Assembly (NCBI RefSeq): GCF_002571225.1
Contig: NZ_NVEC01000048.1
Span: 12,618 to 76,617, forward strand
DNA length: 64,000 nucleotides
Direction of reading: 5' to 3'
From: Bacillus sp. AFS059628
Lineage (GTDB): Bacteria; Bacillota; Bacilli; Bacillales; Bacillaceae_G
Numbering within the stretch: the first letter of the stretch is position 1; each line of letters opens with the position of its first letter. The notes beneath the pieces are model-generated. The model worked only from the letters and a program-made list of their open reading frames with translations, ran no database searches and was not told where the DNA came from. Positions 1-64,000 of the stretch are shown here, in pieces. A program made the translations under genes and the position numbers.

Positions 1-11
1 AAAGTTTCACT

Positions 12-884
12 TTATTTCCTCAAAACTGGTATCCAAATTTCACTTTTAAAGTTTGGAGAAGATATATCTTTCTGTTCATTCCACAATATTTCCGGTCCTT
101 CCGCTAGTTCATAGTTTGAGGAAGGAAACCATTCGGAGTAAATGCGTCCCCATACATTTTGTAATGTTTCAGGAAATGGGCCGACAGCTTCAAAGATAGC
201 CCATGTTGAAGCTGCGACTTCAAGTTGCGCGAATTGTGCTGGACAATCTTTCGTTGTGGCTACTCCAATGTAGTGATCAAGTTCTCCTTTTTCCTCCATT
301 CTTCCTTCAGAAAAGTTAGTAGAAGCACTAATGATTCCATTCGGTTCCATGTTTGAGAGTGACTTTAACGTTTGAATGGACTTTGGATTTAAACTTTTCC
401 ACATAGAAGCAATTTCTTCATTTACACCGTTAAACACAATCGGTACACGTTTTGTAATACCAATGATTCGAAATGGTTCTTTTTCTTCAATTCGATAATT
501 CATTTCATTTCCTCCTTGAATCGATAACTGGAAGGTCATTGGTGAATAAGCTTTCAAAGAATGACTACCATTTCGGGCCTCTGAAGGTGTTATGCCATGC
601 AAGTTTTGAAAGGCACGTGCAAAAGAATCCGGTGAGTTGTACCCATATTTTATAGCGACATCAATGACTTTTGTATCGCTATCTTTTAGTTCAAAGGCAG
701 CAAGAGTAAGACGTCTACAGCGAATATATTCTGATAGTGATACGCCAGCTAGGAAAGAAAACATTCTTTTGAAATGATATTCAGAGCAGTAAGCTATTTT
801 TGCGACTTCTTTAAAATCAATTTCATCTGTTAAGTTGTGTTCAATATATTGCATGGCCGCATTCATGTTTTTAAGTGAATCCAT
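12..884 (-). CDS. AraC-family regulator with GyrI-like effector domain
   Basis: A 290-residue transcription factor. Residues about 1-105 form an AraC/XylS double helix-turn-helix (first helix pair near residues 20-45, second ending in the [12 protein letters not shown] motif). Residues about 128-290 resemble the GyrI-like small-molecule-binding domain found in many multidrug-responsive AraC proteins. The start ATG follows an AAGGAGGTC Shine-Dalgarno. It is transcribed divergently from the BceAB-type transporter, so it could act on that promoter region, but nothing in the sequence proves it. The effector is unknown. Family assignment is solid; the target is not. Confidence 0.9.
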
Positions 885-973
885 ACGATGACCTCCTTGT
901 TAAATAGAATAGCAGGAACAAACGAAGTCCATCCGACATTTCATGCACAACTTTGTAGGGTACATTTTTAACC

Positions 974-998
974 TTACAAAATTGTAATGTTCCTGTAA
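974..998 (+). promoter_or_regulatory. BceR-type response-regulator box 1 upstream of the ABC transporter
   Basis: TTACA-AAAT-TGTAA (974-987) matches exactly the TNACA-N4-TGTAA core known for BceR-like regulators of peptide-antibiotic detoxification modules. A further TGTAA half-site begins 11 bp downstream (994-998), one helical turn on the same face. A possible -10 (TATGAT) lies at 1016-1021. The cognate two-component system is not obvious in this window. Confidence 0.65.
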
Positions 999-1090
999 GG
1001 AGAATGAATGGATGGTATGATATCCCAATGCTATAGTAACAAAGTACTTTCGTTCAGTAGGTTAAATTTTTATATCTTTACTTATGCGTC

Positions 1091-1116
1091 TTACATAACT
1101 GTCATGTTTGTGTAAG
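1091..1116 (+). promoter_or_regulatory. BceR-type box 2 upstream of the ABC transporter
   Basis: TTACA-TAAC-TGTCA (1091-1104) is a one-mismatch version of the BceR-type core. Again a TGTAA half-site follows 11 bp further on (1111-1115). It sits about 75 bp before the transporter start, where a transcription activator would be expected. The same inverted repeat plus half-site geometry recurs at 974 and 11157. Confidence 0.55.
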
Positions 1117-1190
1117 AAACATCGATAGTGGCAAGAGTAGAGAGTGTATATAGTTGAAAATAGAGAATAGAAGAAATGAGGGATGTCGAG

Positions 1191-1961
1191 ATGAAAACAG
1201 TGTTAGAAGCAAAAAATATTGAAAAAGTGTATGACACGGGTGGTAATAAATTTGCAGCGTTAAAAGGTATTAACTTACAAGTAAAAGAAGGTGAGTTCGT
1301 TGGAATTATGGGACCTTCTGGTTCTGGTAAGACGACTTTACTAAACGTTCTTTCTACAATTGATAATGCGACGAACGGTGAAATTTTAATTGATGGAAAA
1401 GATATCGTGAAGATGAACGATGATAAGTTAGCGTTATTCCGCCGCGACCATTTAGGGTTCATTTTCCAAGATTATAATTTATTAGATACGTTAACGGTAA
1501 AAGAGAACATTGCGTTACCTCTTGCGTTATCAAAGGTGAAAGCGAGTGAGATTGATCGCCGCGTTCTTGAAATCTCAAAGAAATTCGGTATTGATCATAT
1601 TTTAAGTCAGTTCCCATATCAAGTGTCAGGCGGACAGAAGCAGCGCTGCGCAGCATCGCGTGCAATTGTTACGAATCCTAGTATGATTTTCGGGGACGAG
1701 CCGACAGGAGCGCTTGATTCTAAATCAGCGACAGATTTACTTGAAAGTATGAAGTCGTTAAATGAATATGATAACTCTACAATTTTAATGGTAACACATG
1801 ATGCGTTTGCGGCGAGTTACTGTAAACGGGTTATTTTCATTAAAGATGGAGAGTTATATAAAGAATTGCACCGTGGTGAACTAACACGTAAACAGTTCTT
1901 CCAACAAGTCGTTGACGTAATGTCTTCCATTTCCGGAGGTATGGCTGATGACCTTATCTAG
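1191..1961 (+). CDS. BceA-like ABC transporter ATP-binding protein
   Basis: ATPase of a BceAB/YxdLM-type exporter of peptide antibiotics (about 256 residues). Visible motifs are Walker A GPSGSGKTT at residues 41-49, a Q-loop FIFQDYN, the ABC signature VSGGQKQR and Walker B MIFGDEPTGAL, followed by the switch His in VTHD. I place the start at ATG 1191, because GAGGG at 1178-1182 gives ideal spacing; an upstream in-frame ATG at 1176 overlaps that site. The permease gene overlaps the 3' end by 14 nt, so the two are translationally coupled. Two BceR-type boxes lie upstream. The exact substrate (for example bacitracin-like or cationic peptides) cannot be read from sequence. Confidence 0.9.
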   Translation: MKTVLEAKNIEKVYDTGGNKFAALKGINLQVKEGEFVGIMGPSGSGKTTLLNVLSTIDNATNGEILIDGKDIVKMNDDKLALFRRDHLGFIFQDYNLLDTLTVKENIALPLALSKVKASEIDRRVLEISKKFGIDHILSQFPYQVSGGQKQRCAASRAIVTNPSMIFGDEPTGALDSKSATDLLESMKSLNEYDNSTILMVTHDAFAASYCKRVIFIKDGELYKELHRGELTRKQFFQQVVDVMSSISGGMADDLI

Positions 1962-3897
1962 CATTGCCCTCCGCAACATACAGCGGAACTTTAAAGACTA
2001 CTTTGTATATTTTGCATCTATGATCTTTAGCATCGTCATTTATTTTACATTTAAGGCGTTGCAGTATAATTCACAAATGGAAAAAGCGGCGGAAGCTTCT
2101 AAAAAAATTAGCGGAGCGTTCCAAGTTTCCAGTGTCATGCTAATTATTTTCGTAGCGGTGTTCATTATATATTCGAACGGTTTCTTTACAAGGAAGCGTA
2201 AAAAAGAAGTTGGACTATATTCCTTATTAGGTATTCGTAAAAGACAGATTGGTAAAATGCTCTTTTATGAAAATATGTTAATGGGATTAATGTCATTAGT
2301 AATCGGTATTGCGATCGGTAGCGTTCTTTCAAAACTATTCCTTGAACTACTAATAAGTATGATGGGAATAAACTTAAACGTTCATTTTGAAGTACCGATG
2401 GCTGCAGTTATTGATACAGTACTTATTTTCTTTGTGATTATTTTGTATACATCACTTCAAGGATATCGTTTAATTTATCGATTTAAGCTAATTGAACTTT
2501 TCCGAGCAGAACGTGAAGGAGAAGCAATGCCAAAAGGATCTGTCATTATGGCGTTAATTTCAGTTTTCTTAATCGGCTCAGGTTATTTCTTAGCGTTAAT
2601 GTTTATGAAGGCAGTTATGTATGCAAACTTTATGGTAGTTGCACTTTATATATTACTTGCAACAGTGTTAGGTACGTATTTACTATTTATGTTCTTTACA
2701 GTATTCGTATTGAAACGTGCAAGAAATAATAAGTCAGCGTTTTATAATGGTATGAATATGATAACGACGTCACAGTTACTATACCGTATTAAAGGAAATG
2801 CAAAGTCACTTGCGACAATATCTATTTTAAGTGCAGTGACATTAACAGCGGTTGGTACGTCAGTTACGATGTATTACAACACATTTACGCAATCAAAAAC
2901 ATCCATGCCATACAGTTACTCTTATGAGAAAAAAGATGCAGAATTGGATAAGAAAGTAAATGCAATTCTTGTGGAGGAGAAGCAGGATCACCCTGTTAAA
3001 GATCAATTTGAAATTGAAACGGTTCCTGTCAAAGGGAAGTTCGAAGGAGATAAAGTTGATTTCATTCTTAATATGAATTACACGATTTCAGAGAAATATC
3101 AGTTTATATCTCAATCTGAATTCAACAAAATTGCGAAAAAAATCGATGCGGAAACAGTGAATGTAGCTACTGGCGAAGCATTTATATATGATAGTTCTTA
3201 TATGGAAGGGTATGAGTTTAGCCCTGAATATAAAGGAAATAAAGCGGTATTCCAAATTGGAAATGAAACGAAGACATTGACGATCCAAGGTGTAAATAAT
3301 ACTGCAATTACGAACTTAGGTGAATTATTTGTTATCGTTCCAGATGAAATGTATGCACAAGCGAAGCAAGCATTTGGAACACGTGTTGTAAAAAATATTG
3401 ATGTAAAAGATGAAAGAAACAGTAAAGTATTAACAGAAAAATTAACAAAAGTGATGCCAGCTGGTGAATCAGAAATGGTACCACCATTTAGAGACTTCTA
3501 CACTGGTTTCCATATGGGACTTGAAGCAACTGGACTAATGATGTTCATCGGACTATTCTTAGGCTTAGTCTTCCTATTAGCGACAGGCTCCATTATTTAC
3601 TTCAAGCAGCTTACAGAAGCAAGTGCTGACCGTGATCGTTACATTGTCCTTCATAAAGTTGGTGTAACGAAACAAGAGATGAAGAAAGCTATTGCAAAAC
3701 AAGTAAGCTTTATCTTTGCTATTCCGTTAATTATTGGTATTTTACACAGTTTATTTGCACTAAAAGGTTTGTCAAATATATTACCATTCGAAATTATGAT
3801 CCCGCTCCTAATTAGTATTGGAGTATATGGCATCATTTATATCGGATATTACTTCCTAACAGTTCGTTCTTATTATAAGATTGTGAGTGCGAAATAA
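1948..3897 (+). CDS. BceB-like ABC transporter permease (FtsX family)
   Basis: A 649-residue permease of the BceB/YxdM type. About seven N-terminal membrane helices are followed by a large extracytoplasmic domain (about residues 310-525) and three C-terminal helices. That large loop between helices 7 and 8 is the hallmark of BceB-type permeases, which both transport the peptide and signal to an intramembrane-sensing kinase. The gene overlaps the ATPase gene and ends just before a strong terminator. No BceRS-type regulator pair adjoins it here, so signalling must use a system outside the window or elsewhere in the genome. Confidence 0.92.
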   Translation: MTLSSIALRNIQRNFKDYFVYFASMIFSIVIYFTFKALQYNSQMEKAAEASKKISGAFQVSSVMLIIFVAVFIIYSNGFFTRKRKKEVGLYSLLGIRKRQIGKMLFYENMLMGLMSLVIGIAIGSVLSKLFLELLISMMGINLNVHFEVPMAAVIDTVLIFFVIILYTSLQGYRLIYRFKLIELFRAEREGEAMPKGSVIMALISVFLIGSGYFLALMFMKAVMYANFMVVALYILLATVLGTYLLFMFFTVFVLKRARNNKSAFYNGMNMITTSQLLYRIKGNAKSLATISILSAVTLTAVGTSVTMYYNTFTQSKTSMPYSYSYEKKDAELDKKVNAILVEEKQDHPVKDQFEIETVPVKGKFEGDKVDFILNMNYTISEKYQFISQSEFNKIAKKIDAETVNVATGEAFIYDSSYMEGYEFSPEYKGNKAVFQIGNETKTLTIQGVNNTAITNLGELFVIVPDEMYAQAKQAFGTRVVKNIDVKDERNSKVLTEKLTKVMPAGESEMVPPFRDFYTGFHMGLEATGLMMFIGLFLGLVFLLATGSIIYFKQLTEASADRDRYIVLHKVGVTKQEMKKAIAKQVSFIFAIPLIIGILHSLFALKGLSNILPFEIMIPLLISIGVYGIIYIGYYFLTVRSYYKIVSAK

Positions 3898-3905
3898 TAA
3901 ATGAG

Positions 3906-3936
3906 CAGCTATCGCTATATGCGATAGCTGTTTTTT
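3906..3936 (+). terminator. Rho-independent terminator of the ABC operon
   Basis: A 10-bp perfect stem (CAGCTATCGC / GCGATAGCTG) with a TATAT loop is followed by six T residues. It lies 9 bp after the permease stop. Confidence 0.9.
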
Positions 3937-3952
3937 CATTCTTCATAAAATC

Positions 3953-4003
3953 TTAAGAAATCTCCTCAATTTTTGTTAAGAAACGATAGTTATACTTAGA
4001 AAC
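3953..4003 (+). promoter_or_regulatory. Promoter with duplicated TTAAGAAA box (copy 1)
   Basis: TTAAGAAA occurs at 3953-3960 and again at 3976-3983 (23-bp period). The second copy ends 7 bp before a TATACT -10 (3991-3996), so the box replaces the -35, as expected for an activated promoter. Exactly the same geometry, including the 13-mer TATACTTAGAAAC, is found at 6294-6344. The regulator is not identified. Confidence 0.6.
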
Positions 4004-4040
4004 AAGTTAAAAACTATCGAGCGAATGGGGAGAGGTTTAC

Positions 4041-4619
4041 ATGCAACTCATAACATTCTTACATGAATTTATAAAACATCCGAAACATACTGGTGCGATT
4101 GCGCCAAGTTCAAAAATATTAGCAAGAAAAATGGTAGATGTAATTGATTTTCATAGAGCGAAATGCATCGTAGAGCTAGGTCCTGGTACAGGTGTTTTCA
4201 CGAAAGAAATTATGAAGAGAAAGAGGAAGGAAACAATATTTCTTCTTATTGAAATTAATGAAGTGTTTTGTAAAGAGTTGCAGAGAAAGTTTAAAAATGA
4301 GCAGAACGTCATTGTTGTACACGGCTCAGCTGAAAATATACAGAAGTATATGGAAGAGTTCAATATAGAATGCATTGACTATATCTTATCAGGATTACCG
4401 TTTACTTCTTTACCAGAAGAAGTTTCAAGGCGTATTTTAAACAATGTAATGGAAGCGATACATGAGAATGGTGAATTTATTACATTTCAATATTCACTTG
4501 TGAAAAAAGGATTTATACAACATTTCTTTCCTGAAATTACGCTCGAAAAAGTGTGGCTCAATTTCCCGCCAGCGTACGTCTTTAGTTGTAAAAAAGAGTT
4601 AAGGAGAGCATATGCCTAA
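4041..4619 (+). CDS. SAM-dependent methyltransferase, PmtA/KsgA-like
   Basis: A 192-residue class I methyltransferase. The SAM-binding glycine motif VELGPGTGVFT (about residues 46-56) is preceded by a GAIAPSS segment typical of the phospholipid N-methyltransferase/rRNA-dimethylase-like group found next to membrane proteins. The start follows a GGGGAGAGG Shine-Dalgarno. Its stop overlaps the start of the DedA gene, so the two form an operon. A membrane-lipid substrate is plausible from the family and partner, but a different small-molecule or RNA substrate is not excluded. Confidence 0.75.
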   Translation: MQLITFLHEFIKHPKHTGAIAPSSKILARKMVDVIDFHRAKCIVELGPGTGVFTKEIMKRKRKETIFLLIEINEVFCKELQRKFKNEQNVIVVHGSAENIQKYMEEFNIECIDYILSGLPFTSLPEEVSRRILNNVMEAIHENGEFITFQYSLVKKGFIQHFFPEITLEKVWLNFPPAYVFSCKKELRRAYA

Positions 4620-5218
4620 TGGAATTACATGAATTATTATCTTATATTGAACAGTACGGTTATTGGGCATTATTTTTCTGCTTATGGTTAGGTATTATCG
4701 GTATGCCAATTCCAGACGAAATGATCGTAATGAGTGGTGGTTTTGTCTCTTCACTAGGGATATTAAATGTCATTCCAGCATTTTTACTAACATATTTAGG
4801 CGTTGTATCTGGCCTATCTTTAGGTTATATAGTAGGGAAAATATTTGGTAGGAAAGTACTGGATAAGTTAATGAAAAAGAAAAAAGCGAAATATCTTTTG
4901 GAATCTCAACAAATGGTAGAGAAGTATGGTCATTATGCGTTAGTCACAAGTTATTTTATACCAGTTGTAAGACATATCGTACCGTATGTAGTTGGAATGA
5001 ATAACATGTCATTTAAGACGTATGTCTTGTATTCCTATACGACAGGATTTGTTTGGACACTCGTTTACTTTGTGCTCGGTTCTTTATTTGGAAAACACAT
5101 TAACAGAATTGTAGCGATTGCGATAGAGTATGGCGTGTATTTTGGTGGGATTGTTTTTGTTGTTGCGAGCGGTGTATATTTGTACAAGCAAAGAAGAAGT
5201 ACGGTGATGAGTAAGTAA
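4619..5218 (+). CDS. DedA-family membrane protein
   Basis: A 199-residue DedA/SNARE-associated-like membrane protein with four to five helices. It carries the conserved acidic motif near the N terminus (GMPIPDE) and the mid-protein FIPVVRHIVPYVVG segment (FxRxxxP-like). Family members include undecaprenyl-phosphate flippases and proton-motive-force maintenance proteins. It overlaps the preceding methyltransferase gene by one base and shares its TTAAGAAA-box promoter, which places it in an inducible envelope operon. Lipid specificity is not determinable here. Confidence 0.88.
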   Translation: MELHELLSYIEQYGYWALFFCLWLGIIGMPIPDEMIVMSGGFVSSLGILNVIPAFLLTYLGVVSGLSLGYIVGKIFGRKVLDKLMKKKKAKYLLESQQMVEKYGHYALVTSYFIPVVRHIVPYVVGMNNMSFKTYVLYSYTTGFVWTLVYFVLGSLFGKHINRIVAIAIEYGVYFGGIVFVVASGVYLYKQRRSTVMSK

Positions 5219-5253
5219 ATAGAAGATAGGTTTATGTTTATTGAGAGTAGTAT

Positions 5254-5291
5254 AAAAGGGAGAGTTATTTTGTAAAATAACTCTCCCTTTT
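5254..5291. terminator. Bidirectional terminator between convergent genes
   Basis: Two perfect 18-bp arms (5254-5271 and 5274-5291) begin with AAAA and end with TTTT, so the hairpin can terminate both the DedA operon and the minus-strand membrane gene, whose stop codon lies inside it. Confidence 0.85.
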
Positions 5292-5673
5292 AATGTAATA
5301 GCTCCTTATTACTTTCATTAGGTGTTGTCTGAAATACAGTTATATAAATTGTTAATATAGTTGTATTAATTAAATTAGCTAATACAGTCATAAAATCACT
5401 TGATGGAGTGACAAGAACGAAGATTGAAAGTATGGCAGAAGCAAGAGGAATAAACTTTTGTAGTGTAGTTAACTTTCCATTTTTATGAAGCCTCGAAGAT
5501 TGAAAGAAGCAAAGTAAGAAAATAAAGGATGTAAATAATAATCCTAAATATCCCCAACCATCTTCAATATACCAAGGTAAAAAGCTCATTCGTGATGTGA
5601 AAATAAATAGATTTAATACTAACGTGCTAATGATTAGCGTGTTTAAAATGGTAATATTCTTCTGTTTTTTCAT
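5290..5673 (-). CDS. Small four-helix membrane protein, unknown function
   Basis: A 127-residue protein with four predicted hydrophobic segments (about residues 8-28, 40-58, 74-90 and 95-112) and charged ends. I recognise no family. It lies 30 bp downstream of the XRE regulator gene on the same strand and is probably co-transcribed, suggesting that the regulator controls its own expression together with this membrane protein. Start ATG is preceded by a weak GGAGTG site in the gap. Confidence 0.65.
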   Translation of the reverse strand: MKKQKNITILNTLIISTLVLNLFIFTSRMSFLPWYIEDGWGYLGLLFTSFIFLLCFFQSSRLHKNGKLTTLQKFIPLASAILSIFVLVTPSSDFMTVLANLINTTILTIYITVFQTTPNESNKELLH

Positions 5674-5703
5674 TTGAATTACACTCCGGAATTTTTTTAG
5701 ACT

Positions 5704-6162
5704 TTACTGGGATGCTTTTGCCATTTCTATAAATCTTTGCTCAATTTCATCCAAATCGAATGAATGGCATATTCTGCGGTCTTCTTTATCTAAAATTCGA
5801 TAGTGCTGAGATAAAATATTTTGTTGTATTTGATAGCCATTTGATTCTTTTATTTGTCGCCACCACACTTTTCCTCCTAAAGTCTTCGGGAAGTTCGTAT
5901 TGTAATGTGTAAAAGCGATTGTTTTTATAATTTCATTCACATCATCCCCAAATGTCATTTGGACTGTATCACACTGTTCGAAGAGTGTTACGACACAAAC
6001 TGCACCTGACCATGTTAGCGTGCGTCTTCCTTTTTCAATTTCTACTAATGTTTTCTTCGATAAACCGATAATTTCTGACATTTTATCTTGGGATAGATTA
6101 TTTTCAACACGGATGAGTTTTAATTTTGAATTAACGAGTTCAATAAATGATTGTTTATCCAT
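5704..6162 (-). CDS. XRE-family transcriptional regulator
   Basis: A 152-residue protein with an N-terminal Cro/CI-type helix-turn-helix (about residues 12-60, containing NLSQDKMSEIIGLSKKT). The C-terminal region of about 85 residues is of unknown fold. The AAAGGAGC Shine-Dalgarno precedes the ATG. An almost perfect 25-bp palindrome overlaps its own promoter region, so autoregulation is likely. The downstream partner is a small membrane protein. Confidence 0.85.
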   Translation of the reverse strand: MDKQSFIELVNSKLKLIRVENNLSQDKMSEIIGLSKKTLVEIEKGRRTLTWSGAVCVVTLFEQCDTVQMTFGDDVNEIIKTIAFTHYNTNFPKTLGGKVWWRQIKESNGYQIQQNILSQHYRILDKEDRRICHSFDLDEIEQRFIEMAKASQ

Positions 6163-6190
6163 TATGCAGCTCCTTTTTTGTTTATGGTGT

Positions 6191-6220
6191 AAAATTACAC
6201 TATAAGTGTAATTTTGTCAA
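6191..6220 (-). promoter_or_regulatory. Palindromic operator overlapping the XRE gene promoter
   Basis: Arms AAAATTACACT (6191-6201) and AGTGTAATTTT (6205-6215) flank a 3-bp centre. On the minus strand a TTGACA -35 (6220-6215) abuts the palindrome, and a TAATTT -10 at 17-bp spacing lies inside it. A repressor bound here would block RNA polymerase, consistent with autorepression by the XRE protein. Confidence 0.7.
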
Positions 6221-6282
6221 CGGTAGTGTGGAAAGTTCCTTTTTACTATTTTGATCTTTCTAATTAATATTTCACTTTTAGT

Positions 6283-6344
6283 TTAAGAAAATGTTAAGAA
6301 ACAGTACGAGTTTTTATTAAGAAATGGGTCCTATACTTAGAAAC
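6283..6344 (+). promoter_or_regulatory. Promoter with duplicated TTAAGAAA box (copy 2)
   Basis: TTAAGAAA occurs at 6294-6301 and 6317-6324 (23-bp period), with a third partial copy at 6283-6290. The last box ends 7 bp before TATACT (6332-6337). Spacing and the following TTAGAAAC are identical to the promoter at 3953, so the YxeA-like gene and the methyltransferase-DedA operon appear to share a regulator. Confidence 0.6.
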
Positions 6345-6379
6345 ATCTTAAAGAAAACAGAATGAAAGGTGGCATATAG

Positions 6380-6727
6380 ATGAAAAGATTTATTTTTGGA
6401 TCATTACTTGTTATCGTCGCAGGAGCGGCATATTTATTAAATGGGAGTAAGTTAGTAGATCAAATGAATCCATTTCTTGATATAGAGCACCATTATGCAA
6501 TAATTGATAACGATGGTAAAGAGTTAGGTGGAAATAAAGCTCGTGAATATAAAGTGAAAGCTTATGATGAAAATGGTAAGGAAAAAGAAGTTACAATTGA
6601 CGGAGTAGATGAATTATCAAAAGGTTCATACTGGCATGTGTTTACGAGAGGTAAGTTCTTATATGATAAAGTGAAAGTAACGATAGATAAAATTCCTGAT
6701 GGAGCAAAGATGAAGTTAGGATTTTAA
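6380..6727 (+). CDS. YxeA-family (DUF1093) secreted protein
   Basis: A 115-residue protein with an N-terminal hydrophobic segment (residues 4-20) acting as signal peptide or anchor. A small beta-rich domain follows, containing the YYAII-like HHYAII and YEYKVKAYDENGKEKEV stretches of the YxeA/DUF1093 family. In B. subtilis yxeA lies with the peptide-responsive yxdLM transporter. Here it sits near a BceAB-type transporter but has its own TTAAGAAA-box promoter. The Shine-Dalgarno AAAGGTGG precedes the ATG. Function of the family is unknown. Confidence 0.8.
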   Translation: MKRFIFGSLLVIVAGAAYLLNGSKLVDQMNPFLDIEHHYAIIDNDGKELGGNKAREYKVKAYDENGKEKEVTIDGVDELSKGSYWHVFTRGKFLYDKVKVTIDKIPDGAKMKLGF

Positions 6728-6731
6728 GTAT

Positions 6732-6768
6732 AAAACCGATCCTCAATGTGGGAATCGGTTTTGTTATT
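6732..6768 (+). terminator. Terminator after the YxeA-like gene
   Basis: AAAACCGAT / ATCGGTTTT arms with inner CC/GG pairing are followed by a T-rich stretch. Confidence 0.7.
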
Positions 6769-6802
6769 TTATGGTAAAATGTAAAAGGGAGGAGTGAGAG
6801 TT

Positions 6803-6982
6803 ATGTTACTCATCGTTAGTCTTATATTAATCGGGATTATGTGTAGTATGAGAATAGTATCCTTACATATGGTAGAACGAGACAAAATAGAAGAGCGATA
6901 TGTATATTGTCCAAAATGTAATGCGAAAATTAGAAGAGGGAATTTTGCTCCGTTTTGTTCGAGATGTAATGTAATATTTTAA
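6803..6982 (+). CDS. Small membrane-anchored zinc-ribbon protein
   Basis: A 59-residue protein: one transmembrane helix (about residues 1-20), a short charged linker, then a zinc ribbon with CPKC and CSRC pairs. I choose ATG 6803 because GGGAGGAG at 6787-6794 is spaced correctly for it; an in-frame GTG at 6794 overlaps that site. A terminator follows. Function unknown. Confidence 0.65.
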   Translation: MLLIVSLILIGIMCSMRIVSLHMVERDKIEERYVYCPKCNAKIRRGNFAPFCSRCNVIF

Positions 6983-6990
6983 CGAAAGTA

Positions 6991-7025
6991 AATCCGAAAT
7001 CATTTTGTATGGTTTCGGATTTTTT
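6991..7025 (+). terminator. Terminator after the zinc-ribbon gene
   Basis: AATCCGAAA (6991-6999) pairs with TTTCGGATT (7013-7021), followed by a T run. Confidence 0.8.
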
Positions 7026-7244
7026 ATGTTGAAAATAGAAGAAATAAAGAGTGGAAAAAAGTTTGAACAAGGGATTGAGTATACGAATGTTAGTGAAGGA
7101 TATCCCATTATTATGAAGTATGTCGTAGAGATTGATAGAGAAGTTTTGAGGGTGTTACTACCTGATGAAAGAAGGATTCTTCCTACTATGCTAGAGTGTG
7201 ATGAATGTTATAAGACCCAGTTGGATGATATCGAGGGAAGTTGA
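7026..7244 (+). CDS. Hypothetical 72-residue protein
   Basis: An open frame of 72 codons beginning at ATG 7026, directly after the preceding terminator's T run. There is no good Shine-Dalgarno and no clear promoter, which lowers confidence. The protein is acidic and contains a CDEC pair near its C terminus. Codon use resembles neighbouring genes and a strong terminator follows immediately, so it may be the remnant of a larger gene or a weakly expressed small protein. I recognise no family. Confidence 0.4.
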   Translation: MLKIEEIKSGKKFEQGIEYTNVSEGYPIIMKYVVEIDREVLRVLLPDERRILPTMLECDECYKTQLDDIEGS

Positions 7245-7245
7245 T

Positions 7246-7278
7246 AAAAAAGGCTTGAAATAATTCAAGCCTTTTTTT
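7246..7278. terminator. Bidirectional terminator
   Basis: GGCTTGAA (7252-7259) and TTCAAGCC (7264-7271) form a perfect stem flanked by A and T runs, serving the convergent genes on both sides. Confidence 0.88.
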
Positions 7279-7282
7279 ATTA

Positions 7283-8290
7283 CTATTTATGTCCTAAAAT
7301 ATGCTCAACCTCATGTACACTCAATTTACTTGCCTTAGCAATTGTTTCAAGTGGTATACCAAGATCATGCATATTTTTAATCATTTGAATTTTTCCTTGT
7401 TGAACGCCTTCTTTTCGCCCTTTTTCTATACCTTGTGCTAAGCCCTTTGCTAAGCCGTTTTCCATACCTTTTTCCAAGCCCTTTTCCAAGCCCTTTGCTA
7501 AGCCCTTTTCCATACCCTTTTCCAAGCCTCTTTTCATACCTTCTGCCTCAGCATGGGCGAATTTTGCTGCTTCATCCATTAAAACTTTCTCCCTCGCGTC
7601 ATAGGCTTGTCGGAAAGAAGAATCTTGACTCATACGTTCCCACTTGTTTATTGCTTTTTGTAAAATAGGATCTCGGTTCATAGCAATATCCTCCAATGTT
7701 TTAGTTAAGTGTTCATCCTCATTTGCTGAAAGCAATAAAAGCCAACGAACAAATGGATCTTTCCACGGATTTACTTTTTCTTCATGCCATTGTTTTGTTA
7801 ACTTTGGAATTTCTACAATGTGAATTTCTATGTCATCACTCAAGAGTTTCTGTTGTTGTGAATTCCATAATGTGCCCGTTGTATGAAATTCTTTGTGGTC
7901 TGAGAACATTATAAAGTTCAATAAATTAATGGTGATGGTTTTATGAAGCGAACTGTAAGGCATACCTTTTTGTAATTGAGATGTGTATAATTTTCCCCAA
8001 TAATATAAACTACGTTTCATCATATCGTGATTATTATTGAGCTGTATTTCTACATTTACTTTTGTTCCTGTGTTTAATGTCGCTGAAATATCTAAAATAG
8101 ATAACTTATCCTCTTCATATTCCCGATATAAATGTGGATCTTCTAGTTGTAGAGAAGCAATGGGTGATTCTAAAGACTCTTGTAACATAGCGTTTAAAAA
8201 TGCAATTAGAATATCTTCACTACCATTCGTACCAAACAATTGTTTAAATGCAAAATCAATGCGTAAATTAACTAACTGTTGGTTGAACAA
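7283..8290 (-). CDS. Rpn-family recombination-promoting nuclease / PD-(D/E)XK transposase-like protein
   Basis: A 335-residue protein. The N-terminal part (about residues 8-215) has the PDDEXK_2 pattern: FAFKQLFG near the start, then LDISATLNTGTKVNVEIQL, with the Asp and the ExQ as probable metal ligands. Residues about 236-280 are a low-complexity run with a four-residue period (KG[LM][EA]KG), typical of Rpn proteins. A short helical domain ending in LSVHEVEHILGH closes the protein. Rpn proteins are DNA endonucleases that promote recombination and have been linked to phage defence. The gene stands alone. Confidence 0.85.
   Translation of the reverse strand: MFNQQLVNLRIDFAFKQLFGTNGSEDILIAFLNAMLQESLESPIASLQLEDPHLYREYEEDKLSILDISATLNTGTKVNVEIQLNNNHDMMKRSLYYWGKLYTSQLQKGMPYSSLHKTITINLLNFIMFSDHKEFHTTGTLWNSQQQKLLSDDIEIHIVEIPKLTKQWHEEKVNPWKDPFVRWLLLLSANEDEHLTKTLEDIAMNRDPILQKAINKWERMSQDSSFRQAYDAREKVLMDEAAKFAHAEAEGMKRGLEKGMEKGLAKGLEKGLEKGMENGLAKGLAQGIEKGRKEGVQQGKIQMIKNMHDLGIPLETIAKASKLSVHEVEHILGHK
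7419..7545 (-). repeat. In-gene 12-bp-period repeat encoding the KGLEKGM-type tract
   Basis: Degenerate 12-bp units (sense strand AAGGGCTTGGAA and variants) are repeated about ten times inside the Rpn-like gene. Gain or loss of whole units keeps the frame, so the tract can vary in length between strains without inactivating the gene. Confidence 0.75.
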
Positions 8291-8413
8291 AGTTTGTCCT
8301 CTCCCTTATATTAAGGTGCTTCTTTCCTTCATTGTACCTAAAAATAAATAGGGCATGCAAATAGACCATTCTGCTATTTTATTAGGAGTATTATTAGAAA
8401 GTGAAAGGCAATT

Positions 8414-9151
8414 ATGTCTATGTTATACTCTAGTGAAATTGAAAAAACTTATATAGAGGTGAAGATGATACATATGCAAAAAGATATTTTAAAACTATTA
8501 GATAAAAAGCAAAGTAACTATGAATTTCCTACCTTTGATAATGAATATATTGATATTTCACAAGTGAAATTCTCTCTTTTCTTTAAAGATAATAAGGATT
8601 GGTTAATGGTGTTTCAAATTGTTGGTGTAGGTTCATTAGGGGTATGTAATGATATTCACGTATATGGTGATAGAGTGAATCATTCAATTGGTGATGATGG
8701 TATTTTGCAATTAAATGATGGAGATTATGAATTATTTGATAATGAAGGTGAATTTATACCCGATATTCATAACGGTAGTTTGAAAATTCGAGAGCATCAA
8801 TTTGAATATCAATTTACAGAAGAAGATTATATGAATCATGGAATAGAAGTACAAACGACAGAGTCTTACCCAAGAGATTTTATGCGTATGCTTGCGACCA
8901 ATGAAGAAGCTAGAAAATTATTATGGTGGGAAAAAGAAGAAATTTTAGAAGAGTTCGGTTTAGAAGGTGATTGGGAAGTAGCGTATGAAACGGAAGAATG
9001 GCAACATGTTGAAGACGAGAAAGTAAGTGAAAATGAATTCTTCCGATCAGTAGCCGCTGCTATAGAGGAGAAAGATCCAAGCATTATTGTGAATAAGGAT
9101 TCTAATACGCACTGGAAAAATTGGATGGAGTTTGATTACGAAAACTTGTAA
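8414..9151 (+). CDS. Hypothetical cytosolic protein, 245 residues or slightly shorter
   Basis: An acidic soluble protein without signal peptide or helices in the membrane. I do not recognise the family with certainty. Three starts compete: ATG 8414 (AAAGG five bases upstream), and ATG 8465 or ATG 8474 (GAGGTG at 8456-8461). A TATACT at 8424-8429 could be a -10, favouring the internal starts. The C-terminal third is rich in Glu and Trp. It is monocistronic, with a terminator-like repeat downstream. Confidence 0.7.
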   Translation: MSMLYSSEIEKTYIEVKMIHMQKDILKLLDKKQSNYEFPTFDNEYIDISQVKFSLFFKDNKDWLMVFQIVGVGSLGVCNDIHVYGDRVNHSIGDDGILQLNDGDYELFDNEGEFIPDIHNGSLKIREHQFEYQFTEEDYMNHGIEVQTTESYPRDFMRMLATNEEARKLLWWEKEEILEEFGLEGDWEVAYETEEWQHVEDEKVSENEFFRSVAAAIEEKDPSIIVNKDSNTHWKNWMEFDYENL

Positions 9152-9187
9152 TTATAAGTAAAGCAAAATGCCTTTTTTATAAAAAAA

Positions 9188-9224
9188 GACGAGCCAAAGT
9201 GTTGAAACTTTAGCTCGCCTTTTT
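9188..9224. terminator. Terminator between convergent genes
   Basis: Imperfect arms GACGAGCCAAAGT (9188-9200) and ACTTTAGCTCGCC (9207-9219) are flanked by an A run on the left and a T run on the right. Confidence 0.7.
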
Positions 9225-9227
9225 GTA

Positions 9228-10130
9228 TTACACAACCACAGGATTATAAATCATCGTAAAGTGTCCTTGTAATAATTCAATTTGACAAGGTGTATGAAGC
9301 GAGCTTTCTCCATCTGTATCTACTTCTTTTTCTTCTTCTGTTTCAATATGAATGGATTTCGCTTTTACGTGGAAGATATCATTTTCATTTGAGTCTTCAA
9401 ATAGTTTCTTTCCGATATAATCTTTAAACGCTTGAATGCCTGTCGATTTTACGACGAAAATATCAAGTGTTCCGTCGTCGCATTTTACGTTCGGGATAAA
9501 GGACGTGATCCCGCCAAGGTATTCACCGTTTCCAACCATAACAAGGACAGCTTCGTCTTCATATACTTGTCCATCGTACGTAATTTTTACTGGGAATGTT
9601 TCAGCATTTTTTACAGTTCGAATAGTGCTTAAGTAGTAACCGATTTTACCAAGTTTTGCTTTCTCTTCTGCATCAATATTGTTTGATACCTCAGAAACAA
9701 GTCCAATACCCCAGAAGTTTAAGAAGTATTGTTCGTTTGCTTTTGCGACGTCAACTGGTTTTACATGTTCTTGTGTAATAAGTTTTGCTGCTTCTGCGAT
9801 GTTTTGCGGAACACCGAGTGTGCGAGAGAAGTCGTTGCAAGTGCCGCCTGGAATGATTGCAAGTGTAGGTCTAGTTTCAAGAGGTGCTAAGCCATTTGTG
9901 CATTCGAATACAGTACCGTCGCCACCAAAGACGATAATTAAATCTACTTTACTAGCAAACTCTTGGCAATATTTTGTTGCATCGCCTTGCTCTTTCGTAT
10001 GAAGGATATGTAAATCAGGAAAAGCTGCCGCAAGAGGTGGTACGATTTTCGTTAAGTTCGTATGTAAATCACCTTGTCCTGCTTTCGGATTTACGATGAG
10101 GAGTACTTTTTCAAATTTTGTTTTTGTCAT
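9228..10130 (-). CDS. Diacylglycerol/lipid kinase family protein (DgkB/YegS-like)
   Basis: A 300-residue DAGK catalytic-domain protein. Visible are the phosphate-binding LIVNPKAG near the N terminus, the nucleotide-binding FGGDGTVFE motif (about residues 73-81), and IPGGTCNDFSRTL, all diagnostic of the DgkB/YegS/BmrU group. These enzymes phosphorylate diacylglycerol or related lipids at the membrane. The start follows GGGAGAGAATAAA. It is on the same strand as, and about 85 bp downstream of, the hypoxanthine phosphoribosyltransferase gene, with a hairpin between. Exact lipid substrate uncertain. Confidence 0.88.
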   Translation of the reverse strand: MTKTKFEKVLLIVNPKAGQGDLHTNLTKIVPPLAAAFPDLHILHTKEQGDATKYCQEFASKVDLIIVFGGDGTVFECTNGLAPLETRPTLAIIPGGTCNDFSRTLGVPQNIAEAAKLITQEHVKPVDVAKANEQYFLNFWGIGLVSEVSNNIDAEEKAKLGKIGYYLSTIRTVKNAETFPVKITYDGQVYEDEAVLVMVGNGEYLGGITSFIPNVKCDDGTLDIFVVKSTGIQAFKDYIGKKLFEDSNENDIFHVKAKSIHIETEEEKEVDTDGESSLHTPCQIELLQGHFTMIYNPVVV

Positions 10131-10162
10131 TTTATTCTCTCCCTTTGTCTTTTACGAATCGT

Positions 10163-10210
10163 GATAGAAAATAAACTTCCATCAATAATTGATAGAAGTT
10201 TATTCTATTT
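10163..10210 (-). terminator. Terminator after the phosphoribosyltransferase gene
   Basis: Arms around ATAAACTTC and GAAGTTTAT enclose a short AT-rich loop. The minus-strand transcript continues into T-rich sequence. Confidence 0.6.
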
Positions 10211-10213
10211 ATA

Positions 10214-10741
10214 TTACTTCGTTACAACTGAAGCGATAAATGGTAAGTTACGATATTTTTCTGCGCAGTCGATACCGTAGCCAACGATAAATTCGTCTGG
10301 AATTTGGAAGCCAACATATTCAGCTTTTAAATCCACTTTACGACGCTCAGGTTTATCAAGTAATGTACAGAATTTCAATGCTTTCGGTTTATGCATAAAG
10401 AAGTGATCTTTTAAGAAGTGAAGTGTTAAACCAGAATCGATAATGTCTTCTACAACAATTACATTTTTTCCAGTAATGTTTACATCGATATCTTTTAATA
10501 GTTTTACTTTGCCAGTTGTTTCTGTTTGATTTCCGTAGCTAGATGCAGAAATAAAGTCGATTGTCACATCGTTTTTAATGTGACGAATTAAATCAGCAGC
10601 GAATACGAAAGATCCTTTTAATACAGCGATTACTACGATTTCTTCTCCTTCAAAATCACGTTCGATTTGAAGTGCTAGTTCTTTTACTTTTTCTTGTAAT
10701 TGTTCTTCAGAAATTAAAGTGTCTTTTATTTCAATATTCAT
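10214..10741 (-). CDS. hpt: Hypoxanthine phosphoribosyltransferase
   Basis: A 175-residue purine salvage enzyme that makes IMP or GMP from hypoxanthine or guanine and PRPP. The PRPP-binding signature VVEDIIDSGLTL is present, as are the AVLKGSF loop and the C-terminal VGYGIDCAEKYRNLP. Bacilli usually carry an hpt gene in the tilS-hpt-ftsH cluster; none of those neighbours is here, so this is probably a second copy. The start follows AGGAGGACTCCA. Family is certain, precise base preference is not. Confidence 0.92.
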   Translation of the reverse strand: MNIEIKDTLISEEQLQEKVKELALQIERDFEGEEIVVIAVLKGSFVFAADLIRHIKNDVTIDFISASSYGNQTETTGKVKLLKDIDVNITGKNVIVVEDIIDSGLTLHFLKDHFFMHKPKALKFCTLLDKPERRKVDLKAEYVGFQIPDEFIVGYGIDCAEKYRNLPFIASVVTK

Positions 10742-10902
10742 TGGAGTCCTCCTACAGTGTAAAACTTGCGAACATTTCGACTGTATAGGAAAGAAAGCAA
10801 AAAGTCAAAGGAGATATAAGTTTTTTACATAAATACCCACAAAATAGTCAGATGATATGATATACTGATTGTATTAAGAAAACGCTTCCATAAAGGGTGA
10901 TT

Positions 10903-11118
10903 ATGATGAAAAAGAAAGAGTATACAAGTGCAACATTTATAAAAGCATTACTTTTAACAATTGTTCTTGGTAGTTTGGCTTACATAATTGATGTACCAGC
11001 GATTCGAATTTCACTAATTGGAATGACTTTAGTATTAGGCGCAATTTCCCATGGTATGATGTCACAGTTGAAAGAAGCTGGAGTCGATCATATGAAAGAT
11101 CATATAGATGAGAAATGA
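10903..11118 (+). CDS. Small two-helix membrane protein
   Basis: About 71 residues with two hydrophobic segments (residues 10-30 and 35-55) and a charged C-terminal tail. AAAGGGTG at 10892-10899 supports ATG 10903 or 10906; an in-frame GTG at 10897 lies inside that site. TATACT at 10861-10866 may be the -10. A strong terminator follows. No family recognised. Confidence 0.65.
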   Translation: MMKKKEYTSATFIKALLLTIVLGSLAYIIDVPAIRISLIGMTLVLGAISHGMMSQLKEAGVDHMKDHIDEK

Positions 11119-11120
11119 GA

Positions 11121-11152
11121 AACCTTCACATATAGAGAGTGAAGGTTTTTTG
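11121..11152 (+). terminator. Terminator after the small membrane gene
   Basis: AACCTTCAC (11121-11129) pairs with GTGAAGGTT (11139-11147), followed by a T run that ends just before the BceR-type box. Confidence 0.88.
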
Positions 11153-11156
11153 TTTC

Positions 11157-11182
11157 TTACAAAAATGTAAGGTAGTTGTAAG
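11157..11182 (+). promoter_or_regulatory. BceR-type response-regulator box 3
   Basis: TTACA-AAAA-TGTAA (11157-11170) is an exact match to the BceR-type core, with an extra TGTAA 11 bp downstream (11177-11181). The following bases share AATCGATAGT and flanking similarity with the region after box 2 at 1091. It lies 120 bp before an uncharacterised gene, linking that gene to the peptide-antibiotic response seen at the start of the window. Confidence 0.6.
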
Positions 11183-11301
11183 GGAAATCGATAGTTGCAT
11201 AGTAGTGCTTTGGATAAACTATAGGTGTAAGGTAAAAGGCAAGCATATTTTAGGTAAATTAAGTTTTAGGCACTCTATATGTGAAAAAGGAGTAGGAGGG
11301 C

Positions 11302-11634
11302 ATGGAGAAACGTTGGACGACCTTTTCTTTTTTAGCAACTAGCAACACCGTAATGCTAGCTGGCGAGATGGATTTTTTGCACTTGTTTGATCGAGAAGAC
11401 GATCATTCTTCTTCTAAATTTACAATGAAATGGAATAAATGGAGCGAGAGTTGTAAGTTTGAAGAAGAGGCCCCTAACGAAGAGCAAAAGATTATTTTGA
11501 CAAACCCTATTAAAGCGTGGGTTGTTCAACGTCGTAAGTGTAACGTCAAAAATCACTTAAAGAAAACTGAGCCGAGACAATTAGTTATCGCTCCGGCCCA
11601 TTCTACTTCTACATCACGCGAAAGTAACATGTAA
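11302..11634 (+). CDS. Hypothetical protein behind a BceR-type promoter
   Basis: A 110-residue, basic and polar protein with no recognisable domain. A moderately hydrophobic N-terminal stretch (residues 8-25) is followed by acidic and then basic segments. AAGGAG at 11287-11292 gives a 9-base spacing to the ATG. The gene has its own promoter region and terminator, so it is monocistronic. The upstream BceR-type box suggests induction by cell-wall-active peptides. I recognise no homologue, and the unusual composition leaves some doubt that it is translated. Confidence 0.55.
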   Translation: MEKRWTTFSFLATSNTVMLAGEMDFLHLFDREDDHSSSKFTMKWNKWSESCKFEEEAPNEEQKIILTNPIKAWVVQRRKCNVKNHLKKTEPRQLVIAPAHSTSTSRESNM

Positions 11635-11653
11635 ATATTGAGACACACACCCG

Positions 11654-11692
11654 AAAAAACATCGTACATATATGGCGATGTTTTTTTATTTT
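11654..11692 (+). terminator. Terminator after the BceR-boxed gene
   Basis: AAAAAACATCG pairs with CGATGTTTTTT around an 11-base loop, followed by further T residues. Confidence 0.85.
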
Positions 11693-11813
11693 TTTACAAT
11701 GAAATCTTTAAATGAAATATATTTCATCTGCACCTTAAATTTATATCTCTTGTTTATTCTAGTGATACATCCGATGCGAAGTGATGTAAAACGTATAAAA
11801 GGAGAGAAATAAA

Positions 11814-12242
11814 ATGAAAAAGAAACTATTACCAATTTGTGCGATGGCACTTTTAACAGTAGGATATTCTTCAGTGGCAAGTGCTTCAACTGGAACATTG
11901 ACAAAGGAAGAAGCAGCGCAAATACAGCAAGATATAGCAAAAAAAGAAGCAGCGATTCAGGCGCAGCAAAAAAATGATACAGAGAAAAAACAAGCGGCGC
12001 AAGCGCAAGAGAAGAATGAAGTAGCGAAAAAGCAAGCGGCACAAGTACAAGAAAAAAGTAATATGGCTAAAGAAGTAGTAGCGCCACAAGTGAAAGAAAA
12101 GGAAGCTATTGCAAAAAAAGAAGCTGGAGAGAAATTACCAAACACAGCATCTAATAATGTAGCAATGATGGGACTAAGCGCATGTCTTGTAGCACTAGGT
12201 ACATTATTTGGTTTGAATCGTCGGAATAAAGTTAAGGCATAA
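11814..12242 (+). CDS. basI: LPNTA-type cell-wall-anchored protein (BasI-like)
   Basis: A 142-residue sortase substrate. Signal peptide at residues 1-25 (ends SVASA). Residues about 35-100 are a Lys/Gln/Ala/Glu-rich helical region with near repeats of QAAQAQEK type. The sorting signal LPNTA is at residues 108-112, followed by a hydrophobic span and the RRNK tail. LPNTA is the motif used by class D sortase (SrtC of B. anthracis), which anchors BasI to diaminopimelic acid in the wall of sporulating cells. The sortase gene follows directly. A 16-bp palindrome at 11712-11727 lies in the upstream region. Shine-Dalgarno AAAGGAGAG. Confidence 0.85.
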   Translation: MKKKLLPICAMALLTVGYSSVASASTGTLTKEEAAQIQQDIAKKEAAIQAQQKNDTEKKQAAQAQEKNEVAKKQAAQVQEKSNMAKEVVAPQVKEKEAIAKKEAGEKLPNTASNNVAMMGLSACLVALGTLFGLNRRNKVKA

Positions 12243-12331
12243 ATCAAATATTGTCCTATAAAGAATGGCATAATTTCATATATTAAAAATGGTAGGTTAT
12301 GCCTACCATTTTTTGCATGGAGGGATGAAAC

Positions 12332-12952
12332 ATGAAGATACTCAATTATATCGGTATCATATTGATGGCTATAGGGCTATTTATGGGAGCATATTACGCT
12401 GTCGAATGGTATAAAGGAAAAAGCTCTGCTCAACAATTAACAAAAAAAGAACTAAAGAGCCTTGAAAATATACAAGATAATGAACTTTCTTCCGAAACAC
12501 CTGTAACTTCCCAAGTGCCTTCTTCTCAAACAGAACATAAAGAAGGAGAAAAGGTAGCGATGTTACATATACCAAAAATAAAGAAGAAGTTTTCTATATA
12601 TTGGGGAGCGGATGCTGCAACTTTGAAGAAAGGCGTTGGAATGTTTGTTAGTGATGTAACGACAACGCCATCTGGAGGTGGACATACGGTACTAAGTGGG
12701 CACCGGGATACTGTATTTACAGATTTAGGAGAGTTAAAAGAAAAAGATACGCTTGTTTTAGAGTATGATAATAAAACTTACACATATGAAATTCAAAAGA
12801 TATGGATTACCCATGCGGATGATCGTACTGTTATTATAAAAAAAGAAGAACCGATATTAACACTGACGACTTGCTATCCATTTGATTATATAGGAGATGC
12901 ACCAGATAGATATATTATCGAGGCGAAGTTAACTGGTAGTTATTCAAAATGA
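12332..12952 (+). CDS. srtC: Class D sortase (SrtC-like)
   Basis: A 206-residue sortase: N-terminal signal anchor (residues 4-26), low-complexity linker, then the catalytic beta-barrel. The catalytic triad is visible as His124 (SGHRDT), Cys181 (LTTCYPF) and Arg193 (DRYII). It presumably cleaves the LPNTA motif of the adjacent BasI-like protein between Thr and Ala. In B. anthracis this sortase is required for efficient formation of infectious spores under certain conditions. The gene is preceded by a terminator-like repeat (GGTAGG/CCTACC) that may partly separate it from basI. A two-component system follows 38 bp downstream. Confidence 0.9.
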   Translation: MKILNYIGIILMAIGLFMGAYYAVEWYKGKSSAQQLTKKELKSLENIQDNELSSETPVTSQVPSSQTEHKEGEKVAMLHIPKIKKKFSIYWGADAATLKKGVGMFVSDVTTTPSGGGHTVLSGHRDTVFTDLGELKEKDTLVLEYDNKTYTYEIQKIWITHADDRTVIIKKEEPILTLTTCYPFDYIGDAPDRYIIEAKLTGSYSK

Positions 12953-12990
12953 AGTGATAGTTTTTGAAAGCAGGAGGGGATATATAAGTT

Positions 12991-13680
12991 ATGTCAAAAA
13001 ATATTTTAATTGTAGAAGATGAAGATATATTACGTGAAATATTAAAAGATTATTTTTTGAGTGAGCAATATGTAGTGTTTGAAGCAAGAGATGGGAAGGA
13101 AGCTTTAGTTGTATTCGAGGAAGAAGAGGTTGATTTAGTTATTTTAGACATTATGTTGCCGGAACTTGACGGGTGGTCCGTTTGTAGAAGAATTCGAAAG
13201 ACGTCCGAGGTGCCTATTATTATGCTGACGGCGCGCGTAGATGAAGACGATACGCTACTTGGATTTGAACTTGGGGCGGATGACTATGTGACGAAGCCGT
13301 ATAGTCCACCAATTTTATTAGCAAGAGCGAAAAGATTGTTAGAAAGTAGAAAAGTAACAAAGCAACTTTTAGAGAATGAAGATGATACCTTATCAATCCA
13401 CGGTATTCACGTTCACTTCCCGTCGCGCACTGTTACGATAGATAGAACAGACATTAATTTAACACATACAGAATTTGAAATATTAGCGTATTTTATGAAA
13501 AATCAAGGGATTGTTTTAACACGGGAGCAACTCATTTCAAGAATTTGGGGATACGAATTTGCCGGTGATGACCGAACCGTTAATAGCCATATTCGCAATT
13601 TGCGAAATAAATTAGGAGAGAAAGCAAAGTACATTACAACTGTAGTACGAACAGGTTATAAATTTGAGGGGAATGTATGA
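12991..13680 (+). CDS. OmpR-family response regulator
   Basis: A 229-residue regulator. The receiver domain (residues 1-115) has the acidic pair EDED near the start, phospho-acceptor Asp53 in ILDIMLP, and the conserved Thr and Lys (MLTAR, TKPY). The winged-helix DNA-binding domain occupies about residues 130-228. GTATGA overlap with the kinase gene shows translational coupling. Adjacent to srtC, it may control basI-srtC, but none of the boxes seen in this window can be assigned to it. Confidence 0.92.
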   Translation: MSKNILIVEDEDILREILKDYFLSEQYVVFEARDGKEALVVFEEEEVDLVILDIMLPELDGWSVCRRIRKTSEVPIIMLTARVDEDDTLLGFELGADDYVTKPYSPPILLARAKRLLESRKVTKQLLENEDDTLSIHGIHVHFPSRTVTIDRTDINLTHTEFEILAYFMKNQGIVLTREQLISRIWGYEFAGDDRTVNSHIRNLRNKLGEKAKYITTVVRTGYKFEGNV

Positions 13681-15527
13681 GAAAAGGGATTGTACTAAAA
13701 TTATTTACCCTCACAACAGCATTATGCATGTTAATTTTAGCGACGATATTTATTGGACAAACGATATTTTTCAAACAATATTATGCGAATCGAAAAGTAG
13801 AAGATATTAAAGTGAACTTAAATTCCTTTGAGAAGGGCTATTTGAATTATGTAGGAAATGCAGAAGAAATTAAGCGACTGGAGCAAGACTTTTTAAGAGA
13901 AAATAATACGTGGATTACGACATTAGATCAGAATGGGAATTTAAAACATGCGGATGATTTTTATTTTGAGGTAACGATAGATCGTAGGCAACAAAAGAGC
14001 TTTGGACAACAAATATTCAAAATTCCTTTATACAATCTCATCAATATAGAGGAGATTGATAATAAATCATCAAATGCATTTTTAGGACAAGAAATTTATT
14101 TTTCTGGCGTGAAAAAAGATGATAGTTATATTCCATTCTCTTTCACGTTAGGCAAGCAAAATTTAAGTGGATCTAATAAACCGTTAGAAAAAGCGTTTCA
14201 GGAGAAAATGAAATTAAATGAGGAGAAAAAGAGAGCAGCCGAGGAACAACTTGCTAAGGAAAAGAAACCAGCTGTTCAGAAAGAATTTGCTCAGGAATTA
14301 GATGCTTACATAGGTGGGCGTGTTACGAAAGTTCAGCTTCCTGATGTAACAGGTCCTATAAATCCAATTTATAAAAATAGCATCTTCTTAGATAACATAA
14401 AAGAATTTCAAACTAATTTATTATTAAAAGAGAGCAAGCACATACAATATGCAATACAAACAATGGACTATGAAAAAAATGATATTAAATATAAATTATT
14501 AATCAAGCCAATAAAAGAAAAAGATGGATCAGTAACTTATATATATGCGATGGCTTCTTTACAGCCTGTAGATGAAGCTGTACAAATGGTGCAAGATTAC
14601 TACATTTACATCATTGCGTTTGTAGTCGTTCTCATTTTTCTAGCTTCGTTTTATTACTCTAAACAAATTGCAAAACCGTTATTAAAAATAAATGATACAA
14701 CGAAGAAAATAGCGCACTTAGATTTCACAGAACAAATACCGATTACTTCAAAAGATGAAATTGGTGATTTATCGAAAAATATTAATGTATTATCTAATAA
14801 GCTCCATTCGCATATTGGACAGCTAGAACAAGACATTGAAAAAGAAAGAAAGTTAGAAAATACGAGGAAAGAATTCATTTCTGGTGTTTCGCATGAATTA
14901 AAAACGCCACTGAGTATTATGAAAAGCTGTATTTCTATTTTAAAAGATGGAGTAGCTGAGCATAAAAAAGAATACTATTTTCAAGCAATGGAACGAGAAG
15001 TAGATAAAATGGATACGTTAATTTTGGATATGCTTGAGTTAGCTAAATTTGAGTCAGGTACATATAAAATGAAAAAGGGAGCATTTTATATTGATGCTGT
15101 AATTGAAGATATATGTGAACATCTTTCTGTGGAAATAGAGAAAAAAGAACTTCATGTGCATAAAAATATATGTTCATTTGAAGTAGTTGCAAATCAAAGT
15201 CGGATTGAACAAGTCATCGTGAACTTCATTACGAATGCGATACGTTACACACCAAATAAAGAAGATATTATTATTTCTACAATAGATGAGAAGGATCGTA
15301 TAAAAGTGTGTATTGAAAATAAAGGTACTCACATTGAAGAAGAGCAATTAGATAAAATTTGGGATCGTTTTTATCGCGTGGATGCAGCTCGCAAGCGTTC
15401 GCAAGGTGGGACGGGGCTTGGGCTAGCTATTTCTAAAAATATTTTAGAATTACACGAAGCTGAATATGGAGTAAAGAATACAGAAGACGGTGTATTATTT
15501 TACTTTTACTTATCGAAAAAAGCGTAG
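13677..15527 (+). CDS. Membrane sensor histidine kinase with large extracellular domain
   Basis: A 616-residue kinase. Helix at about 7-28, extracellular sensing region of nearly 280 residues (about 30-305, including a Lys/Glu-rich stretch near 180-200), second helix at about 308-326, HAMP domain, HisKA box with phospho-acceptor His406 (GVSHELKTPL), and a HATPase domain with N, G1 and G2 boxes ending in GGTGLGLAIS. The long extracellular domain differs from BceS-type intramembrane kinases. The start overlaps the regulator's stop by four bases. Confidence 0.92.
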   Translation: MRKGIVLKLFTLTTALCMLILATIFIGQTIFFKQYYANRKVEDIKVNLNSFEKGYLNYVGNAEEIKRLEQDFLRENNTWITTLDQNGNLKHADDFYFEVTIDRRQQKSFGQQIFKIPLYNLINIEEIDNKSSNAFLGQEIYFSGVKKDDSYIPFSFTLGKQNLSGSNKPLEKAFQEKMKLNEEKKRAAEEQLAKEKKPAVQKEFAQELDAYIGGRVTKVQLPDVTGPINPIYKNSIFLDNIKEFQTNLLLKESKHIQYAIQTMDYEKNDIKYKLLIKPIKEKDGSVTYIYAMASLQPVDEAVQMVQDYYIYIIAFVVVLIFLASFYYSKQIAKPLLKINDTTKKIAHLDFTEQIPITSKDEIGDLSKNINVLSNKLHSHIGQLEQDIEKERKLENTRKEFISGVSHELKTPLSIMKSCISILKDGVAEHKKEYYFQAMEREVDKMDTLILDMLELAKFESGTYKMKKGAFYIDAVIEDICEHLSVEIEKKELHVHKNICSFEVVANQSRIEQVIVNFITNAIRYTPNKEDIIISTIDEKDRIKVCIENKGTHIEEEQLDKIWDRFYRVDAARKRSQGGTGLGLAISKNILELHEAEYGVKNTEDGVLFYFYLSKKA

Positions 15528-15549
15528 ATGATATATGCTACGCTTTTTT
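15516..15549 (+). terminator. Terminator of the srtC two-component operon
   Basis: GCGTAG (15522-15527, including the kinase stop codon) pairs with CTACGC (15538-15543), flanked by A and T runs. Confidence 0.85.
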
Positions 15550-15639
15550 AATTTATTTTCATATTATCTTTACCTAATCTTTATTTTTAAGCGATATAAT
15601 CTGGTTAGAAAATGAGGTTATGTAAGGAGTCGATCAACC

Positions 15640-15720
15640 GTGCATAGCAATTGGCTAAGTATAATGGTATTTATTTTCTTTTGTGCATTTATTGTATTTT
15701 TAATTGATATTGCGATATGA
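15640..15720 (+). CDS. Candidate 26-residue single-helix membrane peptide
   Basis: GTG start with a strong AAGGAG at 15624-15629 (10-base spacing). The 26-residue product begins MHSNWLS, then is almost entirely hydrophobic, ending in IDIAI. TATAAT at 15595-15600 may be its -10. The stop directly precedes a hairpin with a T run. Spacing of promoter, ribosome site and terminator suggests a real small protein, but there is no homology evidence. Confidence 0.5.
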   Translation: MHSNWLSIMVFIFFCAFIVFLIDIAI

Positions 15721-15752
15721 AAAAAAGAGCGCTCATTAAGCGCCCTTTTTCT
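15721..15752. terminator. Hairpin between the small peptide gene and thiT
   Basis: GCGCT / AGCGC arms, flanked by an A run on the left and a T run on the right, can end transcripts from both sides. Confidence 0.6.
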
Positions 15753-16350
15753 TCGAATTCAGTTGATAAGCATTGATGCTCTTGAATAAGCGTGGTGAAG
15801 TAAGAAATAAAAATATAAGTAAAACGGTACATAAAATAAAAGAACCGAGCATTGTACTGCCGTTTACAATTAATGAATATAGAACTGCTGATTGACCTTT
15901 CGGTGCATATTGTCCCCAGAAAATAATACCGGCGATAAAGTGACAGAAGTAGCGAGCAAAGCTACCAACAAATGTAGCAAGAATAATGTAACCAAGAACT
16001 TTCTTTCCTTCGTTATTTTCATTGGAAGCTAAAAGTGTTTTTTGAATTGGACGATAGAATAAGCCAGCAAATCCGATAAAAGCAAAGGCAATGAAGTACT
16101 CAATGAATGCTTGAATAGGTGTTAAAATGTAAGCATCTCCCACGACAATTTGTAATAGTCCCCAAACTAAACCACCTAAGAAAGCTGATTTAAAGCCCCA
16201 GCGGTATGCAATAATAAAAATAGGAATCATAGCAAATGAAATGGAACCGCCTGTTGGAAGTTTAATTGATAATGGTAAAATATCGATGATCATGGCGAAG
16301 GCTGCAAGAATAGCAGATTCGATCATCGCTTGTAAATTGGTGTTACGCAT
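15736..16350 (-). CDS. thiT: Thiamine ECF transporter S component (ThiT/YuaJ)
   Basis: About 204 residues with six hydrophobic segments, the substrate-binding subunit of an energy-coupling-factor thiamine importer. The N terminus (SAILAAFAMIIDILPLSIKLPTG) and the later GFKSAFLGGLVWGLLQ segment fit the ThiT family. I choose ATG 16350 because AGGGGGAG lies just upstream; an in-frame ATG at 16380 lacks a ribosome site. A TPP riboswitch precedes it. The shared ECF ATPases and T component are encoded elsewhere. Confidence 0.88.
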   Translation of the reverse strand: MRNTNLQAMIESAILAAFAMIIDILPLSIKLPTGGSISFAMIPIFIIAYRWGFKSAFLGGLVWGLLQIVVGDAYILTPIQAFIEYFIAFAFIGFAGLFYRPIQKTLLASNENNEGKKVLGYIILATFVGSFARYFCHFIAGIIFWGQYAPKGQSAVLYSLIVNGSTMLGSFILCTVLLIFLFLTSPRLFKSINAYQLNSKKKGA

Positions 16351-16355
16351 GTTGT

Positions 16356-16440
16356 CTCCCCCTAAATCCAAGTTGTACAAAAAAGAATAGATATCATAGG
16401 AGGATACGAAATACGTAAATAAAAAGAGGTATGTATTTCG
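16356..16440 (-). promoter_or_regulatory. Putative translational expression platform of the TPP riboswitch
   Basis: On the minus strand TCCTCCTA (16404-16397) can form eight pairs with TAGGGGGA (16364-16357), which contains the thiT Shine-Dalgarno. The same anti-Shine-Dalgarno could instead pair with an identical AGGGGGAG inside the aptamer (16528-16521). A separate CGAAATAC/GTATTTCG hairpin (16407-16440) lies between. No T run follows a stable hairpin, so translational control is favoured over termination. Confidence 0.5.
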
Positions 16441-16445
16441 GACGT

Positions 16446-16534
16446 TTGCACAATCCCTGCGTTAGCATTAACTAACAGGTTCGAAGGGTCGGAACGAAGT
16501 GTTCCCTCTCAGCGGCATGGCTCCCCCTGTGATA
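16446..16534 (-). ncRNA. TPP riboswitch aptamer (THI element)
   Basis: The minus strand shows the conserved THI elements in order: AGGGGGAGCC, GCTGAGAGGG, GACCCTTCGAACCTG, a variable GTTAG...CTAAC arm, and GCAGGGA. CACA and TGTG at the two ends close P1. It sits upstream of thiT, as expected for thiamine-repressed uptake. Confidence 0.93.
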
Positions 16535-16694
16535 ACGAGATTCTTTATTTGCTATTGTTTATTGTAAGCGAAATGGATGAGAATGGCAAATGAATACGGT
16601 ATGACAATTATTGAAATAGAATTGTAGCGAAATGTTAATAAATATGAAGCAAAAGGGTATAGTACAAGAGAAATAGAGTGTGCTATAATTTGTC

Positions 16695-16709
16695 TGAAAA
16701 TAATTATCA
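16695..16709 (+). promoter_or_regulatory. Fur box upstream of feoAB
   Basis: TGAAAAT-A-ATTATCA matches the 7-1-7 Fur consensus TGATAAT-N-ATTATCA with one mismatch. It lies immediately downstream of a TATAAT -10 (16684-16689) and 22 bp before feoA, so iron-loaded Fur should repress the operon. Confidence 0.75.
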
Positions 16710-16731
16710 TTCTCTTCTGAGGGGGAAGGTT

Positions 16732-16959
16732 ATGAGCTTAGTAGATATTAAAATCGGTGAGAAAGTGCTGGTGAAAAGTGTTCAATCTTTAGATTATTTA
16801 CTAAAGAGAAGATTGGCTGCTTTTGGTCTTTCTGAAGGAAGCGAACTTCGTATGAAGCAGAAAGCGATGTTCAAAGGTCCTTGTACATTGGAGTGTCGTG
16901 GACAGTTAATTAGTATTCGTCATTGTGACGCGAAAATGATAAAGGTGGAATTAGCGTGA
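16732..16959 (+). CDS. feoA: Ferrous iron transport protein A
   Basis: A 75-residue SH3-like FeoA domain protein beginning MSLVDIKIGEKV. ATG 16732 is preceded by GAGGGGGAAGG; an upstream in-frame ATG at 16678 would include the promoter and Fur box and is rejected. FeoA works with the FeoB membrane GTPase. The stop overlaps the GTG start of feoB by four bases, and a Fur box lies upstream. Confidence 0.9.
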   Translation: MSLVDIKIGEKVLVKSVQSLDYLLKRRLAAFGLSEGSELRMKQKAMFKGPCTLECRGQLISIRHCDAKMIKVELA

Positions 16960-18944
16960 ATAAGGTAGCTTTGCTAGGGAATCCGAATACAGGAAAGACA
17001 TCATTATTTAATGCACTTACTGGTTCTTATGAATACGTAGGAAACTGGAGCGGTGTAACAGTAGAAAAGAAGGTTGGTAAATTAAAAGATAAGCAAGGGA
17101 CATTAATTGATTTACCAGGTGTTTATGATTTAAATCCAGTTTCGCGTGATGAAGGTGTTGTAACAAACTTTCTATTAACAGAAGAATTTCAGCATATGTT
17201 AAATATTGTAGATTCCTCGCAGTTTGAACGAAATATGCATTTAACGTTGCAATTACTTGAATTTGGTAAGCCAGTTTCAATTGGTTTAAATATGATTGAT
17301 GTGGCGAAGCAAAGAGGAATTATAATTGATGTAAAACGATTATCAGAACTATTAGGTGTAACAGTCGTTCCTGTCGTTGCAAGAAGCGGAAAAGGTTGTG
17401 AAGAACTACTTGCGACTCTTAAAGAAAATGACAAAAACGAGAAAAAGCCATTCATAATTTCATATGGTGTACAAATGGATGGAGGAATCGGAGAGGTAAT
17501 TTCTCTTTTAGAGAAAGCGAATTACAAGCATCCGAGATGGTTAGCTCTTCAATTTTTAAGCAATAACGAGGTAGTAGAAAAAGAAATGAAGGCATTACCA
17601 ATTTATAAGGAACTTGTAGCCATTCGATCTCGCTTAGAAGAAAAACTTGATTGTACGTTGGAAGAGCATATTTATAAAACTCGTGAAGCGTATATTGAAA
17701 AGTTAAAAACAAATGTTATGAAGCATGAGAAAGAAGGAAAAATTCCTTTTTCAGAAAAAATTGATAGATTAATTACACATAAAATTTTAGGACTTCCAAT
17801 CTTTTTAGCAGTTATGTTTTTTATTTTTCAGGTTACGTTTACGTGGATTGGTACACCATTATCTGATATGTTAGATGAGTTTTTTGGTGGAAAGCTTACG
17901 GATTGGGTGACAGCTGGACTTACAAGTGTCGGAGCTTCTGACTTTATTCAAGCACTGGTTACGGAAGGGATTATTGCCGGCGTTGGTGCTGTATTAGTAT
18001 TTGTTCCACAAATCTTTGCACTATTCTTTTTCATTTCATTATTAGAAGACTCAGGGTATATGGCGCGAATTGCAGTTGTTATGGATAGAATTATGGAGTT
18101 TTTCGGCTTAAACGGAAAAGCGTTTATTCCGATGATTATCGGTTTTGGATGTAATGTTCCAGGTATTATGGCAGCGAGAACGATTGAACAAGAAAAAGAA
18201 CGTTTACTTACAGTTCTTGTAACACCGTTTATGTCTTGTTCGGCACGTTTACCTGTATATGCATTATTTGCGGGAGTATTCTTCCCTCAAAGTCAGGCAA
18301 CTGTTGTGTTTTCTTTATATGTTGCAGGTATTGTTCTAGCGTTACTCGTTACAAAAATTATGTCTCTTACCATTTTAAAAGCGGAAAAATCTATTTTCGT
18401 TATCGAACTACCTCCTTATCGCGTACCACAAGCGAAAACGTTATGGTTAAGTACGTGGGAGAAAGGAAAAGGATTTGTTCGTAAAGCAGGTACATTCATC
18501 TTCGGTGGTTCTGTTGTCATTTGGTTATTAAACTACGCAGGTCCATCAGGATTTGGTGTTGATATGGGAGACAGTTACTTAGCGATGATTGGTGGATTTA
18601 TCGCACCACTATTTGCACCACTTGGATTTGGAACGTGGCAAGCTGCAGCATCCCTTTTAACAGGATTTTTAGCGAAAGAAGTTGTCGTTTCTACAATGGC
18701 AATTATTTATGCGGTGAAAGAAGATGTGCTGGGAAATGTAATGGGAGCACATTATACGGCGCTATCAGCATATGCATTTATGTTCTTTATTTTATTATAT
18801 GTTCCGTGTTTAGCGACAGTAGCTGTTATTAAACGTGAAACAGGATCAGCGAAGTGGACGATTTTCTCTGTCGTGTATCCGCTTGTAGTTGCTTATGTAT
18901 TAACGCTTATTATATACCAAGTTGGATCCTTACTCGGATTCTAG
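16956..18944 (+). CDS. feoB: Ferrous iron transporter FeoB
   Basis: A 662-residue protein with an N-terminal G domain (P-loop GNPNTGKTS at residues 7-15, switch DLPGVYDLNP) and a polytopic C-terminal half containing the Gate motifs (GFGCNVPGIMAAR, and later VTPFMSCSARLPVY). It imports Fe(II) across the membrane under low-oxygen or reducing conditions. The start is GTG within the GTGA overlap with feoA. It is full length and intact. Confidence 0.95.
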   Translation: MNKVALLGNPNTGKTSLFNALTGSYEYVGNWSGVTVEKKVGKLKDKQGTLIDLPGVYDLNPVSRDEGVVTNFLLTEEFQHMLNIVDSSQFERNMHLTLQLLEFGKPVSIGLNMIDVAKQRGIIIDVKRLSELLGVTVVPVVARSGKGCEELLATLKENDKNEKKPFIISYGVQMDGGIGEVISLLEKANYKHPRWLALQFLSNNEVVEKEMKALPIYKELVAIRSRLEEKLDCTLEEHIYKTREAYIEKLKTNVMKHEKEGKIPFSEKIDRLITHKILGLPIFLAVMFFIFQVTFTWIGTPLSDMLDEFFGGKLTDWVTAGLTSVGASDFIQALVTEGIIAGVGAVLVFVPQIFALFFFISLLEDSGYMARIAVVMDRIMEFFGLNGKAFIPMIIGFGCNVPGIMAARTIEQEKERLLTVLVTPFMSCSARLPVYALFAGVFFPQSQATVVFSLYVAGIVLALLVTKIMSLTILKAEKSIFVIELPPYRVPQAKTLWLSTWEKGKGFVRKAGTFIFGGSVVIWLLNYAGPSGFGVDMGDSYLAMIGGFIAPLFAPLGFGTWQAAASLLTGFLAKEVVVSTMAIIYAVKEDVLGNVMGAHYTALSAYAFMFFILLYVPCLATVAVIKRETGSAKWTIFSVVYPLVVAYVLTLIIYQVGSLLGF

Positions 18945-18960
18945 AAGGAGATGTATTAGG

Positions 18961-19128
18961 GTGATGGTCAATATTATAATTGGAGCTATCATTTTTGGTT
19001 ATGCAGCATACACGTTAGTGAATTTTGTAAAGAGAAGTAAAAAGGGAAAATGCGCTGCATGTTCTTTAAATAAATCATGTCAGTCGCAAACTTGTAGTCC
19101 GGATATGGAGCAAATTGTTCATAAATAG
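18961..19128 (+). CDS. FeoB-associated Cys-rich membrane protein
   Basis: About 55 residues: one transmembrane helix then a Cys-rich tail (CAAC, CQSQTC). Small proteins of this design follow feoB in many Firmicutes and are thought to assist FeoB, in the place of FeoC. AGAAGGAG at 18943-18950 supports GTG 18961 or ATG 18964 as start. Confidence 0.8.
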   Translation: MMVNIIIGAIIFGYAAYTLVNFVKRSKKGKCAACSLNKSCQSQTCSPDMEQIVHK

Positions 19129-19151
19129 AGAAAAGCTTTGCAAATTTGAAT

Positions 19152-19394
19152 TGAACCTAAAAAGTTAGACAAATATATTAAGCAGCTACTAAGGATTGAA
19201 CTCTGTATTGCACAGGGGACAATCCTTTTAGTTTTGTTTTAATTCTTTTGTGATTGTAGTAATGAATATAAGTTTCTAGTTCTTGCTTAAATTGTTCCAT
19301 TTACTGCTTGTATTTTATCTTTTGAAGAAAATTTATCCATAAAAAATGCACCTCCAATTGTTAATTATGTGTCTAACAATTGGGGTGCACTTCA
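19152..19394 (-). mobile_element. Internally deleted IS3-family (IS150-like) relic
   Basis: The minus strand starts with a GTTAGACA-containing end and the first codons of an orfA transposase (MDKFSSKDKIQAV). It then jumps to the last 40 codons of an orfB transposase ([15 protein letters not shown], later KGLSPVQYR) and ends with the opposite end, again containing GTTAGACA. Only 243 bp remain of an element normally near 1.4 kb, so it cannot move on its own, although both ends survive. No clear target duplication is visible. Confidence 0.8.
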
Positions 19395-19406
19395 GCTTTT
19401 TTTGTT

Positions 19407-19985
19407 TTACTTTTTAATTTTTACAAGTTGAGAAGCTTCTACGCCGTTGTAGCCAGGGAATTCTTTACTTGGGTCTTTATAAAATTTTAATACACCTACA
19501 GATTTTTCATCACCTTTTACATTGTTGTAAGTTGCGTCATCAACAATTGCATACATATCTGTATATGCACGGCCACTTCCGATAATTGTGTTACCTTCGT
19601 ATTTTAATTTTGCCCCATCAAGTGTAGCATTTTCTACTTTGTTTTTTGCGAATAATACACCTTGCTCTGCTGTTACAGCTGGTAATTTATCAAGTGGTTT
19701 CGTGTCGTCTTTTTCATCAACTTTGCTAAGTAACTCTTTCTTCACTAGCTCTTCACCAGTTTTCTTATCCATAACAAGAACTTTTTTACCCTCTAATGTT
19801 GTCATTTTCATTTTATAGAAGTCTTTTTCTTTCACTTCTTTTTTGTTTTTATCTGTAATTTGTTGAACTTGTTCTTCTGATCCGTACAGTACAAAACCGT
19901 TTGCTTTCTCTCCTAATAAAGAACAACCTGATAATGCTCCAAGTGAAATTGCTGCTGCTAATCCGATTCCTACTAATTTTTTCAT
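19407..19985 (-). CDS. Lipoprotein of unknown function
   Basis: About 192 residues. Signal peptide with lipobox LSGCS (cysteine near residue 21), then a Lys-rich, mostly beta-type soluble domain. ATG 19985 is supported by AAAGGAGA upstream; an earlier in-frame start lacks one. The ends of the IS relic and a T-rich stretch lie just downstream. Function unknown; no recognised domain. Confidence 0.75.
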   Translation of the reverse strand: MKKLVGIGLAAAISLGALSGCSLLGEKANGFVLYGSEEQVQQITDKNKKEVKEKDFYKMKMTTLEGKKVLVMDKKTGEELVKKELLSKVDEKDDTKPLDKLPAVTAEQGVLFAKNKVENATLDGAKLKYEGNTIIGSGRAYTDMYAIVDDATYNNVKGDEKSVGVLKFYKDPSKEFPGYNGVEASQLVKIKK

Positions 19986-20387
19986 AATGATTTCTCCTTT
20001 TATATGTTTTATAGTCAATACATTTTTGTATTAGTTCCGAAATGATGAGAAGCTTGTTCGTTGCTTCTGCTATTAGTGTATAAGAAATATTGCAACGTAA
20101 CTATCGAGTTAGCTTACATTAACATTACAATAACGTAATTTAGTGAAAGTGCATAAAAATAAGTTAATTCTGAAGAGGGTTAATGAGAATATATTAGGAA
20201 TACAATATTTTATATAGAATGTCATATTATATTGGATGTATTTTGGAAATAACATGTAAGGACATATTAGTTTTGTTATAATAAACACATAGGCTGTAAA
20301 AATGAATATTCTTTACTGTTAAGGGAGATTTTTCAGTTTTCCAAGTAGTGAATTTGAAATATGAGGTATATCATAGGAGGAATTTGG
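19986..20387. other. Intergenic region between lipoprotein and pspA
   Basis: About 400 bp, very AT-rich, holding the divergent promoters. A TATAAT at 20277-20282 is the best -10 for pspA, but no good -35 lies upstream, so an alternative sigma factor or an activator is possible. Around 20105-20140 is a set of short TAACnTTA-like repeats. I see no convincing gene here. Confidence 0.5.
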
Positions 20388-21053
20388 ATGTCTGTATTTA
20401 AACGATTACGAGATTTAACAATGTCGAATGTATATTCATTAATTGAAAAAGCGGAAGATCCAGTTAAGATGACGGATCAATATTTACGCGATATGCAAGC
20501 TGATGTACAAGAAGCTGAGAAAAGTGTAGCGGCTCAAATTGCACTTGAGAAGAAATTCAAAATATTATTTGAAGAACAAGAAGCACTTGTGAAAAAACGT
20601 GAAGAGCAAGCTCATATGGCTGTTCAAGCAAGCAACCTTGACCTTGCGCGTCGTGCTCTTGAAGAAAAACAAAATGCAGAGCAAAAGATGAATGAGTATA
20701 AAGCAAGCTATGAGCAAAACAAAGCTGCTGCTGATAATCTTCGCCTAAAGTTAGAAGAAATGCGTAAGCAATTAACAGAGCTGAAAAATAAACGTGAAAC
20801 ACTTGTAGCACGTGTAAATGCGGCGAAAGCACAAAAGAATATTAATCAGGCGATGTCTGGATTTGATTCAAACTCAGCAAAAGCTGGTTTAAGCCGTATG
20901 GAAGAGAAAGCTCTTCAATTAGAAGCTGAAGCAGAAGCAAGCGGCGAAGTGTACAAGAAAGAAAAGTCATTAGATGATGAATTCGCAAGCTTAAACAAAA
21001 ATTCTGCTGTTGACGATGAATTAGCTCGTATTATGAAGCAGTATGAGAAATAA
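20388..21053 (+). CDS. pspA: PspA/IM30 family protein
   Basis: A 221-residue, nearly all-helical coiled-coil protein of the PspA/LiaH/Vipp1 family. It starts MSVFKRLRDL and has the conserved amphipathic first helix and MTDQYLRDM motif. ESCRT-III-like assemblies of these proteins protect stressed membranes. ATG 20388 follows AGGAGGAATTTGG; the in-frame ATG at 20361 has no ribosome site. It heads a cluster with DUF350, DUF4178 and DUF4247 genes, a conserved PspA-associated stress set. Confidence 0.92.
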   Translation: MSVFKRLRDLTMSNVYSLIEKAEDPVKMTDQYLRDMQADVQEAEKSVAAQIALEKKFKILFEEQEALVKKREEQAHMAVQASNLDLARRALEEKQNAEQKMNEYKASYEQNKAAADNLRLKLEEMRKQLTELKNKRETLVARVNAAKAQKNINQAMSGFDSNSAKAGLSRMEEKALQLEAEAEASGEVYKKEKSLDDEFASLNKNSAVDDELARIMKQYEK

Positions 21054-21072
21054 TATAGAATAGAGACAAATG

Positions 21073-21116
21073 AACCGACATGTCTAAATAAATTCATGTC
21101 GGTTTTCTATTACTTT
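21073..21116 (+). terminator. Terminator or attenuator after pspA
   Basis: AACCGACATG (21073-21082) pairs with CATGTCGGTT (21095-21104), followed by T-rich sequence. It may reduce read-through into the DUF350 gene. Confidence 0.75.
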
Positions 21117-21133
21117 TTAGAGGAGGTTTTGCA

Positions 21134-21538
21134 ATGACATGGACAAATGTAGTAGCCATGCTTGTATGGACTGGAGCAAGTGCAGTACTTTTATTTGCAA
21201 TTATGTGGGTTGATTCAATTTTTACAAAATACAATGATTTAAAAGAAATAAAAAATGGGAATACAGCTGTAACAACTCGTTTCGTCATGAAATTATTCGC
21301 GCAAGGGTACATTTTATCTCAATCGATTACGAAAGCAAATGACTTATGGCAAGCACTACTTGCATCAGCAGTTTCTTTCGTTATTTTGTTAGTAGTAGAA
21401 ATGTTTATTGAGTTTGTTTTAAAGAAAATGGCTGGTTTAGATTTAGAAGAAGGTACGAAAGAAGGCAGTATTGCGCATGCGATGTTAGCTGGATCATTGC
21501 ATATCGTTGGTGCACTTATTTTAGGTGCTTGTTTATAA
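21134..21538 (+). CDS. DUF350 membrane protein (YjfL-like)
   Basis: A 134-residue protein with four hydrophobic helices arranged as two similar halves, as in DUF350/UPF0719. AGAGGAGG precedes the ATG. The gene lies between pspA and the DUF4178 gene, a recurring arrangement. A membrane-sealing or transport role has been suggested for the cluster, but this protein's activity is unknown. Confidence 0.82.
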   Translation: MTWTNVVAMLVWTGASAVLLFAIMWVDSIFTKYNDLKEIKNGNTAVTTRFVMKLFAQGYILSQSITKANDLWQALLASAVSFVILLVVEMFIEFVLKKMAGLDLEEGTKEGSIAHAMLAGSLHIVGALILGACL

Positions 21539-21559
21539 AGAGAGAAGGAGGGGTAAATC

Positions 21560-22066
21560 ATGAGTTTGTTCAAACGAATTAAAAATATAATGAAGAGCCC
21601 AGAGCCGCCAAAGCCGGAGAAAAGTTTGTTGACGTTAGCTCCTGGCGATATGATTGAAGTTTCATTAGTTATGTACGAATTGACCGGGAAAACGAGTATG
21701 CATTCTCGTAAAGAAATTGTTTTGACACTGCAAGACGGGAAAGATATTCGTTATTTAAAAATTGAAGACCGTGAAAATACATATTATAAATTATATACAC
21801 CAATTGATGGTCGCTTAGATTCGATTGATGAAATTCCGACGACAATTGAAATGGATGATACAGAATACCATATGGAAGAGCAATATAACGGACGTGTTGT
21901 TGTGATGGGAAAAACACCATTCTCTGCTTCAGAGGAACAGTATGTATGGGAATTCCAATCAGATAACCGAAAATTATTACGTATTGAATGGCAAAATGGT
22001 CGCACAATGATGTATGAGGGAGAAGCAATTATTCCTGCTGATGTACAAATTATAAGAGCAACGTAA
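21560..22066 (+). CDS. DUF4178 domain protein
   Basis: A 168-residue, mainly beta-strand soluble protein matching the DUF4178 pattern (LAPGDMIEV near residue 27, YVWEFQSDNRKLLRIEWQ near the C terminus). A strong GAAGGAGG site precedes the ATG. It sits in the pspA cluster with 21 bp to the previous and 12 bp to the next gene. Function unknown. Confidence 0.8.
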   Translation: MSLFKRIKNIMKSPEPPKPEKSLLTLAPGDMIEVSLVMYELTGKTSMHSRKEIVLTLQDGKDIRYLKIEDRENTYYKLYTPIDGRLDSIDEIPTTIEMDDTEYHMEEQYNGRVVVMGKTPFSASEEQYVWEFQSDNRKLLRIEWQNGRTMMYEGEAIIPADVQIIRAT

Positions 22067-22078
22067 GGGGGCGTAATC

Positions 22079-22894
22079 ATGTCAAACCGATTGTTTACCA
22101 TGATTAAATCGTTCGTGATCCCTATACTTGCTATCGTTACGTTACTTGTTGTTGCTGGATATGCCTTATCAGGTTGTCAAGGCGGACAGACAAAGTCGAT
22201 TCAAGACCGTTATCCACTAGAATCTGTCGCAAAGGAAGGTAAACAAGAATCTTACGTGTATAGGGCCGCCAATCGGTCAGTTCCTGAAGTCGCAAAGGAA
22301 CTCATGAATGAAAGAGAACCGAAGCAAGCATCTAAAGAAGACGAAAATCAAATGTTCCTCGTTTATTCTGATAAGATTTATAACCTGCAAAAGGATAAAG
22401 AGAAACCATCTGATACGTTAATTGAAATAAGTAATAAAGAATTTGTCCGTCAAAATTACCAACCATCCTTCTTGCAGGGATATATTATGGGGAGTATTTT
22501 AAACGATATATTCGGTTCACGAAAATCATCATACGGTGATTATCGCGGATATAATGACAGACAAAATCATAAACCGGTTATTCCAGAGAGACCGCCTACG
22601 AAAGAAGAAAAGAAAACCCCGCCTCCAATTACGAAGGAAGGGAAAGGATCTATCATTAAGCGAGGCGATAATGTAGATTCAAAACCTTCCGTAGGAGATA
22701 CAGGAAGTATTACGAAAAAAGGAAGTAGTACGCCTCCGCCTTCTACTGGAAGCAAAGGGAAAATTACAAAAACACCAAGTGGCTCGAGCGGATCAGATGT
22801 GAAGCCGAAATCATCTATTAAAACGCCGCCAAGGAATACATCGCCTCCGAAAACGAGGGTCGGTGGTTCAGGAAAGATTACGAAGAGAAGATAG
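22079..22894 (+). CDS. DUF4247 lipoprotein with Pro/Thr/Lys-rich tail
   Basis: A 271-residue predicted lipoprotein: signal peptide with lipobox LSGC (cysteine near residue 33), a DUF4247-like domain to about residue 165, then a low-complexity tail of about 100 residues with repeated GSIxKKG/GKITKT-type units rich in Pro, Lys, Ser and Thr. The basic tail could contact wall polymers or teichoic acids. It is part of the pspA cluster and ends before a terminator. Confidence 0.8.
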   Translation: MSNRLFTMIKSFVIPILAIVTLLVVAGYALSGCQGGQTKSIQDRYPLESVAKEGKQESYVYRAANRSVPEVAKELMNEREPKQASKEDENQMFLVYSDKIYNLQKDKEKPSDTLIEISNKEFVRQNYQPSFLQGYIMGSILNDIFGSRKSSYGDYRGYNDRQNHKPVIPERPPTKEEKKTPPPITKEGKGSIIKRGDNVDSKPSVGDTGSITKKGSSTPPPSTGSKGKITKTPSGSSGSDVKPKSSIKTPPRNTSPPKTRVGGSGKITKRR

Positions 22895-22900
22895 GTATAG

Positions 22901-22937
22901 AGGTCGAAAAGGAGAAGTTGCTTTTCGGTCTTTTTGT
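22901..22937 (+). terminator. Terminator of the pspA cluster
   Basis: AGGTCGAAAAG (22901-22911) pairs with CTTTTCGGTCT (22921-22931) with two G-U pairs, then a T run. Confidence 0.75.
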
Positions 22938-22991
22938 TATGGAAATTAATTACTTGTGGCTGGTACAATTCATGTATAAGGAGGGATTAGT

Positions 22992-23210
22992 ATGACTATG
23001 TATAAAAGATTTAGTGTAATGATGTTCCTCGTCTTATTCTTAAGTTTGTTTATCGGCACAACGATGAAATTTCACTTTGTAGTAGGTATTCTATGGATAA
23101 TATGTACATGTACTCTTTTTCTGTATGTTCCGCTTCGTTTCCAACAAGAAGTGCCAGCCTTTCAAAAATACGTGGCATGGATTAAGAGCGGGGGAAGATG
23201 GGGGGAGTAA
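22992..23210 (+). CDS. Small two-helix membrane protein
   Basis: A 72-residue protein with two transmembrane helices (about residues 8-25 and 29-47) and a short cytosolic tail. AAGGAGGG precedes the ATG. It follows the pspA cluster after a terminator and is followed at once by an ATATATC-type repeat array. Family unknown. Confidence 0.65.
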   Translation: MTMYKRFSVMMFLVLFLSLFIGTTMKFHFVVGILWIICTCTLFLYVPLRFQQEVPAFQKYVAWIKSGGRWGE

Positions 23211-23345
23211 AAATATATCAGCGATTATCGAAATATATCGACCACAACTCCAAATATATCAGCGATTATCGAAATATATCGACCGCAACTCCAAATATAT
23301 CAGCGATTATTAGAATATATCGACTTACCGACAAAAACTGACAAC
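23211..23345 (+). repeat. ATATATC-type dispersed repeat, copy A (41-bp tandem units)
   Basis: Two nearly identical 41-bp units (23211-23251 and 23252-23292) and a diverged third, ending in CGACTTACCGACAAAAACTG. Each unit contains two AAATATATC motifs. Related arrays occur at 31621-31735 (same unit and same tail) and, inverted, at 48083-48116. This looks like a B. cereus group intergenic repeat family. Confidence 0.8.
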
Positions 23346-23354
23346 AATAACAGA

Positions 23355-23392
23355 AGAGGGTGTGCCAGCATATTGGCACACCCTCTTTATTC
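23355..23392. terminator. Strong bidirectional terminator
   Basis: Perfect 13-bp arms AGAGGGTGTGCCA (23355-23367) and TGGCACACCCTCT (23374-23386) lie just after the YitT gene end (minus strand) and the repeat array. Confidence 0.85.
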
Positions 23393-23399
23393 ATAATGA

Positions 23400-24272
23400 T
23401 TAATGAATATCACGTTTCTTAAAGTTACCGCCTTTTACTTCTGCTACGTCATAAACTGTAATAAAGGCGTGTGGATCGATTTCATTAATAAGTTCTTTCA
23501 TTTTACTTTCTTCTAAACGGTTAATTACACAAGAAATTTCTTTGAATTTCTCTCTAGAATAACCACCGTATACTTCGTTATATGTTGCACTTCGGCCTAA
23601 ACGATCGCGAATGGTTTCTACCATCAATTCAGGCTCTTTCGTAATGATTTTAAATGCTTTCGAACCACTTAAACCAACTTCAACGATATGAATCACTTTC
23701 GAAGCAATAAAGTAAGCAATTGCTGAAAGGATAGCTCCTTGAAGACCGAATACTGTTGATACGAAAATAAATACGAACATGTTTAAGAATAAAATAAGGT
23801 CACTCGTTCCAAATGGTAACTTACGAGAAAGCAATACAGCTAGCATATCGATTCCATCTAATGCCCCGCCGTTACGTAATGCTAGTCCCATACCAAAACC
23901 GATGATAATACCACCAACAACTGTAACTAATAATGTATCGCCTTCAATAATAGCTGGTATACCATGCATGACAACGGTACCTATTGCTAATGAAGCGATC
24001 CCGATAATGGAATAAATCGCAAAACTTTTACCGATTTGCTTATATCCTAACCAAACGAAAGGAATGTTAATAATTGCGATTAGAGCTCCTAATGGCAATC
24101 CAAATAATCTTGAACTAACGATACTTAAACCAGTTACACCACCGTCTGATACGTTATTTGGAATTAATACTGCTTCTAATCCGTACGCTGTGATAAATGC
24201 CCCAATAATAATCATCAAAGCTTTTGAAGCAATTTTTAGCTTATTGGGCTTGTTTTTGATAATTTTCTCCAT
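23400..24272 (-). CDS. YitT-family membrane protein (DUF161/DUF2179)
   Basis: About 290 residues: five to six membrane helices with the duplicated DUF161-type GGxxG motifs (LIPNNVSDGGVTGLS, ALRNGGALDGIDMLA), then a cytosolic DUF2179 domain (about residues 200-285, TVYDVAEVKGG). ATG 24272 is preceded by CGAGGAAA; a TTG 18 bases upstream overlaps that site and is rejected. Function of the family is unsettled. Confidence 0.88.
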   Translation of the reverse strand: MEKIIKNKPNKLKIASKALMIIIGAFITAYGLEAVLIPNNVSDGGVTGLSIVSSRLFGLPLGALIAIINIPFVWLGYKQIGKSFAIYSIIGIASLAIGTVVMHGIPAIIEGDTLLVTVVGGIIIGFGMGLALRNGGALDGIDMLAVLLSRKLPFGTSDLILFLNMFVFIFVSTVFGLQGAILSAIAYFIASKVIHIVEVGLSGSKAFKIITKEPELMVETIRDRLGRSATYNEVYGGYSREKFKEISCVINRLEESKMKELINEIDPHAFITVYDVAEVKGGNFKKRDIH

Positions 24273-24450
24273 GTAATTTCCTCGTTTCAAACTAGTTTCT
24301 TGTTTGTTACATCATTCACACCTAAATTTTATTTTAACATTTAATTTGAAAAAATTCTCCTTTAATGGATGTATGCAGGGAATATTATGACCATATTATT
24401 ATTTTAAATACAACTGTAGAAGGTTAGATGGTGGTCATAATGTTGATATA

Positions 24451-24493
24451 AAAAAGTCCCCTTTGTATATAAAGCGTTCAGGGGACTTTTTAC
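24451..24493 (-). terminator. Terminator after the YdcF-like gene
   Basis: AAAAAGTCCCC (24451-24461) and GGGGACTTTTT (24481-24491) form an 11-bp stem. The minus-strand transcript ends in T residues. Confidence 0.85.
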
Positions 24494-24503
24494 TTGATAG
24501 CTA

Positions 24504-25538
24504 TTAAGAAATAATAAAACTAAGGACTGTTAGGAATAAAGCGAAGCATAAAATAGTTCCACATATTTTCATATGGCGCTTACGTCCCATCACAACGATT
24601 GCAACATACTCACGAATCATTGCATTAGGCCAGTAATAAAATGCAGTTTTTGATCCGATTCCTTGGCTATTAAGACCTGCTTGTTTTGCATATATACCAG
24701 CGCGGAATAGGTGGAAGTTGTTCGTTGTAAAGATACTATTATACTTACCTTCAGGCTTTAAAGAATCCATAATTTCTTTAGAGAATAACATATTTTGATA
24801 TGTGTTTACAGAGCGATTTTCTTGCACTGTATGTTCAAGCGGAATTCCTTTTTCAACAGCGTACTTTTGCATCGCTTCTGCCTCTGGAAGACCTTCATCT
24901 GGACCTTGTCCACCAGAGAAAATAATTGTTGGTGGCGTATTTACAGCGGCTTGTTTCCAGTAAAAGTCGATTGCTTTATGAATACGACTTGCAAGTAAAG
25001 GTGGTACTTTATCATTAATTAAGCCACTACCAAGAACGATAATGAAATCTTGATTACGTCTTGGTCTGTTGAATTGGTATAAAAAATACGCGCTTAAGAA
25101 GTTAGATAAATGTACAAAGAAATACATAGTTATAAGAGAGATAGCAGCAAAAATAAATTGAAAATGCTCTGAGAATAAGCTTGCTGGATTTATAATTGGG
25201 AGCATTATAAAGAATAAAATCCCTAAAGCAGCAATTAAAGTTAAAGAGTTTGTGAAGCGTCTTCCTTCACGTTGCATTAAAATTTTTGCATTAAGAAATA
25301 ACCCAAACATTAAAGCGACTATAGCAAAAGGTATCATTACAATGAGCGCTAACATCGGAATAATAACGATAAAATGTAAAGAATTACTACCAGACTCATA
25401 TGAGGCTATAGCGCAAAATAATAGAAATGAACAGAAAAAGGCATTAAATAAAAAGCCATTTATTATTTTTCGCGGATCCTTTAAATAAGAGATAAGGAAA
25501 ATAATAAAAAATATAAGGGGAATAATTCCTAAATACAT
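24504..25538 (-). CDS. YdcF-family (DUF218) membrane protein
   Basis: About 344 residues. Five to six N-terminal helices (to about residue 160) are followed by a DUF218 domain containing FIIVLGSGLINDKVPPLLASR, IIFSGGQGPDEGLPEAEAM and ENRSVNTYQN, then a C-terminal helix. The family includes SanA/YdcF proteins involved in envelope permeability. ATG 25538 is preceded by GAGGTG at proper distance; the TTG upstream is not. Confidence 0.85.
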   Translation of the reverse strand: MYLGIIPLIFFIIFLISYLKDPRKIINGFLFNAFFCSFLLFCAIASYESGSNSLHFIVIIPMLALIVMIPFAIVALMFGLFLNAKILMQREGRRFTNSLTLIAALGILFFIMLPIINPASLFSEHFQFIFAAISLITMYFFVHLSNFLSAYFLYQFNRPRRNQDFIIVLGSGLINDKVPPLLASRIHKAIDFYWKQAAVNTPPTIIFSGGQGPDEGLPEAEAMQKYAVEKGIPLEHTVQENRSVNTYQNMLFSKEIMDSLKPEGKYNSIFTTNNFHLFRAGIYAKQAGLNSQGIGSKTAFYYWPNAMIREYVAIVVMGRKRHMKICGTILCFALFLTVLSFIIS

Positions 25539-25703
25539 AAATATAGTACACCTCAATTTTCATAAGAATTTGACATACCCTTTATATTACATGATTTTAT
25601 AATTGAAAATGAAAGGAAAAATGATTTAGAATTTTCTCAATAAAATATATAGATACATATGTTACAATGTATGTAAAGCGATATATTAAAAGTAAAATGG
25701 TTG

Positions 25704-25736
25704 AAGAGGCACTCTATGGAGTGTCTTTTCTTTTTT
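25704..25736 (+). terminator. Orphan terminator-like hairpin 1
   Basis: AGGCACTC (25707-25714) pairs with GAGTGTCT (25719-25726) across a TATG loop, followed by T-rich sequence. No coding gene ends here. Confidence 0.6.
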
Positions 25737-25900
25737 GTATGTAATTATGCATATTATATTTATTTTCAAGTGAAGAGGATTAAAATATAAGTGATAGACA
25801 TACTTTATAAAGCAGAATTTAATACAAACATTTCCCTCTACTTTTTGTATCTAACAATCGTATAACAATAAATAATTCTGTTTTATAGTGTCTGTTTATA

Positions 25901-25932
25901 AAAGTGCCTTCTTTGAAGGCACCTTTTTTTTT
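25901..25932 (+). terminator. Orphan terminator-like hairpin 2
   Basis: GTGCCTTC (25904-25911) pairs with GAAGGCAC (25915-25922), followed by a long T run. No coding gene ends here. Confidence 0.75.
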
Positions 25933-26134
25933 GTTTATTATAGAATGTTTTTACTGTTTGCATAGTGGAAACTATCTATACTAAACATTAGCAATCTTCC
26001 GTATAAATATTATCAATTTACTATATATTCCAGTAGTGTTAACCTACATATGAAAGGCTTTCTTTTTCAAAATATTACCCCTAATAAATTTTTGAAGAAG
26101 TCAACTGTCTCCAAAATTGCCATTCATGCTTAGC

Positions 26135-26164
26135 AAAAAAGAATCCTGCTGGATTCTTTTTTGT
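26135..26164 (+). terminator. Orphan terminator-like hairpin 3
   Basis: AAAAAAGAATCC and GGATTCTTTTTT flank a TGCT loop. No coding gene ends here. Confidence 0.7.
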
Positions 26165-26247
26165 GTTCGACAGAATATGACAAATTATATTTGTATAATA
26201 TGTTATATTGTTAAATGATTATTGTGGAAAGAGAAGGAGACTTAAGT

Positions 26248-27096
26248 ATGGGATTTAAAAAACTAATGTTAACAGGTGCACTTGTTGCAACTACAGCATT
26301 TACTTCAATTGGAACAGTACAGGCAAGTGCAGGTTTTAAAGATGTTCCAAACAATCATTGGTCTTATAAAGCGATCATGGAATTAGCAAATAAAAACGTT
26401 GTTTCTGGATACGGAAATGGGATTTTTGGATTTGGTGATGATGTAACACGTGAGCAAGTTGCAGCTCTTATGTTCCGTCATTTAAAACCGACAGTAAAAG
26501 AACAGTATAACAATCCGTATAAAGATATTACGGATCGTTCAACTATGTTTAAAAAAGAGATCCTTGCTTTAACAGAGATGGGTGTATTCGTTGGCGATAA
26601 CACCGGAAAATTTAGACCGAAAGATTCGTTAACTCGTGAAGAAATGGCACAAATTTTGACAAAGGGATTCCAATTGCAAATAAGAGGGGATCATAATTTC
26701 CCGGATGTAGATAGAAATGGATGGGCGAATCCTGCGATTACTGCAATTAAATCAAATTATATTACGGCCGGAACTGGTGATGGTACATTTGTACCTAAAA
26801 TGCATGTAAGTCGTGAGCAATACGTTCAGTTCTTATATAATGCAACATTACCACTTGAACAAAGACCAGGAGCAAAACAACCACAACCGAAACCAGAAGT
26901 GAGACCAGAAGTAAAGCCAGAAGTAAAGCCAGAAGTAAAACCAGAAGTGAAACCTGATCCAAAACGTTTTGCTAACTGTAAAGAAGCAAATGATGCTGGA
27001 TATTATGATATTACAAGAGACAGCCCGTATTATGGTAAGCATTTAGACCGTGATGGCGATGGAATTGCTTGTGAGAAAAACAAAAAAGGTAAATAA
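26248..27096 (+). CDS. S-layer-homology (SLH) protein with C-terminal Excalibur domain
   Basis: A 282-residue exported protein. Signal peptide at 1-25 (TVQASA), three SLH modules at about 27-85, 86-145 and 146-205 (each with FKDV/YKDI/FPDV start and TREQ/TREE/SREQ end) that bind pyruvylated secondary wall polymer, a PEVKPEVKP repeat linker (about 215-240), and a C-terminal Excalibur motif with DRDGDGIACE, likely Ca-binding and also found in thermonuclease-like wall proteins. ATG 26248 follows AGAAGGAGA; an upstream in-frame start is rejected. Confidence 0.9.
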   Translation: MGFKKLMLTGALVATTAFTSIGTVQASAGFKDVPNNHWSYKAIMELANKNVVSGYGNGIFGFGDDVTREQVAALMFRHLKPTVKEQYNNPYKDITDRSTMFKKEILALTEMGVFVGDNTGKFRPKDSLTREEMAQILTKGFQLQIRGDHNFPDVDRNGWANPAITAIKSNYITAGTGDGTFVPKMHVSREQYVQFLYNATLPLEQRPGAKQPQPKPEVRPEVKPEVKPEVKPEVKPDPKRFANCKEANDAGYYDITRDSPYYGKHLDRDGDGIACEKNKKGK

Positions 27097-27097
27097 G

Positions 27098-27127
27098 AAA
27101 AAGCACTCAGGCTGAGTGCTTTTTCTT
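27098..27127 (+). terminator. Terminator after the SLH gene
   Basis: AAAAAGCACTCA and TGAGTGCTTTTT form a perfect 12-bp stem with a GGC loop. Confidence 0.85.
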
Positions 27128-27196
27128 ATGGAAACAAGCTATTTTTGTAGGCGATTCTCATAAACTAAAAGTAATGAAATGAAAGTAGGTGACAAA

Positions 27197-27412
27197 ATGC
27201 CGTCAATTGTGGAAGGTGTTATTATTGAAAACTGTAACGGGACGATTAATTTAGGAGACAAATATAACGTGCAGCCGATTGAAAAAACGAAAGCTTATAA
27301 TGGATCGGGATCATCGAATACAGCAATAAAAGTACACACATTTAATGGCGTTAGTACAGCAGATGTAGGGGATAGCGATGTGAATGATCAGGGAATACAA
27401 TTTACTTTATAA
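27197..27412 (+). CDS. GerPA/GerPF-family spore protein
   Basis: A 71-residue protein beginning MPSIVEGVIIENCNGTINLGD and containing TKAYNGSGSSNTA, closely following the GerPF pattern. GerP proteins are coat-associated and help germinants cross the coat. ATG 27197 is preceded by TAGGTGAC; an earlier ATG at 27179 is less likely. CATAAACTA at 27159-27167 fits a sigma-K/E -10 (CATA-N3-TA), which would suit a late mother-cell gene. It stands apart from any gerP operon, so it is a paralogue. Confidence 0.82.
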   Translation: MPSIVEGVIIENCNGTINLGDKYNVQPIEKTKAYNGSGSSNTAIKVHTFNGVSTADVGDSDVNDQGIQFTL

Positions 27413-27540
27413 AGAAATATGTAAAATTGCATAAAATGATGAACTTGCTCTGTGCTACAATTTAGCTGTGAGCTGTTAATGATTCTTCTATATTGTAGTT
27501 GTTAGATTAGAAATATAACATCCTATCGAAAATCATACGT

Positions 27541-27574
27541 AAAAAAAGACACTTCAACCGAAGTGTCTTTTTTC
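27541..27574. terminator. Terminator between gerP-like gene and cydB
   Basis: AAAGACACTTC and GAAGTGTCTTT flank an AACC loop with A and T runs on either side. It serves the cyd operon on the minus strand. Confidence 0.85.
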
Positions 27575-27577
27575 ATT

Positions 27578-28606
27578 TTAGTGATACCCTTTAGCAGAGT
27601 CTTTATGAATTTTATTTTTAAAGATACTGTAGCTCCAAAGTTGATATCCAATAACAATTGGTACCATAACCATTGCAACGAAGAACATAATTTTTAAGTT
27701 TAATTGACTACCAGCTGCGTTGTATAACGTTGTACTATAAGCATCATTAATACGAGATGGTAACATTCTTGGGAACATGCCCGCAAAGCCAGTTGTCATA
27801 AACATTGCGATTGTTAAGCAAACGAATGTGAATGCAAGGCCGATTTTATGTTTGTACACCATAATAAGTGCGAGTACACTCATTAACATTGCAAGTACTG
27901 GAAGAATGAATAGTACCGGATATTCTGTAAAGTTTTGGAATAAATTTGTGCGATTGGCAGTTGCTACATAGAAAATAGCTAAAATGATAGCAGCTGCCAT
28001 TGAAAATGGTCTTGCAATTTTATAAGCACGATCAGATACTTCACCAGTCGTTTTAATCATTACCCAAAGGGCACCGGATACGACAAATATAGCAGTGAAG
28101 AAAAGACCACCTAATATACCGTAATGGTTTAATAAGCTAAGTAAATTTCCTTCATAGCCATTTTTTCCGATTTGTAGTCCGTAATAAAGGTTAGCGAACG
28201 TAACACCGAATAAGAAGGCGATTAAGAAACTACCAATTGCAAATGCCCATTTATAAGTTTTTTGCCAAATTGGTGAATCATCTTTATGCATGAACTCCAG
28301 TCCAGCAGCACGAGCAAATAGTGCAAGTAATACTAAGAATAACGGTGTATATAGATAACTAAACATATTTGCATATGTGACTGGGAAGGCAGCAAATGTT
28401 GCACCACCAGCTGTAATTAACCACACTTCATTACCACCCCAGAATGGGCCAATTGCTTCTTGTAATTGATTTCGTTCTTGTCGATCTTTCGTAACGAAAG
28501 GAAAAATCATTCCGTTACCAAGTGCATACCCATCAAGAATGAAGTAAACTGTCCAAATCACGCCCCATAAACCGAACCAGATAATTGCGAGCATATCATG
28601 AGACAT
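27578..28606 (-). CDS. cydB: Cytochrome bd ubiquinol oxidase subunit II
   Basis: A 342-residue subunit with about nine membrane helices (WFGLWGVIWTVYFILDGYALGNGM at the start, cut here into the CydB signature). With CydA it forms the high-affinity cytochrome bd oxidase that reduces oxygen to water using menaquinol. It overlaps cydA by 11 bp on the same strand. No cydCD follows in this window. Confidence 0.93.
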   Translation of the reverse strand: MSHDMLAIIWFGLWGVIWTVYFILDGYALGNGMIFPFVTKDRQERNQLQEAIGPFWGGNEVWLITAGGATFAAFPVTYANMFSYLYTPLFLVLLALFARAAGLEFMHKDDSPIWQKTYKWAFAIGSFLIAFLFGVTFANLYYGLQIGKNGYEGNLLSLLNHYGILGGLFFTAIFVVSGALWVMIKTTGEVSDRAYKIARPFSMAAAIILAIFYVATANRTNLFQNFTEYPVLFILPVLAMLMSVLALIMVYKHKIGLAFTFVCLTIAMFMTTGFAGMFPRMLPSRINDAYSTTLYNAAGSQLNLKIMFFVAMVMVPIVIGYQLWSYSIFKNKIHKDSAKGYH

Positions 28607-29945
28607 GTGCTGTACCTCCTTCAGTAGCAGGCTCTTCTAGCGCTGCAGGTCCTTTTTTCGCGAACTTGAGCATTAAGTATACGTCTGCGATTAAAAGTAA
28701 AGTGTAGAATAAGATTAAACTAATTAAAGAGAACCAAATCTGCGGAACAGATATAGGTGATACAGATTCTGCTGTACGCATTAGTTTATAAACTGTCCAT
28801 GGTTGACGACCTACTTCGGCAACAATCCAACCAGCGTTAATTGCGATATATGGTAGTAAAACAGACCATATTGTAACTTTTAAATAACGTTTTGAGCTTT
28901 CTAGTTTTCCTTTTCGGTTTAAATAGAAGCCATACCAAGTTAATGCCATAAAGAACATACCAAGTGCAACCATTAAGCGGAAGCTATAGTACACGAGGTT
29001 AACGTTTGGACGATCTTCTTTCGGGATATCTTTTAAACCAACAATTTCGCCATCAAATGAATTTGTATAGAAGAAACTTCCTAGTTTCGGAATCGTAAGG
29101 AATTCAAAGTTCTTTTCGTTTTTCACATCAGGAATTTGAACAATCGAGAAGCCTTGTCCTTTTCCAGTTTCCCAAACAGCTTCCATCGCAGCACCTTTAG
29201 CTGGTTGATATTTAGCTGCTGATACACCAGATTGATGTCCCATAAACGGTGTAATTGTTGCGGCGAATAAGCCTAGCATTAAACCAAACTTAAATGATTT
29301 TTTGAAGAATTCCACTTCGTTTTTGCGTAATAAATGATAGGCACTAATTGCCATAACGAAGAAAGCTCCAACGATATAACAACCAACTACAGTATGGAAG
29401 AACATATTCCAAGCATATGGATTCGTAACGAGTGCCCAGAAATCATTTAATTCAGCGCGACCGTTACGTACGACGTAGCCAACCGGATTTTGCATAAAGC
29501 CGTTTGCTGTAATAATCCAAAGTGCGGAAATATTTGTTCCAAGTGCAACCATCCACATACAGAAAGCACGGAACTTTGGTGAAATTTTGTCTTTACCGAA
29601 TAACCATATTCCCATGAAAGTAGATTCTAAGAAGAATGCAACGAGTGCTTCGATTGCGAGAGGGGATCCGAAAATATCTCCCATATATTTGGAGTACTCA
29701 GACCAGTTTGTACCAAATTGGAATTCCATCGTAATCCCGGTTATAATCCCCATTACGAAGTTAATTGTAAATAATTTACCCCAGAAATTTGCCATTTTGC
29801 GGTATGTTGGATTCAATGTGCGGGCGTATTGAGTCTCCATACACGCTACTAAAATAACAAGTCCGATTGTCAAAGGCACAAATAAAAAATGATAAAAAAC
29901 AGTAATTGCAAATTGAAAACGACTCAGTAACAGAACGTCGGACAT
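28596..29945 (-). CDS. cydA: Cytochrome bd ubiquinol oxidase subunit I
   Basis: A 449-residue haem-bearing subunit. The N-terminal SRFQFAITVFYHFLFVPLTIG contains a haem-ligand His, GRQPW is the conserved C-terminal motif, and the shorter Q-loop typical of Bacillus-type enzymes is present. AAGGAGTG precedes the ATG. A Rex-like operator lies upstream, consistent with induction when NADH is high or oxygen low. Confidence 0.94.
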   Translation of the reverse strand: MSDVLLLSRFQFAITVFYHFLFVPLTIGLVILVACMETQYARTLNPTYRKMANFWGKLFTINFVMGIITGITMEFQFGTNWSEYSKYMGDIFGSPLAIEALVAFFLESTFMGIWLFGKDKISPKFRAFCMWMVALGTNISALWIITANGFMQNPVGYVVRNGRAELNDFWALVTNPYAWNMFFHTVVGCYIVGAFFVMAISAYHLLRKNEVEFFKKSFKFGLMLGLFAATITPFMGHQSGVSAAKYQPAKGAAMEAVWETGKGQGFSIVQIPDVKNEKNFEFLTIPKLGSFFYTNSFDGEIVGLKDIPKEDRPNVNLVYYSFRLMVALGMFFMALTWYGFYLNRKGKLESSKRYLKVTIWSVLLPYIAINAGWIVAEVGRQPWTVYKLMRTAESVSPISVPQIWFSLISLILFYTLLLIADVYLMLKFAKKGPAALEEPATEGGTAHVS

Positions 29946-30009
29946 AATAAATATTCACTCCTTTTTTACATTATCTACAATCAGTTTATAGTGAAAATAT
30001 GTTTTAAGT

Positions 30010-30027
30010 ATGTGAAACTTGTTACAA
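30010..30027 (-). promoter_or_regulatory. Possible Rex operator upstream of cydAB
   Basis: On the minus strand TTGTAAC-AAGT-TTCACAT resembles the Rex consensus TTGTGAA-N4-TTCACAA (11 of 14 defined positions). It lies about 65 bp before cydA. Rex is the known redox repressor of cydA in B. subtilis; binding here is inferred. Confidence 0.45.
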
Positions 30028-30169
30028 AGCTGTGTGTATATTTTGAAAGAATTATGTCGATTATCTGAAAATATCCTATTTTTACTATAAAGCGATATCC
30101 TTTTTGTGTTTTTCATATTTTGGTACACTGTTTATGTAGTGTAAATGAGAGAAAAGAGGATTCTTTACT

Positions 30170-30733
30170 ATGAAGTCATTAGAAGAGATTTTGCAGTACA
30201 ATGAGAAATTTGTTGAAGAGAAAAAGTATGAAGAGTTTGTAGCGGGGAAATTTCCAAACAAAAAGATGGTCATTATTTCTTGTATGGATACAAGACTTGT
30301 TGAACTATTGCCGAAAGCGATGAATATGCGTAACGGCGATGTGAAAATTATTAAAGTAGCAGGTGCTGTTATTTCACATCCGTTTGGAAGTATTATGCGT
30401 AGTATTTTAGTTGCTGTATATGAACTTGGCGCTGATGAAGTATGTGTAGTTGGTCACCATGATTGCGGTATGGCAAAAATTCAAGCAAGCAGTACAATTG
30501 AGAAAATGAAAGAGCGCGGTATAACAGAAGAGAAATTAGATATGCTTCGTTATTCTGGAATCGATTTAGAACATTTCTTGCGCGGTTTCTCTAGTGTGGA
30601 AGAAAGTGTAGAACATAGCGTATCAGTACTTCGCAACCACCCATTACTTCCAGAAGAAGTACCTGTTCACGGTCTTGTTATCGATCCTGATACAGGAAAA
30701 TTAGATTTAGTTGTGAATGGTTACGACAATTAA
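30170..30733 (+). CDS. Beta-class carbonic anhydrase
   Basis: A 187-residue enzyme that interconverts CO2 and bicarbonate. Zinc ligands and catalytic residues are visible as Cys38, Asp40 and Arg42 (CMDTRL) and a His96-His97-x-Cys99 site (GHHDCG). Orthologous to B. subtilis ytiB by motif and by position next to yidD and luxS. It converges with and overlaps the yidD gene by four bases. Confidence 0.93.
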
Positions 30734-30966
30734 GAATTTACTTTGTCATCCTTTTTATCTGGGACAGGATCAAATCCTCCTGGGTGGAAAGGGTGACATT
30801 TTAATATACGCTTACAAGTAAGCCAAAACCCTTTCAGGGCACCATGTTTTTGAAACGCTTCTAATCCATAATGAGAGCAAGTTGGGTAAAAGCGACAAGT
30901 TGGTGGTGTCATCGGAGATATGAACTTTTGATAAAAGCGTATAATCCCAATAAAAATCTGTTTCAT
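30730..30966 (-). CDS. yidD: Membrane protein insertion efficiency factor YidD
   Basis: A 78-residue protein with an N-terminal amphipathic helix and the Cys-rich signature [16 protein letters not shown]. The [12 protein letters not shown] tail is also typical. Assists YidC/Oxa1-mediated membrane insertion. AGGAGAC precedes the ATG. Same position relative to luxS as ytjA of B. subtilis. Confidence 0.93.
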
Positions 30967-31037
30967 AACGGTCTCCTTTTCAGCATATTCTTAAAGTATT
31001 ATAGCACGACTGTACATAATGCTTTACTAATGTGCAT

Positions 31038-31067
31038 TTCCGTTATATCATATTGGATATAACGGAA
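31038..31067 (+). promoter_or_regulatory. Perfect 12-bp inverted repeat upstream of luxS
   Basis: TTCCGTTATATC (31038-31049) and GATATAACGGAA (31056-31067) flank ATATTG, ending 27 bp before the luxS ATG. It is too close to the start to be a normal promoter-distal operator and has no T run, so it could be an mRNA leader hairpin or a repressor site. Confidence 0.55.
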
Positions 31068-31094
31068 TTAAATTAAAAGCGGGAGAGATGTTGT

Positions 31095-31568
31095 ATGCCA
31101 TCAGTAGAAAGCTTTGAATTAGATCATACGATTGTAAAGGCGCCTTATGTAAGACATTGCGGAGTTCACAACGTAGGTAGTGACGGTATTGTAAATAAAT
31201 TTGATATTCGTTTTTGCCAACCGAATAAACAAGCAATGAAACCAGATGTTATTCATACGTTAGAACATTTATTAGCATTTAATTTACGTAAATATATTGA
31301 TCGTTATCCGCATTTTGATATTATCGATATTTCACCAATGGGCTGCCAAACAGGATATTATCTTGTAGTAAGCGGAACACCGACAGTTCGAGAAATCATT
31401 GATTTATTAGAACTAACATTAAAAGATGCGGTTCAAATTACAGAAATTCCAGCTGCAAATGAAACGCAGTGTGGGCAAGCGAAGCTTCACGATTTAGAAG
31501 GGGCAAAACGCTTAATGAACTTCTGGTTAAGCCAAGATAAAGATGAACTTGAGAAAGTATTTGGATAG
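31095..31568 (+). CDS. luxS: S-ribosylhomocysteine lyase (AI-2 synthesis)
   Basis: A 157-residue metalloenzyme that splits S-ribosylhomocysteine into homocysteine and the AI-2 precursor DPD. Metal ligands His54 and His58 with Glu57 (HTLEHLL) and the C-terminal Cys ([11 protein letters not shown]) are intact. It completes SAM recycling, pairing functionally with metK further along. GGGAGAGATG precedes the start. Confidence 0.96.
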
Positions 31569-31572
31569 AAAG

Positions 31573-31605
31573 AAAAACTGCCTGTGAAAGGGCAGTTTTT
31601 TTTGT
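31573..31605 (+). terminator. luxS terminator
   Basis: AAAAACTGCC and GGCAGTTTTT form a 10-bp stem, followed by more T residues. Confidence 0.88.
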
Positions 31606-31620
31606 AGTACGATGATAAAT

Positions 31621-31735
31621 GAAATTATATCGACGATTTTTTGAATATATCGGACACAACTTGAAATATATCAACGATTTTTTTATATATCGACGCTTCG
31701 ATAATGAATATCGACTTACCGAAAAAACTGACAAT
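31621..31735 (+). repeat. ATATATC-type dispersed repeat, copy B
   Basis: Starts with a diverged version of the copy-A unit (AATTATATCGACGATTTTTT, then ATATATCGGACACAAC), followed by further degenerate ATATATC units. It ends with CGACTTACCGAAAAAACTG, the same tail as copy A at 23321-23344. It lies just after the luxS terminator. No gene is seen in 31605-31872. Confidence 0.75.
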
Positions 31736-31872
31736 ATGAGGAACAAAATGATAGGTGAAAAGATTTGAAAGTTCATTGTAAATGTGCTGTATAAACATAG
31801 AATCAAAGTAATAAAAACGATGGTTAGCTGTAACTTTCTTATATGCATTTGAACCTCCTAGTAGAAAGGTAA

Positions 31873-32118
31873 TTACCGAGAGACAAAAATTATAATAGCA
31901 ACAATGAAAGTGAATATGCCAGAAAAGAAGGAGAGTATACTATGTACTTTCTTTTGTTTCTGTTTTTCTTCTGCACTCATGATGAAAGTCATAATAGATA
32001 AGGCGATGAGCATATAAGGCAATGTAACAAGTGCGTTTGTAAACATTCCTGATAGAGCGAGAGCGATGACGATAAGAGCCGATATCATTCGTAATGTTTT
32101 TAAAATACAAATCTCCAA
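31873..32118 (-). CDS. DUF3953 (YczI-like) small membrane protein, paralogue 1
   Basis: About 70-81 residues with three hydrophobic helices and a short charged EEKQKQKK loop between helices 2 and 3. The start is unclear: TTG 32118 overlaps a GGAG, while the first ATG is 30 bases further in. It is a paralogue of the next gene upstream (shared helix-loop-helix plan, PYM motif), so this is a tandem duplication. Confidence 0.65.
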   Translation of the reverse strand: MEICILKTLRMISALIVIALALSGMFTNALVTLPYMLIALSIMTFIMSAEEKQKQKKVHSILSFFSGIFTFIVAIIIFVSR

Positions 32119-32134
32119 CTTTTAAATAAACTAT

Positions 32135-32365
32135 TTACCGAAATAGTTCTGAGAAGCTAAGAAATAAAGCACCAGAGCCAGCCATGAAAGCGAGTATACC
32201 GCTAGATTTTCTATGTTGTTTTATTTCTCCTAGCGCTACAGTGAAGGCCATTAATCCTAAGAAAAAGAACATATAAGGCATAATGTCTCTGTTACCGCTA
32301 ATAAATCCATAGATTGCTATACATAAAGCGATAAATGCAAAAGTAATTCGAACGCCATTTAACAT
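32135..32365 (-). CDS. DUF3953 (YczI-like) small membrane protein, paralogue 2
   Basis: A 76-residue three-helix membrane protein (MPYMFFFLGLMAF core, EIKQHRKSSG loop). A clear AAAGGAGGG precedes the ATG. It lies 16 bp upstream of paralogue 1 and directly downstream of a frameshifted third copy. Function unknown. Confidence 0.75.
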   Translation of the reverse strand: MLNGVRITFAFIALCIAIYGFISGNRDIMPYMFFFLGLMAFTVALGEIKQHRKSSGILAFMAGSGALFLSFSELFR

Positions 32366-32374
32366 AAAAACCCT

Positions 32375-32640
32375 CCTTTTCTTTTATGTAGGTAATGATA
32401 AGAACAATCCAAGAGAAAGCTCTAGTGGCAATACAAATCAAGCCTGTTCCTGAATCTTTTTTCTTTATTTGTTCAATAACAATGTAAAAGAGTAAGCTTT
32501 TAATAGAAATTGTGAAAGTAGTAGAAAGTTATGTTGACCTGTCAGTAAATGAATACTGCATATGATGTGGGCTAAAATAAGTAGTAGATGAAGCGTATTA
32601 TGAATTTTTCTTGCTGTTTTTTGTATAAGGATTATCTTCT
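32375..32640 (-). pseudogene. Frameshifted third DUF3953-like gene
   Basis: Two minus-strand frames join into one protein resembling the neighbouring paralogues. The first (KIHNTLHLLLILAHIICS, then LTGQHNFLLLSQF) ends at a stop at 32465-32467. The other frame then continues KSLLFYIVIEQIKKKDSGTG and ATRAFSWIVLI. The GN/GQ turn and the E-x-IK...SG loop align with paralogue 2. No start codon with a ribosome site remains, so this is a decayed copy. Confidence 0.6.
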
Positions 32641-32747
32641 GGTTTATTAACAGAATGTTTATAAGCGTAGCCTTTGTTAATCGTCATGACGGAGAGTACT
32701 AATATGACTAGTACGATGATAATACCGATAATTAATATTTTAAACAT
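32598..32747 (-). CDS. ytzI: YtzI-like small membrane protein
   Basis: A 49-residue protein with one long N-terminal transmembrane helix and the SVMTINKGYAYKHSVN motif characteristic of YtzI. GGAGGGATTTC precedes ATG 32747; longer readings upstream have no ribosome site. Position between luxS and ytkD agrees with B. subtilis gene order. Confidence 0.78.
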   Translation of the reverse strand: MFKILIIGIIIVLVILVLSVMTINKGYAYKHSVNKPEDNPYTKNSKKNS

Positions 32748-32830
32748 GAAATCCCTCCTTTTCTTTATTTTACATAATTTTGTAATTGATGAAAACAATA
32801 GAAATAAAAAGGATGAAAGAAGGGTGTTAC

Positions 32831-33148
32831 ATGGAGCAGAAAAAAACATACTATATATCAATAGGAAACGGTCAAATTTCACAAGTGAAGACGGCGGATA
32901 CTTATAATTTTGAGATTTCCGCAAGTGATGAGGAAATTACGGAGTTAAGAGAGTACTTTGATCAAGCATATGTAGAGGATTTAGGTTCATTTGTACGTTC
33001 TCACGTTCCATTTGTTGAGTATCATCACGATTCAAATAATGACCGATATGATGAACAACTACAAAAAGCATATAAAATGATTTACGATTTAGGAAATCAT
33101 GAGACGAAAGAATTAGTCGCGCAAATGGGAATAATCAATGGATTATAA
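32831..33148 (+). CDS. Hypothetical cytosolic protein
   Basis: A 105-residue soluble protein starting MEQKKTYYISIGNG. The middle is acidic and helical, with HVPFVEYHHDSNNDRYDEQL containing a possible metal-binding His pair. ATG 32831 follows AGAAGGGTG at good spacing. It is conserved in style with Bacillus housekeeping small proteins, but I cannot name the family. Confidence 0.7.
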   Translation: MEQKKTYYISIGNGQISQVKTADTYNFEISASDEEITELREYFDQAYVEDLGSFVRSHVPFVEYHHDSNNDRYDEQLQKAYKMIYDLGNHETKELVAQMGIINGL

Positions 33149-33232
33149 TTGGATAATATTATGCAGAAAAGCGAGAATATGCTACAATTTGTGGTAGGAA
33201 AAACTTGTAACCATCAATAGGGGAGTAATGGC

Positions 33233-33712
33233 ATGTACAAATTTAAAGATTATTACCACAACACTGTACAATTATCGTTTGAACGTTATCCATTTTCTCC
33301 TGAGCCAAAGCATGTTTGGGTTGTATGCCGGTACGGGGATCAATGGTTATTAACGCATCATTTACGTCGCGGTCTTGAATTTCCAGGTGGTAAAGTAGAA
33401 CTAGGGGAAACACCGGAAGAAGCGGCAGTTCGAGAGGTTCATGAAGAAACCGGCGGCATAGTTTCTGATTTAACTTACTTAGGACAATATAAAGTATCTG
33501 GAAAAGACAAAATAATCATTAAAAACATTTATTTTGCAACAATTAGTGCAGTAGAACAACATACGCATTACGAAGAAACGAAAGGATCTGTTTTATTAAC
33601 AGACATTCCTGACAACATTAAAACGGATAGAAAATTTAGCTTTATAATGCGCGACGATGTATTGGCGCGTACGATGAAACATATAGAAGAAATCGGCTGT
33701 TTTACGAAGTAA
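33233..33712 (+). CDS. ytkD: Nudix nucleoside triphosphatase YtkD
   Basis: A 159-residue Nudix hydrolase. The Nudix box is visible as G-x5-E-x7-REVHEETGG (about residues 46-70). YtkD of B. subtilis hydrolyses canonical and oxidised purine nucleoside triphosphates and limits mutation. Position upstream of pckA-side genes is conserved. Shine-Dalgarno AGGGGAG. Confidence 0.9.
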   Translation: MYKFKDYYHNTVQLSFERYPFSPEPKHVWVVCRYGDQWLLTHHLRRGLEFPGGKVELGETPEEAAVREVHEETGGIVSDLTYLGQYKVSGKDKIIIKNIYFATISAVEQHTHYEETKGSVLLTDIPDNIKTDRKFSFIMRDDVLARTMKHIEEIGCFTK

Positions 33713-33775
33713 AGTGGCCGGTTTCTTTTTTTGTGTCTAAATGTAAAGATATATTTACATTTTAGGAGGGGGAAG

Positions 33776-34315
33776 ATGGATAAAAGAGCAGAAACGACTG
33801 TTACTATTTCGATGGTTAAGTTAAATATCTATTCATTACTTATAATATTTGCGTTGGCGTTTGGAATTGGTTATTTGCATATATTTCTTTCAGGCGGGGT
33901 TCAATTTGACTTTACATTGCCCGTTATGTTTCTTTTGATTATTGGAATGATTGTTCTTGTTTGTATTCATGAAGCGATACATCTAATAGGATTTCGTTAT
34001 ATCGGAGGTGTTCCATGGAGTGAACTAAAATGGGGCGTCAATTGGAAGTTAGGTGTTGCATATGCGCATTCTAAACAGGCGATTACAGTAAAGCAAATGA
34101 AGAAAGTGTTAATGCTGCCGTTTTTACCAACTGGCATTTTGCCAATTGTATTAGGATTAGCTATGAATCTGGAGCCACTCTCATTTTTAGGAATTCTACT
34201 AACAGCAGATTGTATCGGTGATATAGCCCTATATCGAAAAGTTTCAAACTTTCCAGATGCTGCGCTAGTGAAAGATCATCCGAGTAAACCGCAGTTTACA
34301 GTATATGAATCATAA
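33776..34315 (+). CDS. DUF3267 membrane protein (putative zincin)
   Basis: About 179 residues with four hydrophobic segments. The second ends in VCIHEAIHLIGF, an HExxH-like site (HEAIH) that marks the DUF3267 putative metallopeptidases. AGGAGGGGGAAG precedes ATG 33776; an in-frame ATG at 33731 has no ribosome site. Activity not proven for the family. Confidence 0.8.
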   Translation: MDKRAETTVTISMVKLNIYSLLIIFALAFGIGYLHIFLSGGVQFDFTLPVMFLLIIGMIVLVCIHEAIHLIGFRYIGGVPWSELKWGVNWKLGVAYAHSKQAITVKQMKKVLMLPFLPTGILPIVLGLAMNLEPLSFLGILLTADCIGDIALYRKVSNFPDAALVKDHPSKPQFTVYES

Positions 34316-34321
34316 GGGAAG

Positions 34322-34352
34322 AGGAGGCGTTCGGGAAACGAAACCTCCTTTT
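34322..34352. terminator. Hairpin between convergent genes
   Basis: AGGAGGCGTT and AACGAAACCTCCT pair imperfectly and are followed by T residues. Confidence 0.6.
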
Positions 34353-34353
34353 A

Positions 34354-35028
34354 CTATTGTCTTGTTTGTATGTCTACATCTAAAAACGAAAGCACCTCCA
34401 ATAAATCATCCACCACACGTAAATGATTAAAGTCACCCCAAAATGAATCTCTCTTCCACACACCAAGAATCCCTACTCGTTCACAACCAAGCACATCGTT
34501 TTCAGGATGATCTCCAACATAAAGACATTCTGTGGCCTTAACATCTAGCTTTTGTAAAGCTCGTTCGAAAATCTCGGGATGTGGTTTCTTAATTCCTTCC
34601 GCTTCGGAAACGAGAATTATATTTGTATACGTATGTATGTTTAGTGCGCGGAGATTGTTCATTTGAAAGTCAGTAAAGCCGTTTGTGATAATACCAATTT
34701 TCATATTTTGTTGTGTTAAATGCTGAAGTAATTCATGCATGTTTTGGAAAGGAATACAATGATGTTGAAAGTTAGTAATGTAGTCGTTCAAAAGTCGCTC
34801 TGGCGTTAAAGTAGTAATGTTGTATTCGGAAAGGAGAGTAGCATATACTTTGTCTTTCCACGTATAGCCATTATTATCGAGCTCAAGAAACCGAGAACAA
34901 TACTCGGATTTTTCTATGTTCATTAAGTGAGAGGTAAAGCGATTATATTGATCAGGAATAAATTGTTCTAGAGATTGGCGCCGATCTAATAGTGTTCCAT
35001 CTAAGTCGAATAAGACTGCTCGAATCAT
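34354..35028 (-). CDS. HAD-superfamily hydrolase
   Basis: A 224-residue HAD subfamily IA phosphatase. Motif I DLDGTLLD (residues 8-15), motif II IITNGF, motif III Lys in KKPHPEIF, and motif IV GDHPENDV are all present with a helical cap at about 15-95. Substrate is unknown; YjjG- or PhnX-like nucleotidase or sugar-phosphate phosphatase are options. Confidence 0.88.
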   Translation of the reverse strand: MIRAVLFDLDGTLLDRRQSLEQFIPDQYNRFTSHLMNIEKSEYCSRFLELDNNGYTWKDKVYATLLSEYNITTLTPERLLNDYITNFQHHCIPFQNMHELLQHLTQQNMKIGIITNGFTDFQMNNLRALNIHTYTNIILVSEAEGIKKPHPEIFERALQKLDVKATECLYVGDHPENDVLGCERVGILGVWKRDSFWGDFNHLRVVDDLLEVLSFLDVDIQTRQ

Positions 35029-35121
35029 GAGAAACCTCCTTACAGTTTTTATAATTAATTATCGCATATTCGTTAAAAAATGATTATGATATTTTTGTAG
35101 AATGGAATAATGGAGGATTGT

Positions 35122-36237
35122 ATGAAGAGACTGTATGGTAAGTTAGTAGGGGTTATCGTCGCAATGGGTTTAATGGCAGGGTGCGATAGTTCTATGAAGA
35201 GTGTGAAAGAAAAAGAAATTTGTAAAACAGAAGAAGAATGCGTGGAAATAGGAGATAAGAAACTTCAAAAAGTATATGAAAAAATAGATGGATTATCTGA
35301 GCTTGAAGCAGTAGAAGATTATGATATAGAAGAGCAGGAAAGTGCGGATATGAAAGAGGCAGAGCAGAAAAAAGAAGATGATGATGAAAATTATTTCTTT
35401 TTAGCTTCTTATTATATTGATGGTGATGAAATTGTAGATCCTTATTTTGAAAAAATAGAACGGAAACGTTTAAATAAAGTATTCGCTGAAGATAAAGAAG
35501 CGAAGGAAGAGGTGCTACAGCAACGTCAAGATAGAGAGTATCATAAAGATCTATGGGATATGTACCGCACTCTCATCCCAGCTACATATCGCGGGAATAT
35601 AACAGAATTTGATTTAATAACGGATGGTTATGACGGTGTTGTTGCCCACGTTATGCCGAGTATGGAGAATCCAAAAGATTGGGTTCTTAGCTTAGATACG
35701 CTTGATTCTGCGGTAAATATCGATGAAGTGATGAAAACATTAATTCATGAGACGGCTCACGTGTTGACGCTAGGACATAAGCAAATACCAGTGGATGAAA
35801 AGTATGTAAAGGATTTTGAAGAAGATAAAGATATTTCAAAGTACAGAAATAAATGTGAAACTCTTTTCTTACAAGAGGGATGTGCGAAAGAAAAATCTTA
35901 TATTAATCAATTTTATAACTCTTTTTGGAAACCAATTGAGCAGGAGTGGACAGAAAAGAAAGTAGAAGAAAGCGAAGAGACTCAAATTGAATTTTTTAAA
36001 GAAAAGCATGATGAATTTGTATCACAGTATGGAACGACAAATGTAGCGGAAGATATTGCAGATACGTTTACAGCATTTATTTTACAAGATTCAAAAAAGG
36101 TGAAAGAAGGATCGGAGTTAAAGTATAAAAAGATTGCGTTCTTCTATCAGTTCCCTGAGCTTGTCAAAATGAGAGCGGAAGTGTTATCGGGATTATATGA
36201 TGTTTCGAAAACGATAGAACAACATAGTGGAAACTAA
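35122..36237 (+). CDS. Lipoprotein with HExxH metallopeptidase motif
   Basis: A 371-residue predicted lipoprotein (lipobox MAGC, cysteine near residue 20) with a very acidic N-terminal region. The zinc motif is HETAH at residues 209-213, followed by VLTLGH. The later EDIADTFTAFIL may supply a third ligand. An extracytoplasmic peptidase role is inferred. ATG 35122 follows GGAGGATTGT. The substrate is unknown. Confidence 0.78.
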   Translation: MKRLYGKLVGVIVAMGLMAGCDSSMKSVKEKEICKTEEECVEIGDKKLQKVYEKIDGLSELEAVEDYDIEEQESADMKEAEQKKEDDDENYFFLASYYIDGDEIVDPYFEKIERKRLNKVFAEDKEAKEEVLQQRQDREYHKDLWDMYRTLIPATYRGNITEFDLITDGYDGVVAHVMPSMENPKDWVLSLDTLDSAVNIDEVMKTLIHETAHVLTLGHKQIPVDEKYVKDFEEDKDISKYRNKCETLFLQEGCAKEKSYINQFYNSFWKPIEQEWTEKKVEESEETQIEFFKEKHDEFVSQYGTTNVAEDIADTFTAFILQDSKKVKEGSELKYKKIAFFYQFPELVKMRAEVLSGLYDVSKTIEQHSGN

Positions 36238-36261
36238 TGCGAACTATATATTGTGGCTAGG

Positions 36262-36297
36262 AAAACGTAAAGAAATTTAGTCCTTTGCGTTTTTTAT
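36262..36297 (+). terminator. Terminator after the metallopeptidase gene
   Basis: AAAACGTAAAG and CTTTGCGTTTT form a stem with one G-U pair, followed by a T run. Confidence 0.75.
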
Positions 36298-36450
36298 GTT
36301 GGTGAAATTGAAAATTCTGTATTTTTATAAAAAGAAGAAGGAACTGAAGCTTTAAAAGAGAATTAGTATAAAAATGTCACAATTTAGACACAATTATAAT
36401 GCGCATATTGTAGGGACTAAAAGTTTACTCTCGAGGAGGTAATGAAACGT

Positions 36451-36678
36451 ATGAAAACGATTCTTGCGGTTGCTGGTCTCATTTGGGTAATGTCTCACGG
36501 TTTTCCGATTTTTGAAGGGGAGCAAATTCGTAGTGCATTAAATAAAAAGTATGATGATTATCATGTAATAGATCGAAAAGAAAATGTCGTTACAGTACGT
36601 GTGAAAGATTGTTTCCATACAGTTACAGTTGCGAATGGCAACGTTACAAATGAAACAAAGATGTGTGATAAAAGGTAA
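36451..36678 (+). CDS. Small secreted or anchored protein
   Basis: About 75 residues with an N-terminal signal-like helix (residues 1-18) and a short beta-type domain with two cysteines (KDCFH and MCDK) that could form a disulfide. The GGAGG at 36435-36439 is too close to ATG 36442, so ATG 36451 is chosen. Family unknown. Confidence 0.6.
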   Translation: MKTILAVAGLIWVMSHGFPIFEGEQIRSALNKKYDDYHVIDRKENVVTVRVKDCFHTVTVANGNVTNETKMCDKR

Positions 36679-36680
36679 AG

Positions 36681-36725
36681 AAAGAAGCTGACTATAGTCT
36701 ATCACCCTAAGTCAGCTTCTTTTTC
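36681..36725. terminator. Bidirectional terminator
   Basis: AAAGAAGCTGACT (36681-36693) pairs with AGTCAGCTTCTTT (36710-36722). It ends both the small secreted gene and the ytl operon. Confidence 0.85.
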
Positions 36726-37518
36726 GTTTTCCAATTAGAAGTTTTTCAAATGCCTCAACAAACACATACATAAGTGTTGCGAGGACGCAGGTGAGTAGTA
36801 CGCTTAGTAAGACGAGTGTGAAATTAAATACTTGGAATCCGTAGCTAATTAAGTAGCCAAGACCTTGCTTGGAGACGAGAAGTTCGCCGAATATAACACC
36901 GACCCAAGCTAATCCAACGTTCACTTTTAACGTTGAAATAATGGCTGGGAAGGATGCAGGGAGAACGACTTGCTTATAACATTGCCATTTATTTGCGCCA
37001 AATGTGTCCATCACTTTTATATAGTTAGAATCGACTTCTTGAAATGCGCTGTAAATAACGAGAATGGTAATGATGATGGAAATGATTACTCCCATCGCAA
37101 TCGACGAAGAAATATTTGGGCCGAAGATTACAATGATAATCGGACCAAGTGCCACTTTTGGCATGGCGTTTAGGACGACGAGATAGGGATCGAGTACGCG
37201 GGCGAGAAGTGGGATCCACCAAAGGAAAGTAGCGATAATAGCGCCGAGTACTGTTCCAAGAATGAAGCCTACTCCAGTTTCAAGTAATGTCGTCCATATG
37301 TGAACCCAAAGTGAACCGTCAATCCATTTACTAAGGAAGAGATCCCAAATGCTTGAAGGAGAGCTAAAGAGTAAAGGATCAATCCACTCTTTTTTGCTAG
37401 CTATCTCCCATAGTGCAAAGAAAAGAATGAGTAGTAAAAGCTGTAGTGAGCGTGCTAACCATGCGCGTTTCCGTTCTTTCTTCCGAAACTGTTCATGTAG
37501 TTGTTTTATGTTATCCAA
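36712..37518 (-). CDS. ytlD: ABC transporter permease YtlD (SsuC/TauC-like)
   Basis: About 268 residues with six helices and the EAA loop segment ([26 protein letters not shown]). Permease of a nitrate/sulfonate/thiamine-precursor-type importer. TTG 37518 is the likely start (overlapping the ATPase stop, with AAGGAG upstream); an in-frame ATG at 37566 would overlap the ATPase gene by 56 bp. Third gene of the operon. Confidence 0.85.
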
Positions 37519-38275
37519 GGCGCTCCAACTCCTTCCATATATCTTGGAAGAGAGATGGGAAGTCATGGTGGTGACGTGATTCTAACGGTGATAAGGAGCG
37601 GATTCTTTCTGGGACGATAAATGTTTTTGCAATTTTTCCAGGGTTTGCTTGTAGTAAATAAATACGATCACTCATCGCAATTGCTTCTTCAATATCATGT
37701 GTCACGAGTAGTGACGTTTTCTTATATTTGCGTAGTAAGCTGAAAACGAGATCTTCTAGTTTCAATTTCGTTTGATAATCGAGCGCCGAGAATGGTTCAT
37801 CTAGCAATAAAATTTTCGGATCGGTCGCTAACGTTCGAACGAGAGCGGCACGTTGACGCATACCGCCGGACAGTTCACGAGGGTATTGATCCTCTACATC
37901 ATGTAGGCCGACTTGCTTTAAAAGTTGTAAAGTATGTTCTTTCGTCTGTTCATTGTAAATTTTTCGGGTGTGAAGTCCAAGCATAATATTTTCTTCAATT
38001 GTTTTCCAAGGGAACAAGTAATCTTGCTGCAACATATATCCCATGGATGAAGTTTTCGTTGTAATGGGCTCACCATCTAAAAAGACGATACCTTCAATTG
38101 GATCAAGTAGCCCAGCAATAATGGAGAGAAGTGTCGTTTTGCCGCAGCCACTTGGACCGAGTATAGAAATGAATTCGCCTTCTTCCACTTGTAAGCTCAT
38201 ATCTTCGAGAATCAGTTTGGCATTCTCTTTTGCGAAAAAGCAGTGAGAAACGTTACGTATTTGTAAAAAGCTCAT
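37511..38275 (-). CDS. ytlC: ABC transporter ATP-binding protein YtlC
   Basis: A 254-residue ATPase with Walker [10 protein letters not shown] (about residues 40-48), Q-loop [10 protein letters not shown], signature [10 protein letters not shown], Walker [12 protein letters not shown] and H-loop VTHD. It energises the YtlACD importer. It lies between the binding-protein and permease genes on the minus strand. Confidence 0.92.
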
Positions 38276-38286
38276 ACACTTCGCCT

Positions 38287-39294
38287 CTATTTCTTAATAA
38301 CGCTTTCGGCAATTTTTGTATTGACGAGCGCTTCATGTGGAACTTCTTTTTGTAATTCGCCAGCTCCTCTCATTATCGTTTGGAGCTGTTTCCATTCTTC
38401 CGCATCTAATAGCGGATTTGTTGCATAAGAGTGTTGTTTTTTATACCGTTCAATTACTTTTATTGTAATGTCCTTTGACGTGTCTTTAAATAACGGAGAA
38501 ACGGCATCAGCAATCTCTTCTGGACTATGAGTATCAACCCATTGTTGCGCTTTATAGAGAGCACGTGTGAATTTTTCAGCAGCAGCTTTATCTTTCTTTA
38601 AGAAACTTTCTTTTGCCATGAACGTTGTATACGGAACAGTACCAGATTCATTTCCGAATGAAGCGACAATATATCCTTTACCTTCTTTTTCGAATATACT
38701 TGCAGTCGGTTCAAAGAGCTGTACAAATTCCCCTGTACCAGATGCGTAGGCATTTGCAATGTTAGCAAATTCGATGTTTTGAATTAAGTTTGTGTCTTTG
38801 TGAGGATCAATGCCATTTTTCTTTAAAACGTATTCTCCAACCATTTGTGGCATACCGCCTTTACGCTGTCCTAAAAACGTAACACCCTTTATGTCATTCC
38901 AATTAAAAGAGTCTAATTTTTTACGCGAAACTAAAAATGTTCCATCTGTTTGTGTAAGTTGTGCGAAGTTAATGATAGGATCTTTCGCGCCTTGTTGATG
39001 AACATAAATGGACGTTTCAGAACCGACGAGAGCGATATCAATCCCGCCAGATAATAGGGCAGTCATCGTTTTATCTCCGCCAGCTGTTGTTTGGAGGTCA
39101 ACATTTAATCCTTCATCTTTAAAAAATCCTTTCTCAATCCCAACATATAACGGGGCATAGAAGAGAGAGTGGGTAACTTCGCCGACTCGAACATTTTGAG
39201 TTTGTTCTTTTGTACCTTCTTTTTTACTACTGCAAGCAGTAAATGTGAAAACTGCTAGTAACATGATACAAAAAACAGCTATTAATTTTTTCAC
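38287..39294 (-). CDS. ytlA: ABC transporter substrate-binding lipoprotein YtlA
   Basis: About 335 residues: signal peptide with lipobox FTACS, then an NMT1/SsuA-like periplasmic-binding fold (VGEVTHSLFYAPLYVGIEKGFFKDEGL). The family takes aliphatic sulfonates, taurine, nitrate or thiamine pyrimidines; the ligand is not evident and no THI or S-box leader is visible. GTG 39294 follows AGGAGGTG, so the long upstream reading is discarded. Confidence 0.87.
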   Translation of the reverse strand: MKKLIAVFCIMLLAVFTFTACSSKKEGTKEQTQNVRVGEVTHSLFYAPLYVGIEKGFFKDEGLNVDLQTTAGGDKTMTALLSGGIDIALVGSETSIYVHQQGAKDPIINFAQLTQTDGTFLVSRKKLDSFNWNDIKGVTFLGQRKGGMPQMVGEYVLKKNGIDPHKDTNLIQNIEFANIANAYASGTGEFVQLFEPTASIFEKEGKGYIVASFGNESGTVPYTTFMAKESFLKKDKAAAEKFTRALYKAQQWVDTHSPEEIADAVSPLFKDTSKDITIKVIERYKKQHSYATNPLLDAEEWKQLQTIMRGAGELQKEVPHEALVNTKIAESVIKK

Positions 39295-39414
39295 TATATA
39301 ACACCTCCTAGAAGTCACTCTACAAGCATGATATGTAGGTAAGTGCCCATATGTGAGTGTAGATAGCAGGAATTTTTTTGGTGATAAAGAAGTACAAATA
39401 TAAGGGGTGATAAA

Positions 39415-39711
39415 ATGAAGTACGAATATGATGATAGCGTACATTTACATCTTGATTATTTCGGAACAGAATGCGATATGGAATCGATTGCTTATAAGCG
39501 GAAGAATGAAGACGTGTGGGATGTGTATTTTAATTTTGGAGCATATGGTCTTCAGAAAGATGAGATCGAGACAGGTAAATTTATGGATGAATATGCTGGC
39601 CATTACGTTTTTTCTGTACATGCTCGTGATCTTAGCTGGGAATTTGGAAGTGCCCAGTTTGAAGAGTGGGTTTTGAAAAATCGGATAGTAGAAAAAACGC
39701 TACAAAAATAG
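39415..39711 (+). CDS. Hypothetical 98-residue protein
   Basis: A soluble acidic protein rich in aromatic residues (YFNFGAYGLQKDEI). AAGGGGTGATAAA precedes the ATG. It is followed 10 bp later by a small membrane-protein gene and is probably co-transcribed with it. I do not recognise the family. Confidence 0.65.
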   Translation: MKYEYDDSVHLHLDYFGTECDMESIAYKRKNEDVWDVYFNFGAYGLQKDEIETGKFMDEYAGHYVFSVHARDLSWEFGSAQFEEWVLKNRIVEKTLQK

Positions 39712-39721
39712 GAGGAATTTT

Positions 39722-39952
39722 GTGATTGGATTTCTCATTTTATTATTTATTTTTGTGGCCGGATTTCTTATCATGCAAATGCTTATTTACCGATTTGCAA
39801 AGAAAAACATCCATAAATATACAAAAATAAAATGGTTTCATATGTGGCTACATATGAATATGAAAAAAAGCCCGAGATTAGATTTTTTTGATTTTGTAAT
39901 TATAGTACTCGTATGTATCGTTTGGAAAATATGGCTGCTTCCTTTTATATAA
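39722..39952 (+). CDS. Small membrane protein with two helices
   Basis: A 76-residue protein with an N-terminal and a C-terminal transmembrane helix separated by a basic loop rich in Lys, His and Trp. GTG start is preceded by AGGAGGAATTTT. Probably an operon with the preceding gene. Function unknown. Confidence 0.65.
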   Translation: MIGFLILLFIFVAGFLIMQMLIYRFAKKNIHKYTKIKWFHMWLHMNMKKSPRLDFFDFVIIVLVCIVWKIWLLPFI

Positions 39953-39987
39953 TACACCTACTAATGATTTTTTCTTTTATCATAAAA

Positions 39988-40028
39988 TAACGAAAAGAAC
40001 CTGTCTTGTGGCAGGGTCTTTTCGTTAT
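39988..40028 (+). terminator. Terminator after the small two-gene operon
   Basis: ATAACGAAAAGAACCTG pairs with CAGGGTCTTTTCGTTAT (one bulge). The right arm runs into the YwbE remnant. Confidence 0.75.
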
Positions 40029-40031
40029 AGT

Positions 40032-40178
40032 AATAGTTGTAAAAAACTTGCATTTATAAGTAAAACAGTGAGTGGTGTTGTGAAAGATATTTTGACAAAT
40101 ACAGAAACACATACATACGGAATTAAAGTGCGATTACAGAATGGACAAATTGGCCGTGTGCAAAGTGTGGGGGAATAA
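40032..40178 (+). pseudogene. Truncated YwbE-family gene remnant
   Basis: The frame ending at 40176-40178 reads VSGVVKDILTNTETH then YGIKVRLQNGQIGRVQS, the C-terminal half of the small YwbE family. The family's N-terminal part (roughly residues 1-25, before the G-V-V-K-D-I motif) is missing, replaced by unrelated sequence directly after the previous terminator. No start codon with a ribosome site is seen, so it is a 5'-deleted remnant. Confidence 0.7.
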
Positions 40179-40217
40179 GAAAGAGGTCGTCCAACGGTGG
40201 ACGACCTCTTTCTTATT
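40174..40217. terminator. Very strong 20-bp inverted repeat
   Basis: Perfect 20-bp arms (40174-40193 and 40198-40217) with an ACGG loop, rich in purines on one arm. It can end the ywbE-remnant transcript and the minus-strand glycosyltransferase gene, whose stop overlaps it. Confidence 0.85.
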
Positions 40218-41469
40218 ATGCTTGGTTCGTGCGGAAGAATGGAAGCTTCTGCACAATGTGAATTAATCCGTATGCAAGAATTAAGCACATAAGAGGATTA
40301 ATGAAAAATCCATAGCGATTAATTGCTAAGAATAAGTTTGAGAAGATAATGTAAATAATAGAACTTGCTACTAGCATCATAACGCGTTTATGTTTAAATG
40401 AATTTAGCATGAAGCAGAAGCTGCTCAAGAATGTACCGATGATAAACACTCTATGACATAGTTGCATAAAGTTGTGAATACGGTATTGGTCTACAGCAGG
40501 AGCTGTTTTGAATAATTCAATTGTTTTACCGACAGTGAACCAAGAGAACCAATAAGTGAAGTCCGTCTTAAAGCCGTTCTTGATTAATTCTTTTGCGTAT
40601 GCACCTTTGTCATCTAAGCCTTTAGCTCTCATTTCATTTACTATATTTTCATATCCAATTTTATTAAATGGATCTGCACCGGCAATTAGTGGATCTGCAC
40701 CTTGGGTTGAGAATAAAATAAATTGGTTGAGTGCTAAGTAGTTACGAACCACCCATGCGCCAATAATAAAGAAAGGTCCGATAAACCATAACAATCCGAT
40801 TCGAATGGAGTCTTTAAATCCATATGTAAATAACACGACAAGAACAGGAATGAGCATCATTGGAGCTGGATTTGGACGGAACATAAGTAAAATTGAAACG
40901 ACAATTCCAAACCATATATGGAATTTCACCTTATTGTATTTCCATGCGAGAACAAATACATATACACATAACGCTAATAAAAATATGGATGGAACTTCTG
41001 TTAGCAATGTACGGAAGTATGTGTAGTTACTTGGATAAATAGCATATAAAATACTTGCAACAATTCCATAAATGTTTTTTTCGAACAATTCTTTTCCTAT
41101 TAAGAATACTAATAGCACTGTACATAGATTCATGATCATGTTAATAACAGTTGCTACGTAATAGTAAGGAATTGATGTAATATCAGAAATAATCATAGCG
41201 CCAGCTAATAGTAATGGCTGACCTGGTGTGATATATGCATTTTTCCCTGGAACTTCACTAGGTTCCAAATACACATAACCAAATACACCATGTTTTAATA
41301 GTTGTTCAGCTGTTAACGAATAGTTAAAGGCATCATTTGCACCATATGTTACTTTGACTAACTCTCCATCTAATCCTGGCTGTTTTACTAAACAAAAAAC
41401 GTGCAACAGGAAAGAAAGCGCCAAAATTGCATATACCGCTTTAGGCAAACTCTTAAACTTAGTAAGCAA
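40216..41469 (-). CDS. GT39-like membrane glycosyltransferase
   Basis: About 417 residues with ten or more membrane helices. An early acidic motif (GANDAFNYSLTAEQLL) sits in the first extracellular loop, as in GT-C enzymes of the PMT/ArnT type that use polyprenyl-phosphate sugars. TTG 41469 is preceded by AAAGGAG with 10-base spacing; the longer reading starting at 41613 lacks one. Acceptor is unknown. It is divergent from the LtaS-like gene. Confidence 0.75.
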   Translation of the reverse strand: MLTKFKSLPKAVYAILALSFLLHVFCLVKQPGLDGELVKVTYGANDAFNYSLTAEQLLKHGVFGYVYLEPSEVPGKNAYITPGQPLLLAGAMIISDITSIPYYYVATVINMIMNLCTVLLVFLIGKELFEKNIYGIVASILYAIYPSNYTYFRTLLTEVPSIFLLALCVYVFVLAWKYNKVKFHIWFGIVVSILLMFRPNPAPMMLIPVLVVLFTYGFKDSIRIGLLWFIGPFFIIGAWVVRNYLALNQFILFSTQGADPLIAGADPFNKIGYENIVNEMRAKGLDDKGAYAKELIKNGFKTDFTYWFSWFTVGKTIELFKTAPAVDQYRIHNFMQLCHRVFIIGTFLSSFCFMLNSFKHKRVMMLVASSIIYIIFSNLFLAINRYGFFINPLMCLILAYGLIHIVQKLPFFRTNQA

Positions 41470-41757
41470 AAATGAGCAACTCCTTTTTATTAATTCTTTC
41501 GTATTTTTATGTGAAATCTTTAATAGTATTAAGGATTTCCAAAACATAGTTATTATATCATAAAGTGGAATGCTGAAATTAAGTTTTTCAAGAATGAATA
41601 ATTTGTATGACAAATATAACTGTTGATTATAGGAATATTAAGACAATACATTTACAATAGAAGCAATTATGCAGACGAAATATGTAATATATGTTATTTT
41701 AATAGAAATAGTTTTTTCGATGCGGGGGAAATTAAGACGTAGAAACGAGGGAATAAA

Positions 41758-43827
41758 TTGAAGTATGGTTCTACACTTTTTCATCTTCCAAAAAGAAATA
41801 TATTAATTTCTAGCATTATAAGTAGTATGGTGACTTTATTAGTAATAACTATGCTGTTTATGATTTTAAAGGTTTTTAATTTAGACATGATGAAAGATCA
41901 TTTAAATCAAAAGCTTGTTTTAATTGTTATGATGATTTTCATATGGGGCATAACATTTTATATTTCACATTTTAATAAAAAAGAGATGTCTATACTTAGG
42001 GCATCCATACGAGTGCATTTTATATTATTTTTACTAGCTCATACAGTAGCGTTATTTTATATTGTAATGCAAGTTAATATGAGTTTCATAGAAGCAATGA
42101 ATTGGATTTACTTTTATAACATGCAGTTTATATTAAGTTTTGTAGTAATTTATGCAATATACATTCTTGTTTATAATTTAATAGGCAAGGTTTTTCTAAG
42201 TATGATTTTAACGAGCTGTACGTTAGTCATTTTAGGTATTGTGAATTATTTAAAGCTTATTTTCAGAGGCGATCCGCTATATCCTTCTGATTTCACACAA
42301 ATTATGCATATGCAATCTGTTATACCAATGGTGATGGACTATTTTAGCTGGAGTTATATTTTTGTCATTATCTTAAGTATTGTAGCTTGTATTGTAGCAG
42401 GTATATATATGAGAAGGTATATTCAAAATGTAAAGATTCATCTAGGAATAAGAGCCTTATTAGTAGTAGGATCTATTTTTGTTCTATATGCGTATGGTAA
42501 TTTTGCGAATACATTTATGAATAAAGTATTTCAAAAATCGGGTGTAGATTTTGTTTTGTGGAATCAAAATGAGAACTATGCTTCAAATGGTTTTGTACTT
42601 GGGTTTATTAGCAATTTAGATACAACAGTTATGGAAAAACCAAAAAATTATTCTAAAGAAAATATGCTTCAAATAGCAAACGATATAAAACAACAATATA
42701 GTGGAAATATAGGGAACCAAAAGAAAAAAGAGAAACCGAATATTATTTTTGTAATGAGTGAATCGTTTTGGGATCCGACGAAAGTAACAAAACTTTCTTT
42801 TAGTGAAGATCCTGTACCAAATTTGCATCATTATATAGAAAATTTTCCTGGTGGACAAACTATTTCTCCTACATTTGGAGGTAATACGGCGAACGTCGAA
42901 TTTGAAGCGTTAACGAGTTATTCAATGAGTTTGTTAAAGCCAGGTTCTATACCATATCAGCAGGTCGTTATAAATAAAAAAGAAATTCCATCAATTCCTA
43001 CGGCGTTGAAAAAAGAAGGTTATTACACAAGTGCAATTCATTCATTTGGTCGCTCATTTTTCAAACGCGATGACGTATACAGAGTGTTAGGGTTTGATAA
43101 GTTTAATGCAGATGATACGATGGAAAATGTAGATATTGATGGAGATTATATTAGTGATTTAGCGATGAGTAAAGAGATAATTGCTGAGCTAGAGAAACAA
43201 AAACAACCTACATTTATTCATGCAGTTACGATGCAAAATCATTTTCCATTTACAGAAGGCCGATTTGGTGAAAACCTAATAGAAATTAGCGGTCTAGAAA
43301 ATGAAGAATCAAAGGGAGAATTAGAAACGTATACAGAAGGGTTAAGACGTTCAGATGAGGCTCTTCAATATTTAATAGAGCAACTAGATAATTTAGATAG
43401 ACCTACATTATTAGTATTCTTTGGAGATCATCTTCCATCATTAGGAACAAATAAATCTTTTTATAAAGAGAATGGGTATATAACGAATGAAAAAACACCG
43501 AGCGAACGTTTAGCGATGGCCCAAACGCCGCTATTAATGTACGCAAACTTTGATATGCCAAATGATAATTTAGGTGTAGTAAGTCCAATTTATTTTTCTA
43601 ATCTTATTTTTGATTATGCAGGATTAAATAAATCCTTATTTTATCAATTTTTATCGGGATTTTACAAGGAAATACCGGTGCTTAGAGATGAATTAAAAGT
43701 TGATAAAAATGGAGAAGTAATCAATGATTTAACAAAGAAACAAAAAGAAATGTTAGAGCAATATAAAATGCTTCAGTATGATTTACTCGTTGGAAATCAA
43801 TATAGCAAAGATATCCTCTTTAAGTAA
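41758..43827 (+). CDS. LtaS-family sulfatase-fold enzyme (lipoteichoic acid synthase-like)
   Basis: A 689-residue membrane enzyme. Five to six N-terminal helices (to about residue 250) precede an extracellular sulfatase-type domain with PNIIFVMSESFWD and the nucleophile Thr377 in GGNTANVEFE, and the metal site FFGDHLPSLG. LtaS-family proteins polymerise glycerol-phosphate from phosphatidylglycerol. This version has a longer N-terminal region than canonical LtaS, so it may transfer glycerol-phosphate to another glycan. TTG start follows CGAGGG. Confidence 0.87.
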   Translation: MKYGSTLFHLPKRNILISSIISSMVTLLVITMLFMILKVFNLDMMKDHLNQKLVLIVMMIFIWGITFYISHFNKKEMSILRASIRVHFILFLLAHTVALFYIVMQVNMSFIEAMNWIYFYNMQFILSFVVIYAIYILVYNLIGKVFLSMILTSCTLVILGIVNYLKLIFRGDPLYPSDFTQIMHMQSVIPMVMDYFSWSYIFVIILSIVACIVAGIYMRRYIQNVKIHLGIRALLVVGSIFVLYAYGNFANTFMNKVFQKSGVDFVLWNQNENYASNGFVLGFISNLDTTVMEKPKNYSKENMLQIANDIKQQYSGNIGNQKKKEKPNIIFVMSESFWDPTKVTKLSFSEDPVPNLHHYIENFPGGQTISPTFGGNTANVEFEALTSYSMSLLKPGSIPYQQVVINKKEIPSIPTALKKEGYYTSAIHSFGRSFFKRDDVYRVLGFDKFNADDTMENVDIDGDYISDLAMSKEIIAELEKQKQPTFIHAVTMQNHFPFTEGRFGENLIEISGLENEESKGELETYTEGLRRSDEALQYLIEQLDNLDRPTLLVFFGDHLPSLGTNKSFYKENGYITNEKTPSERLAMAQTPLLMYANFDMPNDNLGVVSPIYFSNLIFDYAGLNKSLFYQFLSGFYKEIPVLRDELKVDKNGEVINDLTKKQKEMLEQYKMLQYDLLVGNQYSKDILFK

Positions 43828-43834
43828 AAGAAAT

Positions 43835-43872
43835 AAAAAGAACTTGTATAACGATACAAGTTCTTTTTTTAT
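43835..43872 (+). terminator. Terminator after the LtaS-like gene
   Basis: AAAAAGAACTTGTAT and ATACAAGTTCTTTTT form a 15-bp perfect stem. Confidence 0.88.
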
Positions 43873-44031
43873 AGTATTTAACGGGGTAACCAGACAAGCT
43901 GGGTTTAGGGGGTATTACCTGTACATTTAGTATAAACGAAAATGTAATCGTTTTATTAATTGATTTGTGAGAAATATGTGAATTTTATTCTTTTCAAAAA
44001 GTGCGTTCATATCACACGATTTGGCGCAGCT

Positions 44032-44841
44032 TTATGAATGCAAAAACTTTATAAGTTCTTCATTTAATTCATCCGCTTGATCGATTGGAGAGCCGTGACC
44101 GCTATTTGTAAGAGGATATAACTGAGAATTTTTAATCCGTTTTTGCGTAAGTTCAGCGCTTTTGTATGGGATAAGTTGATCATGAATACCGTGGAATATT
44201 TTTGTTGGCACGTTAATTTTACTTAAATCTTTCGTTACGTCTTCATTTGCAGCTGCTTGCAATATTTTGATGAGAGCATAGGAAGCAGACTGCATACCGA
44301 GATAAGAAAACCATTCTAACGTAGCAGATCCTAAGTTTCTATTAAAAAATGACAAAGATACATCATTTAAAAATTTAGGCATATTGGCATACATTTGATT
44401 AATGAGAGTATCTGCTTGTTCTTTTGGGACACCGTAGGGAGATTCTTGATTTTTAACGAAAGAGGGGGAAACGGCATCGACTAATACAAGTTTAGAAATA
44501 CGATGACCATTATAGCGAGACATGTACCGAATAGAAAGAGCACCACCTACTGAGAAACCAACTAATGTAGCATTTTCGACTTGAAGTGCTTCTAAAACGA
44601 TGGCAATATCGTCTGCTAAACGATCGTATGTGTAACCGGTCCACGGTTTATCAGATTGCCCGTTCCCGCGTATATCCATAGCGATGCAGCGAAAACCATG
44701 CTGTGGTAACACATTGAGCTGATATTGGTACATTTGATGATTTAAAGGCCAGCCATGGACGAAGAAAACGGTTTTACTATCAGGTCCGGGATTAACGTCT
44801 TGCACAAAAATATGAACATCTTTCTCGACGGTAACAAACAT
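44032..44841 (-). CDS. Alpha/beta hydrolase
   Basis: About 269 residues with the fold's HGWPLN oxyanion motif, nucleophile elbow GFSVGG (Ser near residue 98), an acid in the loop FHGIHDQLIP and a C-terminal catalytic His in SGHGSP. The layout is like non-haem chloroperoxidase-type esterases. AGGGGGATC precedes ATG 44841. Substrate unknown. Confidence 0.87.
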   Translation of the reverse strand: MFVTVEKDVHIFVQDVNPGPDSKTVFFVHGWPLNHQMYQYQLNVLPQHGFRCIAMDIRGNGQSDKPWTGYTYDRLADDIAIVLEALQVENATLVGFSVGGALSIRYMSRYNGHRISKLVLVDAVSPSFVKNQESPYGVPKEQADTLINQMYANMPKFLNDVSLSFFNRNLGSATLEWFSYLGMQSASYALIKILQAAANEDVTKDLSKINVPTKIFHGIHDQLIPYKSAELTQKRIKNSQLYPLTNSGHGSPIDQADELNEELIKFLHS

Positions 44842-45082
44842 AAATGATCCCCCTATCCTATTCATATACTCTATCCCAAAAGCGTTGTTATGCTTTTTAT
44901 TTTTTTACACCCATAATATAAGTATTTTTGTTTATAGCTTTTATGCTTATATATAGTCTGAAGATAATGCACTTTATTGGGATGATTTTCCTCAAATGTT
45001 CGATTTATCTTTGTTTGTCTGTGAAAATCATTTATTATAATAAATGGTATTCTTCGAGATATTATTTTGAAGGGGTGTTGAA

Positions 45083-46336
45083 GTGAAAGGAAGTTTTCTA
45101 TCATATAAAGAAGAAGAAAGGAATGCAAAAATTTTTTTATGGGTGCTCTATGTCATTGTTGTTTCATACCAAATTTTCTACGCAACCGTACTAGAGAACG
45201 AATCGCTAACGGATAAGGGACATAGCATACTATGGCAAGTTATTTGTGGGACTGCAATACTCGGTGTGAATTTATATTTAATAAAAAAAGAGAAAGCGAA
45301 CCTTGTTAAATATACATGTGTATTTGCATACATAGGAATAGAAATCGTTAATATACTTTCGTATCTGCTTTATAATGAGGCGGCATTTGATGGAGTAAAT
45401 ATAATAGAAATTATTTTCATCTTCTTTGTACCTATATTTTTAAATAGAAAATATTTTGTGTTTGTACTTTCGACTATTGTAGGGAAATATGTTATTTATT
45501 TATTTGTATTAAAGGAAGTAAAAGGATTTATGTTCCTCATTATGTATACACTCGTATTAATAGCGGCATACATCATTTTAAATCGATTTATACAATACCT
45601 TTCAGCGGTAAAGGAAAGTATTAAGATCGCTAGTGAATCACAAAAATTAGCAGTAATCGGAAAAATGGCAGCGACAGTGGGACATGAAATTAAAAATCCA
45701 CTTGCTTCATTAAAAGGGTTTACGCAATTACAACGAGAGAAGCATGGAGAGGACCCTATTTACCAACAGATGATCTTTGAAATAGAAAATATGAATAATA
45801 TGATAAATGAGTTAATGGAGGTTGCTACATGTAAACCTTCTGTTTATAAGAAACATAATATAGGTGAAATTGCATTACAAGCAGTAACAATTGTTCGCGA
45901 AAAAATGAATGAATCTAGCGTCCAGTTTATTTCTAATGTGGAAGAAAAGACGATAGAAGTTGAATGTGATGAGCGGAAAATAAGAGGGGTCTTTCTATAT
46001 GTCATAAAAAACGCTCTGGAGGCAATGGAGCAAGGTGGCACATTAGAGTTACGGCTAGAAAATAAAGGACGAGATTATGTAATGCTAAGTGTAATTGATA
46101 ATGGTTACGGTATTAAGAAAGAAAATTCAGCTCGTGTTAAAGAGGCCTTTTATACAACGAAACAAGATAAAATTGGCCTGGGACTTACGGTAGCGGATCG
46201 AATTGTTAACGAACACCTTGGTAAGTTACATATTTCAAGTGAAAGAGATAAGGGAACGAGAATAGATATTATTCTTCCAAAAAAGTGTGGAAATAATGAA
46301 ATACAAGTGGGAGAAAAGCTAGGAGTTACCATATGA
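45083..46336 (+). CDS. Sporulation-type sensor histidine kinase
   Basis: A 417-residue kinase. Five to six N-terminal membrane helices (to about residue 180), HisKA box with His201 (GHEIKNPL), and HATPase with N-box VIKNALEAM, G1 DNGYGI and G2 IGLGLTV. The design resembles KinB-type kinases that feed the Spo0 phosphorelay; no response regulator is adjacent, which fits. From memory, B. anthracis has a sporulation kinase near this position (BA5029), but I cannot verify it. GTG start follows AAGGGGTG. The stop overlaps the next gene's start. Confidence 0.87.
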   Translation: MKGSFLSYKEEERNAKIFLWVLYVIVVSYQIFYATVLENESLTDKGHSILWQVICGTAILGVNLYLIKKEKANLVKYTCVFAYIGIEIVNILSYLLYNEAAFDGVNIIEIIFIFFVPIFLNRKYFVFVLSTIVGKYVIYLFVLKEVKGFMFLIMYTLVLIAAYIILNRFIQYLSAVKESIKIASESQKLAVIGKMAATVGHEIKNPLASLKGFTQLQREKHGEDPIYQQMIFEIENMNNMINELMEVATCKPSVYKKHNIGEIALQAVTIVREKMNESSVQFISNVEEKTIEVECDERKIRGVFLYVIKNALEAMEQGGTLELRLENKGRDYVMLSVIDNGYGIKKENSARVKEAFYTTKQDKIGLGLTVADRIVNEHLGKLHISSERDKGTRIDIILPKKCGNNEIQVGEKLGVTI

Positions 46337-47553
46337 ATAAAGACGATATATTTAAGAATGAAGAAATGAAGGCACTGAAAATATTTTTAAGTTTATTTTT
46401 CATTATATTTTTTGTATACGATCTTGCCTACGAATTTATTGTACCTTTAATAGGAGGAGAGCAAGAAGGAGTAGGACAACTTGAAGATGGTTTAGGTTTA
46501 TGGCTTTATTTTCTAATGGTGATTTTGTTTTGTATTGGAGTATACTTCATGAAATGGAAGAACCCATTTGCAGTGAAATATATTATTCTAATTGGATATA
46601 ACCTATTAGATTTTATCCATAATTTTATGATTTACTACGGTAGTGATGCTGAGTTTGATGGTGGGAATATAGTAGAAGGATTTTTTATTTTATTTGCCCC
46701 ACTCTTTGTGAACAAAAGGTATTTTTGGTTAGTTCCGAGCATACTTGTTGGGAAATATGCTCTTATAGGAATCATTATTCAATCGTCACTCGTTTTAATC
46801 CCGATGGCATTATATAGCGTATTTACTATTATATGTTGGATTATGTTTTTAAGGTTTCAATCTTACGTTCGTACGCTTGAGATGATGGATAAAGAAATAC
46901 AACAAACAGAAAAGCTAGCAACTGTTGGGAAAATGGCTACAGTTATTGGTTACAAAATTAGAAAACCTCTAGCTAATTTAGATAAATTTGTGAATAAGCA
47001 AGCGAATAAATACCCAGAGGATAAAATATATAGCGATATTATGAAACAAGAAGTAGAACGAATTCATATGATTGCTACAGAACTTAGTGGATTTGAGAAA
47101 TCTAAATCACCAGAATCAGAAATTCATAATATAGAAGAAATTATCGCTTATGTTATTCGAGTTATGGGAAAGCCTGCTTTAAATCAAGGCGTGCACATAC
47201 AAGGTATTTATAGTAAAGACATACCATCGATTCCATGCGATGAAAAACGATTAAAACAAGTATTCTTTAATTTAATTAAAAATGCGATTGAAGCAATGTC
47301 AGTTGGTGGAACGATTACGATTAAAGTGACTGTAGAAGATGCAATCATTATTCAAGTTAAGGATGAGGGTTGCGGCATTCCAAAAGACAAAATTCCGAAG
47401 CTAAATGAAGCCTTTTACACAACAAAAGAAACTGGAACAGGTTTAGGTTTAGTAGTTACAGAAAAAATTATTAAAGATCACAACGGTAAAATGAGTTTTG
47501 AAAGTGAAGTTGGGGTTGGAACGACGGTGAAGATTATATTGCCGATATCATGA
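46333..47553 (+). CDS. Paralogous sensor kinase lacking the phospho-accepting His
   Basis: A 406-residue paralogue of the preceding kinase with the same membrane domain and a complete HATPase (N-box NLIKNAIEAM, G1 DEGCGIP, F-box FYTTKE, G2 GTGLGL). In the H-box the usual GHEIKNPL is GYKIRKPL, so His is Tyr207 and the Glu and Asn are also lost. It should not autophosphorylate in the normal way. An ATGA overlap couples it to the intact kinase, with which it may heterodimerise. Confidence 0.85.
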   Translation: MNKDDIFKNEEMKALKIFLSLFFIIFFVYDLAYEFIVPLIGGEQEGVGQLEDGLGLWLYFLMVILFCIGVYFMKWKNPFAVKYIILIGYNLLDFIHNFMIYYGSDAEFDGGNIVEGFFILFAPLFVNKRYFWLVPSILVGKYALIGIIIQSSLVLIPMALYSVFTIICWIMFLRFQSYVRTLEMMDKEIQQTEKLATVGKMATVIGYKIRKPLANLDKFVNKQANKYPEDKIYSDIMKQEVERIHMIATELSGFEKSKSPESEIHNIEEIIAYVIRVMGKPALNQGVHIQGIYSKDIPSIPCDEKRLKQVFFNLIKNAIEAMSVGGTITIKVTVEDAIIIQVKDEGCGIPKDKIPKLNEAFYTTKETGTGLGLVVTEKIIKDHNGKMSFESEVGVGTTVKIILPIS

Positions 47554-47565
47554 AAAATTATTTTT

Positions 47566-47605
47566 AAAAAGGAGATCACTTATTTGGGAGTAATCTCCTT
47601 TTTTG
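47566..47605 (+). terminator. Terminator after the kinase pair
   Basis: AAAAAGGAGAT pairs with ATCTCCTTTTT around a 16-base loop. Confidence 0.8.
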
Positions 47606-47703
47606 TGGAATGAATTTTTTAAGTGTGAGTTTATAGATCAGTGATTAGAAAAATAGTGGTACAATATATGAATGATACGAGAAGAGAGGATGAAGATTAA
47701 CGT

Positions 47704-48027
47704 ATGTACGTTACTGTAACAGAAGCAGCATATAAAAAGATTATGGATACGATTCCAAATGAAGCGAAATATATAAAGTTATTTTACGATAATGAAGGCT
47801 GCGGTTGTGTAATGAGCGGAATCATTGATTTAGTAGCTGTAGCAGAAAAAGATGAGCGTGATGTGGATATCGAATCTAGTGCAATGAATTTTATTGCAGA
47901 TCGCACGAAGCTTGTATTTATGGATGATAAGTTAACAGTTGATTGGCATGAAGGTGGAGGAACTTTTCAGCTGAAGAGCCCCAGCCAATTTTATAATCCA
48001 AATATGAAGCTACATGTTCGAGTGTAA
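47704..48027 (+). CDS. HesB/YneR-like iron-sulfur-biosynthesis-family protein
   Basis: A 107-residue protein of the HesB-like (FeS_biosyn) fold. It has a single GCGC motif in place of the usual C-terminal pair, as in the YneR/YqkB subgroup. These are related to A-type carriers but lack their full Cys set, so a true cluster-carrier role is uncertain. It stands alone before a terminator. Confidence 0.78.
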   Translation: MYVTVTEAAYKKIMDTIPNEAKYIKLFYDNEGCGCVMSGIIDLVAVAEKDERDVDIESSAMNFIADRTKLVFMDDKLTVDWHEGGGTFQLKSPSQFYNPNMKLHVRV

Positions 48028-48033
48028 GTAAGG

Positions 48034-48073
48034 AAAGGTGGTTCCAAAATGTATGTTGGAACCACCTTTTTTT
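48034..48073 (+). terminator. Terminator after the HesB-like gene
   Basis: AAAGGTGGTTCCA and TGGAACCACCTTT form a perfect 13-bp stem, then a T run. Confidence 0.9.
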
Positions 48074-48082
48074 ATTGTATAA

Positions 48083-48116
48083 GCCGCTATATTTGAAAAA
48101 TCGCCGATATAATTAC
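48083..48116 (-). repeat. ATATATC-type dispersed repeat, copy C (inverted, single unit)
   Basis: Read on the minus strand, AATTATATCGGCGATTTTTC followed by AAATATAGCGG closely matches the start of copy B at 31621. Only one unit is present. Confidence 0.6.
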
Positions 48117-48226
48117 ATGTATCAAACAAAGAGAACCTCTCCAGATGAATACGAAGATTTTTTCACATAATGAAATGTACATATGATTGAATTTTCTGTA
48201 TAATTTTATTTGCGGAGGGGATACGC

Positions 48227-49132
48227 ATGAGAAGATGGGGAATTGAGTTATTAATTTTAGCAGTCGTTATTATTTGGGGGATTAATTTTACCATTGCGAA
48301 ATATGGACTGTTAGAATTTACAGCAATTGAGTTTACTGCACTTCGGATGATATCGGCGGCACCGCTTATGTTACTCCTTACATTTTTTATTGAAAAGTCG
48401 GTTTACATGGAGAGAAAAGATATACCTAGATTAATTATCGTTAGCGTTGTAGGTATTGTACTGTATCAAACGTTATTTATGGAAACTGTCAAATATACAT
48501 CCGCTACAAATGCCTCTTTACTCATTTCTATTTCACCTATTTTTACAACTGTATTTGCGATTTTCTTGAAACAAGAAAAGTTTTCTTCTCGAAAGCTCAT
48601 CGGTTCTATCATTGCTTTTGGTGGTGCAGTATTAGTTTTAGCAGCAGGGCATTCACTTGCTAGTTCTTTTTACGGGAATGGGATTGGACTCATTACATCA
48701 ATATGCTGGGGGCTTTATCCTGTTTTAGCAAGTCCATTAATTAAAAAATATTCAGCACTACGTGTTACCGCATGGTCAGCATTAGTTGGTGCAATACCGC
48801 TTTTATTGTTAAGTGGACCATATGTATTTATAATGCCATTTCACATTACACACGGAATGACACTATTCGCCTTACTATATTCTATCTTCTTTGTAACGGT
48901 ATTTGGTTTAGTGATGTGGTATGTTGGTGTTCAAAAAATTGGGGCGTCACATACGATGGTATACATGTATATAACGCCGCTTGTAGCTGTTTTATTTGCA
49001 GCTGTATGGGCAAATGAATATGTATCGTTTCAACAAATAATCGGTGGAATTATTATTTTCTTCGGTCTATGGTTTGTAAAATCGGAGAAAGTAAATGTAC
49101 CTTCTACTGCAGGGGAACCTATATCAAAATAG
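48227..49132 (+). CDS. EamA/DMT-family transporter
   Basis: A 301-residue protein with ten helices in two EamA repeats (about residues 5-135 and 150-285). WGINFTIAKYGL at the N terminus and the ISPIFTTVFAIF segment are typical. Drug/metabolite exporter of unknown substrate. GGAGGGGATACGC precedes the ATG. Followed by a bidirectional terminator. Confidence 0.88.
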   Translation: MRRWGIELLILAVVIIWGINFTIAKYGLLEFTAIEFTALRMISAAPLMLLLTFFIEKSVYMERKDIPRLIIVSVVGIVLYQTLFMETVKYTSATNASLLISISPIFTTVFAIFLKQEKFSSRKLIGSIIAFGGAVLVLAAGHSLASSFYGNGIGLITSICWGLYPVLASPLIKKYSALRVTAWSALVGAIPLLLLSGPYVFIMPFHITHGMTLFALLYSIFFVTVFGLVMWYVGVQKIGASHTMVYMYITPLVAVLFAAVWANEYVSFQQIIGGIIIFFGLWFVKSEKVNVPSTAGEPISK

Positions 49133-49168
49133 GAAAACAGATCACTTATGATCTGCTTTCCTATTTTT
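49131..49168. terminator. Bidirectional terminator
   Basis: AGGAAAACAGATCA (49131-49144) pairs with TGATCTGCTTTCCT (49149-49162) around a CTTA loop, then a T run. It lies between convergent genes. Confidence 0.85.
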
Positions 49169-49382
49169 TTATTTTTGGTAAGAAGACGAGAAATAAGATA
49201 GCAGTAATAAGTGGAATTAAGTTTAAAAATGGAATACGGAAGAGTGTGATAAGAATAATACCTGGAAGAAGAACACCGAGGACAGCGTAGAAAATACTAT
49301 GATTTTTCGTGTACCAATACAATGAAAGTCCAATAAGTGCAGGGATAATGAGGTGAATGAGAGCCATTAAAAAATATATCAT
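49161..49382 (-). CDS. Small membrane protein with two to three helices
   Basis: A 73-residue, highly hydrophobic protein with a basic PKIKK end. AAAGGGGGCG precedes the ATG. No family recognised. Confidence 0.65.
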   Translation of the reverse strand: MIYFLMALIHLIIPALIGLSLYWYTKNHSIFYAVLGVLLPGIILITLFRIPFLNLIPLITAILFLVFLPKIKK

Positions 49383-49660
49383 TAGACGCCCCCTTTATTT
49401 GTGTACTTATTACATCATATCCGTATGTTCATAGATTGATATCACTTTTTTCATAAATGGACGAAAAATGTTTGGAAAAACGTCACAAATTATGAAAATA
49501 TGATGTTTAAAATCTTGTATAATATTATTTTCTAAAAACATTCAAACAACATAAACATATTGTTTATGTTGTTTTTAATTTGGGTGAAATGGGTCTAAGG
49601 AATATGGATTTGAAGGAAAATTTTGTTGGATAGATCAGAACTAACGAAGAGAGGTACAGC
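49383..49660. other. Intergenic region with a perfect 14-bp inverted repeat
   Basis: TATAAT at 49518-49523 is followed 20 bp later by AAACAACATAAACA (49544-49557), TAT, and TGTTTATGTTGTTT (49561-49574), then TTAATTT. The repeat may be an AT-rich terminator giving a very short RNA, or an operator for the AtpI-like gene. Nothing else is apparent. Confidence 0.5.
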
Positions 49661-50044
49661 ATGATTAGTATGTCATTAAGGTCGTTTAAGATTCAATCGT
49701 ATTATATACTGGGTATTCTTTTGCTCGGCTGGATGGTAACGCCGTTTTCAGCACATTTTCTAGGTGCAGGAATTGGGCTTATCGTAAGTATGTATTGTGT
49801 TTGGCTTTTAGGGAGACGAATTGAGAAGCTTGGAGATAGTATCGTAAAGAAAACGAAAGCACCGACGCTCGGTATGTTTAACCGTTTTGCCGCTGCTATT
49901 TTAGGTGCTATTATTATGTACGAAATTGAGCACCATATGGTGATGTGGGCATTTGCAGTAGGGATTATGGGCGGTTATTTCTTAATTGTTGTTAATTTAG
50001 GATACTATAGCATGAAAGATGAGAAAGAATTAACGAAGAGTTAA
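49661..50044 (+). CDS. AtpI-like (ATP synthase subunit I family) membrane protein
   Basis: A 127-residue four-helix membrane protein (helices about 14-30, 33-50, 72-90 and 95-112). The GMFNRFAAAILGAIIM and FAVGIMGGYFLIVVN segments fit the ATP synthase I family. No other atp gene is nearby, so it is either an orphan paralogue or a related assembly or ion-uptake protein. GAGGTACAGC precedes the ATG. A microsatellite begins at its stop codon. Confidence 0.6.
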   Translation: MISMSLRSFKIQSYYILGILLLGWMVTPFSAHFLGAGIGLIVSMYCVWLLGRRIEKLGDSIVKKTKAPTLGMFNRFAAAILGAIIMYEIEHHMVMWAFAVGIMGGYFLIVVNLGYYSMKDEKELTKS

Positions 50045-50088
50045 AAAGATAAAAAGATAAAAAGATAAAAAGATAAAAAGATAAAAAG
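50043..50088 (+). repeat. 8-bp microsatellite (AAAAAGAT)x5.75
   Basis: Five perfect AAAAAGAT units (50043-50082) plus AAAAAG start at the stop codon of the AtpI-like gene. Slippage would change copy number without altering the protein, making this a natural VNTR marker. Its closeness to the 3' end could influence mRNA stability. Confidence 0.9.
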
Positions 50089-50099
50089 CCTCTTTTTAG

Positions 50100-50385
50100 A
50101 TGGAAGAGAGGATCCAGCGGAGGATAGAAGCGGTCAGGGCCTTTTTTAGCCCCATGCGGTGTGAAACCAGAGAGATGTAGCGAGTAGGGATATAATTTAT
50201 ATATTCGAAGCTGTAATTTGTCTGTGTGAAAATGGGTTAATCTGGAAGGGTGATCCAACGGGGGATAGAAGTGGTCAGGGCCTTTTTTAGCTCCATGCGA
50301 TGTGAAACCAGAGAGATGTAACGAGTAGGGATAAAGTTTATATATTCCAAGCCGTAATTTGTCTATGTGAAAATGGGTTTACTCT
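50100..50385 (+). repeat. Tandem duplication of an approximately 141-bp intergenic element
   Basis: Two copies (about 50100-50240 and 50241-50385), recognised by GATCCAGCGGAGGATAGAAG / GATCCAACGGGGGATAGAAG (offset 141), GGTCAGGGCCTTTTTTAG, GTGTGAAACCAGAGAGATGTA and similar ends. About 90 percent alike. No conserved reading frame; this looks like a tandem pair of a dispersed B. cereus group repeat, which cannot be confirmed from one window. Confidence 0.8.
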
Positions 50386-50410
50386 GGGGTAAGTGATGAT
50401 ATTACAAGAG

Positions 50411-50452
50411 GAAGCGTAACTTTGCATAAAATGCAGGTTTCCGCTTCCATTA
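50411..50452 (-). terminator. Hairpin downstream of the 65-residue membrane gene
   Basis: GGAAGCGTAAC and GTTTCCGCTTCC pair, with an inner TGCAT/ATGCA stem. It lacks a clear T run, so termination is uncertain. Confidence 0.5.
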
Positions 50453-50465
50453 AGTTAATATGAAA

Positions 50466-50663
50466 TTACGTATTAGTATGACTCTTAGGTTCTTTAAAAA
50501 AGTTGGATATAATACAAAAAGCTATTCCGGTAATTAGAATAATATATTTTATCGTTTCACTTGTATGCTCGAATAAATTAACGTTAAGCATCACAAGTCC
50601 CCAAAAAAGTTGGATTGCTCCGTAACTGAATAAAATTTTTCCTGTACGAGAAAAATTTTTCAT
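50466..50663 (-). CDS. Small two-helix membrane protein
   Basis: A 65-residue protein with two hydrophobic helices (about residues 13-30 and 38-57). AAAGGGTG is spaced for ATG 50663; the GTG nine bases upstream overlaps that site. No family recognised. Confidence 0.65.
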   Translation of the reverse strand: MKNFSRTGKILFSYGAIQLFWGLVMLNVNLFEHTSETIKYIILITGIAFCIISNFFKEPKSHTNT

Positions 50664-50782
50664 AGATCTCACCCTTTCCTGTATATGTAAATTGTATCAT
50701 GAAAAAATTAAAAATGAATGATTATAAAATGAATTTTCTGTAAATTCGAAAGGTAAGTCATAGAAGAAGAGATAAGATATAG

Positions 50783-50818
50783 AAAGAAGCTTACGTAAAA
50801 AACGTAAGCTTCTTTTTT
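50783..50818. terminator. Strong hairpin downstream of pckA
   Basis: AAAGAAGCTTACGT (50783-50796) pairs with ACGTAAGCTTCTTT (50802-50815), flanked by A and T runs. It is the likely pckA terminator on the minus strand, 120 bp after the stop. Confidence 0.8.
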
Positions 50819-50936
50819 ATGTAAGTGTGTATAAACCGTTAAGCCGCATTGGGTTTTGTCGGTGAGTACGCGAAACTTTACGGTTACACGCCACTTATTC
50901 ATATGAGTAAGGGGTATTCCAACAGAAAGTTTGTAC

Positions 50937-52523
50937 TTAAGCGATTGGACCGCCTAAGTTAATAATATCTTCAGAAACGCTGTCGAACTTTTTGAAGTTC
51001 GCTTTGAACTCGTTCGCAAGCTCGATTGCTTTTGCTTTGTAAGCAGCTTTATCAGCCCAAGTTTGTTCAGGCATTAACACTTCGTCAGGTACACCTGGTA
51101 CGTGAAGTGGAACTTCAAGACCGAAGATGTCATGTTTAGCTGTTTCAGTTTTTGCAAGTTCGCCGCTTAATGCTGCTTGAATCATTGCACGAGTGTAACC
51201 TAAGTTCATACGTTTACCAACGCCGTATTCGCCACCAGTCCAGCCAGTGTTTACTAAGAATACTTTCGCATCGTGCTTCTCGATTTTTTCACCAAGCATT
51301 TCAGCATAGCGAGATGCATCAAGTGGTAAGAATGGTGAACCGAAGCAAGTTGAGAATGTTGCTTGCGGAGATGTAACGCCGCGCTCTGTTCCTGCTAGTT
51401 TACTAGTGTAACCACTTAAGAAATGGTACATAGCTTGTTCTTTTGATAACTTACTGATTGGAGGCAATACGCCAGATGCATCAGCAGTTAAGAAAATGAT
51501 TGTATTTGGGTGTCCAGCAACACTTGGCAGCACGATATTGTCGATCGCATGCATAGGGTATGCAGCACGAGTATTTTCTGTTAAAGTAGTATCGTTGTAG
51601 TCTGCCATACGCGTTTGGTTATTAATGATAACGTTTTCTAAAACAGATCCAAATTTGATTGCATCGAAAATTTGTGGTTCTTTCTCGTGAGAAAGGTTTA
51701 CACATTTTGCGTAGCAACCGCCTTCAATATTGAATACACCGTTATCAGACCAACCATGCTCATCATCACCGATTAATTTACGGTTTGGATCAGCAGATAA
51801 TGTTGTTTTACCTGTTCCAGATAAACCGAAGAATAGTGCTACGTCGCCTTCTTCACCTACGTTTGCAGAGCAATGCATAGAAAGAATATCTTGTTCAGGT
51901 AATAAGAAGTTCATAATAGAGAAGATTGATTTTTTCATTTCTCCAGCGTATTCTGTACCACCAATTAGTACGATACGTTTTTCGAATGAAACCATAATGA
52001 ATGCTTCAGAGTTTGTACCGTCAACAGCTGGATCAGCTTTGAAATTCGGTGCAGAAACAATTGTGAACTCTGATTCATGAGTTGTTAATTCTTCTTCAGT
52101 TGGACGAATGAATAATTGATGTACAAATAAATTGTGCCATGCATATTCGTTAATAACTTGAATTGGTAGGCGGTAATTGCGGTCAGCGCCTGCAAATCCT
52201 TTGAAGACGAATAACTCTTCTTTTTCTTTTAAGTATTCTAAAACTTTCGTATATAATTTATTAAAATGTTCTTCAGAAATCGGTTGGTTCACAGCTCCCC
52301 AAGCAATTTTGTCAGCAACCGATGCTTCTTTCACAATAAATTTATCTTTAGGAGAACGTCCTGTATATTTTCCAGTTGAAGCAGAAACAGCACCAGTCGA
52401 AGTTAATTTCCCTTCATTTCGCATTAATACTTTTTCCACTAATTGCGGAACACTTAGTTGAATCTGTGCATTGCTTCCGTTCAATAATTCGTGTAAACCA
52501 ATTTGGACATTCACAGTACTCAT
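50937..52523 (-). CDS. pckA: Phosphoenolpyruvate carboxykinase (ATP)
   Basis: A 528-residue gluconeogenic enzyme making PEP from oxaloacetate with ATP. Present are the P-loop [11 protein letters not shown], the oxaloacetate-binding GRSPKDKF and the metal site [18 protein letters not shown] precedes the ATG. It is divergent from metK, as in other Bacillus species. Its upstream 200 bp hold the promoter (TATACT-like elements); the rest of the gap belongs to the S-box leader. Confidence 0.96.
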
Positions 52524-52751
52524 ATTTATATACCATCCTTTTCATTTAATGAAATATTTCTCGTAATCCCCAACAAGAGTATAACACAATTATATAAATA
52601 ATGTATACTATTTATTTCTTTTTGTTTGTGTGAATACATTATTTCCTTATTAATATTTCATTTTAGGCGTATTGAGAAAAACTTTCAGGAAAATGTGAAT
52701 ATTAATTGACAAATGAATATCATTTCTTTAGTATAGGTTGGGACGGATACT

Positions 52752-52940
52752 CTCTTATCCCGAGCTGGCGGAGGGACAGGCCCGATGAAGCCCAGCAACC
52801 TCACTTGTATTGGTAAACACAAGTGAATAGGTGCTAAAACCTGTGCGAGGCTACAGGTCTCGAACGATAAGAGCGAAGGGCAAAAAGCAGTATGCAAGTA
52901 GCAAATTAAACCTTTCCTCTATTAAAGTAGGAAAGGTTTT
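52752..52940 (+). ncRNA. SAM-I (S-box) riboswitch with terminator, controlling metK
   Basis: P1 is closed by CTCTTATC (52752-52759) and GATAAGAG (52866-52873). Between them are the conserved GAGCTGGCGGAGGGACAGGC, CCGATGAAGCCCAGCAACC, a variable CACTTGT/ACAAGTG arm and the AGGTGCTAAAACCTG segment. A terminator follows: AAACCTTTCCT (52908-52918) with AGGAAAGGTTT (52929-52939) and T residues. SAM binding should end transcription before metK. Confidence 0.95.
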
Positions 52941-53041
52941 TCTGTATGCTTGTGTGGGAGAATAAATGTATGTCGCAATCTGTGGCAAATTAAGGATGAG
53001 TTCCGTACAATATATACAATTACTGTAGGGAGGTTTACCAC

Positions 53042-54241
53042 ATGACAAAAAAACGTCATCTGTTCACATCTGAGTCTGTAACTGAAGGACATCCAGATAA
53101 AATTTGTGACCAAATTTCTGATTCAATTTTAGATGCGATCTTATCAAAGGACGCAAATGCACGTGTAGCTTGTGAAACAACTGTAACAACTGGTTTAGTA
53201 TTGGTAGCGGGGGAAATTACGACTTCTACTTACGTAGATATTCCAAAAATCGTTCGTGAAACAATTCAAGGCATTGGTTACACACGCGCAAAATACGGAT
53301 TCGATGCAGAAACTTGTGCAGTTTTAACATCTATCGATGAGCAATCTGCTGACATCGCTATGGGTGTTGACCAAGCGCTAGAAGCACGCGAAGGTCAAAT
53401 GACTGACGCTGAGATTGAGGCAATTGGTGCAGGAGACCAAGGTTTAATGTTTGGTTTCGCATGTAATGAAACACAAGAGTTAATGCCACTTCCAATCTCG
53501 CTTGCTCACAAATTAGCTCGCCGTTTAACTGAAGTACGTAAAAATGATACATTATCATACCTACGTCCAGATGGAAAAACGCAAGTTACAGTTGAGTATG
53601 ATGAAAATGGTAAACCAGTACGTGTTGATACTATCGTAATTTCTACACAACATCACCCAGATGTTACATGGGAAGAAATCGATCGCGACTTAAAAGAGCA
53701 CGTAATTAAAGCTGTAGTACCAGCAGAATTAATCGATGGAGAAACGAAATTCTTCATTAACCCAACTGGCCGCTTCGTAATTGGTGGACCACAAGGTGAT
53801 GCTGGTTTAACAGGACGTAAAATCATCGTTGATACTTACGGTGGATACGCTCGCCACGGTGGCGGTGCATTCTCTGGTAAAGATGCAACGAAAGTTGACC
53901 GTTCTGCAGCATATGCAGCTCGTTATGTTGCGAAAAACATCGTAGCAGCTGGTCTTGCTGAGAAAGCAGAAGTACAACTTGCATACGCAATTGGTGTAGC
54001 ACAACCAGTATCAATTTCAGTTGATACATTCGGCACTGGTAAAGTATCTGAAGACGTACTAGTAGAACTAGTTCGTAACAACTTCGATCTTCGCCCAGCT
54101 GGTATTATTAAAATGCTAGACTTACGTCGCCCAATTTACAAACAAACAGCAGCTTACGGCCACTTCGGACGTACTGATGTAGATCTAACATGGGAACGTA
54201 CAGACAAAGCTGCAGCTTTAAAAGAGCAAGCTGGTCTATAA
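53042..54241 (+). CDS. metK: S-adenosylmethionine synthase
   Basis: A 399-residue enzyme that makes SAM from methionine and ATP. The ATP-binding [10 protein letters not shown] and the P-loop-like [16 protein letters not shown] signatures are present. It is a full-length, intact housekeeping gene. Its long leader carries a SAM-I riboswitch, giving feedback control. The ribosome site is AGGGAGG. Confidence 0.97.
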
Positions 54242-54247
54242 TATATG

Positions 54248-54284
54248 AAAAAAAGCTTTGCGCCGTGAGCGCAAAGCTTTTTTT
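54248..54284. terminator. Bidirectional terminator after metK
   Basis: AAAGCTTTGCGC (54252-54263) pairs with GCGCAAAGCTTT (54269-54280), flanked by A and T runs. Confidence 0.92.
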
Positions 54285-54807
54285 ATTTATAATTACGTTG
54301 GAATAAAGCGAAGAGTTCAATGTCATGCCAAGTGCCGTTGCGGAATATAGCTTCTTTACAAGTTCCTTCATGTTGAAAACCGAGTGATTTATATAATTTA
54401 ATTGCTCTCTCGTTGAAAGAAAATACTCGTAAAGAAAGGCGATGTAAATTTAATTCTAAAAATGCATACTTCAATAATAAAGTGAAAGCTTCCTTCCCAT
54501 AACCTTGCCCCCAGTAATCCTTTTTACCAATATCAATAATGCATTCAGCGTTTCGATTATACGAATCAATATGAATTAAAGAAGTAATACCAATTGGAAG
54601 ATTCGTAGCTTTTTCTTCAATGATATAGCTCTTAGAGTTTGAAGAATGAATAAATTGCTGGCAAAGTTTTTCTGTATCTTGTAAGGAATATTTATCAAGG
54701 TTAAGGGTAGTTGAACTCATAACGTCTATATCATTATGCCATTTATAATACGTTAGAATATCATCTTCGGAAAACTTTCGTAACTGAATACGGTTTGATT
54801 CAAACAA
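54283..54807 (-). CDS. GNAT-family N-acetyltransferase (RimJ/RimL-like)
   Basis: A 174-residue acetyltransferase with the acetyl-CoA-binding GQGYGKEAF motif (about residues 98-106) and the LHRLSLRVFSFNERAIKLYKSLGF segment typical of RimJ/RimL-type enzymes acting on protein N termini or small molecules. TTG start is preceded by AAAGGTGG. It is the last gene of a probable three-gene minus-strand operon. Confidence 0.85.
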   Translation of the reverse strand: MFESNRIQLRKFSEDDILTYYKWHNDIDVMSSTTLNLDKYSLQDTEKLCQQFIHSSNSKSYIIEEKATNLPIGITSLIHIDSYNRNAECIIDIGKKDYWGQGYGKEAFTLLLKYAFLELNLHRLSLRVFSFNERAIKLYKSLGFQHEGTCKEAIFRNGTWHDIELFALFQRNYK

Positions 54808-54830
54808 TACAAGCCCACCTTTTATATTTA

Positions 54831-55007
54831 CTAGTTTTTGTTCATTATTTCAATACACGAGCTACAATAAATGTGTCCGTCTAGTTCAATATACTTTCTT
54901 ATATTAGTCATACCACTTGCCGGAAATGGCATATGAATCCATGCTTTTTCATACGTTTGTATTTCTTTCCCGCATGATTTACAAAGGATTGGTTTCTTCT
55001 TGAATAT
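54831..55007 (-). CDS. Small zinc-ribbon protein with non-canonical or lost start codon
   Basis: The minus-strand frame ending at 54831-54833 encodes about 58 residues with two Cys pairs (CKSCGKE and CSSC) and a conserved-looking middle (KAWIHMPFPASGMTN). The frame is closed upstream by TAA at 55014-55016, and no ATG, GTG or TTG lies before the first Cys pair. AAAGGA is correctly spaced for ATA 55007, so either AUA initiates or an ATG has mutated to ATA. Confidence 0.55.
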   Translation of the reverse strand: MFKKKPILCKSCGKEIQTYEKAWIHMPFPASGMTNIRKYIELDGHIYCSSCIEIMNKN

Positions 55008-55013
55008 ATGTAA

Positions 55014-55193
55014 TTATCCTTTCATTTGACGTGCTTTACCTGCGCAAAAGGCACTGCTTAGTAAAAATAGTGTTGCGAATATAATGCTTACGAATGTAGC
55101 GTATGGAATTGCGCCTTTTAGAGAAAAGCCGACAGTAATGGAAGCGACGAATAAGAGGATGAATGTTGTTGTTAGTTTTTTATAAAGTTCCAT
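55014..55193 (-). CDS. Small two-helix membrane protein
   Basis: A 59-residue protein beginning MELYKKLTTTFILLFVAS, with two hydrophobic helices and a basic GKARQMKG end. TTTGGAGG precedes the ATG with 9-10 bases spacing. It ends just before the zinc-ribbon frame and is probably co-transcribed with it and the GNAT gene. Function unknown. Confidence 0.75.
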   Translation of the reverse strand: MELYKKLTTTFILLFVASITVGFSLKGAIPYATFVSIIFATLFLLSSAFCAGKARQMKG

Positions 55194-55431
55194 AGTGAAT
55201 GAACCTCCAAATTATTTTGTAATTTAAAATGAAATCTACTATGTGGAAAATATAAGAGGATTTAAAGAGTAGCTAATGATGTGTAGTCTAGGAGCATAAG
55301 TAAGTATATTTTCCTTTTTGTGGTTGTATATACTTATATTGTATCATGATGTATTAGCGGCTTCATACATAATTGTGTAAAGATAGGTATGATAAAATGA
55401 AGAAAAGACTTTAGGAAAGGGAAGATAAAAA

Positions 55432-55941
55432 ATGAGCGTAACCGAACATAAAAAACAAGCACCGAAAGAGGTGCATTGCAAAATCGTAACAATCTCCGAT
55501 ACACGTACAGAAGAGACGGATAAGAGCGGACAACTATTACATGAATTATTAAAAGAAGCAGGGCATACAGTGACCTCTTATGAAATTGTAAAAGATGATA
55601 AAGAAAGTATTCAGCGAGCAGTGTTAGATGGTTATCATAGAGAAGATGTTGATGTCGTGTTAACAAATGGCGGTACTGGTATTACGAAGCGTGATGTGAC
55701 GATTGAAGCAGTATCAGCGTTATTACATAAAGAAATTGTCGGTTTTGGTGAGTTGTTCCGCATGATTAGTTATTTAGAAGATATCGGAAGCAGCGCGATG
55801 TTAAGTAGAGCAATCGGCGGTACAATTGGGCGTAAAGTTGTTTTTTCTATGCCGGGATCTAGCGGAGCAGTTCGTCTTGCGATGAATAAATTAATTTTAC
55901 CGGAATTAGGTCATATTACATTTGAGCTGCATCGCCAATGA
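55432..55941 (+). CDS. moaB: Molybdenum cofactor biosynthesis protein MoaB
   Basis: A 169-residue MoaB/Mog-type protein that adenylylates molybdopterin. The conserved [13 protein letters not shown] (about residues 82-94) and the [11 protein letters not shown] motif are intact. Its stop overlaps the mobA start by four bases. AGGAAAGGGAAG precedes the ATG. Confidence 0.93.
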
Positions 55942-56540
55942 GTAAGTATGCTGGAATTGTATTAGCGGGCGGTATGTCGAGTCGATTCGGTGAGCCGAAA
56001 GCGTTAGCGAGCTGGCAGGGTAGTACTTTTATTGAGCATATTTTGAAAGTGATGACAAGTGCGTTGCAAGAAGTTTTGGTCATTAGTAACTCCGATATAA
56101 AGGAGCGAGTGGAGGAACTCGTACAAGTTCCTGTTATAGAAGATATTCCGCATTATAAAGGAAATGGCCCACTTGCTGGAATTGTATCAGGAATGGAATA
56201 TATAGAAGCAGATTGGTATGCTATTATGCCTTGCGATGCGCCAAATGTTTCACAAGAATGGTTTACCATTTTGCTAGAGCAAACGAGCAATGAATATGAT
56301 GCGGTTGTACCTATTATTAATGGAAGGAAACAACCGTTACTTGCAGCGTATCATAACCGCGTGAAAGAAAAGATTTATGCATTGCTTCAGGAAGAGAAAA
56401 GAAGTATGGGCCAGCTTTTATCACAATGTAATGTGAAATATATTGCTGGTGAAGATGTACAAGCGAATGCGGATTGGTTTATAAATGTGAATACGAAAGA
56501 AGAATATGTGCAGGCTCAAAAAGACCTTTCAAATGAATGA
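55938..56540 (+). CDS. mobA: Molybdenum cofactor guanylyltransferase MobA
   Basis: A 200-residue nucleotidyltransferase that attaches GMP to molybdopterin. The N-terminal [14 protein letters not shown] signature and the PCDAPNV metal-binding motif are seen. The ATGA overlap with moaB shows coupling. Other moa/moe genes must lie elsewhere. Confidence 0.92.
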
Positions 56541-56552
56541 AAGGTTTTTTGG
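56522..56552 (+). terminator. Terminator of moaB-mobA
   Basis: AGACCTTTCA (56522-56531) and TGAAAGGTTTT (from 56538) form the stem, ending in a T run. Confidence 0.85.
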
Positions 56553-56787
56553 TATACAGAAATTGGGGAACAATTACTGTATAAAGGTATGTGAGTAAGT
56601 TGATTTTAAGGGGAATTTCTTAAAATCACTATACAGTTAAAATATTGTATAACTATATATTGATTTTTATGGGTTTTTATTACAAGTCTATTTAGTTATG
56701 TTTATTTTTGATATAATAAATATAGAAATAAAACGATATTTAACCTTATGTATCATTTATGAAACTAAAATTTATAACTGTGTAATA

Positions 56788-56820
56788 AACTCCCTTCGTC
56801 TAGTTGAAGGGAGTTCTTCT
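56788..56820 (-). terminator. Terminator after the GT4 gene
   Basis: AACTCCCTTC (56788-56797) pairs with GAAGGGAGTT (56806-56815). The 56553-56787 stretch between the two terminators is AT-rich and shows no gene. Confidence 0.75.
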
Positions 56821-56822
56821 GT

Positions 56823-57968
56823 TTAAGCGAGTAATTCTGATGCGGTGTGCTGAAGGACTTCTTCATATTGGTCAAGTAACCCACGGAAAATCTCATCCCA
56901 GCTTTTTGTTTTAGCATAAGACGAAGCCGCTATGCCCATTTGTATAAGTTGCTCTTCATTTCGCAATAAAGAATGGATGGATGATAGAAATGAATCCGCA
57001 TGTTTGGGCGGGCAAAGAATTCCTGTTTTTCCATCTGTAATAATATTTTTAACCCCGCCACTATTTGCACCGATGACAGGTGTACCGCATGCAAGCGATT
57101 CAAGTACAACATTTCCGAATGTTTCAGTAGCTGATGGAAATACCATGATGTTAGAACAAGCATATGCTTCAGCTAAATCCACGCCTTGTAAATAGCCAGT
57201 AAACGTGACATTTGTTTTCGGAACAGCTTCACGTAAATTTGTTGCTAGAGGACCGTCTCCTGCTATAAGCCAATGAATATCGTTTCGAGTATGCGCTGAT
57301 TTAACGATAAGATTTTGCAGCGTATCAATATCTTTTTCAGGGGCAATCCGTCCAACATAGGAAAGGACGTACTTAGCTGTAATATTATATTTTTTTCGGA
57401 ATAGGTCTGTATTGTAAGCTGGATGAAAGAGATTGCAATCTACACCCCGTCCCCAAATAGAGAGAGCTTGAAAGCCTTTATTTTTTAATTGATGTAATGT
57501 TTCGGGAGAGGGGACAAAATTTTTTTGCATATGACTATGAAACCACTTTAAATAGTTCCAAAGCATATGAGAGAGAAATTCGATTTTGTAATAACGTAAA
57601 TAAGCATCGAAATCAGTATGATAAGAACCGACAACTGGGATGTTTAACTTTTTTGCATAATACAATCCACAAAGTCCCATGTTGAAAGGTGTAGCAATGT
57701 GAATCATGTCAGGCTTAAAGGAAAGAAGTTCTCGTTTAATGCGCGGAGTAGGAAAAGAAAAGCGACATTCTGGATATAATATTGTTAACGGGATACTTCT
57801 CATCTTGTTCACATTAGCCACGAAATTATCTTCAGCTGTATGCTGAGGGGCGAAAACAGAATAGGGGATCTTTTCTTTCTGAAAGTAACGTGTTAATCGT
57901 TCTAATGTTTTCGCAACCCCGTTGACTTGTGGTGTAAAAGTATCGGTGAAAATGGCGACTCTCATCAT
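56823..57968 (-). CDS. GT4-family glycosyltransferase
   Basis: A 381-residue GT-B enzyme. N-terminal domain starts FTDTFTPQVNGVAKTLERL, typical of GT4 enzymes that glycosylate lipids or make mannosyl/glucosyl linkages, and the C-terminal domain has SYVGRIAPEKDID and the nucleotide-sugar motif SATETFGNVVLESLACGTPVIG. AAAGGAGTG precedes two adjacent ATGs. The PAP2 gene follows upstream by 9 bp, so a lipid-linked pathway is likely. Confidence 0.88.
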   Translation of the reverse strand: MMRVAIFTDTFTPQVNGVAKTLERLTRYFQKEKIPYSVFAPQHTAEDNFVANVNKMRSIPLTILYPECRFSFPTPRIKRELLSFKPDMIHIATPFNMGLCGLYYAKKLNIPVVGSYHTDFDAYLRYYKIEFLSHMLWNYLKWFHSHMQKNFVPSPETLHQLKNKGFQALSIWGRGVDCNLFHPAYNTDLFRKKYNITAKYVLSYVGRIAPEKDIDTLQNLIVKSAHTRNDIHWLIAGDGPLATNLREAVPKTNVTFTGYLQGVDLAEAYACSNIMVFPSATETFGNVVLESLACGTPVIGANSGGVKNIITDGKTGILCPPKHADSFLSSIHSLLRNEEQLIQMGIAASSYAKTKSWDEIFRGLLDQYEEVLQHTASELLA

Positions 57969-57977
57969 ATCACTCCT

Positions 57978-58511
57978 TTATGTGAAAAGTGGGATGAATT
58001 GATAAAAAGAGATGATGCCAGAGCAAGCGCCGAGGCACATACCGACAAATACATCAGATGGATAGTGAAGCCCTAAATAAATGCGAGAAATACCGACGCA
58101 TAATGCTAACGGTAATAAAAAAACAAATAAACTTGGATTATAACAAATAAATGGAATAAGGACAGAGAAAACGGCTGTTGTATGACCAGATGGGAAAGAG
58201 TGGTCTTTTAATGGATGGACTGGATATTTCGCATCCTGAATTGTTAAATAAGGACGTTTTCGCGGATACCATCTTTTTAATATTTGTACAGGAATATGGC
58301 TAATTGCTAAAGAAATAGCAGATGCGATTGCAGCTTGATGCAAAGTCCCTTTTGCGAACATTAAAAAGAAAAGTGTGAGTGCGATTGAGAAAGTAGCACC
58401 ACCTATATGAGTAATATTGCTGAAAAAGATATTTAATGTTTTTTGATCAAAGTATCGGTTAATTCCTTTGAAAATGTAACATTCTATTTTATACAGTCCA
58501 CTGGCCTTCAT
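57978..58511 (-). CDS. PAP2-family membrane phosphatase
   Basis: A 177-residue phosphatase with five to six helices. The three catalytic motifs are visible: KRWYPRKRP, PSGHT and RIYLGLHYPSDV. Family members act on phosphatidic acid, undecaprenyl pyrophosphate or phosphatidylglycerolphosphate. It forms an operon with the GT4 gene. Confidence 0.9.
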   Translation of the reverse strand: MKASGLYKIECYIFKGINRYFDQKTLNIFFSNITHIGGATFSIALTLFFLMFAKGTLHQAAIASAISLAISHIPVQILKRWYPRKRPYLTIQDAKYPVHPLKDHSFPSGHTTAVFSVLIPFICYNPSLFVFLLPLALCVGISRIYLGLHYPSDVFVGMCLGACSGIISFYQFIPLFT

Positions 58512-58619
58512 GAAAATTCTCCTCCCTCGCTTACATATATATGGAGATATTAGCTTTTATTTTAATAAGATTTTGTTGAGGGAGTAATAATGTTTTGTAA
58601 AGAAAAAGTTAGTTTTTAT

Positions 58620-58648
58620 AAAAAAACTGCCACTTTAATGGCAGCTGG
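58620..58648 (-). terminator. Terminator after the gamma-carbonic-anhydrase gene
   Basis: CTGCCA (58628-58633) and TGGCAG (58639-58644) form the stem. On the minus strand a run of seven T residues follows. Confidence 0.75.
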
Positions 58649-58653
58649 AAAAG

Positions 58654-59166
58654 TTACTTCTGTAATGATTTATAATACTGACCTTTTTCAACATATTGCG
58701 TGCGAATTCGCTCCATGTCTTTACGGTCTTCCTCTGTTAATTCACGAATGACTTTCGCTGGGCGACCGAAGGCTAACGTGTTTGGCGGGATTTTCTTTCC
58801 TTGTGAAACGAGGCTTCCAGCGCCGATAAAAGCTCCTTCGCCAATTTCAGCACCATCTAATATAATAGACCCCATTCCAATTAAAGCATCTTTTTTAATA
58901 TGACAGCTATGTAAAATAACTTGATGCCCAACTGTAACGTCGTCTTCTAAAATAAGAGGATACTGAGGGCTTTGGTGGAGTGTACATTGGTCTTGTACAT
59001 TTACTCGATCCCCAATGATTGTTGGTGACACATCACCACGGATGACTGTATTAAACCAAATACTTGATTCTTCGCCAACGGAAACATCGCCTGTAATCGT
59101 AACATAGTCAGCGATAAAAGCACTACTCGCAATTTTCGGATTTTTTTCTTTGTAAGAATATATCAT
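58654..59166 (-). CDS. ytoA: Gamma-class carbonic anhydrase family protein (YtoA-like)
   Basis: A 170-residue left-handed beta-helix protein with hexapeptide repeats. Three His residues at metal-ligand positions are visible in NVQDQCTLHQSP, TVGHQVILHSC. Most such bacterial proteins lack strong carbonic anhydrase activity in vitro. It is divergent from ytpA, the same arrangement as in B. subtilis. Confidence 0.88.
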   Translation of the reverse strand: MIYSYKEKNPKIASSAFIADYVTITGDVSVGEESSIWFNTVIRGDVSPTIIGDRVNVQDQCTLHQSPQYPLILEDDVTVGHQVILHSCHIKKDALIGMGSIILDGAEIGEGAFIGAGSLVSQGKKIPPNTLAFGRPAKVIRELTEEDRKDMERIRTQYVEKGQYYKSLQK

Positions 59167-59240
59167 GTAAAGCCTTCCTTTCCTAGAGACTAGTTTAAGT
59201 GTATCAAATTATGAAAAAGAGTGAAATGGAGGATGTCCGT

Positions 59241-60044
59241 ATGTGGAATTATGAAGCGGAGGAAGCAAAGGCTGTAATCGTTATTGTGCACGGCGCGATG
59301 GAATATCACGGACGTTACGAGGCTGTTGCGGAAATGTGGAATCATAACGGCTACCACGTTGTGATGGGAGACCTTCCGTCGCATGGAACGACTTCAAGAA
59401 ATAGAGGACATATTGATTCATTTGATGAATACATAGAGGAAGTTAAATTATGGGTGAAAGAGGCAAGAAAGTATCGGTTACCTATTTTTATATTCGGTCA
59501 TAGTATGGGTGGTCTTATCGTTATTCGTATGATGCAAGAAACGAAGAGAGAAGATGTAGACGGTATTATTTTAAGTTCACCATGTTTAGGCGTATTGGCT
59601 GGACCTTCAGCACCACTTCAAGCTGCCTCAAAAATATTAAATATTATCGCTCCAAAATTGCAATTTGCAACGAATCTTACAGTGGAAATGTCAACTCGTA
59701 ATCATGAAGTTAGGGACGCGATGGAGAATGATTCATTGTTCTTGCGCAAAGTATCAGTACGTTGGTATAGTGAATTGATTAAGTCTATCGAAATTGCTCA
59801 TAAGAAAATAGATGATTTTCCAGACGTTCCACTCTTGCTAATGCAAGCTTGTGAGGATAAACTTGTAGATAAAATACGTGTCCGCACTTGGTTTGATAAT
59901 GTTAAAATAAGTGATAAGGCTTTCAAAGAATGGCCGAATTGTTATCACGAGTTATTAAATGAGTATGAGCGTGATGAAATTTTGAATTATATTCAGTCAT
60001 TTACTGAAATACGCATCAATAACATAATAGAAACAAACAAATAA
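59241..60044 (+). CDS. ytpA: Phospholipase YtpA
   Basis: A 267-residue serine hydrolase beginning MWNYEAEEAK. Oxyanion motif VHGAMEYHGRYE, nucleophile elbow GHSMGG and the LLMQACEDKLVD acid loop are clear. In B. subtilis YtpA makes the lysophospholipid antibiotic bacilysocin. ATG 59241 is supported by GGAGG with 8-base spacing; the earlier in-frame GTG and ATG lack a site. It precedes ytpB by 29 bp. Confidence 0.9.
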   Translation: MWNYEAEEAKAVIVIVHGAMEYHGRYEAVAEMWNHNGYHVVMGDLPSHGTTSRNRGHIDSFDEYIEEVKLWVKEARKYRLPIFIFGHSMGGLIVIRMMQETKREDVDGIILSSPCLGVLAGPSAPLQAASKILNIIAPKLQFATNLTVEMSTRNHEVRDAMENDSLFLRKVSVRWYSELIKSIEIAHKKIDDFPDVPLLLMQACEDKLVDKIRVRTWFDNVKISDKAFKEWPNCYHELLNEYERDEILNYIQSFTEIRINNIIETNK

Positions 60045-60085
60045 GTAATTTATTTGTACATTGAATAGAGGAGATGAAGGAAGAA

Positions 60086-61150
60086 GTGAACGTACCGAGT
60101 AATCCCATAACGCTCATGGCGAAAGTATACCGTGATGTGTTTCCGGTTGTACACCATGAGCTAGCGATGTGGAAAGAGCGTGCCTACCATATTCCGAATG
60201 ATGAGCTTCATAGTCAGGCAATCGCAAGTATTGAGCATAAAACGTTTCATTGTGAAGGCGGTGGCATTTTAGCGCTATTAGCAAATGAGCACCGAGAGGA
60301 ATGTATTCGTTTTATCGTAGCGTATCAAACGATCAGCGACTATTTAGATAATTTATGTGATCGCAGTACATCACTTGATCCGAATGATTTTGCCGCATTG
60401 CATGAATCTATGTTAATGGCATTATCACCTGAAGTAGAAGGTGGCGGTAATTATTATCGTTATCGTGATGATCAAGATGATGGTGGTTATTTAGATGAAC
60501 TTGTTGAAACATGCCAAGATGTTTTAAAGAAAACGAAGCACTATGATAAAATTGCTCCTATTCTTCATGAACTTGCTTGTTATTATTGTGATTTGCAAAT
60601 TCATAAACATGTAAAATTAGAAGAAAGAGAACCGCGATTACAAACGTGGTTTGAAGCACATAAAGAAAACTTACCTGAGATGAGTTGGTTTGAATTTTCA
60701 GCATGTGCCGGTTCTACGCTTGGAATCTTCTGTCTTGTCGCATACGCATTCCATGATGAATTACATGATGAAGATATTGCGAAAATTAGACAAGGGTACT
60801 TCCCTTACGTACAAGGACTTCATATCTTACTTGATTATTTCATTGATCAAGAAGAAGACCGCGCTGGCGGGGATTTGAATTTCTGTAGTTATTACGAAAA
60901 CGAGCAAGTGATATTAGATCGTATGAAACATTTTGTAGAAGAAGCAGAGAAGAGCATTGGTGATTTGCCTCATGCGAAGTTTCATCGTCTTATAAGCCGC
61001 GGGTTACTTGGTATTTATTTATCAGACCAAAAAGTATCAGCACAAAAGAATATGCACAAAATGGCACGGCGCATTGTAAAATACGGAGGTCTCACTTCAC
61101 GATTCTTCTATTGGAACGGGAAGATGTACCGAAAGAAAACGGCGCAGTGA
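60086..61150 (+). CDS. ytpB: Tetraprenyl-beta-curcumene synthase YtpB
   Basis: A 354-residue large terpene synthase (DUF2600 family). The Asp-rich motif DYLDNLCDR (about residues 92-100) should bind the Mg ions for the C35 prenyl diphosphate. In B. subtilis it makes the precursor of sesquarterpenes linked to spore membranes. GTG 60086 is preferred (AGGAG 12 bases upstream, N terminus like the family); ATG 60074 directly abuts the ribosome site. Confidence 0.9.
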   Translation: MNVPSNPITLMAKVYRDVFPVVHHELAMWKERAYHIPNDELHSQAIASIEHKTFHCEGGGILALLANEHREECIRFIVAYQTISDYLDNLCDRSTSLDPNDFAALHESMLMALSPEVEGGGNYYRYRDDQDDGGYLDELVETCQDVLKKTKHYDKIAPILHELACYYCDLQIHKHVKLEEREPRLQTWFEAHKENLPEMSWFEFSACAGSTLGIFCLVAYAFHDELHDEDIAKIRQGYFPYVQGLHILLDYFIDQEEDRAGGDLNFCSYYENEQVILDRMKHFVEEAEKSIGDLPHAKFHRLISRGLLGIYLSDQKVSAQKNMHKMARRIVKYGGLTSRFFYWNGKMYRKKTAQ

Positions 61151-61153
61151 TGA

Positions 61154-61185
61154 AGAAAACCACTCATATTGAGTGGTTTTTTTGT
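61154..61185 (+). terminator. Terminator after ytpB
   Basis: AAACCACTC and GAGTGGTTT form a 9-bp stem, then a T run. Confidence 0.88.
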
Positions 61186-61211
61186 TATAATATGGTAAAG
61201 GTGGTGGCGAA

Positions 61212-61424
61212 ATGAAGCAATTGTTTCAAAAGCTATATGACCATATTGAAATAACGTTACTCGTGCTACTTTCCATTTCATTTGTAACAGGAATGTATAT
61301 GATGATGAATAAAGCCGGTGGTCCTACAACAATGGATTATGTAGCCCAAGTTATCATTGCATTGATTATTATAGTAGATATGGTCTTTTTAATAAGTGGT
61401 AGAAAGAAAGAAAATAGTAAATAA
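61212..61424 (+). CDS. Small two-helix membrane protein
   Basis: A 70-residue protein with two transmembrane helices (about residues 12-32 and 43-62) and a charged SGRKKENSK end. AAGGTGGTGG precedes the ATG. It has its own terminator. Function unknown. Confidence 0.65.
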   Translation: MKQLFQKLYDHIEITLLVLLSISFVTGMYMMMNKAGGPTTMDYVAQVIIALIIIVDMVFLISGRKKENSK

Positions 61425-61460
61425 AAAAGCATTTGTACACGGTAGTACAAATGCTTTTTT
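61424..61460. terminator. Bidirectional terminator
   Basis: AAAAGCATTTGTAC and GTACAAATGCTTTT flank an ACGGTA loop, between convergent genes. Confidence 0.88.
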
Positions 61461-61461
61461 A

Positions 61462-62763
61462 TTATGATCGTATTTTTGAAAATACATATATAAGAAGTTC
61501 AACCGCAAAAATCACTAAAACAGATAGTCCGAATAAAGGCATGACAGCGCCTAGTATAACCATCATGATAAAGAAAACGATTATGCTTTTCTTATCTCTT
61601 TGCTTTGGAGGTGCTGCTAATTTTCCTTTCGGCTTTCTTGCAAACCACATTTTTACTCCGTAATAAATAAGAAGTAATAAAGATAATGTCGTTAGTAAGC
61701 ATAATATTTTATTTGGCCATCCGAATAAATGTCCTTCGTGAAGCGGGATGCCGTAAGTGAACCATTGTGCAAGTAATCCATAATCACGATAGTCTGTTTT
61801 TGAAATGAGTTCTCCGCTATATTGATTAAAGTAAGCTGTTATTTCTTCATTTGGTGCAACATGCATACCTGTAATACCAGAACCGCTTGATTTCGAAACG
61901 GTGAATACGCCTTTCGGATCAGCTGGTAGTGAGATAACGTATGGCTTCTTTATTTCAATTCCTTTTTGTAATTCATCGACAGAAATAGCTTTCGGTTCAT
62001 TTGAATCCGATTCAGGAGGAGCTTCTTTTCTTGTTGCCCATGGCAATTCTTTTACCTTTGATTCAGGCGGCGCCATATACAATTTCGGATATCCGAGCGA
62101 TTCATTCGACGATGCGATTTTATAAATTTGGTTACCCATAAATCCTGACCATGGCAATCCAGATGCGACTAGCAGAACGAGTGGAATTGTAAATATAATA
62201 CCGATAATAGAATGACGTCGTTTTGCTTTTTCTCGCTTATTGGATGCTGGTGTGTTTTTGAACTGTCGTATACTCATATACAACCCAGTTACAATTAAAA
62301 AGATTGTCCAGCACGCCGCAAGTTCTACAGTATAGTTGATGACAGTGCCACCAACTAAAAGAGAACTATGTAATTCCCGCATTATATTGGCAAACGTTTC
62401 ACTTGCGTTTTGATCTCCGACAATTTGATTATTGCTATCTAAATACACATACTTTTGTTGCCCTGTATATTCATTTGCAATCGTAAGTCTCGTATTATAA
62501 TCCCCATTAAACTCACTAATTTTCGCCACACTATAATGTGGATATTTTTTCTCGGTTAAGGAAATAGAATCAGACATCGAAATAGACTCTGTTTGGGCGC
62601 TCTTCCCAAAATATAAATCTTTATAGATGAAATCCTCAACCTCTTCCCGAAATAAATACCCAATGCCGCTCAGTGACAACGTAATAAGAAGCGGCGTAAT
62701 AAAAAGCCCAGCATAAAAATGCCAACGCCAAAAAATGTAATGAAGCGAACGATTTACTTTCAT
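61462..62763 (-). CDS. PepSY-associated transmembrane protein
   Basis: A 433-residue membrane protein with the PepSY_TM layout: helix near residues 14-35 (RWHFYAGLFITPLLITLSLSG), an extracytoplasmic PepSY-like stretch, two mid-protein helices, and three C-terminal helices with LHEGHLFGWPNK. Homologues are often iron- or siderophore-linked reductase-like proteins (PiuB group). I see no Fur box upstream, so iron control is not supported here. Confidence 0.82.
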   Translation of the reverse strand: MKVNRSLHYIFWRWHFYAGLFITPLLITLSLSGIGYLFREEVEDFIYKDLYFGKSAQTESISMSDSISLTEKKYPHYSVAKISEFNGDYNTRLTIANEYTGQQKYVYLDSNNQIVGDQNASETFANIMRELHSSLLVGGTVINYTVELAACWTIFLIVTGLYMSIRQFKNTPASNKREKAKRRHSIIGIIFTIPLVLLVASGLPWSGFMGNQIYKIASSNESLGYPKLYMAPPESKVKELPWATRKEAPPESDSNEPKAISVDELQKGIEIKKPYVISLPADPKGVFTVSKSSGSGITGMHVAPNEEITAYFNQYSGELISKTDYRDYGLLAQWFTYGIPLHEGHLFGWPNKILCLLTTLSLLLLIYYGVKMWFARKPKGKLAAPPKQRDKKSIIVFFIMMVILGAVMPLFGLSVLVIFAVELLIYVFSKIRS

Positions 62764-62914
62764 ACTTTCAGTTCCCCTAACCTTCCCTATATGAATAACT
62801 ACTTATTTAATATAGCGAGATTAAGTGTGGATACTTTGAAAGAATTGTGAAGAAAGTTAAAAGTTTGTGGGATTTTTATTAAACATAAAATAAATTTCAG
62901 AAGGAGTGTTTTCT

Positions 62915-62956
62915 ATGTTTATGAAGATTTCTTTATATTTGATAAATACATCCTAA
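62915..62956 (+). other. Orphan ribosome-binding site with a 13-codon frame
   Basis: AGAAGGAG (62900-62907) is ideally spaced from ATG 62915, yet the frame (MFMKISLYLINTS) stops after 13 codons and overlaps the 3' end of the racemase gene on the other strand. This may be the start of a gene whose remainder was lost, or a leader peptide. Confidence 0.4.
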
Positions 62957-63593
62957 CAACCGCCTCTGCAAGACATTGAGTGGAATCAACAAAATCCTCA
63001 CCCGCCACTACATTTAAATCAGTACATGCGATAATTGCGGTATCTACTTCATCTTTCAACTGCACAACGAGCGCGCTCCATAATTTGCGAGCTTCTTCAA
63101 CTTCTCCGCTTTTAATATACGTAATAATTTGATTAATCATCGTTTGCCATGTTTCATAATGAATGTATTCTATATTCCGTTTTGCAATCCTGTCTTGATA
63201 AATACCAGCTTGAACTGTCGCTTCTGTTGCGAGAAGAGCGACTCTTTTTGTATTTTCAGGAATTGCTTGTAACGTCTCATCGACTATATTTAAAATCGGA
63301 ATGGATAGAGAATATTGTAATTCTTCAAAATAAAGATGCGCCGTATTGCACGGCATAGCGATAAAGTCTACGCCAGTACTTTCAAGTTTTTGTGCCCCGT
63401 CAATAATCGCTTTTTTCATCGCTTCGTGATCAATAGAGCGATCCATATAAAACGGTGTTGGACACGAATAAATCATCATATGAGGAAAGTCCATATCATG
63501 TTTTGCTCCGTATATTGTTTGGCACTTTGCTACAACTGTATCAACGAATGGCCCAGTTGATTTTGGTCCCATTCCTGCTAGTATTCCGATCAT
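62919..63593 (-). CDS. Aspartate/glutamate racemase family protein
   Basis: A 224-residue racemase with the two catalytic cysteines: PCNTAH (Cys near residue 82) and ACTDLN (Cys near residue 190). The N-terminal GILAGMGPKSTGPF marks the Asp racemase/YgeA-like group rather than MurI. AAGGAGAC precedes the ATG. D-Asp or D-Glu supply to the wall is possible; substrate is not certain. Confidence 0.87.
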   Translation of the reverse strand: MIGILAGMGPKSTGPFVDTVVAKCQTIYGAKHDMDFPHMMIYSCPTPFYMDRSIDHEAMKKAIIDGAQKLESTGVDFIAMPCNTAHLYFEELQYSLSIPILNIVDETLQAIPENTKRVALLATEATVQAGIYQDRIAKRNIEYIHYETWQTMINQIITYIKSGEVEEARKLWSALVVQLKDEVDTAIIACTDLNVVAGEDFVDSTQCLAEAVVRMYLSNIKKSS

Positions 63594-63617
63594 TGTTTCG
63601 TCTCCTTTAATATGTAA

Positions 63618-64000
63618 TTAAAAACGTTTTTTGCGAACAATAAAAAGAAATAAAGTAAGTAATAAAAATGAATATACGATAGCCCAAGCTGTGAGCCATA
63701 GCGTGTGAGACAGTATATTATATTTGTATTGTCCAAGCATTAGAAAGCTTTCGACAGGTGGTAAAAACCATAGTAACTCTTTTTTAAACCGGATAGATGC
63801 AATCGTTATAAGCAATATAAATGTAAGGCTAAGCCAAGCAGTGCTTGCTTTTGGAATAACATTTCTAGTAAATAAAGTTGCAATTGAAATTCCTAGTATA
63901 GAGAAAGACATATGAGTGAGAAATCCGACTAAAAATAAAGAAACTGTCATTTCTTCATTAAACATTTGCAAAATAATTGGATAGATTACAGATATAAAAG
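63618..64000 (-). CDS. Membrane protein, probably ABC-2-type permease C-terminal part (cut by window end)
   Basis: The frame is open to the window's last base, so the N terminus lies beyond 64000. The visible 127 residues contain about three to four helices and end in a basic RKKRF. The arrangement is consistent with the last part of an ABC exporter permease of the YthQ or YtrC/D kind, but this is a guess from hydropathy alone. A TTG at 63971 is an internal codon, not the true start. Confidence 0.5.
   Translation of the reverse strand, partial: FISVIYPIILQMFNEEMTVSLFLVGFLTHMSFSILGISIATLFTRNVIPKASTAWLSLTFILLITIASIRFKKELLWFLPPVESFLMLGQYKYNILSHTLWLTAWAIVYSFLLLTLFLFIVRKKRF

What the first reader, a model, noticed from the sequence alone, without database searches (positions are those of the whole stretch)
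45083..47553. Tandem sensor kinases: one intact, one with Tyr in place of the phospho-acceptor His
The two overlapping paralogues share membrane and ATPase domains. The second reads GYKIRKPL where the first has GHEIKNPL, losing the His, Glu and Asn, while keeping all ATP-binding boxes. Translational coupling (ATGA) implies fixed stoichiometry. A pseudokinase that still binds ATP could form heterodimers and tune, or trans-phosphorylate, the partner in the sporulation phosphorelay.
Basis: partly seen in the sequence, partly recalled or inferred. Interest (0 to 1): 0.75.

Follow-up and report, generated by a model that had tools for sequence, protein, structure and literature searches.

The report
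Two half-broken sensor kinases, one working pair
Two neighbouring, overlapping Bacillus-type genes encode related sensor kinases that have each lost the half the other kept (one the phosphate-accepting histidine, the other key ATP-site residues), so they most likely work only as a mixed pair, perhaps feeding the sporulation pathway.

Summary
Two full-length MASE12 membrane kinases overlap by ATGA at 46333-46336. The second (P0002) reads GYKIRKPL, losing His, Glu and Asn, as reported. The first (P0001) is not intact: it keeps GHEIKNPL but has Tyr306 for the first N-box Asn and Lys363-Ile364 for Gly-Thr of the G2 box. Among 149 distinct MASE12 kinase relatives, His is present in 149, the N-box Asn in 149, and the G2 Gly in 148 (one is truncated). 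The losses are complementary: at columns at least 98% conserved, P0001 departs at 0 of 10 in DHp helix 1 and 5 of 17 in the catalytic domain; P0002 at 5 of 10 and 0 of 17. P0001 keeps a docking code close to that of Spo0F-directed kinases; P0002 has lost it. Best explanation: a natural split kinase, a heterodimer in which P0002's catalytic domain phosphorylates P0001's His, which feeds Spo0F. This mirrors the laboratory EnvZ G2-mutant plus H243A complementation. Pairing, phosphotransfer and target are inferred. Conservation among close orthologues could not be tested: none was found in the collections searched.

The parts
45083..46336 (+). P0001: 417-aa MASE12-HisKA-HATPase_c kinase; the phospho-acceptor half, with a degenerate ATP site
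45680..45703 (+). P0001 H box GHEIKNPL, with phospho-acceptor His201 and intact HExxN motif
   Evidence: coordinates checked
45704..45730 (+). P0001 helix-1 stretch with docking residues ASGFQL (His+7, +8, +11, +12, +14, +15), close to Spo0F-directed kinases
   Evidence: PMC6136694 passages
45998..46000 (+). P0001 Tyr306 in place of the first N-box Asn (149 of 149 relatives have Asn)
46169..46174 (+). P0001 Lys363-Ile364 in place of the G2-box Gly-Thr (Gly in 148 of 149 relatives, the other truncated)
46333..46336 (+). ATGA stop/start overlap of the two genes
46333..47553 (+). P0002: 406-aa MASE12-HATPase_c paralogue; the catalytic half, without phospho-acceptor
46948..46971 (+). P0002 degenerate H box GYKIRKPL (Tyr207, Lys208, Lys211), followed by Lys218, Asn221 and Lys222 at docking positions
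47260..47298 (+). P0002 canonical N box VFFNLIKNAIEAM
47434..47451 (+). P0002 canonical G2 box GTGLGL
47570..47604 (+). terminator-like hairpin with T run after P0002, which may close a two-gene unit
   Evidence: one search reports a stem at 47586-47599 (4 terminator-like sites found against 1.8 expected in the region); the wider hairpin is read by eye

Best explanation
The two genes encode one sensor kinase split between two full-length paralogues. After duplication of a MASE12 membrane kinase, P0001 kept the phospho-acceptor helix (His201, HExxN, receiver-docking face) while its ATP site decayed. P0002 kept the ATP-binding catalytic domain while its phospho-acceptor helix decayed. They are made together from overlapping genes and pair through their DHp domains. 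P0002's catalytic domain phosphorylates P0001's His201 in trans, and P0001 passes the phosphate to a free-standing receiver, most likely Spo0F, or removes it when the pair is off. Shown here: architecture, overlap, complementary residue losses, complementary evolutionary rates, docking code. Inferred: heterodimer, trans-phosphorylation, Spo0F as target, effect on sporulation.
For: 1) Complementary losses: P0001 departs at 0 of 10 (helix 1) and 5 of 17 (CA) columns at least 98% conserved in 146 full-length relatives; P0002 at 5 of 10 and 0 of 17 (Fisher p=0.008). At 95% conservation: P0001 0 of 14 and 6 of 27, P0002 7 of 14 and 1 of 27. Left-out relatives depart at no more than 2 columns in helix 1 and 1 in CA. 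2) Rates on a fixed tree: P0001/P0002 branch ratio is 0.49 in helix 1 but 3.16 in CA; P0002's CA branch (0.52) and P0001's helix-1 branch (0.60) are each within the range of other tips. 3) Matches to the relatives' majority residue: helix 1 versus CA discordance p=0.003 and 0.002 at two thresholds. 4) P0001 docking code ASGFQL is shared by 27 of 149 relatives; P0002 has ANKFNK, seen in none. 5) ATGA overlap and a downstream terminator-like hairpin. 6) Precedent: EnvZ G2-box mutant plus H243A subunits complement in vitro (PMC4734776 passages), and CheA3/CheA4 is a natural split kinase (PMC3591291 abstract and passages). 7) Among 103 other kinases in the fetched loci, the N-box position is Asn in 99 (3 gaps, 1 Ala) and the G2 position Gly in 98 (4 Ser, 1 Ala); Tyr or Lys in none.
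Against: P0001 still scores over the HATPase_c cut-off and keeps the second N-box Asn, G1, F and two G2 glycines, so it may retain ATP use and act alone. P0001 also departs outside its catalytic domain (2 of 9 MASE12, 1 of 1 linker, 3 of 6 helix-2 columns), so part of its change is general fast evolution; its sparing of helix 1 is on its own only marginal (p=0.054, 0.029 and 0.040 at three thresholds). Dividing DHp into helix 1 and helix 2 was done after seeing the data; with DHp whole the Fisher values are weaker (0.034, 0.066, 0.042). DivL keeps its ATP boxes yet binds ATP weakly (PMC4211667 passages), so P0002's good boxes do not prove activity. If these kinases phosphorylate in cis, as reported for ArcB (PMC4734776), complementary halves would not work. 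The tree does not resolve whether the two are sister copies (AU 0.555 versus 0.445). No close orthologues could be examined.
Confidence: 0.57

Rival explanations
1. DivL/RetS-like pseudokinase: P0002 is catalytically idle and tunes P0001, an active though divergent kinase, by pairing with it or by sensing a ligand or a phosphorylated receiver.
For: Tyr at the His position is exactly the DivL substitution, and DivL works without kinase activity (PMC4211667 passages). Pairing of kinase paralogues is known for ChrS/HrrS (PMC9491836 passages) and RetS/GacS (PMC12189002 passages). P0001's HATPase_c is still over cut-off.
Against: P0001 lacks the first N-box Asn and the first G2 Gly found in every relative that reaches them, and its CA branch is three times P0002's. 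P0002's CA keeps 17 of 17 columns conserved at 98%, which is unexpected if catalysis were not used. P0002's receiver-docking residues are lost, so it is unlikely to sense a phosphorylated receiver as DivL does.
Confidence: 0.2
2. Phosphatase or phosphate sink: P0001, with a poor ATP site but an intact HExxN motif and docking face, drains phosphate from Spo0F (a brake on sporulation or a membrane Spo0B-like carrier), and P0002 only stabilises or switches it.
For: P0001 keeps HExxN and a code close to the Spo0F type with a damaged ATP site. Spo0B may derive from a kinase that lost its ATP domain, and a membrane-bound Spo0B exists in Paenibacillus (PMC12826061 passages).
Against: It gives no reason for the good conservation of P0002's catalytic domain (0 of 17 departures).
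Confidence: 0.12
3. Decay: one or both genes are on the way to becoming pseudogenes and the substitutions have no function.
For: Both carry losses at residues invariant in the family. They have the two longest tip branches in the tree, 1.88 and 1.06 against 0.84 for the next.
Against: Both frames are open and show coding composition. P0002's losses are concentrated in helix 1, and each protein's retained region evolves at an ordinary rate.
Confidence: 0.08
4. P0002 is phosphorylated on Tyr207 and is a tyrosine kinase of histidine-kinase descent.
For: Tyr lies exactly at the phospho-acceptor position with intact ATP boxes.
Against: DivL, with the same substitution, showed no autokinase activity (PMC4211667 passages). 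The neighbouring Glu and Asn and the docking residues are also lost.
Confidence: 0.03

Closest known systems
CheA3/CheA4 split histidine kinase (Rhodobacter sphaeroides)
   Same: ATP-binding and phospho-acceptor functions lie on two proteins, neither autophosphorylating alone (PMC3591291, passages)
   Different: There whole domains are missing; here both proteins are full length and have lost complementary active-site residues. Membrane MASE12 sensor kinases, not chemotaxis kinases.
EnvZ G2-box mutant plus H243A complementation (laboratory)
   Same: One subunit with a defective G2 box and one lacking the His, phosphorylated in trans (PMC4734776, passages)
   Different: Engineered there; natural here, with additional complementary losses.
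DivL pseudo-histidine kinase (Caulobacter)
   Same: Tyr at the phospho-acceptor position and retained N, G1, F, G2 boxes (PMC4211667, passages)
   Different: DivL still binds its receiver DivK; by recall its partner CckA is a complete kinase encoded elsewhere. P0002 has lost the docking residues and its partner is damaged too.
ChrS pseudokinase with HrrS; RetS with GacS
   Same: Paralogous kinases that pair, one impaired or inhibitory (PMC9491836, PMC12189002, passages)
   Different: The ChrS pseudokinase arose in laboratory evolution by a frameshift; no complementary loss in the partner is described in the passages read.
KinA-KinE sporulation kinases (KinB, 3d36, among the closest solved structures)
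   Same: P0001 docking code agrees at five of six positions; KinB is the best solved match to P0001 and second for P0002
   Different: Those act from single genes (established knowledge); here the functions appear divided.
Rv0600c/Rv0601c split kinase of Mycobacterium tuberculosis (recalled; one search listed two papers that name these genes, not read)
   Same: Catalytic and acceptor parts on adjacent genes, as recalled
   Different: Domain-level split, as recalled; not checked here.

Membership tests
MASE12 sensor histidine kinases | N-terminal MASE12 membrane domain | tested here: met
   PF20971 in both proteins, 55.4 and 95.9 bits against a cut-off of 27
MASE12 sensor histidine kinases | HisKA phospho-acceptor domain with His | tested here: not met
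   Met by P0001 (PF00512 35.4 bits, His201); not met by P0002 (no HisKA hit, Tyr207)
MASE12 sensor histidine kinases | complete ATP-binding boxes N, G1, F, G2 | tested here: not met
   Met by P0002; not met by P0001 (Tyr306, Lys363-Ile364)
Split (bipartite) histidine kinases | acceptor and catalytic functions divided between two proteins | tested here: inconclusive
   Residue losses and rates divide that way; activity not measured
Split (bipartite) histidine kinases | neither protein phosphorylated alone, acceptor phosphorylated when mixed | not testable with these tools
   needs purified proteins
DivL pseudo-histidine kinases | Tyr at the His position with retained ATP boxes | tested here: met
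   P0002 Tyr207 and boxes
DivL pseudo-histidine kinases | retained receiver-docking surface | tested here: not met
   P0002 ANKFNK; all 149 relatives keep G at the third and Q at the fifth position
Spo0F-directed sporulation kinases | docking residues as in KinA-KinE (T, A/V/S/G, G, F, Q, L/I) | tested here: inconclusive
   P0001 ASGFQL agrees at five of six positions; the first is Ala, not Thr. 80 of 93 other kinases with a readable H box also have the G-F-Q core, but that set was drawn by similarity to P0002 and is not a control of unrelated kinases
Spo0F-directed sporulation kinases | orphan gene, no adjacent response regulator | tested here: met
   No response-regulator domain in the seven neighbouring genes scanned; small open frames were not scanned
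Spo0F-directed sporulation kinases | phosphotransfer to Spo0F | not testable with these tools
   needs purified proteins

The most novel reading that the evidence does not exclude
A natural obligate heterodimeric histidine kinase that arose by reciprocal loss of active-site residues in two full-length paralogues, a naturally evolved counterpart of the EnvZ complementation experiment, used as an input to the sporulation phosphorelay. Such a device can fire only when both membrane sensors are present and paired, so it could act as an AND gate or give the switch-like behaviour modelled for split kinases.
Probability: 0.45. Interest if true: 0.78.

Novelty: new variant of a known kind. Interest (0 to 1): 0.62.

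Why it matters
Histidine kinases generally act as homodimers, and the natural split kinases I know of are split by whole domains. A pair of full-length paralogues locked together by complementary point losses would be a clean case of duplication followed by subfunctionalisation of an enzyme active site. It would also make testable why a sporulation input should need two sensors: modelling of split kinases predicts ultrasensitivity and bistability (PMC3591291). It warns that annotating P0001 as an intact kinase and P0002 as a dead one may misread both.

Tried and rejected
The best full-length match was 47% identical to P0002. A pckA control over 397 genomes gave at best 80% identity. So conservation of Tyr207 among close relatives stays open.

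The species of the window is my inference from gene content and recall (Bacillus cereus group); no call names it. I recalled a paper on nine B. anthracis sporulation kinases (Brunsing et al. 2005) and a locus tag BA5029; a search for that tag found 0 papers, so nothing rests on it.

Considered and set aside: a single recent point mutation (several helix-1 changes); sequencing error (several separate codons in open frames with coding composition); and a shared origin with the tandem kinases of some relatives, since the pairs in L154, L155 and L159 keep His and ATP boxes in both members. No Spo0A box was found upstream with up to 1 mismatch. The tree left the placement of both proteins unresolved. 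A literature search for MASE12 listed two papers, neither on bacterial kinases by title or start of abstract, not read.

Full report
What is there. Two genes on the + strand, 45083-46336 (P0001, 417 aa, GTG start) and 46333-47553 (P0002, 406 aa), overlap by ATGA. Both carry the MASE12 membrane domain and a HATPase_c domain over Pfam's cut-offs; HisKA is found only in P0001. A terminator-like hairpin follows P0002. The seven neighbouring genes scanned are a mannosyltransferase-like protein, a sulfatase-type protein, an alpha/beta hydrolase, a Fe-S biosynthesis protein, an EamA transporter, an ATP-synthase-I-like protein and pckA; none is a response regulator, so the kinases look like orphans.

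P0002 reads GYKIRKPL with canonical N, G1, F and G2 boxes. P0001 reads GHEIKNPL but is not intact: the first Asn of the N box is Tyr306 and the Gly-Thr of the G2 box is Lys363-Ile364.

How unusual is this? I gathered MASE12 kinases, from the family search (142 places in 140 of 193 genomes, all read) and from the MASE12 search (matches in 53 of 397 genomes; only the loci it gave and those I picked were read). Frames matching both my MASE12 and catalytic-domain profiles numbered 172, of which 151 were distinct: the two of the window and 149 relatives. His is present in 149 of 149, Glu in 149, the H-box Asn in 149, the first N-box Asn in 149 and the G2 Gly in 148, the remaining one (L164) being truncated before that box. 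Among 103 distinct other kinases in the loci held when the profiles were first run, the N-box position is Asn in 99 (3 gaps, 1 Ala) and the G2 position Gly in 98 (4 Ser, 1 Ala).

The losses are complementary. For columns at least 98% conserved in the 146 relatives complete at both ends (3 of 149 dropped), P0001 departs at 2 of 9 in MASE12, 1 of 1 in the linker, 0 of 10 in DHp helix 1, 3 of 6 in helix 2 and 5 of 17 in the catalytic domain; P0002 departs at 0 of 9, 0 of 1, 5 of 10, 1 of 6 and 0 of 17 (Fisher for helix 1 against catalytic domain p=0.008). At 95% the helix-1 and catalytic counts are 0 of 14 and 6 of 27 for P0001 and 7 of 14 and 1 of 27 for P0002 (p=0.005); at 90%, 1 of 15 and 7 of 34, and 8 of 15 and 1 of 34 (p=0.003). 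Left out one at a time, 138 of 146 relatives depart nowhere in helix 1 and none at more than 2 columns; 134 depart nowhere in the catalytic domain and none at more than 1. An earlier set of 92 relatives gave the same picture. Two cautions: splitting DHp into helix 1 and helix 2 was done after seeing the data, and with DHp whole the p values are 0.034, 0.066 and 0.042; and P0001's sparing of helix 1, taken alone, is marginal (0.054, 0.029, 0.040), whereas P0002's concentration of losses in helix 1 is strong (3e-5 to 5e-4).

Rates. With branch lengths fitted per region on one fixed tree, the P0001/P0002 ratio is 1.85 in MASE12, 0.49 in helix 1, 1.15 in helix 2 and 3.16 in the catalytic domain. 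P0002's catalytic branch (0.52) and P0001's helix-1 branch (0.60) lie within the range of other tips (longest 0.81 and 0.86). In helix 2 both proteins are far faster than any other tip (3.74 and 3.26 against 1.66). P0001 is fast in MASE12 as well, so part of its change is general. The regions are short (helix 1: 43 columns) and the tree is not well resolved.

Target. Kinase specificity residues for KinA-KinE read TAGFQL, TVGFQL, TSGFQI, TGGFQL and TAGFQL (PMC6136694, passages). Placing the six positions at His+7, +8, +11, +12, +14 and +15 is my own reading of those codes. P0001 reads ASGFQL, a code found in 27 of 149 relatives; P0002 reads ANKFNK, found in none. P0001 agrees with the KinA-KinE range at five of six positions; its first residue is Ala instead of Thr. 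Of 103 other kinases, 93 had a readable H box and 80 of these share the G-F-Q core; that set was found by similarity to P0002 and is rich in kinases of this type, so it is no control of unrelated kinases. P0001 therefore looks like a phosphodonor of the Spo0F-directed type and P0002 does not. KinB (3d36) is the best solved match to P0001 and the second best to P0002.

Mechanism. The best-supported reading is a split kinase made of two full-length paralogues: P0002's catalytic domain phosphorylates His201 of P0001 in trans, and P0001 passes phosphate to Spo0F. This matches the laboratory experiment in which EnvZ G2-box and H243A subunits complement each other (PMC4734776, passages), and the logic of CheA3/CheA4 (PMC3591291, abstract and passages). 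It requires trans-phosphorylation; the same paper reports ArcB as working in cis. The main rival is DivL-like tuning. DivL has the same Tyr, keeps its ATP boxes, binds ATP weakly and has no autokinase activity (PMC4211667, passages), so good boxes alone do not prove that P0002 is active. DivL differs in still binding its receiver.

Origin. The tree does not settle whether P0001 and P0002 are sister copies: the sister arrangement and the free tree are both acceptable (AU 0.555 and 0.445), and the two have the longest tip branches (1.88 and 1.06; next 0.84). In the relatives in hand, the MASE12 kinase is usually followed by a MASE12 HD-GYP gene: of 93, 3 had too little downstream sequence; of the other 90, 59 had such a gene by a strict motif, 3 more did by eye (two with variant motifs, one cut short), 3 were followed by a second kinase and 25 by no MASE12 gene. 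Of the 397 genomes, the four with the best pckA match (78-80%) were read over 19,901 bases each: in 4 of 4, pckA adjoins the orthologue of window 38287-39444 and no frame there has its best match among the window genes at 40216-50044. The kinase pair thus lies in a segment absent from that place in these genomes.

Limits. No structure was obtained. Pairing, phosphotransfer, target and any effect on sporulation are inferences. I saw no description of such a reciprocally degenerate natural kinase pair in the listings; these cover open-licence papers only, and I read passages of seven papers, none whole (PMC3591291, PMC4211667, PMC4734776, PMC6136694, PMC9491836, PMC12189002, PMC12826061).

Noticed in passing
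window 39445-50936: In four of four genomes with the best pckA match, pckA adjoins the orthologue of 38287-39444; the genes between (mannosyltransferase-like, sulfatase-type, hydrolase, kinase pair, Fe-S, EamA and ATP-synthase-I-like) have no match there, so the segment may be lineage-specific.
   Followed up: partly
L001:5935-8575: In many relatives a MASE12 kinase is followed by a MASE12 HD-GYP protein (59 of 90 by strict motif; Pfam check of one), suggesting that one membrane sensor type feeds both a kinase and a c-di-GMP phosphodiesterase.
   Followed up: partly
L154:3557-6228; L155:3352-6039; L159:3135-5957: Other tandem MASE12 kinase pairs exist; in these both members keep the His and the ATP boxes.
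   Followed up: yes
L161:3895-5511: A 539-aa MASE12 kinase with about 120 extra residues between MASE12 and the kinase core, divergently placed from a second MASE12 gene.
   Followed up: no
window 13677-15527: A separate HAMP-HisKA-HATPase_c kinase of 616 aa.
   Followed up: no
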